Virus record (IMG/VR): IMGVR_UViG_3300032164_000034
Coordinates: 1 to 37,671 of that record
DNA: 37,671 nucleotides
Source: a virus
Direction: 5' to 3' (one strand)
The position numbers and the translations under genes were made by a program. Position 1 is the stretch's first letter; each line of letters begins with the position of its first letter. The notes under the pieces were generated by a model, which worked only from the letters and a program-made list of their open reading frames with translations, was not told the DNA's origin and ran no database searches. This document shows, one piece after another, positions 1 to 37,671 of this stretch.

Positions 1-1
1 A

Positions 2-193
2 AGCTCCGACTATCGCTGGTCCAAGGAAGAGATCGAGCGGTACGTCGCGGGGTTCCGGAACTACGACTACAGGGCGAGCACGACCGCGAAGATTCTCGCG
101 AACAGCAGCAAAGTTCCCACTGAGCAGGAGCGCATGTTGGAGGTGCTCAAGCACTGGCGCGAGCCCCGGCTCCCCACGGGCTGCCCGTACTGA
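2..193 (+). CDS. Hypothetical protein, C-terminal part
   Basis: An open frame enters from the left edge and ends at TGA 191-193, giving 63 visible residues. The residues are mostly polar and helical (SKEEIERYVAGFRNY near the start, then a Lys/Glu/Arg-rich helix) and end in PTGCPY. No family is recognised. The 10-base gap to the next gene, with a GGGAAC ribosome-site-like stretch, suggests co-transcription with it. The true start lies outside the window. Confidence 0.6.
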   Translation, partial: SSDYRWSKEEIERYVAGFRNYDYRASTTAKILANSSKVPTEQERMLEVLKHWREPRLPTGCPY

Positions 194-203
194 TGGGAAC
201 CTC

Positions 204-812
204 ATGAAGTCAGAAACCGCAGAGCAGATCCTCACTGTCGTATTGGAAACCCAAACTTGGGTTCACTCGGGAGATGAAGGAGATCATGTCGTCAGGTACC
301 CTGATCTCTGGGCTGTTGCCCGCCATGCACTGAAGGTCGGGGTGGGTGAGCCCACGTTGAAGTCTTTCTTCGCGAACTTGGGGGAGGAGGACACAGACGA
401 GCTTCTTCGAGTACCTGACGATGATCTCACCGAGAGGGTGGTGGTCGCGATTGATGAGATCAATGAGATCTTGCAAGTCGCCAAGGACGAAGTGGGGGAT
501 GAAATACTCCTCGATCTTCTCCTTGAGGCAGACGCTCTCTCCCAAGCAGAGAGGCTTCGTAGGGAGGCTGATGGAGCCTACGATTTCGATGACGCCCTGT
601 TGATCCCAGCCCTTATCCAGACCCTCCTTGGGATTGGGCTCGATAGAGGGAAGATCACGGAGCGGCTTTACAAGATCTACGGCAACGAGTCCTGGGTCAG
701 GAACCAGTTCCTGACGGACAGCCTGACCGAAGAGACTCTTCTGGGGGAGCCTTGGGTCTGGGATACACTCCTCGACTTGAGGGGCAAGATCGATGAAGTC
801 ATCCTCGCTTGA
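204..812 (+). CDS. Acidic hypothetical protein
   Basis: This is a 202-residue protein that I do not recognise. It is strongly acidic, with many Asp/Glu runs such as LGEEDTDELL and VAKDEVGDEILLDLLLEAD, looks mainly helical, and has no signal peptide, membrane segment or cysteine cluster. The ATG follows GGGAACCTC. Codon use is GC-rich like its neighbours. It sits just upstream of the lipoprotein gene, separated by only about 23 bases, so the two are probably in one transcript. Function unknown; an acidic protein of this kind could be an inhibitor or a DNA mimic, but nothing in the sequence proves that. Confidence 0.7.
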   Translation: MKSETAEQILTVVLETQTWVHSGDEGDHVVRYPDLWAVARHALKVGVGEPTLKSFFANLGEEDTDELLRVPDDDLTERVVVAIDEINEILQVAKDEVGDEILLDLLLEADALSQAERLRREADGAYDFDDALLIPALIQTLLGIGLDRGKITERLYKIYGNESWVRNQFLTDSLTEETLLGEPWVWDTLLDLRGKIDEVILA

Positions 813-835
813 TCTGCCTATCGTCCTGGCCCTGT

Positions 836-1081
836 ATGACTTCCCTCAAGCTCGTTCTCCTTCTCGCTCTCTCCATCGCAGTCCTCGGTTGTGGCTCCAC
901 CCCTGCCCCCACGCCCGTGGACGCAGCCGTGGTGGCGGACGCGGGTGATGTCTCCGACGCAGCCGATGTTGGCGTTGCCGACGATGCAGCCGCCGCTGAC
1001 GACGCCGGGCTTGTCGAAGACGCAGCCGTCTCCGACGACGCAGGATCCGTCGAGGACGCTGGGGCGACCGACGCGGGTTGA
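836..1081 (+). CDS. Small lipoprotein with Asp/Ala/Gly-rich tail
   Basis: Starting at ATG 836 the protein is 81 residues: a charged N terminus, a hydrophobic core (LKLVLLLALSIAVLG) and a lipobox ending at Cys19, then a low-complexity tail of Asp, Ala, Val and Gly (ADDAAAADDAG, SDDAGSVEDAG). A longer TTG start at 809 would put nine unlikely residues before the signal, so 836 is preferred. It should be a lipid-anchored envelope protein. DAG-type tails are a familiar style in myxobacterial lipoproteins, so the gene may have been taken from such a host. Possible roles are superinfection exclusion or another cell-surface function, or an outer spanin, though no partner inner spanin is evident next to it. 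Confidence 0.65.
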   Translation: MTSLKLVLLLALSIAVLGCGSTPAPTPVDAAVVADAGDVSDAADVGVADDAAAADDAGLVEDAAVSDDAGSVEDAGATDAG

Positions 1082-1096
1082 CCTGCGGGAATCGTG

Positions 1097-1120
1097 AAAC
1101 GGTCGGCTCCCCACCCGTTT
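1097..1120 (+). other. Inverted repeat before the kinase gene
   Basis: AAACGG at 1097-1102 pairs perfectly with CCGTTT at 1115-1120 across a 12-base loop. It lies between the lipoprotein and kinase genes. A very similar block (AAAAGGGG then CCCGTTT, 1582-1604) lies before the TPR gene. Both are followed directly by TAGGGTG. It could be a weak terminator without a U-tract or part of a regulatory site. Confidence 0.35.
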
Positions 1121-1127
1121 CTAGGGT

Positions 1128-1583
1128 GTGAAGAGCCTCATCATCCTCGTCGGTGCCTCAGGTTCCGGGAAGTCCTCCTGGAGCCGAGGCCGTCTTGCCT
1201 CAGGGCAGGCTGTGGTCTGCTCTGCGGACGACGGGCTCATCGACTCGGACGGCGTGTACAGGTTCGCCCCCGAGAAGCTCGGTGCGGCGCACGCGGCTTG
1301 CCAGGCGAAGGCACGCGCCGCGATGGGCAGAGGCGTACCTCTCGTCGTCATCGACAACACGAACACGAGCATCTCGGAGATTGGGGTGTACCTCAATCTG
1401 GGGGATCAGTTCGAGTACTTCCCTGAGGTTCTCGTGTTCGATTCGGAACACGACTCGGAGGTTCTCGCTGCCAGGAACAGGCACGGCGTCCCTGCCCATG
1501 TGATTCTGAACCAGCTTGCCAGGATCGAGGGAACTCTGGCCAACTGGCCGGAATCGTTCCCGATGTTCAAACGAATCGTGTAA
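1128..1583 (+). CDS. P-loop kinase, polynucleotide-kinase-like (AAA/N4BP2L1-type)
   Basis: The protein is 151 residues starting at GTG 1128. Residues 4-16 form the first strand and Walker A (GASGSGKS, Lys15). SADDG near residue 33, the Y-R-F-A-P then AHAAC segment, VVIDNTNT near 75 and RNRHGVP near 117 match the layout of small P-loop kinases of the T4 Pnk / N4BP2L1 type: the DNTNT strand acts as Walker B and the late Arg as a lid residue. It lacks a phosphatase domain, unlike T4 Pnkp. The likely reaction is ATP-dependent 5'-phosphorylation of RNA or DNA ends. An RNA ligase gene follows one gene downstream, which supports an end-repair role. The exact substrate cannot be read from the sequence. 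Confidence 0.75.
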   Translation: MKSLIILVGASGSGKSSWSRGRLASGQAVVCSADDGLIDSDGVYRFAPEKLGAAHAACQAKARAAMGRGVPLVVIDNTNTSISEIGVYLNLGDQFEYFPEVLVFDSEHDSEVLAARNRHGVPAHVILNQLARIEGTLANWPESFPMFKRIV

Positions 1584-1625
1584 AAGGGGCTGCCTCGCCC
1601 GTTTGTAGGGTGGAGGAACCAGTCC

Positions 1626-2381
1626 ATGCGCTACAGATACATGATCGTCTCGGCCCTGCTCCTGTGGGCCACCCCCCTGCAAGCACAGGCACAGACCCCT
1701 GAGGACGAGGCTCGTGCGCTCTTCGCCACCGGCAGCACGGCGTTCGAGGAGGCTCGGTGGCTCGACTGCGCCCACCTCTTCGAGCGGAGCTTCACGATCG
1801 CGTTCCGTCCTGCGCTCCTCTACAACGTCGGCCTCTGCTACCAGCGGGCCACGGGCGCGCTCTCGGACGCCGACGCCACCCCGCTCCTGGAGCGAGCCGT
1901 CGCCGCCTACCGGCGCTACCTGCGGGAGCTTCCTGACGCGACCAACGCAGAGCGGGTCCAGATGTCCATCTCCGACATCCAGTCCCGCCTCGACAGCATG
2001 ACCCCCACCATCGTCACCGAAACCCCGACCCCCGAGGTCGAGGTCGAGCCCGAGGCCGCTCCCGTGACCGTGGCTCGCAACGAGTTCCCGTTCACGATCG
2101 TCACCGGGGCGCTGGCCCTCGTCTCGACGGCGCTCGCGATCGGCCTCGGACTCCACGCGCAATCGATCTACTCGGGCTTGTCCTCGACGTGCGGTCAGAC
2201 CCCTGAAGGCTGCGCCGAAGCCCGGATCTCGGAGGTCGGCTCGTTCTCCTTGGGCGCGAACCTCATGTGGGTGTTGTCCGGACTTGCCCTTGTAGGAACT
2301 TCAATCAGCTTGGCGGTCGAGTTCACGGCCACGGACACGCGGCCCTCCCTGGTCGCCCTCACGGTGGGAAGGAGTTTCTGA
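1626..2381 (+). CDS. Secreted TPR protein of myxobacterial style
   Basis: The protein is 251 residues. Residues 1-23 form a signal peptide ending in a QAQA-type cleavage site. TPR-like helices follow at about 27-110 (ARALFATGSTAFEEARW, then LLYNVGLCYQRA, then AYRRYLRELPDA). A Pro/Glu/Val-rich linker spans about 125-145. A hydrophobic helix (IVTGALALVSTALAIGLGL) and a second hydrophobic stretch near 213-228 follow, and the protein ends in Phe. A TPR segment plus linker plus C-terminal membrane helix is typical of many Polyangia/Myxococcota envelope proteins and is very unusual in a phage, so this looks like a captured host gene. GTGGAGG at 1611-1617 is a good ribosome site for ATG 1626. Confidence 0.75.
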   Translation: MRYRYMIVSALLLWATPLQAQAQTPEDEARALFATGSTAFEEARWLDCAHLFERSFTIAFRPALLYNVGLCYQRATGALSDADATPLLERAVAAYRRYLRELPDATNAERVQMSISDIQSRLDSMTPTIVTETPTPEVEVEPEAAPVTVARNEFPFTIVTGALALVSTALAIGLGLHAQSIYSGLSSTCGQTPEGCAEARISEVGSFSLGANLMWVLSGLALVGTSISLAVEFTATDTRPSLVALTVGRSF

Positions 2382-2423
2382 GCTAGTTGGGTGATAGTTT
2401 GCGGAAGAGATTGAAGGTGTGTG

Positions 2424-3119
2424 ATGAAGACCAAGTACCCCCGGACGTTTCACGTCCCGTGGTCGCAGGGGGCGACCGACGACGACAAGACCCACACGTT
2501 CTCTGACATCGAGAAGATGTTCGGCGGCAAGCAAGTCATCGTCACCGAGAAGATGGACGGGGAAAACACCACGATCTACTCGACGGGGGAGTGCCACGCG
2601 CGGAGTTTGGACTCGGCGGGCCATGCCTCACGGGACTACGTTCGCGGCAAGGCCCGCGAGGTAGGCTGCGCTGGATTCCCTGAGGGCTGGCGGCTCATGG
2701 GGGAGAACCTCTACGCCAAGCACTCAATCTCCTACGACTTGCTCCCCGACTACTTCGTGGTCTTCGGAGTCGCAGACGCCTCGAACATGGCTCGGCCTTG
2801 GTCTGAGGTCGAAGAGTGGGCAGACCTTCTGGGCCTGCCCTCTGCGCCGGTTCTTTGGAGGGGCACCTGGGACACGAAGAAGGTCATGTCCCTCTACCCG
2901 TTCAAGTCTCTCCTGAGTTCCACTGGGACGAGCGAAGGCTACGTCGTGCGGGTCGCTGGAAGCTTCCCGATGAGCAACTTCGACAAGTACGTCGCGAAGT
3001 TCGTGCGGGCCAAGCACGTCCAGACAGACACGCACTGGATGCAGCAGGAAGTCACACCAAACAAGCGCGTCACTGCGTCGGCTCAGCGGGTTGCTGACCG
3101 GGCTCTCAGGTCTCGTTAG
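2424..3119 (+). CDS. RNA ligase family protein
   Basis: The protein is 231 residues from ATG 2424 (GTG 2421 is also possible; GAAGG at 2413-2417 fits the ATG better). Nucleotidyltransferase motifs are visible in order: motif I EKMDGEN with the likely AMP-accepting Lys43, then CHARSLDS, GENLYAKHSI, YFVVFGVAD (motif III region), EGYVVR (motif IV, near 171) and AKFVRAKH (motif V, Lys192/Lys197). This is the RNA_ligase / Rnl2-type fold, which joins RNA ends through lysyl-AMP and RNA-AMP intermediates. With the nearby P-loop kinase it makes a plausible RNA repair pair, as in T4, where such enzymes reverse tRNA cleavage by host nucleases. That role is inferred from the pairing. Confidence 0.85.
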   Translation: MKTKYPRTFHVPWSQGATDDDKTHTFSDIEKMFGGKQVIVTEKMDGENTTIYSTGECHARSLDSAGHASRDYVRGKAREVGCAGFPEGWRLMGENLYAKHSISYDLLPDYFVVFGVADASNMARPWSEVEEWADLLGLPSAPVLWRGTWDTKKVMSLYPFKSLLSSTGTSEGYVVRVAGSFPMSNFDKYVAKFVRAKHVQTDTHWMQQEVTPNKRVTASAQRVADRALRSR

Positions 3120-3136
3120 GTTGGACATATTCGCGG

Positions 3137-3448
3137 GTGGGTATGCCGCCCCGTCATCGACGCCCACGCCCATTCCCACGTCCAGGACCGCCCCCTCCTG
3201 CACCGCCGCCGCCGCCGCCCTCAGTACTGAGGGTTCGCGAGTCGGAATTCATGGCAGTGGGAGGCTCACCCGAAAGTGCCCGGACCCAGATTGGGGCGTT
3301 GGGTGGTTCTTCTGGACTCGGCTCTCCTGAGGGAGTGGTCGTCGGGTCGCCTGGAGACCTCTATGTGGACCTCAACGGCGGTGTTGGCTTGACCTTCTGG
3401 GTCAAGGAAACAGGTGTCGGCACGAACACCGGGTGGGCCGCGAAGTAG
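3137..3448 (+). CDS. Proline-rich virion-like protein with a fibre-type C-terminal motif
   Basis: The protein is 103 residues from GTG 3137 (ATG 3143 possible). The first third is Pro/Arg-rich with a run of seven or more prolines. The last part, GSPEGVVVGSPGDLYVDLN then LTFWVKETGVGTNTGWAAK, matches a motif common in phage tail-fibre and structural proteins (SPEGVV..PG.LY.D, then L.VK..GTG.TGW). It is therefore probably a small decoration or fibre protein, even though it lies outside the main tail block. The start is uncertain because no clear ribosome site precedes either candidate. Confidence 0.6.
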   Translation: MGMPPRHRRPRPFPRPGPPPPAPPPPPPSVLRVRESEFMAVGGSPESARTQIGALGGSSGLGSPEGVVVGSPGDLYVDLNGGVGLTFWVKETGVGTNTGWAAK

Positions 3449-3451
3449 CAC

Positions 3452-3468
3452 CTCTCAATCTTTGAGAG
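3452..3468 (+). terminator. Hairpin between the fibre-like and vWA genes
   Basis: CTCTCAA (3452-3458), a TCT loop and TTGAGAG (3462-3468) form a perfect 7-bp stem just after the stop at 3448. A run of five T residues follows, but only after a 9-base interval, so it is not a classic intrinsic terminator. It may mark the end of the upstream transcript. Confidence 0.4.
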
Positions 3469-3516
3469 CTAGGTCAGTTTTTCGGTCCGGTGCGTAAAGA
3501 TCCCAACAGAGGATCA

Positions 3517-5976
3517 ATGCCGCCCACCACCGAAAACACAAAGTTCTCCCTCCGCAACTTCTCCGGCAAGCCCACCAAGCACTTCCGCGTCGAGCGGGAT
3601 GACCTGACTGGTCAGGCTCCTGTCGCCAAGAAGACGCCCTCCCACCACATCTTCGTGATCGACCGCAGCGGGTCGATGTACGGGGACATGGAGGCGGTCA
3701 AGTCGATGACCGAGAAGCTCCTCACCCTCGGGGAGTTCGATGACCCGACCCTTCGGGTGTCTCTCATCACCTACTCGTCGCAGGGCGACGTGAAGCTCCA
3801 CTTCCAGCATGTGACGGTCGCGGACGTGATGAAGGCGTCGAGTCCTCACCTGAAGGAGATCCGCTCGATCCGTGCGACGGCCATGACCTGCATCTCGCAG
3901 GGGCTCGTGCTGGCTGAGACGGTGATCGATGACAAGGAGACGACCTGCATCACGCTCCACACCGATGGGTTCGCGAACGACGCTTCCCCGTCGGCAGAGG
4001 CACGCACGATCGCAGCGACCGTCGAGAAGCTCAAGAAGCATCCCAATCTCTTCGTCAACACCATCGCCTACCGCGACTACTGCGACTTCAATCTTCTCTC
4101 CTCGATCTCGAACGGGCTTTCTGGCGCGTGCATCCAGGCGAGGGACATCAAGCAGGTCTACGAGGCGCTCTACAACGCCACGGCTCTGCTCGCTGGTTCG
4201 ATGGCACCGGCCATCGAAGCCTCCAAGGGGAAGGCTGACTACATCGCGTTCATCTCGAAGTCCGCACGCAAGGTGCTGGGCTCGGAGGACAACCTCGTGG
4301 TCCGTGGCCTCAGTTCGACCGACGATCGCTCGGTCTACCGCTACTTCGAGGTCACGGAGGCTGAGTACGCGAAGCTCGCGTGCCCGGAGACGCTCGGCAC
4401 GCCTTCGGCGGGAGCCATCTCTACCTACTGCCGGGCGCAGATCAGCGAGGGCCACCACAACACGGCCAAGTACGCACTCGTCGCCATGAAGAACGAGACG
4501 CTCCTGAACACCCACTACCGGGCGCTCGTCTCGTCGGATGTCGCGGCCTTCGCAGGGGCTGTCGAAGAGACCCTGTTCTCGGAGTCCGAGTACCCACTGG
4601 CTGCGGACTTCGGCCTCGCGGCGAAGGGACCGTCGGTCCTGAAGGTGCTCTCGGTCCTCGACCAGCACGCGAAGTCCCTGAGCGTCAACCTCAAGGTGCT
4701 CGTGTCTGGCTACAAGCGTCGTGGCCTCAAGCGTGTTCCTGGTGTCCGTCTCGAAGACGGCACGCTCCAGCCTCCGACCGTCGAATCCCGCTACCGCACG
4801 GCCAACGAGGAGTGGGTCGCCGTCAATGGGTTCGAGTTGAACCGCAACACGGCGACCGTGAACATGCTCGTCTCGCAGCCGATCGACCTCTACCCGCACA
4901 ACGGGAACGTCCGGGTCGCCTCGGTTGCTGGAATCGACCTCACGCCACTCAAGGCGTTCAACAACTACACGCTCGTGAGCGACGGTTCGTTGAACGTGAA
5001 CCAGATCATGCTCAAGACCTCGGACAAGCGGTGCTTCCGCGAACTGAAGGATCTGGGAGTGGTCACTGGCGAGTACGCTCCTGGGGGTGCTTTCGCGATC
5101 GACTTCTCGAACCTGCCGCTCGTGGACTTCGAGTCGAGCTTCGACTCGGTGGCTCCGGACGAGGTTCGAGATCTTGCGCGGCTCACGGTCCTCTCGAAGA
5201 TCCTCTCGGGCATGTCCAAGGGGGAATCGACGGCGATGACTGCGGAGCAGGTCGCGGAACTCAAGAAGCACTACCTGTCCTCGGCCCTCTACTTCTCGCC
5301 TCCGACGACGAACGAGCAGGCTGACCTCAAGGACGCCATCGCTCTCGGCAAGATCGACACACGGCTCTCGTACAAGATCGACGTGGGCATTCCGGCCATG
5401 ACTTCGGTGACGAAGCTCAAGTCGGGCAACGAGGGTCTTCAGCGTCGATTCACGTCGGCTTTCCACGGGAAGCCGGTCGAGAAGTCGAACCTCTCGGAGA
5501 TCCTTCTTCCCGGCACGACCTGGGACGTGAAGAAGCTCACCGCACGCACGCAACTGGACGAGACAGACACCATCTCGTACCCAATCTACGAGGGCATCCT
5601 CGGGACTGGTGCCACCACCGAAGTCGAGCGCGTCCTCAAGCTCGCCGGACACGAAGACCCCAAGGGCTTCCTCAAGAGCCTCAAGGGCAGCGACCATGAG
5701 GCTGTGGTCGCCTCGGTCGCGGATGCACTCCGGCTCGTGGATGGGATGATCGAGTCCTTCTACGATCGGATCCGCCCCCTCGCCTTCTACATCGGCGCGA
5801 CCGGGCTGGTCCCGGACTCGCTCAATGCGAAGGCGTTCACTTCGGATGCGTTCGCCACGCAGTACACGGATGCCAAGCTCTCGAAGGCCGAGAAGGAGGA
5901 CGGTACGTTCTTCGTCCTGCCGAACGGACTCGTGGTCACGGTGTTCGTGAAGGCTGAGCACTTCACCGTCTCGTGA
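3517..5976 (+). CDS. Large von Willebrand factor A domain protein
   Basis: The protein is 819 residues. ATG 3517 has AGAGGA five bases upstream and is preferred over GTG 3490. Residues about 40-240 form a vWA domain with a complete MIDAS metal site: DRSGS (Asp49, Ser51, Ser53), a threonine in RATAMT (Thr121 or Thr124) and TDG (Asp150). The remaining 580 or so residues have no family I can name; they look mixed alpha/beta and include a conserved-looking block near YPLAADFGLAAKGPS. Such proteins bind metal-dependent partners and often work with a MoxR-type ATPase, but none is visible here. No signal or membrane segment is seen, so the protein is cytosolic or in the virion. The gene is alone between two hairpins, which suggests its own transcript. 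Confidence 0.85.
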   Translation: MPPTTENTKFSLRNFSGKPTKHFRVERDDLTGQAPVAKKTPSHHIFVIDRSGSMYGDMEAVKSMTEKLLTLGEFDDPTLRVSLITYSSQGDVKLHFQHVTVADVMKASSPHLKEIRSIRATAMTCISQGLVLAETVIDDKETTCITLHTDGFANDASPSAEARTIAATVEKLKKHPNLFVNTIAYRDYCDFNLLSSISNGLSGACIQARDIKQVYEALYNATALLAGSMAPAIEASKGKADYIAFISKSARKVLGSEDNLVVRGLSSTDDRSVYRYFEVTEAEYAKLACPETLGTPSAGAISTYCRAQISEGHHNTAKYALVAMKNETLLNTHYRALVSSDVAAFAGAVEETLFSESEYPLAADFGLAAKGPSVLKVLSVLDQHAKSLSVNLKVLVSGYKRRGLKRVPGVRLEDGTLQPPTVESRYRTANEEWVAVNGFELNRNTATVNMLVSQPIDLYPHNGNVRVASVAGIDLTPLKAFNNYTLVSDGSLNVNQIMLKTSDKRCFRELKDLGVVTGEYAPGGAFAIDFSNLPLVDFESSFDSVAPDEVRDLARLTVLSKILSGMSKGESTAMTAEQVAELKKHYLSSALYFSPPTTNEQADLKDAIALGKIDTRLSYKIDVGIPAMTSVTKLKSGNEGLQRRFTSAFHGKPVEKSNLSEILLPGTTWDVKKLTARTQLDETDTISYPIYEGILGTGATTEVERVLKLAGHEDPKGFLKSLKGSDHEAVVASVADALRLVDGMIESFYDRIRPLAFYIGATGLVPDSLNAKAFTSDAFATQYTDAKLSKAEKEDGTFFVLPNGLVVTVFVKAEHFTVS

Positions 5977-5983
5977 TCGTGAA

Positions 5984-6026
5984 ATGTCTCGGTCCTCAAT
6001 CGTTTCCAAGATGAGGACCGAGACAT
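5984..6026. repeat. Perfect 15-bp inverted repeat
   Basis: ATGTCTCGGTCCTCA (5984-5998) is exactly complementary to TGAGGACCGAGACAT (6012-6026) around a 13-base centre. It lies 7 bases after the vWA stop and 30 bases before the methyltransferase start. No U-tract follows on either strand. It could be a strong transcript-end hairpin, a two-way terminator or a protein-binding operator. Confidence 0.8.
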
Positions 6027-6056
6027 GACTCTGCGAGAGAAGCCTGGAGCCTGACC

Positions 6057-6593
6057 GTGGGCTACGGCAGGCTCAATCAAGCACAGCGCCTGGCAGTCGC
6101 CCCGCACCTCGTCGGGAAGACCATCCATGACCTCGGGGCGGGGGACTTGGAGTTGGCGCAGGAGTGCCTGTCCCTCGGGGCGTGGCATGTCGTCGCAATC
6201 GACAAGGAGATGTCCCGGCGCAAGCAGAAGGGGATCACCAAGCTCCACCTGAACTTCTCAGAGTTCAAGGATCCAGCACCTACGGTGGTTCTCTCGTGGC
6301 CTGTGAACTGGGTAGTCGAGGGGCTCCTGCGGATCGTCAGGGAGGCTGAGACGGTCGTCTACATCGGGACCAACACCAACGGCATGGCGTGCGGCACCAA
6401 GATCCTGTGGAAGCACCTCGCCACCAGAGAGGTGCTCGCCCATGTTCCCGTCCACGGGAACACGATGATCGTCTACGGCGCTCTCCTCCAGAAGTCCCGC
6501 AAGGTTCTGCCAGAGGAGTTCGCGGCCCTGAACACGGACGAGATCTACTCGTTCGAGAGCCTGTACGGACCCAATCCGGTTGTCAGGCTCTAG
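6057..6593 (+). CDS. SAM-dependent methyltransferase-like protein
   Basis: The protein is 178 residues from GTG 6057, with GGAG seven bases upstream. IHDLGAGDLELA (residues 23-34) is a class I motif I glycine loop. VVAIDKE (45-51) supplies the acidic residue that usually holds the SAM ribose. VVLSWPVNW near 82 occupies the motif IV position. The rest (VVYIGTNTNGMACG, ALLQKSRKVLPEEFAALN) fits the later Rossmann strands. The methyl acceptor cannot be told from sequence; the protein is short and has no target-recognition domain, so it may act on a small molecule, nucleotide or protein. It is followed after 12 bases by the nuclease gene. Confidence 0.7.
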   Translation: MGYGRLNQAQRLAVAPHLVGKTIHDLGAGDLELAQECLSLGAWHVVAIDKEMSRRKQKGITKLHLNFSEFKDPAPTVVLSWPVNWVVEGLLRIVREAETVVYIGTNTNGMACGTKILWKHLATREVLAHVPVHGNTMIVYGALLQKSRKVLPEEFAALNTDEIYSFESLYGPNPVVRL

Positions 6594-6605
6594 CTGCCCC
6601 TGAGC

Positions 6606-7019
6606 ATGACGTGGGAGTACGCGGCCTCAATCGTTCGAGTCCTCGACGGCGACACCGCCGTTTTCAGGCTGGTCAAGACCTTCACCCAGGAGGTTGACTT
6701 TGGCTTCTTCATCCACGACTCCGTGGCTCTCTCCAAGAGCACAGAGTTGAGCTTCAGGTTTTTCGGGATCAATTGCCCGGAGATCCATAGCTCGGACGCG
6801 GCTCTCAAGGCCCGTGGATTGAAGGCGAAGGCAGAGGTCGAGCGCCTGTGCTCCCTCGGCCCCTTGCGGCTCGTGAGCTACAAGCCGGACAAGTACGGAC
6901 GCTGGCTCGCTGATGTCTATGTGACGCCCTCAGGCAAGAAGGAAATCCATATCAACCAGGCTCTCCTGGACGGTGGTTTTGCCCTCCCGTACAACGGCGA
7001 CGGTGTGAAGCCGGTCTGA
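6606..7019 (+). CDS. Staphylococcal-nuclease-like (thermonuclease) protein
   Basis: The protein is 137 residues. The SNase/OB-fold signatures are present: VLDGDTA (Asp14, Asp16), RFFGINCPEI with Arg51 and Glu59, and KYGRWLADVYV with Arg99, then INQALLDGGFALPY. These correspond to the calcium and catalytic residues of the family, except that the usual Asp of the GIDxPE motif is Asn56. Activity is therefore plausible but may be altered. The domain is interrupted near residues 24-46 by an insertion (KTFTQEVDFGFFIHDSVALSK). No signal peptide is present, so it would act inside the cell, for example on host nucleic acid. Confidence 0.8.
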   Translation: MTWEYAASIVRVLDGDTAVFRLVKTFTQEVDFGFFIHDSVALSKSTELSFRFFGINCPEIHSSDAALKARGLKAKAEVERLCSLGPLRLVSYKPDKYGRWLADVYVTPSGKKEIHINQALLDGGFALPYNGDGVKPV

Positions 7020-7020
7020 G

Positions 7021-7116
7021 ATGCCTGATCTCTCTTGGATGGGGATTGGGTGGATTCTGCTCATCCTCCTCAGCTTGATTGCGATGATCATTCACGACGA
7101 CTACTGGAAGAAGTAG
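7021..7116 (+). CDS. 31-residue single-pass membrane peptide
   Basis: ATG 7021 begins one base after the nuclease stop and reads 31 codons to TAG 7114-7116. The peptide has a hydrophobic stretch from about residue 7 to 24 (MGIGWILLILLSLIAMII) and a short polar tail HDDYWKK. It looks like a tiny membrane protein translated by coupling to the nuclease gene. Many phages carry such peptides as lysis helpers, exclusion factors or enzyme anchors. No ribosome site of its own is obvious, so this call is moderate. Confidence 0.5.
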   Translation: MPDLSWMGIGWILLILLSLIAMIIHDDYWKK

Positions 7117-7126
7117 GGCTCTCCGG

Positions 7127-7163
7127 TAGAGTCAGACGCCTGTACCCCGAACCATCGGTACAG
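7127..7163 (+). promoter_or_regulatory. Candidate promoter TAGAGT with leader hairpin
   Basis: CGGTAGAGT (7124-7132) contains a -10-like TAGAGT; the -35 region (CTGGAA) is poor. It is followed by CTGTACC (7140-7146) and GGTACAG (7157-7163), a perfect 7-bp inverted repeat that ends just before the ribosome site. The same CGGTAGAGT plus hairpin arrangement occurs at 20695-20740. The function is inferred. Confidence 0.35.
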
Positions 7164-7175
7164 CAGAGGAAGAAC

Positions 7176-7481
7176 ATGACCGACGAGAACACCACCGAAG
7201 CCCCAGCCTCCGAGATGGCCAAGAAGCTCGCCCCCGAAGAGGTGGTGGCTCTGACCCAGATGCACCGTCAGGCGCAGGAGACTGTCCAGCAGATTGGGCA
7301 GAGCGAGGTCCGCAAGGCTCGGCTTCTGGCGAGCCTCTCGGAGGTCGAGGAGCGCGCCCAGGGCATCATGAACGCAGCGGCTGCACGGCTCGGTATCGAG
7401 CCTGGGACGCCGTGGCAGATGGCTCCTGACGGGACGGTCGTGATCCTGCCCCGTCAGCCGCAGGCTGCTCAGACGCACTAG
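7176..7481 (+). CDS. Short helical protein, probably virion-associated
   Basis: ATG 7176 has an excellent ribosome site (AGAGGAAG) and gives 101 residues. A longer in-frame GTG at 7035 overlaps the small membrane peptide and lacks support. The protein starts with a polar Thr/Glu/Ala segment and continues with a long helix with coiled-coil character (about 20-70, LTQMHRQAQETVQQIGQSE, then SLSEVEERAQGIMNAAAARL). It ends in a short GTPWQMAPDGTVVILP segment, a shape often seen in small phage proteins. It comes just before the neck-gene block. No specific function can be named. Confidence 0.7.
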   Translation: MTDENTTEAPASEMAKKLAPEEVVALTQMHRQAQETVQQIGQSEVRKARLLASLSEVEERAQGIMNAAAARLGIEPGTPWQMAPDGTVVILPRQPQAAQTH

Positions 7482-7492
7482 GCACGCTATCT

Positions 7493-7506
7493 TTCCCGAG
7501 AGGGAA
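7493..7506 (+). other. Small hairpin overlapping a ribosome site
   Basis: TTCCC-GAGA-GGGAA lies 4 bases before the ATG of the next gene, and its right arm (GGGAA) is part of the likely ribosome-binding site. Folding could reduce initiation at 7511. Confidence 0.35.
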
Positions 7507-7510
7507 GCCG

Positions 7511-8884
7511 ATGGTGTGGACCCCGACGACGTACCCACTGCCCCCCATGAACGTCATGGTGGTCAGTCCCTTCGAGAAGGGGATGCTGGACATCCGGTGG
7601 GATGACCCCTCCCTTCTCGGTGGGAACTCTGCGTACAACGTCCTCGGGGTCAACGTGTACCGGTCGGATGCGTCCGACCGGGGACCGTTCCGCAGGATGA
7701 ACTCGTTTCCGGTCGGTGGGACGTTCTTCAGGGACTTCACCGATGTGGCCCTCGTCGCTGATGAGGTCATCCCGTGGGAGACGGGCTGGCAATCTCGCGG
7801 TGACGCTCCGAACGTCCGACGGTGGACGCTCAGGACTCGCTACCCGATGTACAAGCCCCGGACCCAGGGGATTGCGGCGAACTCCCTTGAGGATGTGATC
7901 GTCACGATCAACGGTATCCCGGCTCGGATCCACGAGGTCTTCGGCCCGGCGAACGAGATCACGCTGGGGGATGCGACAGACCTCAATCCTCGGAACGACA
8001 GGCTCGTGTTCGCCCCGTTGCCCACGGGTCCAGCAGACGCGGTGGTAGTCACCTACTACACGCTCAAGAACCTCGTCCAGCCGGGGGTGGACAAGAAGAG
8101 CTTCTACCGGGTGACGACGGTGGCGGAGGACGCGGCCCAGCCGGGGGGTCTGATTGAGACTCCGCTGAACGTGACGATGCCAGCGTCCGACTCGCAGATT
8201 GAGCAACTCGACTACATCTGGCGAGAGGCCATCCGTCGCAACAATTGGATCCTCACTCAAGGCGGAGAGCGCATCAAGCTCTTCGTCCAGAAGGTCGCTG
8301 GGGTCCCATGTGAGTGCCGAGTCGAGGTGGAGTCCCGCATTCGGGCCTACTCGAAGCAGCCCTCGAACCGCTGCAAGATCTGCTACGGGACAGGGTTCGT
8401 TGGGGGCTACGAAGGCCCCTACGACATCATCATGGCCCCGGACGACGCTGAAAAGCGCATCTCACAGGGTTCAACGGGTCGTAGGAAGGAGCACTCCTAC
8501 GAGGTCTTCATGACCTTCACGCCGATCGTTTCCCAGCGTGATTTCGTGATCAAGCAGAACAACGACCGGTACTCGATCGGTCCTGTTCGGCGTCCCACGA
8601 ATCGCGGGAACGTCATGCAACAGCATTTCAATCTCGCGTACCTCGACTCGGCGGACATCCGGTACTCGGTCCCGATTGACGGGTCTATCGCGTCCCCGAA
8701 TCTCCCGTGGCCTCAGACCCGGTACACCTACAATCCTCCTCGGGAGACCTACGACGCACGGGAGGATCCGCCGTGGCCAGTTACGCCGGATGCGGCCCTG
8801 CCGGAAGCAACCGACAAGGACAACGTACCTGATCCGGTTCAGCATCGTTGGCGCACGGGTACAGGCGAAAATCAGAACTACTGA
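7511..8884 (+). CDS. Virion structural protein with FnIII-like and cysteine-knuckle regions
   Basis: The protein is 457 residues. The first 90 or so resemble a fibronectin-III-type beta sandwich (MLDIRWDDPS, then YNVLGVNVYRSD, then FFRDFTD). A middle beta-rich part includes EDVIVTINGIPARIHEVFGP. Near 260-300 a Cys cluster reads C-E-C, then about 19 residues on, C-K-I-C-YGTGFVGGYEGPY, which looks like a zinc knuckle as in other phage neck or connector proteins. The C terminus is Pro/Asp-rich and probably flexible. It is the first of a run of virion-type genes ahead of the tail sheath, so a head-tail neck role is likely. No exact homologue is named here. Confidence 0.7.
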   Translation: MVWTPTTYPLPPMNVMVVSPFEKGMLDIRWDDPSLLGGNSAYNVLGVNVYRSDASDRGPFRRMNSFPVGGTFFRDFTDVALVADEVIPWETGWQSRGDAPNVRRWTLRTRYPMYKPRTQGIAANSLEDVIVTINGIPARIHEVFGPANEITLGDATDLNPRNDRLVFAPLPTGPADAVVVTYYTLKNLVQPGVDKKSFYRVTTVAEDAAQPGGLIETPLNVTMPASDSQIEQLDYIWREAIRRNNWILTQGGERIKLFVQKVAGVPCECRVEVESRIRAYSKQPSNRCKICYGTGFVGGYEGPYDIIMAPDDAEKRISQGSTGRRKEHSYEVFMTFTPIVSQRDFVIKQNNDRYSIGPVRRPTNRGNVMQQHFNLAYLDSADIRYSVPIDGSIASPNLPWPQTRYTYNPPRETYDAREDPPWPVTPDAALPEATDKDNVPDPVQHRWRTGTGENQNY

Positions 8885-8895
8885 GGCACCACGCG

Positions 8896-9567
8896 ATGGT
8901 AAAGAAGACTTCCACACCCCCACCACCGCAGCCCCCTGAAGATGGGGTTGTGCCTGATCCCACAGACAGCCATCCCATCATGCGTGTCAGCAAATGGGTT
9001 GGTGCTCTTGTTGGAATCGTGGGTGGCCTCGCGGTTCTGGTGACTGGGATCTGGAAGGTAGGCGACCTCCTCAATGACCTGGAGGGCGTCCAATCTGACC
9101 TGACGGCTCTCCGTGCTGCAACGGCTGAGGCTTCGTTGGCGGCCCAGCACCGCAGCGAGATTCAAGAGGAGATCCTCTTGAATCTCCGCATCGCAGTCGC
9201 ATCACTGCAAGCCAGGTCGGGCACCCCGGTCGGTGGAAGCGCACCGAGGCCATCTACTGGAACAACACATAGACCCCCTGTAGCGCGTGCGCGTGTGCAT
9301 CCACCAGCATTCGCTCTTGCCACCACGAGTCCAGAGGTTGTTGAGTTGGTGGCTAGTCTGCCACCACTCCCCCCGCCACTCCCACCTTCCCCACCTTCCC
9401 CACCTTCCCCACCTTCTCTCATAGAGCCCCCTGTAGCAGTGTCTGAGATGGTTGTTTCCCCTGAGATGCGACTCGTGGAGAACATGGAGATCCGCGACTA
9501 CGACCACTCAATTGAGACGGCTGATATCGCACTGGAGCGGGCGGAGATTCTTCAAGACCAGCTATGA
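8896..9567 (+). CDS. Single-pass membrane protein with coiled coil and PPS repeats
   Basis: ATG 8896 gives 223 residues. The protein has a Pro-rich cytosolic N terminus and a transmembrane helix at about 34-54 (VGALVGIVGGLAVLVTGIW). A coiled-coil-like segment at about 60-105 (LEGVQSDLTALRAATAEAS) follows. Next come a Pro-rich region with PPS repeats (DNA unit about CCACCTTCC at 9383-9418) and a final helix. TM plus coiled coil plus Pro-rich stalk could suit an inner spanin or a holin-linked protein, but its position among neck genes is unusual. The stop overlaps the next start (ATGA). Confidence 0.65.
   Translation: MVKKTSTPPPPQPPEDGVVPDPTDSHPIMRVSKWVGALVGIVGGLAVLVTGIWKVGDLLNDLEGVQSDLTALRAATAEASLAAQHRSEIQEEILLNLRIAVASLQARSGTPVGGSAPRPSTGTTHRPPVARARVHPPAFALATTSPEVVELVASLPPLPPPLPPSPPSPPSPPSLIEPPVAVSEMVVSPEMRLVENMEIRDYDHSIETADIALERAEILQDQL
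9383..9418 (+). repeat. Short tandem repeat (9-bp unit, PPS codons)
   Basis: About four near-identical copies of a CCACCTTCC unit encode Pro-Pro-Ser repeats inside the membrane-protein gene. Such a tract could vary in copy number by slippage without breaking the frame, because the unit is three codons long. Confidence 0.7.
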
Positions 9568-10154
9568 AGATCCCGGCCCCCCACATCGCTGCCCATCCGA
9601 AGGCACCGCAAGCAAAAGTTCACTCGACCAGAGCGGTACGAAAACCCTCTACCGAGAAGAAGACTGTTCGGAGCCGGTACATCACTCCTTTGGAGCGACA
9701 GGTTGGGGCTGTCCTCGACAAGTCCGACCTCCAGTTCTTCGGTCGTTGCCTCCTCAAGTACATCCGTGAGGAGGCCAAGAAGGACGCGGCCAAGACCCAT
9801 CAGGTGCCCACATCGGAGGAGTTCTACAAGTCCTTCACCTATCAGGTGAAGGACAACACGATTGAGGTGTCCTCAAGCTGGCCCTGGATCGATCTGATCG
9901 TCTTTGGGACCAATGGCCCCTACAAGATGAAGTGGCTCACCCAAGCCCAGGGCGTCTACAAGGTGCCCTTGCGAGGGAAGCAGGGAGAACTGATCATTCG
10001 CTCGACACCCCTCACAACAGACAAGGCTTGGATCCATCCAGGGATCGCCAAGCACAACTTCATCGAGCGGGCGTTTCGTCGGGCCAGGAAAGATTGCGTT
10101 GATCGGTTCATGGACAAGAACATCAGCAAGATCCTGGACAATGCGTTCAAATGA
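9564..10154 (+). CDS. Probable tail-completion / neck protein
   Basis: The protein is 196 residues; the start overlaps the previous stop. The N-terminal 40 residues are basic (Lys/Arg/His-rich). The core has FFGRCLLKYIREEAKKDAAK and SSSWPWIDLIVFGTNGPYKM. Its last third reads KAWIHPGIAKHNFIERAFRRA, a pattern (W-x-HPG followed by FI-x-x-A) found in HK97 gp10-like tail-completion proteins. That and its position between other neck-type genes support a head-tail joining role. The match is from memory of the motif, so moderate. Confidence 0.55.
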   Translation: MKIPAPHIAAHPKAPQAKVHSTRAVRKPSTEKKTVRSRYITPLERQVGAVLDKSDLQFFGRCLLKYIREEAKKDAAKTHQVPTSEEFYKSFTYQVKDNTIEVSSSWPWIDLIVFGTNGPYKMKWLTQAQGVYKVPLRGKQGELIIRSTPLTTDKAWIHPGIAKHNFIERAFRRARKDCVDRFMDKNISKILDNAFK

Positions 10155-10792
10155 GCGAGGTCGAAATCACCTGCCTCGGGGACTCGGCTCACATCCGTGA
10201 TCTCGGCCTGAAGATGACTCGCGGTTCCAAGATCCGCACGAGTCTCTCAGCGATCTCCAATTCCCGTGACCTGGAGGATGCCAAGGCGCGTGGTCTTGTC
10301 TCCGTGAGTGTGATGAAAGCTCAGACCATCAGAAGGGAAGACCTACCCATCATGCCGCCTCCTCCGATCGAACCCTCTGCGAACCACCAGAAGATCGCAC
10401 GGTCCTCCCATCAGTCGGGTTCTGGGAATCCACACACGGAGGGACACCATGACCCACACTCGACCGAGTTGCTGAGGGAACTCCTCCTCGAAATCCGGGG
10501 TCTTCGAGAAGACATGCGGAAACGTCAACCTGAACCCAAGACCGATCAACTGGCGGCAGAAATCGCGAATGCCGTTCGAGGCGCTCTGAGCGGGCTTCAG
10601 TTTGGGTCCGGCGGGGGCACTGTTGCCTCCCTCTCTTCGGAGCCAGAAGAGAGATTCATTCCTCGTGGTATCGTCTCAGGGTCAACGAAGACAGACATTG
10701 AGACAATCAACTCGGTAGCCCCGAGTACCTCAGGTCTGGATGATGCCAGCGGAGCCCTCAGAAATGCCCGCCGTCAGACAAAAGAAGGGTGA
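10151..10792 (+). CDS. Hypothetical protein with a short beta N-terminal domain
   Basis: The protein is 213 residues and overlaps the previous stop (ATGA). The N-terminal 60 residues (VEITCLGDSAHIRDLGLKM, then SRDLEDAKARGLVSVS) form a small domain seen in several phage neck regions, where it is unassigned. The middle is Pro/His/Ser-rich and disordered. A helix follows near 105-140 (LLRELLLEIRGLREDM) and the C terminus is Ser/Thr-rich. It has no cysteine pair or catalytic motif. The gene ends 7 bases before the actin-like gene. Confidence 0.65.
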   Translation: MSEVEITCLGDSAHIRDLGLKMTRGSKIRTSLSAISNSRDLEDAKARGLVSVSVMKAQTIRREDLPIMPPPPIEPSANHQKIARSSHQSGSGNPHTEGHHDPHSTELLRELLLEIRGLREDMRKRQPEPKTDQLAAEIANAVRGALSGLQFGSGGGTVASLSSEPEERFIPRGIVSGSTKTDIETINSVAPSTSGLDDASGALRNARRQTKEG

Positions 10793-10799
10793 CAAGAAC

Positions 10800-11813
10800 A
10801 TGAGCGGGAAACCCGAAACAGTCCGAGGTGTAGGTCTCGACGTAGGCACCATGAATTTCGTGTCCGCACGGCGGACCTCGAAGGGTGTCGAGACTCGTCG
10901 GATGCGGGATGCCTTCCTCGATCTCCCGCCTGAGTCCAAGAAGATGCTCAAGCTTTCGGGTGTCTCCTATGTGGACCGGGAGGATGAGATCCTCATCCTT
11001 GGGGATGCCGCTCTCGACATGGCCAACGTCTTCGGACGAGAAGCCCGTCGTCCGCTCTCTGGCGGCCTCGTGTCCTCCACGGAGGTGGATTCCCTGGAGG
11101 TTCTCGGGCTACTCGTCCGGAACGTCCTCGGGGCTCCTGAGGAACCAGGGGAGCACTGCTACTTCTCGGTCCCGGCGGCTCCGGTCGATTTGGTGGGCCG
11201 AGACGTGGTCTACCACCGTGGCATCTTCGACCGCATCGTGTCCGAGTGTGGGTACACGCCCCACTCTGGAAACGAAGCTATGGCGATCATCTACTCGGAG
11301 ACTGCCAGGGACGGCTTCTCTGGGATTGCCCTCTCGTTCGGTTCGGGCATGACCAACATCGCCCTCTCTGTGAGCACGGTAGAAGGGCTGGCCTTCTCTG
11401 TCGGTCGAGGGGGAGATTGGATCGACTCTGGCGCGGCGAAGTCGGTTGGGTCCACCCAGGCTCGCATGTGCTCGGTCAAGGAAAAGGGCATCGACCTCAA
11501 CAACCCGACTTCCAGGGAGCAAGAGGCACTCGCCTTCTACTACAAGAACCTGGTCGAGTACGTCCTCGACCAGATCGCCCTCCAGTTCAAGGCCGTCGAG
11601 GGTCGGTTCTCGCTTCCGAAGCCCATCCCGATCATCGTCTCCGGGGGCACCTCCTTGGCTGGTGGTTTCCTGGAGTTCTTCACCGGGGTCTTCGAGAAGA
11701 AGCGCAAGAAGTTTCCGATCCAGGTGAGTGAGATTCGGGCAGCCTCGGATCCGCTCAATGCCGTAGCCCACGGGCTACTCGTGCAGGCTCTCCAGGAGTA
11801 CGCTGATGAGTAA
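10800..11813 (+). CDS. Actin/Hsp70-fold ATPase (ParM/MreB-like)
   Basis: From ATG 10800 (AAGAAGGGTGA just upstream) the protein is 337 residues. Three hallmark nucleotide-binding motifs are present in the right order: phosphate-1 GLDVGTMNF (12-20), phosphate-2 LSFGSGMTNIAL (near 178-189) and adenosine SGGTSLAGGF (281-290). A connect-2-like segment (PLNAVAHGLLVQAL) follows near the C terminus. This fold includes ParM, MreB and Hsp70-type proteins. Its length fits a filament-forming actin homologue, but subunit-contact residues cannot be checked here. It lies within the neck-gene cluster and overlaps the next gene by 8 bases, so it is probably co-expressed with virion genes. An upstream in-frame start at 10740 is less likely. 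Confidence 0.8.
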   Translation: MSGKPETVRGVGLDVGTMNFVSARRTSKGVETRRMRDAFLDLPPESKKMLKLSGVSYVDREDEILILGDAALDMANVFGREARRPLSGGLVSSTEVDSLEVLGLLVRNVLGAPEEPGEHCYFSVPAAPVDLVGRDVVYHRGIFDRIVSECGYTPHSGNEAMAIIYSETARDGFSGIALSFGSGMTNIALSVSTVEGLAFSVGRGGDWIDSGAAKSVGSTQARMCSVKEKGIDLNNPTSREQEALAFYYKNLVEYVLDQIALQFKAVEGRFSLPKPIPIIVSGGTSLAGGFLEFFTGVFEKKRKKFPIQVSEIRAASDPLNAVAHGLLVQALQEYADE

Positions 11814-12258
11814 GCAACTTTGGAATCGAGTAGCTGGTTACGACGAGGAGTCCCCTAGAGTCTGCCACAAGGCTTCTGAGAAGGATCCTTCATGCCCATG
11901 CTGGGGTCGTCTTGAACCTATTTCCGAAGACGAGTTCAGTGGAACTCTGAAGTTCTCGTGTCTGGGTCATCGATCTCCCCGAGGGTACCGGGCAAAGCCA
12001 GAGAAAGACCTCTACAAGGAGGCCGCGAAGCAGGCAGCCTCCTTGCCCACTCTGGAAGAGGATCTTGCGGGTGTGTGGGAGTCTACCGACCGTGAAGTAG
12101 ACGAACCGGAGACTATCTTCCTCTTGAGGGATCTCACCCGAGAGGTCGGTCGGCTACGGGCATCTCTCCAGGATATACTGGACCGACAGGTCATCCAGAA
12201 TCAGACTATCAGTGACACACAAGCTCTTGTGAAGTCGGTTCTGAGGGCGAAGGAGTAG
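11806..12258 (+). CDS. Hypothetical protein with Cys/His cluster
   Basis: The protein is 150 residues and its ATG overlaps the end of the actin-like gene by 8 bases. The N-terminal 55 residues contain CHKASEKDPSCPCWG and FSCLGH, four cysteines and a histidine that could bind one zinc ion. A helical C-terminal half has a coiled-coil-like segment near 105-140 (LLRDLTREVGRLRASLQDI). It may be an adaptor that works with the actin-like ATPase, a guess from the overlap only. AGGAGTAGG at its end serves as the ribosome site of the next gene. Confidence 0.6.
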   Translation: MSKQLWNRVAGYDEESPRVCHKASEKDPSCPCWGRLEPISEDEFSGTLKFSCLGHRSPRGYRAKPEKDLYKEAAKQAASLPTLEEDLAGVWESTDREVDEPETIFLLRDLTREVGRLRASLQDILDRQVIQNQTISDTQALVKSVLRAKE

Positions 12259-12259
12259 G

Positions 12260-13384
12260 GTGTATTTTCACCTGACAGAAGCGACTCGGCGGAGGCTCAT
12301 CAAGGAGCTTCGTGCCTACTGGTCTCTGCATCCCAGGTACCAGGACATCATCGACAACATCCAGGGCAAATTTTCCTTCGAGGAACGCCCTCAGTACGGC
12401 ATCATCCTCAAGACGGGTTCTGCCACCAAGGTCCAGTTCTCACCTGACAACTTCATGGGGACTGTGCAGAGCTATGTGGCCCTAGCCAAGATCCCAGGAT
12501 ACGCAGGGTTGTCGGTAGATTGGGTCAGGGAGGACTCCCTCGCGATCCAAGCAAACGGGGGTAGGTTCCCATCTCAGAGTGGGGTCTACTACTGCGAGAT
12601 GGTCACGGAAGACACGTTCTTCGTGGACCCTCTGCTCGATGTCAGGGACGAGCGGATCCTGATGACCACCCCCTCGGAAGGGACCCTTCAGGGGATCCCC
12701 TATGCCGGGAGCCTACGGATCTTCGAGATGCCCAGCGGGCGTCTCCTCCGTCCGGGCGTGAACTACACGATCGGCGCAGACCAGGTCACCGTCTATCTGG
12801 CTGTGCCACTAGCCAACGGACAGGCGCTCTCGGCTGACTACCGGGTCGCTGGGGTGACTACCGGACCCTGGAAGGTGGAGGCCCAGTCGGGCCTTAGTCA
12901 TGTGATCCCAGGGGTGGTGTTGGTCTTCGGGCGGCGCTACCAGAAGGGCGACCGTTGGGCAATCATCGTCTCCCAAATCCGGGAGCCTGCGTACATGGAG
13001 TACGGCGGGAAGTGGGAACTGGGCATCGACATCGACATCATCGCCCGTGACGTGAACGCCCAGGTCGAGATTGCGGATCAGACGGCCATGTTTCTGTGGG
13101 CGATCCTGCGACCCAACCTCGTTGACGAGGGGCTCGACATCATGGATGTGTCGATGGGCGGGGAGTCAGAGGAGATCTACGACGAGAACGGAGACGACTA
13201 CTTCTACAACTCCGCAATCTCGATGACCATCCAAGTAGATTGGTTTCTCCATGTCCCGATTCTCCCCAGGATTTTGTCCTACCAGGAGGATGTGAAGGGG
13301 CTGCCGCAAGACCTCTCCTTGTCGCCGTTCAAGGATCCGTTCTTCTCAGGGAAGTTCGAGCACTTCGAGAAGACCCTCGGTTGA
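12260..13384 (+). CDS. Virion structural protein, probable neck/tail-terminator
   Basis: The protein is 374 residues from GTG 12260, one base after the previous stop. The N terminus has a helical segment (IKELRAYWSLHPRYQDI), then beta-rich regions (QYGIILKTGSATKVQFSPDN, then GYAGLSVDWVREDSLAI). A second part near 215-300 (ELGIDIDIIARDVNAQVEI) and a final SISMTIQVDWFLHVPILPRI-like stretch are consistent with a beta-sandwich head-tail or tail-terminator protein of large myoviruses. Two genes farther on is the tail sheath. The exact role is inferred from place and shape. Confidence 0.65.
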   Translation: MYFHLTEATRRRLIKELRAYWSLHPRYQDIIDNIQGKFSFEERPQYGIILKTGSATKVQFSPDNFMGTVQSYVALAKIPGYAGLSVDWVREDSLAIQANGGRFPSQSGVYYCEMVTEDTFFVDPLLDVRDERILMTTPSEGTLQGIPYAGSLRIFEMPSGRLLRPGVNYTIGADQVTVYLAVPLANGQALSADYRVAGVTTGPWKVEAQSGLSHVIPGVVLVFGRRYQKGDRWAIIVSQIREPAYMEYGGKWELGIDIDIIARDVNAQVEIADQTAMFLWAILRPNLVDEGLDIMDVSMGGESEEIYDENGDDYFYNSAISMTIQVDWFLHVPILPRILSYQEDVKGLPQDLSLSPFKDPFFSGKFEHFEKTLG

Positions 13385-13441
13385 TCCATTTGGTGGCGTT
13401 GACACCCCTATATCCGCCGCATTGAGAGGAGAGGTACCACA

Positions 13442-13882
13442 ATCCCTGTCTTTCGATACCAGTGCTCGTCCTGCGGATTGAACTTCTCCGCCCGCGTCGC
13501 CTCGGCTTTGTCTGCGGTGAAGTGTTCTTCCTGCGGGTCAGAAGCTGGGCAAGACCTCCCCCGGTCCTTCTCGGTGAGCACCAGCGTCCCCACGCAGGGG
13601 TTGTCGGCTCCTGCCACTGGGCTGTCCTCTCACGATTACGTCTATGACCGGGTGGTGGGTGAGGACTCCAAGGCCAAGTGGTCCCAGATAGCGGCCCGCC
13701 AGAAGGACAAGGTTCAGGTCATCGAGGAAAAGGGCGTCACCGGGTTCGACCTCACCCGCAAGCCAGACGGCACCTACGGGGTGATGACCCCCAAACAGAG
13801 GGCAGCCTCTGAGAGATCTCGAAAGTTCCACTTCAAGATGGATGCCCACGGCAGAGCCATGAAGGCGCAGAAGGCCACCTGA
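13442..13882 (+). CDS. FmdB-like zinc-ribbon protein with probable ATC start
   Basis: The protein is 146 residues if read from ATC 13442. It begins (I/M)PVFRYQCSSCG, then VKCSSCGS, giving Cys8, Cys11, Cys28 and Cys31, the four ligands of an FmdB-type zinc ribbon whose members usually start MPxYxYxC. GAGAGGAGAGG (13424-13434) lies 7 bases before the ATC, ideal for translation from it. The first ordinary start, TTG 13478, would cut off half of the zinc site and has no good ribosome site. The rest is basic, with TPKQRAASERSRKF near the end. The gene lies just before the tail sheath; a nucleic-acid- or assembly-related role is possible but unproven. Confidence 0.65.
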   Translation: MPVFRYQCSSCGLNFSARVASALSAVKCSSCGSEAGQDLPRSFSVSTSVPTQGLSAPATGLSSHDYVYDRVVGEDSKAKWSQIAARQKDKVQVIEEKGVTGFDLTRKPDGTYGVMTPKQRAASERSRKFHFKMDAHGRAMKAQKAT

Positions 13883-13896
13883 ACTCGGCCACCTCC

Positions 13897-13912
13897 CGGT
13901 GCCTCGGCACCG
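13897..13912 (+). terminator. GC-rich hairpin after the zinc-ribbon gene
   Basis: CGGTGCC (13897-13903) and GGCACCG (13906-13912) make a compact stem with a CTCG-type turn 15 bases after the stop. No U-tract follows. It may end or slow the upstream transcript ahead of the sheath leader. Confidence 0.4.
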
Positions 13913-13955
13913 TGGTCAATCACCGATCCACACGAATCCCCCGCGCTTTCCACTT

Positions 13956-13977
13956 CCTCTCCTCTATTCAGGAGAGG
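13956..13977 (+). other. Leader hairpin before the sheath gene
   Basis: CCTCTCCT (13956-13963) pairs perfectly with AGGAGAGG (13970-13977) over a 6-base loop. The right arm resembles a ribosome site but is 32 bases from the sheath ATG, which has its own AGGAG near 13998. The hairpin may stabilise the abundant sheath message. Confidence 0.4.
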
Positions 13978-14009
13978 TCTGATTCACCTCAATTCCAGGA
14001 GCGCGACAC

Positions 14010-17000
14010 ATGCCGACTCTTCTTCGTGGTGGCTACGCCCCGCCCGGTGTCTACACCCAGACCTTCTTCGGCGTCCCCCCGACCCCGACCCCGATTCCCG
14101 ATCGCCTCCCTGTGTTCATCGGGACTGGCACGGAGATCCTCTCCCGGTCGAACCTCCCCGTCGTGCGTGGCTCCTCCAGCACCATCGACCAACAGGTCGT
14201 GGATGAGGACGAGGCAGGGCGTGCAGTCACCAGCGTCTCTCCGAGTGGGGTCGTCTCCATCGGGGCGTTCGATGGGGTGATCACGAAGTTCCAGGTCCGT
14301 AATCTTCCGATCGTCTCGGGCGATGGTACGGGCACTCCGGCGGTGGACACGAGCGCAGTCTCGTGCCGCGTCAATGGCTTCCCCACCGTGGTCCTCGGCC
14401 TCGATGCAGCCAAGGGCATCGTGGAGATTGCAGTCGCCCCACAGGTGACTGACATCGTTCGCTGCACCTACTTCTTCGACCGCTCGGACACCCTGACGAC
14501 CGACGACGTGTCGGATCAGATCACCCAGGATGCAGCCGTCATCGACGGCCTCGCGGGTCAGACCTTCGCCTTCGTCCTCGGGGCGAACGACGTGTTCTCA
14601 ATCTCGGTGGACGGACTCGCGTTCGTGAACATCGTGATGCCCTCGTCCGCCCCCTCGGTGAGCGGCGCAGTCGTGGCAGCGACGATCAATGGTGCGGCGG
14701 GCATCGGTTCGCTCGTCGCCTCCACCTACGTCAACAACCTCGCCCAGGTCTGCATCCGTCTCTCGGCGGACAAGTCGATCGTCATCGGGACCGGGACGGC
14801 GAACACGACCCTCGGGTTCACGCCGAACACGGCGACTGCTCGCAACCGGGTCTTCTACACATTCCAGGGTCCGATCGTGGACGGCACGGGCGGCGGCATC
14901 ACGACCACCGACCCGTCGCGCATCGTCGTTCTCGTGGACGGCATCCAGGTCATCCCGACGGCGGTCAACGGATCGGCTCGGAGCTTCACGCTCCCCTACG
15001 CCCCGGCCCTCGGCTCCACGGTCACGGTCCGCTACTTCTTCAACACCTGGCAGGACACGTTCGACTACCTCGCGAACATCAACGTCACTGCCATCACGCG
15101 GGTCGCCCTCACGCCGGATGGTTCGACGGCGGGCACGTTCCTCCAGGGCGTCAGCTACGTCCTGAAGGACGATGTGATCGTCTGGGGAACGGCGGCGCTC
15201 ATCTCTGCTGCTACCCACACAGAGGGCGGGGCGACCCTCGGCACGTCTCAGATCCAGGCGATGCTGGTGGACAACCAGATCTTCCTGGCCCCCTGCACCC
15301 CGACCGTGAACAGCACGGGTCCGGTCTCGGTCGAGAGCCGCACGGTGTTCCAGCTTCCGTATCAGCCCACGACGGGCAACGGTCGCGGCAACCCGCTCGG
15401 GTCGGCTCTGTACCAGGTCGTCTCCAACGGGAGGATTGACCTCCCGACGACTCGCCCCGACCTCATCACGGCATACTGGGGCTTCGGCGTCCAGGATGCG
15501 ATCGACCGTGGTCCGGTGACGGTCCTCAAGGTGGACAGCACCACCTCGCAGATCACGCTCAGCCCGATGGTCCCGGAAGGAGCCTCGGTCTTCGCGAGCT
15601 TCTACTACAACACGCTCGTGGACATGGCGAACATCGGCACGAGCAGCGCCTACACGCTGACGTGCGTGACAGCGGGTCCGGGAGGCATCGGCACCTATTC
15701 GCTCAAGGGCGGTTCGGGTGCATCCCTCTTCGGAGCAAGCCTCACCGCCAAGGGCACTGACCTCACGACCGTAGAGATCGTGTTCCCGTCGGGCTCGGAG
15801 TTCTTCCCCGATGCTCGCGTCGAGGGTGCCGCTCCGGTCGAGGAGACTGTTCAGGTCGAGTTTGCCACGTCGGATCTGACTCCGGCGCGGTTCACGAACT
15901 TCGGCCCCGGTCCCTACTACACGATCGACAACACCTCGGATCGTCTCCGGGTGACCTTCGATGGTGTTCCTGCCTTCACCGGCATCGCCGCTGGTGTTGA
16001 TCTCTCGTCACCCACGGCAGGCACCCGCGCAGGAGCCTTCGCTCACCTTCTCGGTGAGGAGATCAAGTACACAGCGGCCTCAGGCGAGACGACCTACGAC
16101 CTCACCTCGGGTGTGGACGACGCGATCAATCTCCTCGTGGATGGCGTCCCCCTCGCTGCGGCGACGGGCACTGTCCTCGGTGCGACGGCGGCCAACTTCG
16201 TCTCGGCCATCAACGCATCGGCTGTCCTGGCAGGCAACGAGCCCTACTACAACGGCGCGGGCACCTTCACGGCCTTCACGGTCACTGCTGGTGAGTACGA
16301 CCAACTCACCCTCCACTACACCGGAGACGTGAACGGACCGTCGGGCAACCAGACCATCACCCTCGCGCCTGGCGCGTATGTGTCGGTCGGTGCGCTCGTC
16401 GCCCAGATCAACACGCAGCTTGCGACGATCAACGGCGCAGGCTTCCTCCTCGGGTCGGTCACGGCCTCGGCACTCGCCTCGGGCCAGGTCCGGTTCACCC
16501 TCGCGATCGGCACGGCCTCGGACCTCCTGACGTTCGGCGGCATCCCGCTCAACACCGAGACGGTCACGATCGACGGCAAGGTCTACACGTTCCAGACCGT
16601 TCTCACGAACGTGGATGGAAACGTCCTCATCGGCGGTTCGGCTGCCGCCTCGCTCAGCAACCTCATCGCGGCGATCACGCTCGGTGCAGGGGCTGGCGTC
16701 ACCTACGCAGCGGCGACGACACTCCACCCGACGGTCACAGCGGTTGCTGGAACTGTCGTCGGTACGATGCTCGCGAAGGCGAAGGCCAGCGGGTCTGCCG
16801 GGAACACCATCGCGGTCAGCACGACGGTCACACTCGGTGTGTGGGCTACAGCCACGCTCCTCGGCGGTGACGACGCTGGCTACCTGGAGTTCATCACGAA
16901 CGCGCTGCTCGCACGGGACTTTGCAGTTCTGGCAGGCATCGACACGGACACGGCGACGAACAGCAATCAGACCAAGATCTACAACGGTCCGATCGCTCGT

Positions 17001-19319
17001 CGCTACACGGTGGCGACAACGGCTGGTCGTCTCCCCTACGACCGCATCCTTCTCAGGAACCGCATCTTCCCAGGTGGGAACTCGCTGTCCTACGTCTCGA
17101 CCCTCGCACAGACCGGGATCACCCTTCAGGGCGGCACCGGCATGGTGAAGTCCGGACTCATCAACGGTGAGACGGCTGAGGCTGTCTTCGGTGCGAACGT
17201 CAAGGCACCGACGATCATCGCCTACACTGGATGGGCGGATGGTCAGGTCGCCACGGCCACCTACGGTGATGCGCGTGACGGTCAGGCGAACGTCATCTTC
17301 TACGACGGCACAGACCCGTCGAACCCGGCGAACAACCTCCTGACCTTCACGGCGGGTGGCGGCCTCGTCACGGTGATCTTCACTGCCTCGACTCTGGGCA
17401 CGGCTACGGCCTTCGGTCCGGTGACGATCGCTGGCTCGGTCCTCGGTCAGATCAACGCAGCCATCGTGGCTGCGGGGCTCAGCGCGACCGTCCAGGTTCT
17501 CCAGGAGGGTGCGGCTGCTCGTCTCGTCGGAGGCGGCGTCAACGCGGCTGCAACCCTGGTGATCGGTGCTGGAAGCTCGAACGACACCCTCGGCTTCGCT
17601 GAGGACGACTCGGCGGCTCCTACGCCTGTCTCCACCCGTCAGTTCATCTCGGCCCTCATGGGTCACACAGCAGCGGCGTCCTTCGTGGCGTCGATGCTCA
17701 GCTACGCACTCCCTGTCGCTGGCTACTTCCCGGCCCGTGCCCTCGCTGGCATCCAGAAGGACTCGACGGGCAACGTCTTCCTGTACTTCCAGAGCCAGAC
17801 GCTCGGAGTCGGGTCGAGCATCAACTTCGACAACGCGACCACGAACAACTCTCTCGTGACGGGGACGCTGCTTCTCATCACGTCGGCGGATGGATCGTCT
17901 GGTGAGGCCGCAATCAACGGCTTCTTCGTCACGTCCTCGAATCCGAGTCTCGGTTCTGGTTCGGCGGACACCTCGGTCTTCAACTCGGGTGTCGGTCAGG
18001 ACGGCGTGGTCGGTCAGACCTACCGGGATGAAGTGACCGGGTTGGTCTTCACGATCCTTCCGCGTGCGGGTGGGCTCCCCTACCCGACAGGCGCGAACGC
18101 AACCCTCACCTTCAGGGTGAGCAAGACGTTCACGACGGATGGCAACATCCCGACCCTCGCAATCCCCGGACTCGAACTCACGGTCACGAACACCTCGCTG
18201 GTGGTCGTGGGTGACACGGCGTTCATCGAGACCTTCAAGAAGACGGGCGATGAGCCCACCATCGGGGAGATCTACTACGTCAGCTACCTCTTCCGGAAGC
18301 AGGACTTCTCCCCGAAGTTCTTCTCGCGGCTGTCGGAGGTCGTGGCCGAGTACGGACCGGTGAGCCCGGACAACCCGCTCTCCCTCGCGGCCTTCCTCGC
18401 GTTCCTGAACGGGTCGTCAATCATCGCGACCTACCAGGTTCTCAAGGAGCCTGGTTCGTCTCAGGCGAGCGAGCAGTCGTACCTCAACGCTCTCGTGGAC
18501 CTTGAAGGCGACTCGCTTCCGGGCAACATCTCGCCCACGGTCCTCGTGTTCCTGACCCCGGCTACGCCGGTCCTGACGAAGTTCACGGCCATCCACTGTG
18601 ATGTGCAGTCGAGCATCCGCTACCGCGCAGAGCGCACCGCAATCTTCGGATTCGCATCGGGTACCCAGCCCTCGCAGGCTGGTGCTCTTGCTCAGGCGAC
18701 TGGCGCAACGCGCGTTCGGTTCGTCTACCCCGACATCGCCACGATCACCCTCACCGACGTTCTCGGGGCGTCCAAGACGTACCTCGTGGACGGTCGGTAC
18801 ATCGCAGGAGCGGTTGCCTCCTCGACCACGGCTCCGAGCATCGACTCGGCAACTCCGTGGACGGGTCGGCTGCTCAGTGGCTTCACGACCCTCGCTCGGT
18901 CGCTCGACGCGGTGGAAGCGAACCAGGTCGCCTCGCGTGGTGTCACCGTGATCGAGGAGCGTCTTCCGTTCATGCGGATCCGCCACGGCCTCACCAGCGA
19001 CATGAGCAACGCGCTCACGAAGCTGCCGACGGTCATCCAGATCGCAGACGACATGCAGCGTCGCGCTCGTGCGGTGCTCGATGCCTTCATCGGCGTCAAG
19101 TTCCTCCCGCAGATCCTCGGGCAGATCGAGGGGCAACTCTCCGAGATGTTCAAGCGCGCTGTCCAGGGACAGATCATCACGAGCTTCACCGGAGTCAGCG
19201 TCATCCTCGACCCTGAGGATCCCACGGCTGTCCTGGTCGAAGCCTTCTACATCCCGGTCTTCCCGCTGCTCTACATCCAGTTGACCTTCCGCGTCTCGTC
19301 GCAGTCGGCAACGGTCTGA
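14010..19319 (+). CDS. Giant tail sheath protein
   Basis: The protein is 1769 residues, against about 650-700 in T4 and phiKZ. The N terminus (GGYAPPGVYTQTFFG, then LPVFIGTG) is a typical sheath opening. Residues about 1410-1769 hold the conserved contractile core: PTIGEIYYVSYLFRKQDFSP, PTVLVFLTP, GRYIAGAVASS, then ERLPFMRIRHGLTSDM and a final IPVFPLLYIQLTFRVSSQ strand. Between them are over 1,300 residues of beta-rich modules, including TVTIDGKVYTFQT (near 850) with downstream ASLSNLIAAI, a module shared with other phage tail proteins. IVIGTGTANTTLGF (near 260) and LVIGAGSSNDTLGF (near 1185) are two copies of another. A strong AGGAG precedes the ATG, and the tail tube gene lies two genes on. 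Confidence 0.92.
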   Translation: MPTLLRGGYAPPGVYTQTFFGVPPTPTPIPDRLPVFIGTGTEILSRSNLPVVRGSSSTIDQQVVDEDEAGRAVTSVSPSGVVSIGAFDGVITKFQVRNLPIVSGDGTGTPAVDTSAVSCRVNGFPTVVLGLDAAKGIVEIAVAPQVTDIVRCTYFFDRSDTLTTDDVSDQITQDAAVIDGLAGQTFAFVLGANDVFSISVDGLAFVNIVMPSSAPSVSGAVVAATINGAAGIGSLVASTYVNNLAQVCIRLSADKSIVIGTGTANTTLGFTPNTATARNRVFYTFQGPIVDGTGGGITTTDPSRIVVLVDGIQVIPTAVNGSARSFTLPYAPALGSTVTVRYFFNTWQDTFDYLANINVTAITRVALTPDGSTAGTFLQGVSYVLKDDVIVWGTAALISAATHTEGGATLGTSQIQAMLVDNQIFLAPCTPTVNSTGPVSVESRTVFQLPYQPTTGNGRGNPLGSALYQVVSNGRIDLPTTRPDLITAYWGFGVQDAIDRGPVTVLKVDSTTSQITLSPMVPEGASVFASFYYNTLVDMANIGTSSAYTLTCVTAGPGGIGTYSLKGGSGASLFGASLTAKGTDLTTVEIVFPSGSEFFPDARVEGAAPVEETVQVEFATSDLTPARFTNFGPGPYYTIDNTSDRLRVTFDGVPAFTGIAAGVDLSSPTAGTRAGAFAHLLGEEIKYTAASGETTYDLTSGVDDAINLLVDGVPLAAATGTVLGATAANFVSAINASAVLAGNEPYYNGAGTFTAFTVTAGEYDQLTLHYTGDVNGPSGNQTITLAPGAYVSVGALVAQINTQLATINGAGFLLGSVTASALASGQVRFTLAIGTASDLLTFGGIPLNTETVTIDGKVYTFQTVLTNVDGNVLIGGSAAASLSNLIAAITLGAGAGVTYAAATTLHPTVTAVAGTVVGTMLAKAKASGSAGNTIAVSTTVTLGVWATATLLGGDDAGYLEFITNALLARDFAVLAGIDTDTATNSNQTKIYNGPIARRYTVATTAGRLPYDRILLRNRIFPGGNSLSYVSTLAQTGITLQGGTGMVKSGLINGETAEAVFGANVKAPTIIAYTGWADGQVATATYGDARDGQANVIFYDGTDPSNPANNLLTFTAGGGLVTVIFTASTLGTATAFGPVTIAGSVLGQINAAIVAAGLSATVQVLQEGAAARLVGGGVNAAATLVIGAGSSNDTLGFAEDDSAAPTPVSTRQFISALMGHTAAASFVASMLSYALPVAGYFPARALAGIQKDSTGNVFLYFQSQTLGVGSSINFDNATTNNSLVTGTLLLITSADGSSGEAAINGFFVTSSNPSLGSGSADTSVFNSGVGQDGVVGQTYRDEVTGLVFTILPRAGGLPYPTGANATLTFRVSKTFTTDGNIPTLAIPGLELTVTNTSLVVVGDTAFIETFKKTGDEPTIGEIYYVSYLFRKQDFSPKFFSRLSEVVAEYGPVSPDNPLSLAAFLAFLNGSSIIATYQVLKEPGSSQASEQSYLNALVDLEGDSLPGNISPTVLVFLTPATPVLTKFTAIHCDVQSSIRYRAERTAIFGFASGTQPSQAGALAQATGATRVRFVYPDIATITLTDVLGASKTYLVDGRYIAGAVASSTTAPSIDSATPWTGRLLSGFTTLARSLDAVEANQVASRGVTVIEERLPFMRIRHGLTSDMSNALTKLPTVIQIADDMQRRARAVLDAFIGVKFLPQILGQIEGQLSEMFKRAVQGQIITSFTGVSVILDPEDPTAVLVEAFYIPVFPLLYIQLTFRVSSQSATV

Positions 19320-19326
19320 GCAGACC

Positions 19327-19827
19327 ATGGATGACTCCAAGACCAGCGGTTCAGACGGCAACTACATGACGAAGCAGAACCTCTGGATGCTCCACGAAAC
19401 GAGCACAATGCTCGATGAACTGGTGCCAGAGGGGGAGCTTCTGCCCGACTGGGTGGAGTCGAAGATCAACACCGCAGCCACACACCTCAAGGATGTGGCT
19501 GCGTGGGCGGTCTCTGAAGCCAAGCTCAGCATCAAGACAGCCGGGTACGGACGTGGGTACGGCCAGGTTCTTCGGGGTGACCCTCGGTGGATGGATGCAA
19601 AGTATCCAGGCACCGACTCCAAGGGCAACCCCTTCAAGAAGGGGGAGAAAGTCCTCTACTGGCCCTCGACCAAGACCTTCATGACCGGAAAGGACGCCCA
19701 GGACGCCTGGCGGAACTTCCAATCTGAGAAGGGCGACGAAGAGGGCAACCCCTACGCTCGAAGCGCCTCCAGGGTCGCCGCCAAGTACATCAACACCCGT
19801 TTCCGCCCCTATAGCCCGCCACGGTAA
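19327..19827 (+). CDS. Hypothetical protein between sheath and tube
   Basis: The protein is 166 residues. After a polar N terminus, residues 14-50 (NLWMLHETSTMLDELV, then LPDWVESKINTAATHLKDV) follow a helical pattern seen in many phage proteins (L.W-V-x-x-K-I-x-x-A-x-x-x-L-x-D-V). A second part (GDPRWMDAKYPGTDSKG, then KKGEKVLYWPSTK) resembles a small beta domain that in other proteins often carries Cys pairs, absent here. The C terminus is basic (SASRVAAKYINTRFRPY). The function is unknown; the position suggests a tail assembly or sheath-tube accessory protein. Confidence 0.7.
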   Translation: MDDSKTSGSDGNYMTKQNLWMLHETSTMLDELVPEGELLPDWVESKINTAATHLKDVAAWAVSEAKLSIKTAGYGRGYGQVLRGDPRWMDAKYPGTDSKGNPFKKGEKVLYWPSTKTFMTGKDAQDAWRNFQSEKGDEEGNPYARSASRVAAKYINTRFRPYSPPR

Positions 19828-19856
19828 GGGCGGCTCTCGTCAGCCCACGGAGATTC

Positions 19857-20669
19857 ATGGCCAACACCGACATCAACCCAGCGAATGGCGTACAAGGTAG
19901 CTCCTACCTCTACGACTTCGGGACGAGCCCGAACACACGGGTTGCCGTCTCTCAGAAGGTTCGGCTCCTTGCCCCGGCCTACGGCTCGGGAACGAAGGCG
20001 CTGTTCCAGATGGGCGTCGTCTCCTCGTTCAGCCCGAGTCAGAGCCGGAGCGTCGAGCCCGTCCGTGGCATCGGCTACGGCGACATGATCGCGGAACTCG
20101 TTCCGTCGGTCACAGAGCCTGTCACCGGCTCAATCGAGCGCGCTCTCCTGTACCTCGCGAACCTCTGGCAGGCGACGGGCTACTCGGGCGGCGTGGACGG
20201 TCCGGTCAGGTCGCTCGCCCACCACAGGTGGCCGTTCGACATCGAGCACCAGTTGGTGTTCTCGACCCTCGCTGACTCGGACCTCGGGTTCGCGAACGTC
20301 GGTCACTCAGGGGCAGAGCGGAACTTCGGCGGCGGCGTCCAGAAGGTCAGCTTCCCCCAGGTCAGCGTGCCGACCCCGGCACCGCCCACCTACGGTGCGA
20401 ACCAGGGGCACTCGGCCATCATCACGATGTACGAGGCGTGCTGGTTCACAAGCTGGTCAGCGACCTACACACAGGACGCTGGGCAGATCATGGAGTCCGG
20501 CGATGTGAGCGTCTCGGACGTTCACGACTTCTCCTCGCTCTACGGGGAGTTCCTCCCGACTGGCAACGATCCTTCGGTGGACCAGCTTGGTTCGATCCGC
20601 TACGGCGGCTCGGCTGAGATCGGGACGCTGACCGGTGCTGGTGTGGTGGGTGGTACCGGTATCCGCTGA
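19857..20669 (+). CDS. Tail tube protein
   Basis: The protein is 270 residues. It directly follows the sheath region, as the tube normally does in myoviruses. It is beta-rich, with VEPVRGIGYGDMIAELVPS, EPVTGSIERALLYLANLWQ and a His-rich SLAHHRWPFDIEHQLVFSTL block, then AIITMYEACWFTSWSATYT. This order of a receptor loop, one helix and strands fits the tube fold and the family of large-phage tube proteins. ACGGAG lies before the ATG. An inverted repeat CCGCC/GGCGG lies in the gap before it. Assignment rests mainly on position and overall pattern. Confidence 0.75.
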   Translation: MANTDINPANGVQGSSYLYDFGTSPNTRVAVSQKVRLLAPAYGSGTKALFQMGVVSSFSPSQSRSVEPVRGIGYGDMIAELVPSVTEPVTGSIERALLYLANLWQATGYSGGVDGPVRSLAHHRWPFDIEHQLVFSTLADSDLGFANVGHSGAERNFGGGVQKVSFPQVSVPTPAPPTYGANQGHSAIITMYEACWFTSWSATYTQDAGQIMESGDVSVSDVHDFSSLYGEFLPTGNDPSVDQLGSIRYGGSAEIGTLTGAGVVGGTGIR

Positions 20670-20673
20670 GTCC

Positions 20674-20740
20674 CTGACAACCATCACAGGTCTACGGTAG
20701 AGTACGGGGAGCTTGCGGGAACGCGGGCTCCCCGTTCCCG
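20674..20740 (+). promoter_or_regulatory. Candidate sigma-70-like promoter with two overlapping leader hairpins
   Basis: CTGACA (20674-20679), an 18-base spacer and TAGAGT (20698-20703) make the best promoter-like site in the window. Just downstream, ACGGGGAGC (20704-20712) pairs with GCTCCCCGT (20727-20735), while CGGGAACG (20716-20723) pairs with CGTTCCCG (20733-20740). The two stems share bases 20733-20735, so they exclude each other, as in an attenuator. AGGAG then precedes GTG 20762. Confidence 0.45.
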
Positions 20741-20761
20741 TTTCCGTCCAGGAGCAAACCT

Positions 20762-22015
20762 GTGGGCCTCACACTTCAAGATCTCAAGACTGCGATGGCC
20801 CCCCTTGCCGAAATCGGCAAGGGCGAATTGACCTTCGAGGTCAATGGGACTCGGATCTCACTTCGAGCCCTGACTCCTGATGAGGAGATTGCAGTCCAGA
20901 GGTACTCCCGGTCTTCTCTCGCAGAGGGTGATCTCACGGATCAGACCACAGCCTTGGAGTACCTGGACAAGTTCAGGAACGGCTCCTTGGGCTACAGCAT
21001 CGTCCAGATTGGGAATCTGGATTTCCGCAATGTGGAGACCATCGAGACGGGGGAAAAGCTCGCCAACGGCACCGCCATCAAGGTCAAGCGTCACGAGGCA
21101 ATCCAAGGGCTCGTGGGCAACTGGTCGCGGAACATGACCGTCGCCGTCTTCAAGAAGTTTGGCGAACTGATGAACCAGGTTGAGAAGGAGGTTGAAGGGC
21201 TCATCGAGTTTGAGTCCATCGACTTCGACGGGGAGATCACCAGGCTCGAAGATCGAATCCGGGAACTCAAGGAAGAGAAGGCTCGCATCACCCTGTCGGA
21301 CGCCGATCCCAGGACCAATCTCCGGCAACAGGTTGCCACCTCAGGCAAGTCCTTCCGCCGCCCAGAAGCGGGAAGCACAGCCGCCGCAACAACCGACTCA
21401 ATCCAAGACCAGCAGAACACGATTCAAGAGGCTGGGACGGTTTCGGTCCCGTCTGACATTGACCGGGAGATTGCCTCGGAAGAGGAAGAGTCCCAAGAGG
21501 AACCAGAGGAGCCCTCCATGGACCTCCTGGGAGCCCAGGGAGCCGCTCCGCCGGTCGAGAACCTCCGGAAGTCTGTGTTGGACCGTGGGACCGCTGGTGG
21601 GGCCATCAGGATGCCTCCACCGTCCCCCTCGAAGCAGGCACCTGAGGAGTTTCAGGAGAGCGTCGATGAAGATGCTCCTCCTGAGCCCACAGCGGACCCC
21701 CTCTCGGATGTCATGTCTTCGATGGTGGACATGGGAGACTCGGACTCGGCAGAGAAAGCCGTCGAGATGGAGACTCGTCGCATCATGGAGATGCGGGCCA
21801 ACGCCGCGAAGATGTCGCGGAAGCCGCCTCACGTTGCAGCAAAGCAGGCGGCTCAAGAGATTGAGCGGCCCACCGCTGCGGGCACCAAGGACGGCGTGGA
21901 GGTCTACAAGATGCCCACGCAGACACTCACGGACAGACGGCCACCTGAGACGGTGCAGGCACCTGTACGGAGCAACGCCAACCCCCGCTTCAAGCCCACA
22001 CGCAGCGGGGGATGA
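20762..22015 (+). CDS. Tail-assembly (chaperone-position) protein
   Basis: The protein is 417 residues from GTG 20762 with AGGAG upstream. The first 140 residues are ordered (ELTFEVNGTRISLRALTPDEEI, then YLDKFRNGSLGYSIVQIGNLDFR) and read like a tail-assembly protein. A coiled coil follows near 140-180 (ITRLEDRIRELKEEKARI), then a long Pro/Glu/Ser-rich disordered region to the end. It lies between the tube and tape measure, where assembly chaperones usually sit. A programmed frameshift is common there, but I saw no convincing slippery heptamer near its end. A short hairpin (GCGGGG/CCCCGC, 22005-22021) covers its stop codon. Confidence 0.7.
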   Translation: MGLTLQDLKTAMAPLAEIGKGELTFEVNGTRISLRALTPDEEIAVQRYSRSSLAEGDLTDQTTALEYLDKFRNGSLGYSIVQIGNLDFRNVETIETGEKLANGTAIKVKRHEAIQGLVGNWSRNMTVAVFKKFGELMNQVEKEVEGLIEFESIDFDGEITRLEDRIRELKEEKARITLSDADPRTNLRQQVATSGKSFRRPEAGSTAAATTDSIQDQQNTIQEAGTVSVPSDIDREIASEEEESQEEPEEPSMDLLGAQGAAPPVENLRKSVLDRGTAGGAIRMPPPSPSKQAPEEFQESVDEDAPPEPTADPLSDVMSSMVDMGDSDSAEKAVEMETRRIMEMRANAAKMSRKPPHVAAKQAAQEIERPTAAGTKDGVEVYKMPTQTLTDRRPPETVQAPVRSNANPRFKPTRSGG

Positions 22016-22074
22016 CCCCGCACTGGTGAATCACGCCCGTGCTTCCTTCCACGACCAAGGAGCAAAGGGGTCCG

Positions 22075-23250
22075 ATGTACGAGGATCTCATTCCTCTGGT
22101 CGTACCTGGATTCCTTACGACTCGCGTTCAGATTGGTAGCACCTCTCTTGGGCTCCGATCTCTGTCGATCAACGACACCAACCACCTCCGCCAAATCGCC
22201 CGTGATGGAGGACCAGACTGGCCCTTCCATCTGGCGGCGGCGAGCATCTGGATGATTGATGGGGTCTCTCTGTTGGAGAGCTACCCGTACAATCAGATGC
22301 CAGCCCTCGCTGTCCTTCGGAATGGGCACAAGTCCCTGGTCAGGATGGTGTTCTCGCAGGCGTTGAGCTTCTTCCGCCGGATGCGAGATGCCAACCGCCT
22401 GTTCGAGGCGTTCCTCTACGAGGACGAGTCCAGGAGGCTCTGGAAGGCCACGAACAACGGGGCACACCAAATCTGGACGCAAGCAGGGATGCCGGGGCTC
22501 GAACGGCTCGGCCAGAACCCGTTTCAATCTTCTTGGGTCCAGTGGAACCGCGCAGAGGATGACCGGCTGGACGACGACTACCAGTGGAGCCTGACGAAGA
22601 TGCTCGTCTCGGTGCAGTCCTCGAAGTCGGCCAAGAAGCTCGACGCGAAGGACAAGACCAGGCTCGAAGCAGAGAAGTCACGACGGGCAGAGGCCCAGAA
22701 CCGCGCCTACTACATCTACAAGGGTGTCCTCGATGATGAGGGCAAGCGGAAGGAAGACCCAATCCTTCAGGTGCTCCAGCCACGGACAGCCCAGGAACTC
22801 TCTGAAGAGATGCGCCGCTGGGTCTCTGGCGAGAAGGACATCCACGATCTCGTGGTCGAGGACTACAAGAACCGCATCAAGATTGAGTACGAGGAAAAGG
22901 AAAGCGAGGCAGAGCAAGCCCTTCAGAACGTGCGGGCTCGGGCTCTCCTGGAGGAGCGGAACTTGGGGGTTCCGAAGCCCAGGATGATTGGGTACACGCC
23001 GGAACAGCTTGCGAAGCTGCGTCCGACTACCCAGAAGCCTGGTGCGAAGTTCATCATCGAGGCGAACATGACCTCCCGGAACTTCAATCGCTACCTGCGG
23101 GACAACCCGAACGCTGGTTCCCTCGATGTGGTGGACGGACGGGTCGTCGTGAAGAACCCATCTATCGCTCCCCAAGGAGACGAGGAGGCAGAGCCTGCTC
23201 CGACCCTCAACGAGTTGATCGCAAACCGGAAACCCACCCTGAATGGCTAA
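22075..23250 (+). CDS. Tail-assembly or baseplate-related protein before the tape measure
   Basis: From ATG 22075 (AGGGG upstream) the protein is 391 residues; an in-frame GTG at 22039 would add 12. Blocks such as GLRSLSINDTNHLRQIA, PFHLAAASIWMIDGVSLL, LFEAFLYEDESRRLWKA and LSEEMRRWVSGEKDIHDLVV form a pattern I associate with proteins coded just ahead of tape measures in large myoviruses. The middle has a Lys/Arg-rich stretch (SAKKLDAKDKTRLEAEKSRR) and the C terminus is loose. It overlaps the tape measure by 8 bases, so the two are likely co-translated. The exact role (chaperone or hub assembly) is open. Confidence 0.65.
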   Translation: MYEDLIPLVVPGFLTTRVQIGSTSLGLRSLSINDTNHLRQIARDGGPDWPFHLAAASIWMIDGVSLLESYPYNQMPALAVLRNGHKSLVRMVFSQALSFFRRMRDANRLFEAFLYEDESRRLWKATNNGAHQIWTQAGMPGLERLGQNPFQSSWVQWNRAEDDRLDDDYQWSLTKMLVSVQSSKSAKKLDAKDKTRLEAEKSRRAEAQNRAYYIYKGVLDDEGKRKEDPILQVLQPRTAQELSEEMRRWVSGEKDIHDLVVEDYKNRIKIEYEEKESEAEQALQNVRARALLEERNLGVPKPRMIGYTPEQLAKLRPTTQKPGAKFIIEANMTSRNFNRYLRDNPNAGSLDVVDGRVVVKNPSIAPQGDEEAEPAPTLNELIANRKPTLNG

Positions 23251-26200
23251 CAGCAGCGAGCATACAGTCAAGCTGTCAGCGGACTTCTCCGACTTCGTTC
23301 GCAATGCGAACAAGGCCGGGAAGAAGTCCGCTGAGGCCATCGGCAAGGCTATCGAGGCTGGGGTCTCATCGCACTCGGTACAAGCCTACCAGAAGGCAAA
23401 CAAGATCTACGAGAAGCTGACTCGGGCATCTGTAAAGGAGATGGCACAGTACGAGTCTAACTTGAAAACCAAACTGAGCGGCGAGACAGAACAGAAGCTC
23501 AGGAACTCCATCAAGAACATCGCCAAGCTCACTCAAGAGCTTCAAGACATCACCCTAGACGATGATGCCAGGAAGAGGAAGCAAGCTGAGAAAAAGTCTT
23601 TCCAGGAGAAGTGCAAGAACCTGAGCAAGTTGAGTGACACTTCGGAGAAGGACATCAAGACCCAGATGGCTGCGTTGATGTCCGGTATGCGAAAGGCAGA
23701 TAAGGAGCATCAGGCTGACGATCAGAGGGCAAGTCGGAGGATGAAGGCCAACACTGAACTGTTGAGGGTTCAGAACAAGCTTGCCCATGTGTTCAAGGGG
23801 GAACTTGTATCCGGGGCTAGTGAACTCAACTCCGGTCTGGAAAGTGCCCTGACCAAGTTCAAGGACGGTATCTCGAACATCGACATTGGTTCGATGATTT
23901 CCGGTGGTGCCTCGGCTCTAGGGAAGGGGCTGGGGGGAGCCGCAGAGTCCCTGGGGGCGCTCGGCGGGGCTGGGGGTGCCCTCGGAGGATTGGCCTCGGC
24001 ACTAGGCGGTGTAGCCCTAGTCCTCGGACCCCTGGTCATCGCCTTCGGGCTCTTTGCCGGTGTCATGTTCGGCATCGACAAGGAGGTCAAAGAGTTCAAC
24101 AAGACAGCAATCAACGCATTTGGTACCCGAAGCGTGTTCGCTCTGGGTGGTGGGAACATAGAGGCAGGTCTCACGACTCTAAGGCACGCCACGCAGGACT
24201 TGAACAAGACACTCGGGCTCACCTCCGAAGAGGCCATGGGCGTGTTTGATGCCCTCGACGCTGGGGGTATATCTCTTAATCGCCTCACGAAGGGTGCCGC
24301 CGCTGGGGCGGCCCAGGAGAAAGTTCTGGGGGAAGTGCTCCGGCAGACAGCCTCAGCAGCCAAAGCTCTCGGGGTCGGAGTCAGTGAGTTCACGAGCCAC
24401 CTCGCTGAGTACGCGAACGAGACTGCAAACTCCTTGGAGAGTGTCACGGACCAGTTCGCCCTGGTGTCGAAGCAGGCTCTGGACGCAGGGTTCTCTACTC
24501 GCCGGTTCTACTCGCTGATCACTCAGGCAGCATCGGGCCAGGCTTCACTCAATACGCACCTCTCCACGACGGGCGATTTGCTCATCAAGATGGCCAAGGC
24601 CATCGGAGACAAGGCTGCGGCAGAGATGATTGGTGGGGCGTCTGCTTCGTTCAAGGACATGAGCACTCAAGATCGGTACAAGACGATCATGACGACCGGC
24701 GCAGGCCGGACGAAGGATATCCTCAAGGGGAGCGCAGAGCGTCAGGCCAGCACCTTTACAGCCGACCTGAAGGCACTTGGGAAGAACTCTGAACTCGCCA
24801 AATCTCTCAAGATGGCAAGGGATGCTGGCGTCACGTTGTCTCCCGAAGCTCTTGCGGATGTGTCTGGTGAGAAGCTCGTGAAAGAGCTTGCCTCGATGAC
24901 TACAGCGCAGCAGTCCACGCTCATGTCGTCTCTTACGAGTTCTTCAGACAAGACGGTCTCTGATTTGGGTCGGAGATTGGATCAGCTTACTACGGTCAGC
25001 CGTGGCACCACGGGGAGCATGGCTGACATGTCCACTGCGCTGGGTGGGCTCGATCCAGGTGCAGCTATCGCCATGAAGCTTTCGAGCGCGATGGCGATCC
25101 TTGGGAGGCCGCTGGATGAATTGACGGGCGTAGACCGGATGGCTGCCGAGTCGATCACTGGGCTGACCGGTTCGCAGATGGAGCAGTACCAGGCTCTAGC
25201 CAGAGTCTCCAAGGGTAACTTTGCTCTGCTGGAGAACACAGCGGACGACATGAAGACGATGTCCAAAACGGACAGGGAGGCTCTTCAGGCTGATCAGGAT
25301 ACGCGGTTCGGTGCTCACATGGACGAGAACGGGAAGGTCGTCACCAAGAGCGGGGCAGAGATTGCGAACGCGATGGAACTCATGTCCTCCACTGTCGCCG
25401 CGAGTCCAGACGAGATCAAGGACATCAAGGACGAGAACACTGTCCTCGCTGAGGACGCTCTTGACGAGACAATGACGATCTCGGACGTGCTCCAGAATGA
25501 GATCACCCAGTACCTGCGTGGCATCTACGAGGATGTGGGCCTCCCCTTGCTTGACATCATCGAGGGCATGATGGGGACCTCGGAGGCAAAGCGAGCTAGG
25601 CACGAGACGACTGCCTTCAAGAAGTCTCTTGCTAGATCCACACGGGAGTCTATGGGAGAGAAGCGGACTGCGGAGCGCACTATTTCGACGCTCGAAAGAA
25701 AGACAGACCGCACCGAAGAAGAAGATGCTGAACTTGAGCGCGCTCGCGGCACTGTGGCAGTTGCAGACGCGAGGATCGCCGCTGCGGATGAAGCCAGAAC
25801 CAAAATTGAAGGCGGTGTAGATGAGGCTGGGAATGCCATCGCCCCAGATCTTTCGGCTCTCGCAGACACCTTTGACTACTATCTTGAGGGTAGTGATCGT
25901 GCCTACTCCACTGAAGAGGAGGCTCGGGCGGCAATGACCCCTGAGCAGTTGGCAAATGAGTCCTCTAATATAGGTCCAGGAATGTTCGGTGGTGGTGAGT
26001 ACATCACGAAGTCGGCTGCCCACCACACCTCTGGCAGTGTTGCTGCTGGAGGTCTCCTTGATAGCGCGGAGACCGCTGCCGTCCGTAGGATTAGGGCTGA
26101 CAGGGCAGCGGCGGCTGAGGCAACTGGCGCACCTGGTGCGCCAGTTGTGGTCACACCGCCTGGTGGAGCCCCAACTACAGCCCCAACTGTTCCTGGAACA

Positions 26201-27061
26201 GTAGCGCCTGCCCCCATCGCCTTGGTCGCACCGACCGCACCGACCACAACGGCAGCACCTGCTGTAGCGCCTTCGGTTGTGTCCGATGCTACGTCTGGGA
26301 TGGCTGAGGCACCTGTCGCTGTCGAAGATGCGTCCGCTCTTGCCAGGGAGGACGCAGAAGAGACTCGAAAAGCACACGAGAAAGCTGTCGAGACTGGGAC
26401 CAAAGCAGTCGTCAAGGCTCTCACGAAGGACGTGAAGCTCGGGAACTCGCTTGCACGGAGCAATCTCCCCGACGCGATTGGGGTTGCGATCATCAAGGCC
26501 CAGACGATTCATGACATCGAGGCGCTGGCCCTCGCGGCAGGTTTGAGTCCTGAGGACACAGCCAAAACCGTCTCCGAGTTCATGGAGAAGGGAACTGTCT
26601 CTGGGGGCCTTCAGAAGGCTCTTGGAGACCTCCCTGAGACATCCAAGAGAGCCCTAGATACTCTATCGGGTGGTCTGGGTGTCAATCTGGGCAGTGCTGG
26701 CGTCCAAGGTGGTCCGTCAGCGGCCCCCATCTACGGGAGCGGTCGCAGATTTGGGACGGGGGCGTCGGCGGAGGCTCCAGATCCTGATTCTGCTGTTGCA
26801 GACTCGGATGTCACAACTCCTGGGGTAGAGGACTTCCTCTACCGTGGTGACGGCGTTCGCGGGACAATCACACCGATCGACACGGCAGATGATGTCATCG
26901 GCATGAAGCGTGGTGGAGCTATCGACCGTGCCACTGGCGGCTCTGGTGGCTCTGTCACTGTGAACATCTACGGCGGCGACGAGCGCCGCGTCTTCGACGT
27001 GGTGAAGCGAGTCTTGTCGCAGTCTGGGATTGGCCCAGGACGAGTGACAGCGCGTGCCTAA
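23243..27061 (+). CDS. Tail tape measure protein
   Basis: The protein is 1272 residues. The N-terminal 200 residues are long Lys/Glu-rich helices with coiled-coil character (SVQAYQKANKIYEKLT, then QKLRNSIKNIAKLTQELQD). A Gly/Ala-rich stretch leads to a hydrophobic helix at about 252-278 (VALVLGPLVIAFGLFAGVMFGI). Helical repeats with Ser/Thr-rich turns follow. The C-terminal third has a coiled coil (near 800-860), a Pro/Ala/Thr linker (near 955-1020) and a Gly-rich end (GGSGGSVTVNIYGGD). This layout, together with its place between tube and baseplate genes, makes it the tape measure that sets tail length, consistent with a tail of roughly 190 nm at 1.5 angstrom per residue. The final GTG of the next gene overlaps its stop. 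Confidence 0.85.
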   Translation: MANSSEHTVKLSADFSDFVRNANKAGKKSAEAIGKAIEAGVSSHSVQAYQKANKIYEKLTRASVKEMAQYESNLKTKLSGETEQKLRNSIKNIAKLTQELQDITLDDDARKRKQAEKKSFQEKCKNLSKLSDTSEKDIKTQMAALMSGMRKADKEHQADDQRASRRMKANTELLRVQNKLAHVFKGELVSGASELNSGLESALTKFKDGISNIDIGSMISGGASALGKGLGGAAESLGALGGAGGALGGLASALGGVALVLGPLVIAFGLFAGVMFGIDKEVKEFNKTAINAFGTRSVFALGGGNIEAGLTTLRHATQDLNKTLGLTSEEAMGVFDALDAGGISLNRLTKGAAAGAAQEKVLGEVLRQTASAAKALGVGVSEFTSHLAEYANETANSLESVTDQFALVSKQALDAGFSTRRFYSLITQAASGQASLNTHLSTTGDLLIKMAKAIGDKAAAEMIGGASASFKDMSTQDRYKTIMTTGAGRTKDILKGSAERQASTFTADLKALGKNSELAKSLKMARDAGVTLSPEALADVSGEKLVKELASMTTAQQSTLMSSLTSSSDKTVSDLGRRLDQLTTVSRGTTGSMADMSTALGGLDPGAAIAMKLSSAMAILGRPLDELTGVDRMAAESITGLTGSQMEQYQALARVSKGNFALLENTADDMKTMSKTDREALQADQDTRFGAHMDENGKVVTKSGAEIANAMELMSSTVAASPDEIKDIKDENTVLAEDALDETMTISDVLQNEITQYLRGIYEDVGLPLLDIIEGMMGTSEAKRARHETTAFKKSLARSTRESMGEKRTAERTISTLERKTDRTEEEDAELERARGTVAVADARIAAADEARTKIEGGVDEAGNAIAPDLSALADTFDYYLEGSDRAYSTEEEARAAMTPEQLANESSNIGPGMFGGGEYITKSAAHHTSGSVAAGGLLDSAETAAVRRIRADRAAAAEATGAPGAPVVVTPPGGAPTTAPTVPGTVAPAPIALVAPTAPTTTAAPAVAPSVVSDATSGMAEAPVAVEDASALAREDAEETRKAHEKAVETGTKAVVKALTKDVKLGNSLARSNLPDAIGVAIIKAQTIHDIEALALAAGLSPEDTAKTVSEFMEKGTVSGGLQKALGDLPETSKRALDTLSGGLGVNLGSAGVQGGPSAAPIYGSGRRFGTGASAEAPDPDSAVADSDVTTPGVEDFLYRGDGVRGTITPIDTADDVIGMKRGGAIDRATGGSGGSVTVNIYGGDERRVFDVVKRVLSQSGIGPGRVTARA
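26121..26147. repeat. 27-bp perfect palindrome inside the tape measure gene
   Basis: CAACTGGCGCACC (26121-26133), a single T, then GGTGCGCCAGTTG (26135-26147). The arms are fully complementary. It encodes part of the Ala/Pro linker (ATGAPGAPV), so it is also coding. As a transcript it forms a strong hairpin. It may be chance in a low-complexity linker or a site for a DNA-binding protein. Confidence 0.85.
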
Positions 27062-27719
27062 CCAACGCTCAATCATCAGGTCTGCCTTCGAGTCCGCCCA
27101 GGACGAGTTCTTGGGCCTGGGCAAGCGCCCCGTCGTCTTCGACATCATGGCCCCAGGCAGCGGCACTTCCCTCCTGGGTGAAGACCTCAAGCTGGTTCTC
27201 CACGTCAATCCAAGCTCGATGCAGTTCAGCTACACGAAGGTCATCGAGCGTCAGCAGACACTTGGTGGCTTCGTTGAGTACCACTGGGGAAACTCCCCGG
27301 CTGAAGTCTCTCTCAGTGCAGCGACAGGTGGCTTTGTCAGACTGTTCACAGGGCTCTCCAACATCACGGGCGTGACGCCCTCGAACTCAAGCATCCTGCC
27401 CACGTCCATGCAGGCGACAGACACGGGCGGCACCCGCCGAGACACGATCGCCTACGACAAGTATCTGGACCTCCTGGCCCTCTTCAAGAACAATGGGGCG
27501 ATCTACGATGCCTACGGGAGCATCGCTCTACAGGGGCAGATCTTGATGATGTTCGACGGTGGCATGTGGTGGGGCTACTTCACGACCTTCTCGGTCGAAG
27601 AGACGGCGGAAAAGCCGTACCAGTTCGCCATCACAGCGGCCTTCTCCGTGGACAAGGAGAAGCACACCCTCCGCACGATCAACGTGCCCCTCGTCCCCAT
27701 GCCTAGGACTGGTACCTGA
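27054..27719 (+). CDS. Baseplate protein (first of two related copies)
   Basis: The protein is 221 residues from GTG 27054, overlapping the tape measure stop. Core motifs are LVLHVNPSSMQFSYTKVIER, GGFVEYHWGNSPAEVSLSA and MMFDGGMWWGYFTTFSVEE then FAITAAFSVDKE. The same plan (NPxxxxxSxxK, then W-G-x-x-x-x-x-V-S, then YVGHMDSFSYSEEE) is seen in the next gene, so the two are distant paralogues. It lies directly downstream of the tape measure, where baseplate genes normally are. The exact wedge or hub role is not resolved. Confidence 0.7.
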   Translation: MPNQRSIIRSAFESAQDEFLGLGKRPVVFDIMAPGSGTSLLGEDLKLVLHVNPSSMQFSYTKVIERQQTLGGFVEYHWGNSPAEVSLSAATGGFVRLFTGLSNITGVTPSNSSILPTSMQATDTGGTRRDTIAYDKYLDLLALFKNNGAIYDAYGSIALQGQILMMFDGGMWWGYFTTFSVEETAEKPYQFAITAAFSVDKEKHTLRTINVPLVPMPRTGT

Positions 27720-27721
27720 CC

Positions 27722-29101
27722 ATGCCCGATCCTCTCAGGATTCAGCCAGCCAGGTTCTTCGAGCACCTCCCGACCGCTCAGAACTTCGAGCGTGAGTACG
27801 AGGTTCAGAACACGATCCCAATCGACGGGGCGAAGGCGAGCCTCAAGGCGTTCTCTCCGTTCGTCATGCGGGTACTCCCACCGCTGGTTCTCGGGGACAC
27901 TTTCAACACCCTCGGTGTCTCACGCGACCGTTCGATCCCTCCCGTCGGGAGACGCGGAGAACTCACGGATCAGATTCGCGAGAAAGAACTAGACATCACG
28001 GAGGCGCGCAACCCCAGCCCTCCAGACACAATTGCCACCATCCCTACTCTGGAGAGAGAGCGTGACGCCCTACAGGCAGAGCTTGATGCTCTACCTGCTG
28101 AGGTGGCCACCAGCACACCGCGAACGGACTACGCAGGTGCGATCCGTGGGCTCAATCAGCGGAGGTCGGCCTCGGAAGCCACCTATCAGGACGACGTGAA
28201 CCGGGGGACTGCAATCCCAGGATTGTCTGCCGCATCCGCTCGGGACATTGACGAGTTCATCTCGAACTCAGCCAGGAATCAGGCGATCTCCAGGAACGTC
28301 CCGGCTTCGAGTCACCTCAGGATCGTTCCGGCCCTCTCCAATGATGCAGCGGCCCTCTCAATCTTGCTGCAACTCAAGCAGATGATGGACATCCCACCCA
28401 TCTGCCTCTACATCAATCCGACCAACTTCACGGTCAGTCACGCGAAGATCGCCCAGTTCCAGGAGCGGTCTCGGTACGGGTACATCTACCAGGCGTGGGG
28501 CGAAGAACTCACGAAGGTCAGCTTCTCCTGCCAGATTGGAGCGTTCATCGCCGGAAGAGGCAGTCGCACCCAAACAGGGGTGGCCTCTGGCGTCCAGTAC
28601 GCCTCGAAGCGAGACTCCGCGAGCTTCCAGCAACTCATGTCTGTCTTTGGCCTGTACCAGAGCAGCGGCTACATCCAGGACACGACAGCGAACTCAACAG
28701 GTCGGAGGTCCAGGGCGAACCTGCTCGTGGGGAACACGTCGATTGAGTACGACCAGACCGTGTACGTTGGCCACATGGACTCGTTCTCCTACTCGGAGGA
28801 GGAGACCATCCAGAACGGCGGGATCAAGTTCGACATCGAGTTCACGGCGGTCAAGGTCTACGACGTGGCCCAGCCGAAGTCGTCCATCTCCCCTGAGAAC
28901 TCCCCCAGCAACTTCTACAACCCCTCCTCAGGGTTCTCACCCTCCGGGGGTTCAAGGCTCTCCAGGACGTTCCTGGGGACAGGGCCGACCACATTCCTCA
29001 CGGCTCCCACGATCGGTGGTGCTCCGGCTCAGCCCTGGTCTGGTGCCGCAGTAGGTCTTCCATCGGAGACCGGTAGCGTGATCACTACCCGGCGGACCTG
29101 A
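27722..29101 (+). CDS. Baseplate protein (second related copy, with inserted coiled coil)
   Basis: The protein is 459 residues, 2 bases after the previous stop. The core LYINPTNFTVSHAKIAQF, YIYQAWGEELTKVSFSCQI and YVGHMDSFSYSEEETIQNG parallels the previous gene. The N-terminal third carries an extra segment with helical coiled-coil character (GELTDQIREKELDITEA, then LERERDALQAELDAL, residues about 78-135). The C terminus is Ser/Pro/Gly-rich and probably flexible. It is likely a baseplate component that forms an extended partner of the smaller copy. The 47-base gap after it contains TAGGGT (29137-29142). Confidence 0.7.
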   Translation: MPDPLRIQPARFFEHLPTAQNFEREYEVQNTIPIDGAKASLKAFSPFVMRVLPPLVLGDTFNTLGVSRDRSIPPVGRRGELTDQIREKELDITEARNPSPPDTIATIPTLERERDALQAELDALPAEVATSTPRTDYAGAIRGLNQRRSASEATYQDDVNRGTAIPGLSAASARDIDEFISNSARNQAISRNVPASSHLRIVPALSNDAAALSILLQLKQMMDIPPICLYINPTNFTVSHAKIAQFQERSRYGYIYQAWGEELTKVSFSCQIGAFIAGRGSRTQTGVASGVQYASKRDSASFQQLMSVFGLYQSSGYIQDTTANSTGRRSRANLLVGNTSIEYDQTVYVGHMDSFSYSEEETIQNGGIKFDIEFTAVKVYDVAQPKSSISPENSPSNFYNPSSGFSPSGGSRLSRTFLGTGPTTFLTAPTIGGAPAQPWSGAAVGLPSETGSVITTRRT

Positions 29102-29148
29102 TTCCTGTGCTCTAGGCTGCCTATCCTTTCGTGGTGTAGGGTTCAAAC

Positions 29149-32100
29149 GTGTCCATTCTGAACAGACCCTATGCGGGGACGTGGGGGGAAAACCGCAGGA
29201 AAATCGTCCAGTACACCCCGGATGCGCTCGTCTACCTGAACGGGGACACGGGCCTGGCGGGGTGTGCGACCTGCCACCACCGGATTGACGTACAGCAGTT
29301 CGTCACGTCTGTCTCGGTGGACGCAGGGGTGGACCCAGGGGCTAGCTCATCGAGCATCACCCTCTCGATCCCCAGGCACTACGGGGACTCAATCTTCAGG
29401 GACGGGAACACTCTCCTTCGCACTGGGCTTGAGGTCCATGTGTACTTCCGTGGCTACTTCCCGATGACCGGGATGGCCGACTCGGACTCAGATCCTGATG
29501 CCTCAATCGTCGCCGGGGTCAATCTCTCGGACATCCCCCAGTACCCCTACTACCCGGTCTTCCACGGGGTAGTCACTGGCGTCTCCCACGAGTACTCGGG
29601 CGGCTACTACTCAGCGTCGCTGACCTGCTCGGGAATGCTGCACTTCTGGCAGTACATGACGATCGCCTCGAACGGATCGTTCTTCGGAGCCCGCCCAAAC
29701 AACTCTGGGGTCAGGACCAATCTTCGAGGTCACGTCTTCACTGGGATGAGCCCGTTCGCGATCATCTACAGCCTCTACCAGAACACCCTCGGTTCGGCGG
29801 CAGGCGTTGGGTTTGCTCTCCAGAGCCGGACGAACATGCAGGCGATCTCGTCTGCTACGGGCGACTCCAGCTACGCGATGGTTCAGCAGTACTGGGAGCG
29901 CAGGTTCCTTCAGGGGATGTACCGGCTCAGAATGCACGGAGCGTCAGGGCAACTCTTCTCAGGCTCGACGCAGGCATACCTTGCTAGGCTTGGTGGACGG
30001 CAAGCTCGGATTCTCTCTGTTGTCACGGGCAACAACCGCAGCGAACGCGACCCTCTGGCTTCAAGCGCAGAGGAGTTCAATCTGATCGACCGGGACGGGG
30101 CAGGTCGGATCAATCGAGGCGCAGACCTCAGGTCCCTAGCGGGGACCAGCGGTAGTGCGACCGACCACGGCGTGGTCGTCCCGCAGATGCAGGCATTCGT
30201 CAACGACATTTCCCAGTGGGGTCAGGTCAGTCTCTTCGAGACGACCTACGAGACCAAGCTCGACATTGCCACGCAAGTCTCGAACATCTGTGGCTACGAG
30301 TTCTACCAGGACATGGACGGGGACTTGGTGTTCAAGCCACCCCTCTACAATCTGGATACCTCGTCGTCGCGAATCTACCGGATCGAGCCCGAAGACATCG
30401 TTTCAATCTCGTTCACGGAGGCTGAGCCAGAAGCCACCTGGGCCACCGTGAGCGCCGGGCCGTTCCAGAACATGCGCGGCGTCGTGGACGAAGCAGAGTT
30501 CGGGGTTCGAGCCACCTACTACGACTACCGGCTCATCGCGCAGTTTGGTTGGCGTGAAGGTTCGATGGAGTCGAACTACTACTCGAACGCCAGGTCAGCC
30601 TTCTACGCAGCGGTCGCGAACCTTGACAAGCTCAATCAGGGAATGAACTCGGCCTCAGTCACGATCCCCCTGCGGCCTGAGATTCGACAGGGCTTCCCTG
30701 TCTTCATCCCCCACATCGACTGCTTCTACTACGTTCAGTCGGTCAGCCACTCCTTCTCTTACGGAAGCGCCTGCACGACCACTCTGAATCTGATCGCCCG
30801 TCGCCGGAAGTACATCCCACCGGGTGACCCGGCTATTCCTGGTATCGCTGGGATCACTCTCGAACAGACGACGAACCCTCCGAAGCCGGTTCAGTACCTC
30901 GACAGCAACATCCCTCGGATCTTGGGTTTCCCGAACGTCGTCATGGCGCTCGACCCGACGCGCATCAACCCCCTCTTCTTCGTCCTCGGACTGGATGCTG
31001 AAGAAGACAGAAGTGACGTTCACAGAGCCGGGTCTGATTCAATCAGACAGGCACGGCAAGAACTCCTAGCGTCGAACTTCGCTCAAATTCTCGTGAGTGA
31101 GGGTGTCCTCGGTATGGGACCCGCACCCGCTCCGGCCACCTCAGCGGCAGTGGATGCAGCCCTCGCATCTTTTGACAGCGCAAGGGCTCCTACCACTTCA
31201 GCCGTCACCCCTGCTGCTCCGACACCACCAGAGCCTACTGCGACGGCAGCAGAGGTCACCTCTGCGGCTCCAGACACTACATCTGGGGGCCGAGAGAGTG
31301 TCATATTGGGGGATTGGCACATCTTGGTTGCAGATCGTCAAAATGTTCGGGTTACTGCTGAACAACTTAGATTGGGGCTGGCTCGCCTCATCACCGCACG
31401 AAGGTCCCTTCGTACAAGCGTCACAAACATTGATGCGGAGATCCAGACACAAGAACACACCATCGAGGAGAACAGCACTGGCACCGGTAGTCGTGCGGCG
31501 ATAGACGCTGCAACCGCTGAGATCGAACGTCTTCGCACTGAGGCAGCCACCATCAACGCCTTCTTGGCAGATGGGACCATTGCAGAGAATGGGTTTTTGG
31601 TTTTTGGTGCCGGGCAACGAGCGACCATCTCTGGAAATACCGAGCTTGTGAATTTCCTCATCGGTCTGGTCCGTCAGAGGAACCCGAGCACGGCAAGTCG
31701 TGACATGAGCATGGATGCTACGGGGACGATCAACAACTCAGCGAACATCCTCGACCTGTTGAATGACCGAAAGTCAGCTATGGGGATCAACACTCCCGGC
31801 TACTATCGGTACTACTCGTCGGCCCATCCGAACCCCGATCAGCAGGGGTATGCGCCTCTTGCAACTAGCACCACGGAGGGGGCAGCGAGGCGTGGCGTTG
31901 TGGATGAAGCTGAGACAGGGACACCCGAGAGCCTCGCCTCGGCTGACAGGAGCAGCCCAAGGTCCGCTGCCATCAGCCCGGAAAGGCGAGCCGAACTGGA
32001 GAGTGAGATATCCAGATTGGATGCCAACATCACACAAATGGAAGACTTCGTGGCTGTGGGGACCAACCCACAATCTGACCTCGATACGCTTATCTCCCAA

Positions 32101-34485
32101 CGTGCATCGCTTGCGGCTCAACTGAGTGAGGGTGCCGCATCTGAGAGCAGCACAGGTATTGAAGCTCCTGGCCCGCAGACTGTTGGGGTCCGCGCACTCA
32201 CCGGAGAAGACCTGGGTACAGACGCGATCATCGATCCGGCGACCATTGCCAACTTTGTCGCCCTGGACAATGTGATCCCTGTGAACGGGTTGAACGTGCG
32301 GACGTTCAACTCGCAACTCCCTGTACCGACACCTACGGACCAGATTCTCGCCCTGCTCTTTGAGCAGCGAGATACCACTCGCTTCGGTCGGCAGACGGTT
32401 TTTAGGGAGTCAGCCTCACAAAGCGCGGTCGCCACTTCGCTCACATCTAGTCTTGAACCCGAGTCTAGTCTCGGTACGCGGCTGGGTGAGAGGTACAACA
32501 CAGCGGCTGGTGTTTCCACAAACGCCGCAGAGACCAAGGGTGCTCTTGTAGCTAGGGCGATAGCGGCAGTCCCTGGGGGGGCGGTCACCGGTTTGAAGAA
32601 TGGCCAGGGTGCCAATATAGAGTCGCCTGACATCACTGGCGGCACTGTGAATGGGAGCGCAGGCACTCCAGAAGAGACAGCTATGGCTGTCGGCAGCACA
32701 AACACAGCAGATGTGGCGAGAAACATTCTGCTTGCTAAGGGCAGGCGTGTTGTCCAACAAGTATCAGAGGCAAACAGAGCAAGTTTGAACACAGCGGCTG
32801 GACTCATCAGGGACAATCCACCGACGACAGTGGCCCCTGTTGTAGCGGCCCCTGTTGTGGCTCCGGTCGCAGCTACCCCAACGGCCCCTGCTCCTGCTGC
32901 ATCAACCAGTGATGTAGCACTGGCTGCACGAGTCTCTCGTGGGCATGGGACGATCTCTCCTGCTGTTCTGAGTGCTGTCAGATCCCTGGAATCAAACGGA
33001 CAGGAACGTGCGATTCGGTTTGAGGCACGTCTCTACCACACGGCTACTGGACACACGATCGCCACCATCCCTGGTGAATCCAACCGAGCCAGATTCAATC
33101 GTGTGCTCGCAGAGTTCCCGTCTGAGTCTGACAGGGCTGCGGCAATCAGGTCCACGTCGTTCGGATACTACCAGGTGCTTGGACGTGCCCTGATCGAGGC
33201 ACACCCATCTAACCCGGTTGAGGCGTTCGACAACGATCCGGTGGGGGTCAGCAACGAACTTCTTGGGAGGTTCCTCAATGACCGCCCTGCGGTCAGGCGT
33301 GCAATGGAGGCTGTGACGGCAGACCCATCCCAAGCGAACATCAACGAACTAGCTCGTGTCTACAATGGCGGTGCCATTGGCCGTGACGCTAACAACAGAT
33401 GGAGTGCTCACTTCACCGCAGGTCTCACCAATCCCACATCCAGGACGACCCCACGAGCCCCTGCGGGAACCGGGACAGGTCGCAGAGGCAGCGGCAGTGT
33501 ACCCAGCGGTTCTTCTGGCACTCGTCTCGACGGCGACGCGGGTCGGCGGGTTGTTGCCCTCCTCCGGTTTTGGTCTGCGGATATCCGTAAGCTCTTTGGC
33601 GGCTCATGGCCAAGTGGTCTTCCCTTCAGTGCTGGTACTGAAGAAGGTGTTCTCACGCAGGAGATTAGCTCATATTCTCCCGTGTTCCCGGTAAGTGACG
33701 CCGTGGGGTATGAGCACTACGGGACGTACCAGTACGGTCGCGGTCTGAGCATCGAGCCAGGCGGGAACTACGAGCGGCTCATGGCGGTTGACCCGTTCCA
33801 ATACGTTGACCCTGACCTCGCCGCTGCGTTTGCAGACGCCGTTATGCGTGCTGGAAGTGCGGACCCGTCAAACCTAGGAGTGCGTGCGGCACTAGATGCC
33901 ATCGCCAGTGACGAGCAGTTCCTGAACAGTCCAGGTGCGGCCATCGCTACGCGCACCTACGCAGAGGGGTTGGCCGGTGCTGACCCAAGCACAGACGTGA
34001 CGGCGAACATCGCCAACGGACTGTCCAACTACGTCATGAGCGACCGTGATGCGATCACCAGGCTCCCTGTGTCGAACGCGGCGTTCAGGCTCGCAGACCT
34101 CAACCCGAACCTGTCGGGTGACGACACATGCGAGTGCCGTGGGGCGGAGGCTGACCTCCTCCTCGGGGCTTACATGCGTGGGGCCAACGAGGCTACGTTC
34201 GCGACCGTCGAGACTCCTGACGATGCCGTCAGGTGGGTTGCGAATCAGATGTCCCTTGCGGCTGACTCGTGGGTGCTCACCCAGAACGCCCTGCGGGGTG
34301 CGGCTCTCTCAGGACTGGGCCGCAGGTCAGTCTTCGACAGCGTGCAGGGCATCCTGGGGATTGCTTCCCAGTTGACGGCTCCGTTCAACCAACTGGAGAG
34401 TGATCTGAGTGGTGTGGCTGACCCCACCACTCAGAACCTTCGTCGGCTGAACGAGCTAGCCGGACGTATTGACCAGACCGTCTAG
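29149..34485 (+). CDS. Giant baseplate hub protein with N-acetylmuramidase-type domain
   Basis: The protein is 1778 residues from GTG 29149. Residues about 1-560 form the hub: CATCHHRIDVQQFVTSVSVD, LLRTGLEVHVYFRGYFP, HGVVTGVSHEYSGGYYSASLT and FIPHIDCFYYVQSVSHSF, as in gp27/gpD-type hub proteins. About 640-1250 is a low-complexity and coiled-coil region (Ala/Thr/Pro linkers, LRTSVTNIDAEIQTQEHTIE). About 1255-1426 resembles the N-acetylmuramidase family (PF11860): AVRSLESNGQ with likely catalytic Glu1281, then IRFEARLYH with Glu1292, STSFGYYQVLG and ARVYNGGAIG. It should cut the peptidoglycan sugar backbone during DNA injection. The C-terminal 350 residues have no clear family. It overlaps the convergent - strand gene by 30 bases. 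Confidence 0.8.
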   Translation: MSILNRPYAGTWGENRRKIVQYTPDALVYLNGDTGLAGCATCHHRIDVQQFVTSVSVDAGVDPGASSSSITLSIPRHYGDSIFRDGNTLLRTGLEVHVYFRGYFPMTGMADSDSDPDASIVAGVNLSDIPQYPYYPVFHGVVTGVSHEYSGGYYSASLTCSGMLHFWQYMTIASNGSFFGARPNNSGVRTNLRGHVFTGMSPFAIIYSLYQNTLGSAAGVGFALQSRTNMQAISSATGDSSYAMVQQYWERRFLQGMYRLRMHGASGQLFSGSTQAYLARLGGRQARILSVVTGNNRSERDPLASSAEEFNLIDRDGAGRINRGADLRSLAGTSGSATDHGVVVPQMQAFVNDISQWGQVSLFETTYETKLDIATQVSNICGYEFYQDMDGDLVFKPPLYNLDTSSSRIYRIEPEDIVSISFTEAEPEATWATVSAGPFQNMRGVVDEAEFGVRATYYDYRLIAQFGWREGSMESNYYSNARSAFYAAVANLDKLNQGMNSASVTIPLRPEIRQGFPVFIPHIDCFYYVQSVSHSFSYGSACTTTLNLIARRRKYIPPGDPAIPGIAGITLEQTTNPPKPVQYLDSNIPRILGFPNVVMALDPTRINPLFFVLGLDAEEDRSDVHRAGSDSIRQARQELLASNFAQILVSEGVLGMGPAPAPATSAAVDAALASFDSARAPTTSAVTPAAPTPPEPTATAAEVTSAAPDTTSGGRESVILGDWHILVADRQNVRVTAEQLRLGLARLITARRSLRTSVTNIDAEIQTQEHTIEENSTGTGSRAAIDAATAEIERLRTEAATINAFLADGTIAENGFLVFGAGQRATISGNTELVNFLIGLVRQRNPSTASRDMSMDATGTINNSANILDLLNDRKSAMGINTPGYYRYYSSAHPNPDQQGYAPLATSTTEGAARRGVVDEAETGTPESLASADRSSPRSAAISPERRAELESEISRLDANITQMEDFVAVGTNPQSDLDTLISQRASLAAQLSEGAASESSTGIEAPGPQTVGVRALTGEDLGTDAIIDPATIANFVALDNVIPVNGLNVRTFNSQLPVPTPTDQILALLFEQRDTTRFGRQTVFRESASQSAVATSLTSSLEPESSLGTRLGERYNTAAGVSTNAAETKGALVARAIAAVPGGAVTGLKNGQGANIESPDITGGTVNGSAGTPEETAMAVGSTNTADVARNILLAKGRRVVQQVSEANRASLNTAAGLIRDNPPTTVAPVVAAPVVAPVAATPTAPAPAASTSDVALAARVSRGHGTISPAVLSAVRSLESNGQERAIRFEARLYHTATGHTIATIPGESNRARFNRVLAEFPSESDRAAAIRSTSFGYYQVLGRALIEAHPSNPVEAFDNDPVGVSNELLGRFLNDRPAVRRAMEAVTADPSQANINELARVYNGGAIGRDANNRWSAHFTAGLTNPTSRTTPRAPAGTGTGRRGSGSVPSGSSGTRLDGDAGRRVVALLRFWSADIRKLFGGSWPSGLPFSAGTEEGVLTQEISSYSPVFPVSDAVGYEHYGTYQYGRGLSIEPGGNYERLMAVDPFQYVDPDLAAAFADAVMRAGSADPSNLGVRAALDAIASDEQFLNSPGAAIATRTYAEGLAGADPSTDVTANIANGLSNYVMSDRDAITRLPVSNAAFRLADLNPNLSGDDTCECRGAEADLLLGAYMRGANEATFATVETPDDAVRWVANQMSLAADSWVLTQNALRGAALSGLGRRSVFDSVQGILGIASQLTAPFNQLESDLSGVADPTTQNLRRLNELAGRIDQTV

Positions 34486-35553
34486 GACCGGCTCAGCAGC
34501 GACAGGTGGCTCTCCAAATGCCTCGACCACAGGAGCCGAGACGGGAGCCTCCACAGGCTCTACCGTCGTTGCCTCAGGGCTGACAGTGGCCTCTGCAATC
34601 GGAGCAGGGACAATGCAACCCTCGGTGCCAGGACGGCACCAGAATCGGTTTGCAGTGTCTCCTGTCTCGAAGGGGACCAGACCACGGGCTTCAGCGATGT
34701 GGTCGTCGCAGGCACCATGCACGTCCTCACAACGACCACCCCAAGCGATGATGGGTGCTGCCGCATAGGGACCGAGATCATGCCCGGCGAACAACCGACG
34801 AGTGAGAGCTTGGACCGCAAGCCATCTCGGTCGATAGTCGCGTTCCCAGTTCAACCCTGCCGGGAAGTTCGCAGGACTGGTGTTCTCCAGATTGAGGTTG
34901 ACGATCCACCTCGTGCGGGGAGCACGAGGTTCCCACTGTTCAGTGACGTAGTGGGTGTGGCGGCGCAGAGCACCCATGAGGGTTTCGCCCCGTGCTCTGG
35001 TGCGTCGGATCACTCGGTAGATTGCAGGGCAGTCGAGTTCGGCTCTGTTGTGATCTGGACCTGGATCGCACGCAACCTCACCTGATTCGCAGGGGTTGTG
35101 GATCCAGTTGGCCTCGCTGACACACAAGCGAGAGAAGACCAGCACGGTCGTGTCGAACAACTCTTGATCTCTTCGGAGATTGTTCGCCTCAGGCCACGTC
35201 GGGCTGTACATCTGCCCAAACGCTCTCCGCACCTCAGGGTCCGTGCTGTTATACCCAGGGTAGAAGCTGGGGGCAGAGGTGACACGGGTGGTGCGGTGCA
35301 TCCGCCTCATCATTGAGGCGACGCTGACCGTTGTGACCGGCGCAGCAGGCGCAGGTGCTTCGGTCTCTACGACTGAGACAGGGGTGGGTGCTGGGGTCGG
35401 TACATGAACATGCACCACAGGCACCACAGACTCAGTCGGTTCACTTGTCACAGCGGTGTCGTCCCTGCCTGCGAACGCGAACGCGGCGCAGAGGCTCAGG
35501 CCAAACACGAAGACGGCGCTGAAAACAAGCGCAGCGATTTCCTTGAACTTCAT
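34456..35553 (-). CDS. Secreted wall-hydrolase-like protein
   Basis: The protein is 365 residues from ATG 35553 (GTG 35556 one codon earlier is possible; AAGGA lies upstream). Residues 7-29 are a signal or membrane segment (LVFSAVFVFGLSLCAAFAFAG). A Thr/Pro/Val-rich linker spans about 30-80. The core at about 130-260 reads LVFSRLCVSEANW, then DCPAIYRVIRRTRARGETLMGAL, then TRWIVNLNLE, then RPRWLAVQALTRRLF. The SEAN glutamate, a D-x-x-A-I helix and an R-x-x-W motif resemble SleB/CwlJ-type or lysozyme-like wall hydrolases. The tail is Pro/Glu/Ala-rich. It could be the endolysin, separate from the tail muramidase. Its 3' end overlaps the hub gene by 30 bases. Confidence 0.6.
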   Translation of the reverse strand: MKFKEIAALVFSAVFVFGLSLCAAFAFAGRDDTAVTSEPTESVVPVVHVHVPTPAPTPVSVVETEAPAPAAPVTTVSVASMMRRMHRTTRVTSAPSFYPGYNSTDPEVRRAFGQMYSPTWPEANNLRRDQELFDTTVLVFSRLCVSEANWIHNPCESGEVACDPGPDHNRAELDCPAIYRVIRRTRARGETLMGALRRHTHYVTEQWEPRAPRTRWIVNLNLENTSPANFPAGLNWERDYRPRWLAVQALTRRLFAGHDLGPYAAAPIIAWGGRCEDVHGACDDHIAEARGLVPFETGDTANRFWCRPGTEGCIVPAPIAEATVSPEATTVEPVEAPVSAPVVEAFGEPPVAAEPVLDGLVNTSG

Positions 35554-35621
35554 CACGAGATTCCTTTCAGTAGCGACGTGCCCGAACAGATAGATTGCAC
35601 GTCTGTAGACTCTCCCTGAAT
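35553..35621 (-). other. Possible 22-residue leader frame with ATT start
   Basis: On the - strand an AAGGAGG consensus ribosome site (35629-35635) is followed 7 bases later by ATT 35621, opening 22 codons that end at TGA sharing one base with ATG 35553 (TGATG). No ATG/GTG/TTG start fits this site. It may be a coupled leader peptide, or the ribosome site may be chance. Confidence 0.25.
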
Positions 35622-35701
35622 GTGCTTTTCCTCCTTGGTTTGAGGTCGAAACTGCGAACGGAATGTGGCGCTATCGCCGCGTTATTCCCCTATAGCCGGA
35701 A

Positions 35702-36367
35702 TCATGGGGCTTTAGCCCACACGGCGGGTGGTGGTGTCGTAATCCACGGCGCACAATCGCTGTGGACCCACCCCACGTTCCCACCTCCCCAGATGACATC
35801 CTCCGGGAACTCATGGGCTACTACGCTTTCCCTACAGAAAACGCACTCGCACCCTGGGAGGTTTTCTGGGTATCGGAAGCGTTGGCTCGTATCCCCGCCC
35901 GACCAATCTGAGATCTTCTTGTAGATGTCAAAGCAGAAGGTTGGCCTCTGCGAACCCCCACTCGGATCGAAGAGTGGAGACATTGGGAACTTGGCCCCCT
36001 CCATCGAGAGCCCAATGCGAGGGTCGATCTCGTAGAAGGTGGGGGCGAATCTCCTGGCGAGGTCCGAGAACACAGAGAGAGCAAATCTTTCGGCTTGCGC
36101 GCTGTCTGCTGCCAGGGATCCAAACTTGTGGCCTGAGATCCTGTGCCTCTGTGCCCAGGATGTGTCTCGCTTCCATGTCCAACCCACGGGAAGGCTTTCG
36201 GGAACGACCCGGACCTCCAGGGTCAGATTGACATCGTTGGAGATCCCCTCCCTCTCGGTCTTGTACCTGACCAAGAGCCACGGAACCTGCTCAGGCAGGA
36301 TCTCCCCAAGGACGTGCTCCTGGATCAACCCGTGCGAATTGTTGAGCACCTCGGTGACGCTGGACAT
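35702..36367 (-). CDS. Zinc-binding hypothetical protein
   Basis: The protein is 221 residues and follows the HNH gene by 7 bases on the - strand. The N-terminal part (NLTLEVRVVPESLPVGWTW, then KFGSLAADSAQAERFALSVF) looks mixed alpha/beta with no family I can name. The C-terminal 60 residues contain C-E-C-V-F-C-RESVVAHEF and, farther on, GNVGWVHSDCAPW, so three cysteines, then a histidine and a cysteine, could bind one zinc ion. Whether it binds nucleic acid is unknown. A 145-base gap separates it from the hydrolase gene, which may have its own control region. Confidence 0.65.
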   Translation of the reverse strand: MSSVTEVLNNSHGLIQEHVLGEILPEQVPWLLVRYKTEREGISNDVNLTLEVRVVPESLPVGWTWKRDTSWAQRHRISGHKFGSLAADSAQAERFALSVFSDLARRFAPTFYEIDPRIGLSMEGAKFPMSPLFDPSGGSQRPTFCFDIYKKISDWSGGDTSQRFRYPENLPGCECVFCRESVVAHEFPEDVIWGGGNVGWVHSDCAPWITTPPPAVWAKAP

Positions 36368-36374
36368 CCGTGGC

Positions 36375-36845
36375 TCAATCTTCCACTGACTTCACCCCGA
36401 ACTCAGCCGGGAGGGTCTTCAACCACTCAAGATTGAGCTTCCAGACAAAGCGGCTCCTTGCGTTCCACTGACGCATGGCCTGCTGGATGTGAGCCTCGAC
36501 CTGCTCGGGGGTCCACTGGTTGACCTTGGACATGTGCTGGATGGCCAGGTGCCCTCGCCCGACTGAGAGGGCACGCCCAATGTGGCGGACCTCGTGGCAC
36601 GAGGGACACAGGGCTTCCAGCCCAACGAGCTTCTGGATGTGTCTGGCGTCGTTGTACTCCCACCGTTCGTGGCACTCGACAGGGTGCTTGCGACCTTTCC
36701 CACCGCAGATCTCGCAGAGGAAGTTGGCCTTCTTGTACACGCTCTGTCGGAGATCGTCCCAGCCCTTCTTGGACAGGACTGACCGGAGATTCCACCCCCA
36801 AGTGGAGGCCGGGACGAGTTCAGCGACGAGACGTGGTTCGCTCAC
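36375..36845 (-). CDS. HNH-family nuclease-like protein
   Basis: The protein is 156 residues from GTG 36845. The core reads LCEICGGKGRKHPVECHERWEYND (Cys44, Cys47, Cys58, His59), then LEALCPSCHEVRHIG (Cys80, Cys83, His84). This is the zinc-braced HNH-like layout common in phage HNH genes, where the His of the CHE-W-Y-D motif would be catalytic. The helical C terminus (WTPEQVEAHIQQAMRQWNARS) is also typical of that family. It may act as a packaging nuclease or homing-type enzyme. The first gene of the - strand operon, it shares its upstream region with the + gene that starts at 36947. Confidence 0.75.
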   Translation of the reverse strand: MSEPRLVAELVPASTWGWNLRSVLSKKGWDDLRQSVYKKANFLCEICGGKGRKHPVECHERWEYNDARHIQKLVGLEALCPSCHEVRHIGRALSVGRGHLAIQHMSKVNQWTPEQVEAHIQQAMRQWNARSRFVWKLNLEWLKTLPAEFGVKSVED

Positions 36846-36946
36846 GAAAGACCTTACACGCCTCTCACAAGACCGGACCCGTCAGGTTCTCCCGGTAGCG
36901 GAGCTATCAGAGCCCCATGTCGAACCCGCCGCCCCGCTGAAAGAAC
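36846..36946. promoter_or_regulatory. Divergent intergenic region
   Basis: These 101 bases separate two genes that start in opposite directions and so should hold promoters for both. A CCGGTAGCGG stretch near 36890-36899 resembles the CGGTAGAGT elements elsewhere but lacks a good -35. No clear sigma-70 pair is seen on either strand. Listed as a likely control region on layout grounds only. Confidence 0.4.
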
Positions 36947-37671
36947 ATGACCGACACCCTCGACAAGCTCAAGAAGGCATTCGAGCAGACGATCAGCACC
37001 GTGACTGCGGTTCAACCGTGGAACGAGCCGCTGTCGCGTCGAGACGCCGTGCAATCTGGGCAAGTGCTCACAACGCCCCTCGTTCAAGGCGGCCTCGGCG
37101 CGTGGGCAGGCTCTTCTGGATTCCCCTACACTGGAACCAATGCCCTGGGTGTACAGACGGGGGCTCAGCCACCGTCTCGAAATTCGTTCGAGATGGGCCT
37201 GGGGCTGCCTGGTGTTCCAGACGTGGACTTCGTTCCCTACGCTGCGGGCACCAACCGCTTCGGGGGCAAGGGTCCGTCGCTCATCGGGCACCCAATCTCT
37301 TGGGAGGTCGTCGGCCCGACCCTGAAGTCGCCCTACTGCGACTGGCAGTGGCATGTGGACACGGGACTCAACACCCTCACCCTGGAGGCAGGGCCGTACC
37401 CGATGCCTACGGGTGGCCTTCCAGCCAACATCACCCCCCAAGCCTACGGTCCCAATCTCACTGGTTTTGATGCCTTGGGCGGGCTCTACGTCCTGTTCAC
37501 GTTCACGGGCGAGAACTTCACAGGCTCTCTGGCAGGGGGGCGGACACCCATCACTCCGACCTTCAAGTACCGAGCGCCCTTCGAGATCTTCCGTGTCCTC
37601 AGTATTGACGCCCCGGCCCTCACGATCGCGCTCAGGCCCGAGAAACTCATCGCTACCTACTTCGGAGCCGG
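36947..37671 (+). CDS. Virion-like protein, N-terminal part
   Basis: From ATG 36947 (GAAAG upstream) the frame is open for 241 codons and leaves the window. The protein begins with a helix (MTDTLDKLKKAFEQTISTV), then a Gly/Pro-rich region (LVQGGLGAWAGSSGFPYTGTN). A beta-rich part follows: GHPISWEVVGPTLKSPYCDW, NTLTLEAGPYPMPTGG, GLYVLFTFTGENFTGSL and FKYRAPFEIFRVLSIDAPAL. It resembles a virion surface or baseplate/fibre-type protein, but no specific family can be named. It opens a new + strand block after the small - strand operon. Confidence 0.7.
   Translation, partial: MTDTLDKLKKAFEQTISTVTAVQPWNEPLSRRDAVQSGQVLTTPLVQGGLGAWAGSSGFPYTGTNALGVQTGAQPPSRNSFEMGLGLPGVPDVDFVPYAAGTNRFGGKGPSLIGHPISWEVVGPTLKSPYCDWQWHVDTGLNTLTLEAGPYPMPTGGLPANITPQAYGPNLTGFDALGGLYVLFTFTGENFTGSLAGGRTPITPTFKYRAPFEIFRVLSIDAPALTIALRPEKLIATYFGA

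Follow-up and report, generated by a model that had tools for sequence, protein, structure and literature searches.

What does an actin-like ATPase do among the genes that join the head of a phage to its tail? The question arises from the window analysed here, the whole 37,671 nucleotides of IMG/VR record IMGVR_UViG_3300032164_000034, in which such a gene is located amid the head, neck and tail genes listed in Table 1. The first-pass annotation had described its product as a 337-residue protein that overlaps its downstream neighbour, and both points stand: the reading frame is intact, and its stop codon (11811-11813) overlaps the next ATG (11806) by 8 bp. A second in-frame ATG is present at 10740. 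We preferred the start at 10800 because it follows the upstream stop codon (10790-10792) and matches the start in near relatives. A chance ORF was rejected on the basis of the Pfam Volactin score of 238 bits, the 49 relatives found in an IMG/VR scan, and the codon differences from the actin gene of locus L004 (102 synonymous and 14 non-synonymous).

Table 1. Positions of the actin gene, its partner and the neighbouring head, neck and tail genes in the window
Feature	Coordinates	Strand	Length	Basis or sequence
g10, conserved head/neck structural protein, possibly head closure	7511..8884	+	457 aa	PHROG 1004, synteny
g12, probable tail-completion/neck protein	9564..10154	+	196 aa	phrog_5, conserved upstream neighbour
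g13, adaptor-like partner gene just upstream of actin	10151..10792	+	213 aa	
Conserved g13 C-terminal tail, candidate actin-docking motif	10655..10789	+		FIPRGIV...GLDDASGALRNARR
Volactin-family actin-like ATPase gene	10800..11813	+	337 aa	Pfam PF25216, AF2 model, MamK match
g15, small downstream gene, 8-bp overlap with actin gene	11806..12258	+		
g16, neck (tail-terminator-like) protein with large insertion	12260..13384	+		AF2 and Foldseek
g17, conserved small gene between neck gene and sheath	13478..13882	+		
Giant tail sheath protein, sheath domain near C-terminus	14010..19319	+	1769 aa	phrog_2839

The protein matches the Pfam Volactin model (PF25216) over profile positions 3-321 of 321 (E 1.8e-70; cut-off 35 bits) and, judged by its sequence, is a member of this family. 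The volactin of Haloferax volcanii (VolA, HVO_2015) forms dynamic filaments in vivo and aids the rod-to-disk change (PMC10869688). The phage protein shares 37% identity over 326 residues with the homologue from Haloferax massiliensis and 39% with Haloarcula plasmid proteins, and these haloarchaeal alignments cover about 96%. Because a PHROGs search returned no family for the actin and a PDB search with its single sequence gave no useful match, profiles were required. A profile of 50 members matched MamK among the PDB sequences (1.5e-8), followed by FtsA and MreB, and EutJ also matches. The AF2 model (pLDDT 92.5, pTM 0.90) has the two-domain fold of actins with an ATP cleft, and its matches to MamK, MreB and actin span residues 7-337. 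The top structural match is the MamK filament (Foldseek E 4e-15; Z 29.2 over 294 residues, 2.8 Å), and further matches include the BeeR filament (Z 27.4), MreB (about 26) and DnaK (24.7). The predicted structure thus indicates an actin fold with filament-forming actins as the best matches. The proposed actin-fold ATPase is confirmed in its fold by the Pfam and structure matches, and the structural comparison suggested with it, run here in part, groups the protein with MamK, BeeR and MreB and not with the sugar kinases, which were rejected. We also rejected an Hsp70 identity, as there is no C-terminal substrate-binding domain and the actin fold extends to the last residue, 337. A search for the ParM-type StbA_N domain gave no match anywhere, with the controls equally blank. 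MamK, the magnetosome actin, is the closest match in solved fold and in PDB sequence, but the identity is about 19%, and MamK is encoded in the magnetosome operon whereas the phage actin has a neck and tail gene context.

The phosphate-1 (GLDVGTMN, residues 12-19), phosphate-2 (SFGSGMTN, 179-186) and adenosine (VSGGTSLAGGF, 280-290) motifs are all found, in agreement with the earlier reading except that the Asp expected in phosphate-2 is Ser179. In an alignment of 50 family members, D14, G16, T17, E159, S179, G181, G183, N186, G205, D206, D209, G282 and G283 are invariant, and these include the residues typical of the actin superfamily in phosphate-1 (D14, G16, T17), the adenosine motif (G282, G283) and the catalytic helix (E159). 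By our reading of the profile alignment, E159 falls on Glu143 of MamK and S179 on Asp161, the residue that MamK keeps. The D161A and E143A mutants of MamK form static filaments (PMC5059902). Because the haloarchaeal sequences are among the 50 members that carry the Ser, we regard it as characteristic of volactins in general and not as a peculiarity of the phage proteins; and as the namesake is dynamic, the change from Asp to Ser is compatible with turnover.

The first-pass annotation had also placed the gene among virion genes, and this setting is borne out by the sheath, with a phrog_2839 match of E 8.5e-25 at 18120-19316, and by the fold of g16 (AF2 pLDDT 81), to which, in a Foldseek search, the necks of phages 812, E217, Bas63, XM1 and Pam3 come closest. 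The matches of g10 and g12 are weaker: PHROG 1004, a virion (head/packaging) structural protein, is hit by 7 of 19 members of the g10 family (best E 9.9e-6), and phrog_5 ("tail completion or Neck1") by one of 16 members of the g12 family (E 9.5e-4). As profile searches of g10, g12 and g16 against the PDB gave nothing significant, g16 was placed as a neck protein because of its fold alone. At about three times the usual size, the sheath has a big N-terminal expansion, and the sheath frames of relatives are about 1450-1800 aa long. Upstream of the neck block, positions 3490-5976 encode an 828-aa protein that by eye resembles von Willebrand A and is conserved in L004, L005, L007, L010 and L051.

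A simple gene caller misses some genes in loci of high GC content, and counts were therefore based on six-frame searches where possible. When the window genes were searched by tblastn, at least one of g10, g12, g16 and the sheath was kept near the actin gene in 49 of 51 phage loci, the exceptions being L047 (a 4.3 kb contig) and L052 (30% identity). The usual order is g10, g12, g13, actin, g16, g17 and sheath; g15 is not conserved in most relatives. Of the 17 long records, 16 encode a sheath that belongs to the same PHROG. This neighbourhood is kept across actin identities of 46-100%, and in one clade (L018, L022-L024) only g12, g13 and actin stay joined, with the downstream tail genes elsewhere. 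A role in virion assembly or head-tail joining had been hinted at before; the conserved head-tail neighbourhood agrees with it, and contact with a virion part is at present our inference. Since the neighbourhood is real and conserved, a virion-assembly role is favoured over plasmid-like segregation on these genomic grounds.

The actin is encoded on IMG/VR contigs of up to 497 kb, matches also come from two records of uncultured huge phages (485 and 595 kb), and each of the 17 long records searched contains a single copy. Cellular relatives were taken as the best 80 of 367 from genome contigs; they include haloarchaea, Planctomycetota, Magnetococcales, Neomarinimicrobiota, Acidobacteria, Chloroflexi, Patescibacteria and others. 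A midpoint-rooted maximum-likelihood tree groups 30 phage sequences in a single clade (support 100/96); the nearest clade is centred on Magnetococcales, and L047 and L052 are located outside the phage clade on long branches. Two deviating records were seen. One contig, listed as part of a Thermoplasmata MAG (L056), encodes an actin of the phage type (71% identity) and is probably a mis-binned virus, and an actin ORF with a proline- and acid-rich C-terminal extension of 100 aa (L031:2050-3372) is probably a fusion with the next gene.

A gap of 7 bp separates the end of g13, the next gene upstream, from the actin start; like the volactin family, g13 was missing from the first reading of the locus. 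Among the 48 phage loci that extend far enough upstream, 47 have a g13 homologue, the exception being L052 (six loci, counted by hand, are cut too short). It adjoins the actin gene in most loci and is within 2.6 kb in all 47, with an insert of 0.4-2.5 kb between the two genes in about a dozen. The homologues fall into four sequence clusters with one common build, namely an N-terminal domain of about 55 aa, a variable low-complexity or coiled linker, and a conserved C-terminal tail with the pattern [FY][IV]P..IV ... D(L/V)..A..ALK..RK (in short FIP...ALxxxRK). Mean pairwise identity in the family is 0.23 for the N-domain, 0.16 for the linker and 0.33 for the tail. Neither the N-domain nor the rest of g13 matches a recognised DNA-binding family. 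Recurrence of the N-domain in other virion proteins near the locus was considered and rejected, as it was seen in g13 only. At the gene level, g13 thus provides the co-encoded adaptor-like partner that characterises AlpA/AlpC and ParM/ParR.

A profile made from the phage tails only was searched against 17,832 six-frame ORFs of the 80 cellular volactin loci. The top matches are mostly the gene adjoining volactin: of the ten best-ranked ORFs, nine stop 45-160 bp short of volactin, and the remaining one (L133) starts just after it. Most are haloarchaeal DUF7139 proteins, the family being read from representative members, and another top match is an unrelated gene on a Clostridia contig (L073). 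We then dropped each lineage from the training set and searched its own loci, using the lineages in which the tail had been seen by eye, and in each of the eight the adaptor-type gene ranked first. This gene took the first 12 places among 2,545 ORFs in haloarchaea, ranks 1 and 2 of 1,482 in Magnetococcales and of 50 in Neomarinimicrobiota, the first three of 194 in c66 (downstream of the actin in two of these loci), and rank 1 of 54, 10 and 126 in L075, L087 and L082, respectively. In the phage lineage it was also the best, and the first five loci have it at least one gene further upstream. We estimate the chance of the top ORF being the upstream neighbour, as a rough product that assumes independent lineages, at about 1e-12. 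The scores per sequence are weak (best E mostly 0.0005-0.05), and no tail was found in the Patescibacteria gas-vesicle clusters, the Planctomycetota fusions, L088/L090, L047 or L052.

By eye, the N-terminal parts of the tail-bearing proteins differ, with membrane hairpins in Magnetococcales and haloarchaea and a small domain in phages, as would be expected if a single actin were served by several cargo adaptors. The phage system resembles that of VolA in belonging to the same Pfam family over its full length, in the same phosphate-2 Ser, and in a co-encoded partner with a related tail, the DUF7139 gene. It differs in that VolA is a haloarchaeal cell-shape protein with a neighbour-encoded partner that has a membrane domain, whereas the phage gene is located in a neck module and its partner looks soluble. 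The DUF7139 membrane protein, which adjoins volactin upstream in haloarchaea (L126:8966-9865) and downstream in L133 (10177-11250), is a candidate membrane anchor of volactin. In Magnetococcales (L080, L081, L083, L084, L086, L089 and L091), the two genes before volactin carry the tail and encode a FimV_N-type protein and a 140-aa membrane-hairpin protein.

Other cellular loci have different arrangements. Volactin genes are contained in gas-vesicle clusters (GvpA-type, GvpK, GvpL/F and AAA ATPases) of Patescibacteria, Chloroflexi and one unclassified bacterium (L079, L082, L094, L097 and L101), often after a winged-helix-like gene; a brief literature search turned up no earlier description of an actin at such loci. 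In Planctomycetota (L058:8930-10984, L059-L072), volactin is fused, as the C-terminal domain, to a long, acidic and repetitive N-part in proteins of 670-940 aa. We rejected the idea that these fusions are adaptor and actin in one chain, because the N-parts look disordered and acidic and lack the tail.

Taken together, the data suggest that huge tailed phages use a private actin-like cytoskeleton during virion assembly. The specific form that we propose, a late filament system of the MamK/volactin type tethered by the g13 adaptor to virion-assembly cargo, is in our judgement evenly poised between right and wrong. From the observed fold, family, single copy and synteny, we infer that the actin would polymerise in the late phase of infection by a huge, contractile-tailed phage. 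From the partner gene and the shared tail, g13 would be a dedicated adaptor, the FIP-helix tail of which may dock on an actin monomer or a filament end while its small N-terminal domain would hold the cargo. The likeliest cargo would be a virion intermediate (the capsid neck, the tail, or their meeting site), because the actin and g13 genes lie inside the run of neck genes and are probably expressed together with them. In a large cell, the filament could then collect the heads and tails that are to be joined, position them or deliver them. Several observations go against this model. A Ser replaces the Asp whose mutation in MamK (D161) abolishes dynamics, although haloarchaeal volactins share it; several volactin lineages have no tail and the tail scores are weak; the downstream tail genes are displaced in the L018, L022-L024 clade; and a place among virion genes can reflect late expression only.

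Positioning of the genome or replication site, in the manner of AlpC/AlpA or PhuZ, is an unlikely explanation but one to be taken seriously. The filament would be real, g13 would bind phage DNA or a compartment, and the place among neck genes would set late timing. The well-studied phage cytoskeletons PhuZ, TubZ and AlpC position DNA, and AlpA is likewise an adaptor encoded upstream of its actin gene. By analogy, AlpA/AlpC of the Corynebacterium prophage CGP3 may be taken as the closest experimentally studied case in which a phage actin and its adaptor share an operon, AlpC being likened here by description and not by sequence. As an example of an adaptor gene upstream of a phage actin gene, it also speaks for the adaptor role of g13 in our own model. 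However, AlpA and AlpC are an early gene pair and AlpA binds DNA (PMC4446434), whereas the g13-actin pair is locked in the virion block in nearly every locus and the g13 N-domain has no recognised DNA-binding family. PhuZ and TubZ are also cytoskeletons of large phages, but they have the tubulin fold. No Pfam-recognisable tubulin was found in the 17 huge-phage records that carry phage volactin, so a substitute cytoskeleton would make sense, but a divergent PhuZ may escape the Pfam model.

We consider it more doubtful still that the protein is a non-filament actin-fold ATPase, acting as a neck assembly clamp, a chaperone or a minor virion part with the g13 tail as its substrate peptide. The models for such a role are peptide docking of the PilM-PilN kind and the closterovirus HSP70h, an ATPase of the actin/Hsp70 fold that is a component of the virion tail. 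HSP70h appears in BFVD among the Hsp70-fold structural matches, EutJ and FtsA match too, the change from Asp to Ser could slow hydrolysis, and the gene is positioned exactly between the g12 and g16 neck genes. On the other hand, filament actins outrank Hsp70 (Z 29 versus 24.7), the C-terminal domain of HSP70h, a protein of plant RNA viruses, is absent from the phage actin, which has no substrate-binding domain, and the best-studied cellular relative forms dynamic filaments. Finally, the presence of volactins in cells of several phyla would allow a host-interference gene or passenger, that is, a cellular copy that interferes with the host cytoskeleton or takes its place and is located in the structural operon by chance, but the single deep phage clade, the strict synteny and a partner domain specific to phages point to a long-established function in phages and make this very improbable.

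Returning to the assembly filament, its adaptor would also fit a broader picture that we offer tentatively and hold to be rather less than probable: archaeal, bacterial and huge-phage volactins may be one modular cytoskeleton, with a common actin and swappable adaptors that share a C-terminal docking tail. The N-domain would choose the cargo, namely the membrane in cells, the gas-vesicle machinery in some bacteria, and the virion neck in phages. In an incomplete literature search, we found no paper that joins volactin with phages and none that mentions DUF7139, and the volactin studies found there concern haloarchaea only; the main text of a huge-phage survey reports tubulins and not actins.

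Phage cytoskeletons are known for the movement of DNA, and the assembly of very large virions is an open question. In phages of 200-500 kb, the constant place of an actin gene in the module for head-tail joining suggests that the protein serves virion assembly, and the shared adaptor tail is a simple, testable handle on how volactins connect to cargo. If the broader picture of one modular cytoskeleton is true, its phage version would be the first actin-like cytoskeleton dedicated to virion assembly and not to moving DNA.

Follow-up and report, generated by a model that had tools for sequence, protein, structure and literature searches.

An exceptionally large contractile tail sheath protein in huge phages and the modular insert between its arm and core

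A linear virus record of 37,671 bp, analysed over its whole length and called the window below, contains at 14010-19319 on the + strand an open reading frame of 1769 codons with zero internal stops, encoding a protein with a calculated mass of 182 kDa. A sequence-only reading had taken the product for an exceptionally large tail sheath, with a sheath opening at the N-terminus, a contractile core at the C-terminus and more than 1,300 residues between, and had itself raised the possibility of an assembly error joining two genes. The locus raises the questions of whether this frame encodes a genuine sheath, whether its size is peculiar to it, and what a contractile subunit would do with so much additional protein.

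Arm, core and gene context of the sheath

The contractile core was recognised at the C-terminal end. No sheath match was returned when the full-length 1769-aa protein was compared with PHROGs and Pfam by hmmscan; the match appeared only with the C-terminus alone, whose 385 aa matched phrog_2839 'tail sheath' (E 7.6e-25). PF17482 was found in 14 of 42 relatives, with the window protein itself below the Pfam threshold, and neither the C-terminus nor the family profile matched any PDB entry by sequence. Residues 664-1769 were modelled with AlphaFold2 from 42 aligned sequences (mean pLDDT 77.6), and the predicted core at residues 1428-1751 (18291..19262, + strand) matched the sheaths of phiCD508 (VIA Z 24.2), phi812 (23.9), R2 pyocin (21.3) and T4 gp18 (17.8). 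The 50 matches listed, with Z from 24.2 to 15.6 over ~263-321 residues, were all sheath proteins or chains of contractile systems, and Foldseek aligned the core to solved sheaths with E down to 6.3e-10 and probability 1.00. At the other end, residues 1-60 (14010..14189, + strand) comprise the N-terminal arm and the first core strand (YAPPGVYT...VFIGTG), as aligned with the N-termini of the phage G, Myrna and Finch sheaths, and the motif Y.PPGVYT is present in full-length relatives. Between this arm and the core, whose alignment block begins at residue 1385 and whose modelled part begins at 1428, lie 1,324-1,367 residues, beta-rich throughout. The exceptional size, close to three times that of a usual sheath, and the proposed three-part layout were thus both confirmed.

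That the frame might be an assembly artefact, or two genes fused in reading, is extremely improbable, and no point in its favour was found. Two further IMG/VR contigs carry a 1769-aa ORF 100% identical to the window sheath, 61 distinct full-length relatives have the same architecture, and a selection signal runs along the entire frame. The identical ORFs on two contigs, together with purifying dN/dS in comparisons with four relatives, indicate that the ORF is not a product of chance or misassembly. Its GC3 of 0.82 matches that of the adjacent phage genes.

The sheath gene sits in a tail module with terminator, tube and tape measure genes, in an order kept in relatives, the tube and tape measure roles being assigned by position and homology. 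Upstream, the product of 12260..13384 (+ strand) is a probable tail terminator, homologous to the 'tail terminator' ORF of Tunturi_5 (E 6e-12) and to phage G gp177 (E 6e-9) and conserved upstream of the sheath. Downstream, 19857..20669 (+ strand) encodes the probable tail tube protein, whose homologues follow the sheath gene in most relatives and also in phage G (gp180, shortly after its sheath); 4 of 20 members of this family matched phrog_985 'virion structural protein'. No solved structure matched the candidate, so the tube role is assigned from its position. The gap between sheath and tube ranges over ~0.1-7.4 kb in relatives (L009, L016, L029, L063, L079 and others), which points to the insertion of extra genes into a gap that is normally short. 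Two conserved ORFs of 417 and 403 aa follow between tube and tape measure (20762..23250, + strand) in conserved order and occupy, by position, the place of tail assembly chaperones; they have no significant family match and no sequence likeness to each other. The probable tape measure of 1272 aa (23243..27061, + strand) is named from its position, length and conservation in relatives, and gave no family match. On the basis of profile, predicted fold and this tail-gene context, the product of 14010-19319 is a genuine contractile tail sheath of a huge phage.

Several other products were observed in the window. A volactin-family actin homologue (10740-11813; PF25216, E 2e-70) is encoded just upstream of the terminator and sheath, has homologues in 64 fetched loci, and appears to be a conserved member of the tail gene cluster. 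A 1778-aa tail-end protein (29149-34485) shows weak endolysin and tail-protein matches, has a close homologue in the uncultured phage LR745208, and probably acts in the tail as a baseplate hub or in cell-wall degradation. Farther upstream are encoded an RNA ligase-like protein (2421-3119; phrog_24030, E 1e-55), an 828-aa protein (3490-5976) that has a von Willebrand factor A domain at its N-terminus (PF13519, E 1e-9) and homologues in 7 fetched loci, and a small endonuclease (6606-7019; phrog_452, E 8e-16).

Relatives and the published size range

An IMG/VR profile scan found 259 stretches encoding relatives, from which 80 loci were kept, and the 61 distinct full-length sheaths among all fetched loci measure 1597-2488 aa with a median of 1741. 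The contigs of these relatives reach 618,736 bp (2488-aa sheath), 485,040 bp (1652 aa) and 316,221 bp (1741 aa). The sequence-only reading had stated that its claim would be refuted if sheaths of this length proved common in close relatives; lengths of 1597-2488 aa are indeed common among relatives, which refutes it in part, and the clade as a whole still exceeds the published range. Judged from these lengths, the giant sheath is to be regarded as a stable trait of a broad huge-phage clade and not as a one-off. The N-terminal-module relatives L115, L116 and L117 lie on contigs binned with Actinomycetota, Verrucomicrobiota and 'bacterium' metagenome genomes; these are probably viral contigs inside the bins and not evidence of host.

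The contention that known sheaths are far shorter, made with T4 gp18 and phiKZ as examples, stands only in part, since longer sheaths were already known: a survey of 153 sheaths gives 1283 aa as the largest, and reports that both the size of a sheath and its number of domains correlate with the size of the genome (PMC9230969). Against the maximum given there, the window sheath and its full-length relatives are 1.2-1.9 times as long, and a search of the open-licence literature found no report of sheaths longer than 1283 aa. The range of contractile sheath subunits is thereby extended from that published figure to about 2490 residues.

Several separately folded or duplicated modules lie between residues 61 and 1260, giving a core plus at least two added domains, and the window protein belongs with the multi-domain sheaths already known. 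The Type 3 sheaths (Evseev et al. 2022; among them Atu_ph07, 1086 aa, and LacPavin, 1283 aa) likewise combine a conserved core with many beta-rich domains; module duplication and an optional-module hotspot are found in the window family, whereas the accessible part of that paper describes neither. The added domains of Type 3 sheaths are often Ig-like; in the window sheath the best-predicted unit resembles outer domains of flagellin and FliD. Among named phages, the C-terminal core is homologous to that of phage G gp178 (579 aa) and of cluster C mycophage sheaths (Myrna, 482 aa), at ~24-30% identity over ~310-380 aa by tblastn. Phage G and Myrna also carry their extra residues between N-terminal arm and core and share the gene order sheath, tube, tape measure, but the phage G and cluster C sheaths have roughly 100-200 extra residues against about 1,350 in the window sheath, and the tail of phage G is far longer. 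Closer in length, the annotated 1204-aa sheath of the Tunturiibacter phage Tunturi_5 (308-kb genome) shows 32% identity over much of its length and has N-terminal modules in common with the window sheath, but lacks most of the region matching window residues ~690-1330. The 485-kb genome of LR745208 encodes an unannotated 1652-aa sheath with 59-60% identity over 94% and the same architecture, without the optional module at 843-957. New to our knowledge are the size class, its clade-wide fixation, the duplication of flagellin-like units and the presence of a site where modules have been acquired, lost and amplified.

Duplicated modules and an optional site in the insert

Self-BLAST failed to show repeats in the insert, but profile-profile comparison of family tiles showed internal duplication of two kinds of beta-rich unit, P and Q, which indicates that the insert was built partly by duplicating these modules. 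The P units lie, on the + strand, at residues ~92-157 (copy 1, 14283..14480), ~280-345 (copy 2, 14847..15044) and ~444-535 (copy 3, 15339..15614); the first two match each other with probability 99.2 and E 1e-19, and the third, more diverged, matches residues 56-165 with probability 95.3 and E 2e-8. Against tailspike, capsid and baseplate beta domains the P units gave weak matches (Z about 4-7). DUF2460 (PF09343), a family of unknown function, was found in the N-terminal part of 38 of 44 relatives (best E 2e-10) and weakly in the window protein (E 0.03, residues 84-167), where it overlaps P copy 1. Of the Q units, also on the + strand, copy 1 occupies residues ~170-280 (14517..14849), the region at ~690-832 (16077..16505; pLDDT ~90) contains a Q-like copy 2, with 180-232 matching 690-740 at probability 95, and Q-like copy 3 spans ~1104-1200 (17319..17609), matching 189-275 with probability 97.9 and E 3e-13; by profile comparison, 690-740 is a weaker copy of Q than 1104-1200.

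A model of residues 1-703 was built from 44 sequences with a mean pLDDT of 67, rising to ~80-92 over 61-345, and its poorly predicted stretches are 1-60, 351-420 and 546-703; farther along the protein, residues 891-951 and about 1264-1430 are also poorly predicted. When the middle region was searched against structure databases, as the earlier reading had proposed, Q copy 1 (pLDDT 83-92) matched both flagellin/FliD and sheath outer domains. Its residues 175-276 align with the outer domain of the Vibrio flagellin FlaA (9n8g) at VIA Z 10.4, with rmsd 2.1, 90 aligned residues and 13% identity, while the D2-D3 domains of FliD and the sheath outer domains of XM1, A-1(L) and Pa193 each gave Z of 7-8, values below 8 not being strong on this scale. 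In the model, Q copy 1 is thus predicted to adopt a D2/D3-type fold of flagellin and FliD outer domains, a likeness that concerns the fold alone. About three such flagellin/FliD-like units would occur in the one window sheath, unlike in XM1, A-1(L) and Pa193. In XM1 and A-1(L) the flagellin-like domain lies at chain residues ~92-210, after the core start (34 and 44), whereas in the window sheath it comes before the core start; judged from these aligned ranges, the position of insertion appears to differ from XM1 and A-1(L) and to match that in phage G and Myrna. Through the flagellin-like fold, tails and flagella, two unrelated kinds of helical filament, would be linked in their outer decoration. 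A BFVD fold search returned long matches of low TM score, mostly to tail fibres and uncharacterised phage proteins, and to one 1117-aa tail sheath; these are taken as no more than a sign of beta-rich tail proteins.

Across the 62 aligned rows, block lengths vary modestly, with one exception: at residues 833-956, 42 rows have an insert of 6-15 aa, 10 rows one of 69-132 aa and another 10 one of 808-837 aa. The window sheath has 124 aa there, including an optional module at residues 843-957 (16536..16880, + strand; occupancy 0.28) that is absent in most relatives; one relative, L011, has 9 aa and no module and is 85% identical to the window sheath over shared sequence. In the largest sheaths (2454-2488 aa) the site holds a stretch of ~830 aa with seven ~70-aa repeats, shown for five sheaths and weakly similar to the module of the window's group. 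In a tree of the cores, the ~830-aa type forms one group with support 100/100, and the presence of the medium-size module requires at least 4 changes. Residues 746-957, the optional module with its flank, are the least conserved stretch in close pairs. The module alone gave no match at 1e-3 by tblastn against phages, where low-complexity masking may hide matches. Taken across the family, the site at residues ~843-957 behaves as a hotspot of module gain, loss and amplification.

Proposed role of the insert

The sequence-only reading had suggested that the extra domains stabilise a long tail, a proposal that found no support. Mechanical stabilisation of an unusually long tail would accord with the tendency of large sheaths to accompany large genomes, noted in the survey (PMC9230969), but no rise of tape-measure length with sheath length was seen in the clade. 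Among complete sheath and tape measure pairs, the shortest tape measures, of 1077 and 1097 aa, are those that accompany 2484-aa sheaths, and sheaths of 1647-1773 aa are paired with tape measures of 1111-1256 aa; rho is -0.71 over 8 distinct pairs that are non-independent. Phage G builds a 450-nm tail on a 579-aa sheath (PMC8570332), with a tape measure of 2893 aa by annotated coordinates. With phage G geometry as the scale (1.56 A per residue of tape measure, a 41.5 A rise and six subunits per ring), the window tail is estimated at about 198 nm, ~286 sheath copies and about 52 MDa, so that its 1272-aa tape measure implies a tail of ~200 nm. Phage G and the clade pairs together suggest that long tails need no giant sheaths, and that giant sheaths occur here without long tails; the long-tail explanation, already disfavoured, is very unlikely.

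The main rival to a structural wall remains adhesion, in which the insert would be mainly an adhesive coat whose beta domains, repeated along the whole tail, improve adsorption through weak binding to host glycans or matrix. Binding of cell-surface material had been put forward by the sequence-only reading and is possible; the survey had already proposed it in general form, and suggested adhesion for Ig-like sheath domains (PMC9230969). The modules resemble flagellin outer domains and, more weakly, tailspike and capsid proteins, weak matches to CE2_N, a carbohydrate-esterase N-terminal domain, occur in 4 of 44 relatives (best E 5.7e-4), and relatives differ in whether they have the optional module and in how long it is. 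Yet no lectin or carbohydrate-binding family was significant in the window protein, and host-contact surfaces are usually fast-varying, whereas conservation and purifying selection extend over most of the insert. For the window sheath against four relatives of 77-86% identity, dN/dS is 0.10-0.24 in the insert (61-1384) and 0.07-0.24 in the core. Occupancy of the insert is near 1 across the 62 rows except around 843-957, the stretches 281-360, 441-480 and 1321-1360 are conserved clade-wide at or above core level, and P copy 2 is among the most conserved. Most of the insert looks structurally constrained, and an insert nearly as conserved as the core speaks more for an outer layer with a structural role than for an adhesin that evolves fast: its conservation supports, with moderate strength, an ordered layer in which subunits contact one another, as opposed to a receptor-binding coat that varies rapidly, and may also be compatible with the binding of a conserved ligand. 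An adhesive coat as the main role is considered a tentative possibility. The insert might instead be a docking lattice for separate tail appendages such as hairs, whiskers or a coil as in phage G; tail-sheath hairs are found in some jumbo phages, an outer coil occurs on phage G, and Ig-like sheath domains have been suggested to form appendages (PMC9230969). With no appendage gene tied to the sheath in this analysis, such docking is considered unlikely.

We consider it somewhat probable that the giant sheath combines a standard arm and core with an insert that is mainly structural, faces outward and forms a thick tail wall. According to the survey (PMC9230969), sheath domains beyond the core are located away from the tube; from this rule and the predicted fold, each subunit should carry its added domains outside the core, and to that extent the earlier idea of a decorated outer tail survives. 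Under the structural-wall reading, each of roughly 290 subunits would project its insert outward, and the tail, whose estimated diameter depends on packing, would wear a thick protein outer wall, 27-40 nm wide when extended, before contraction, and 40-52 nm after it, compared with ~24 nm for the tail of phage G. The core would slide and contract as in T4 or phi812 with the outer modules moving along, and the main part of the wall would be a structural layer of conserved inter-subunit contacts. A further proposal, that duplicated flagellin-like and beta modules form a second interlocked shell around the core, giving a ~50-MDa armoured tail that rearranges in every contraction and has one module hotspot amplified up to ~830 residues, is speculative and rather doubtful. 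A sheath with about three times its core mass outside that still contracts would test the load tolerated by the contraction mechanism. Within the wall, the optional module at ~843-957 would be exposed at the surface and free to vary, and the states found at its site (absent, one unit, seven repeats) form a natural series in which the role of sheath decorations could be examined.
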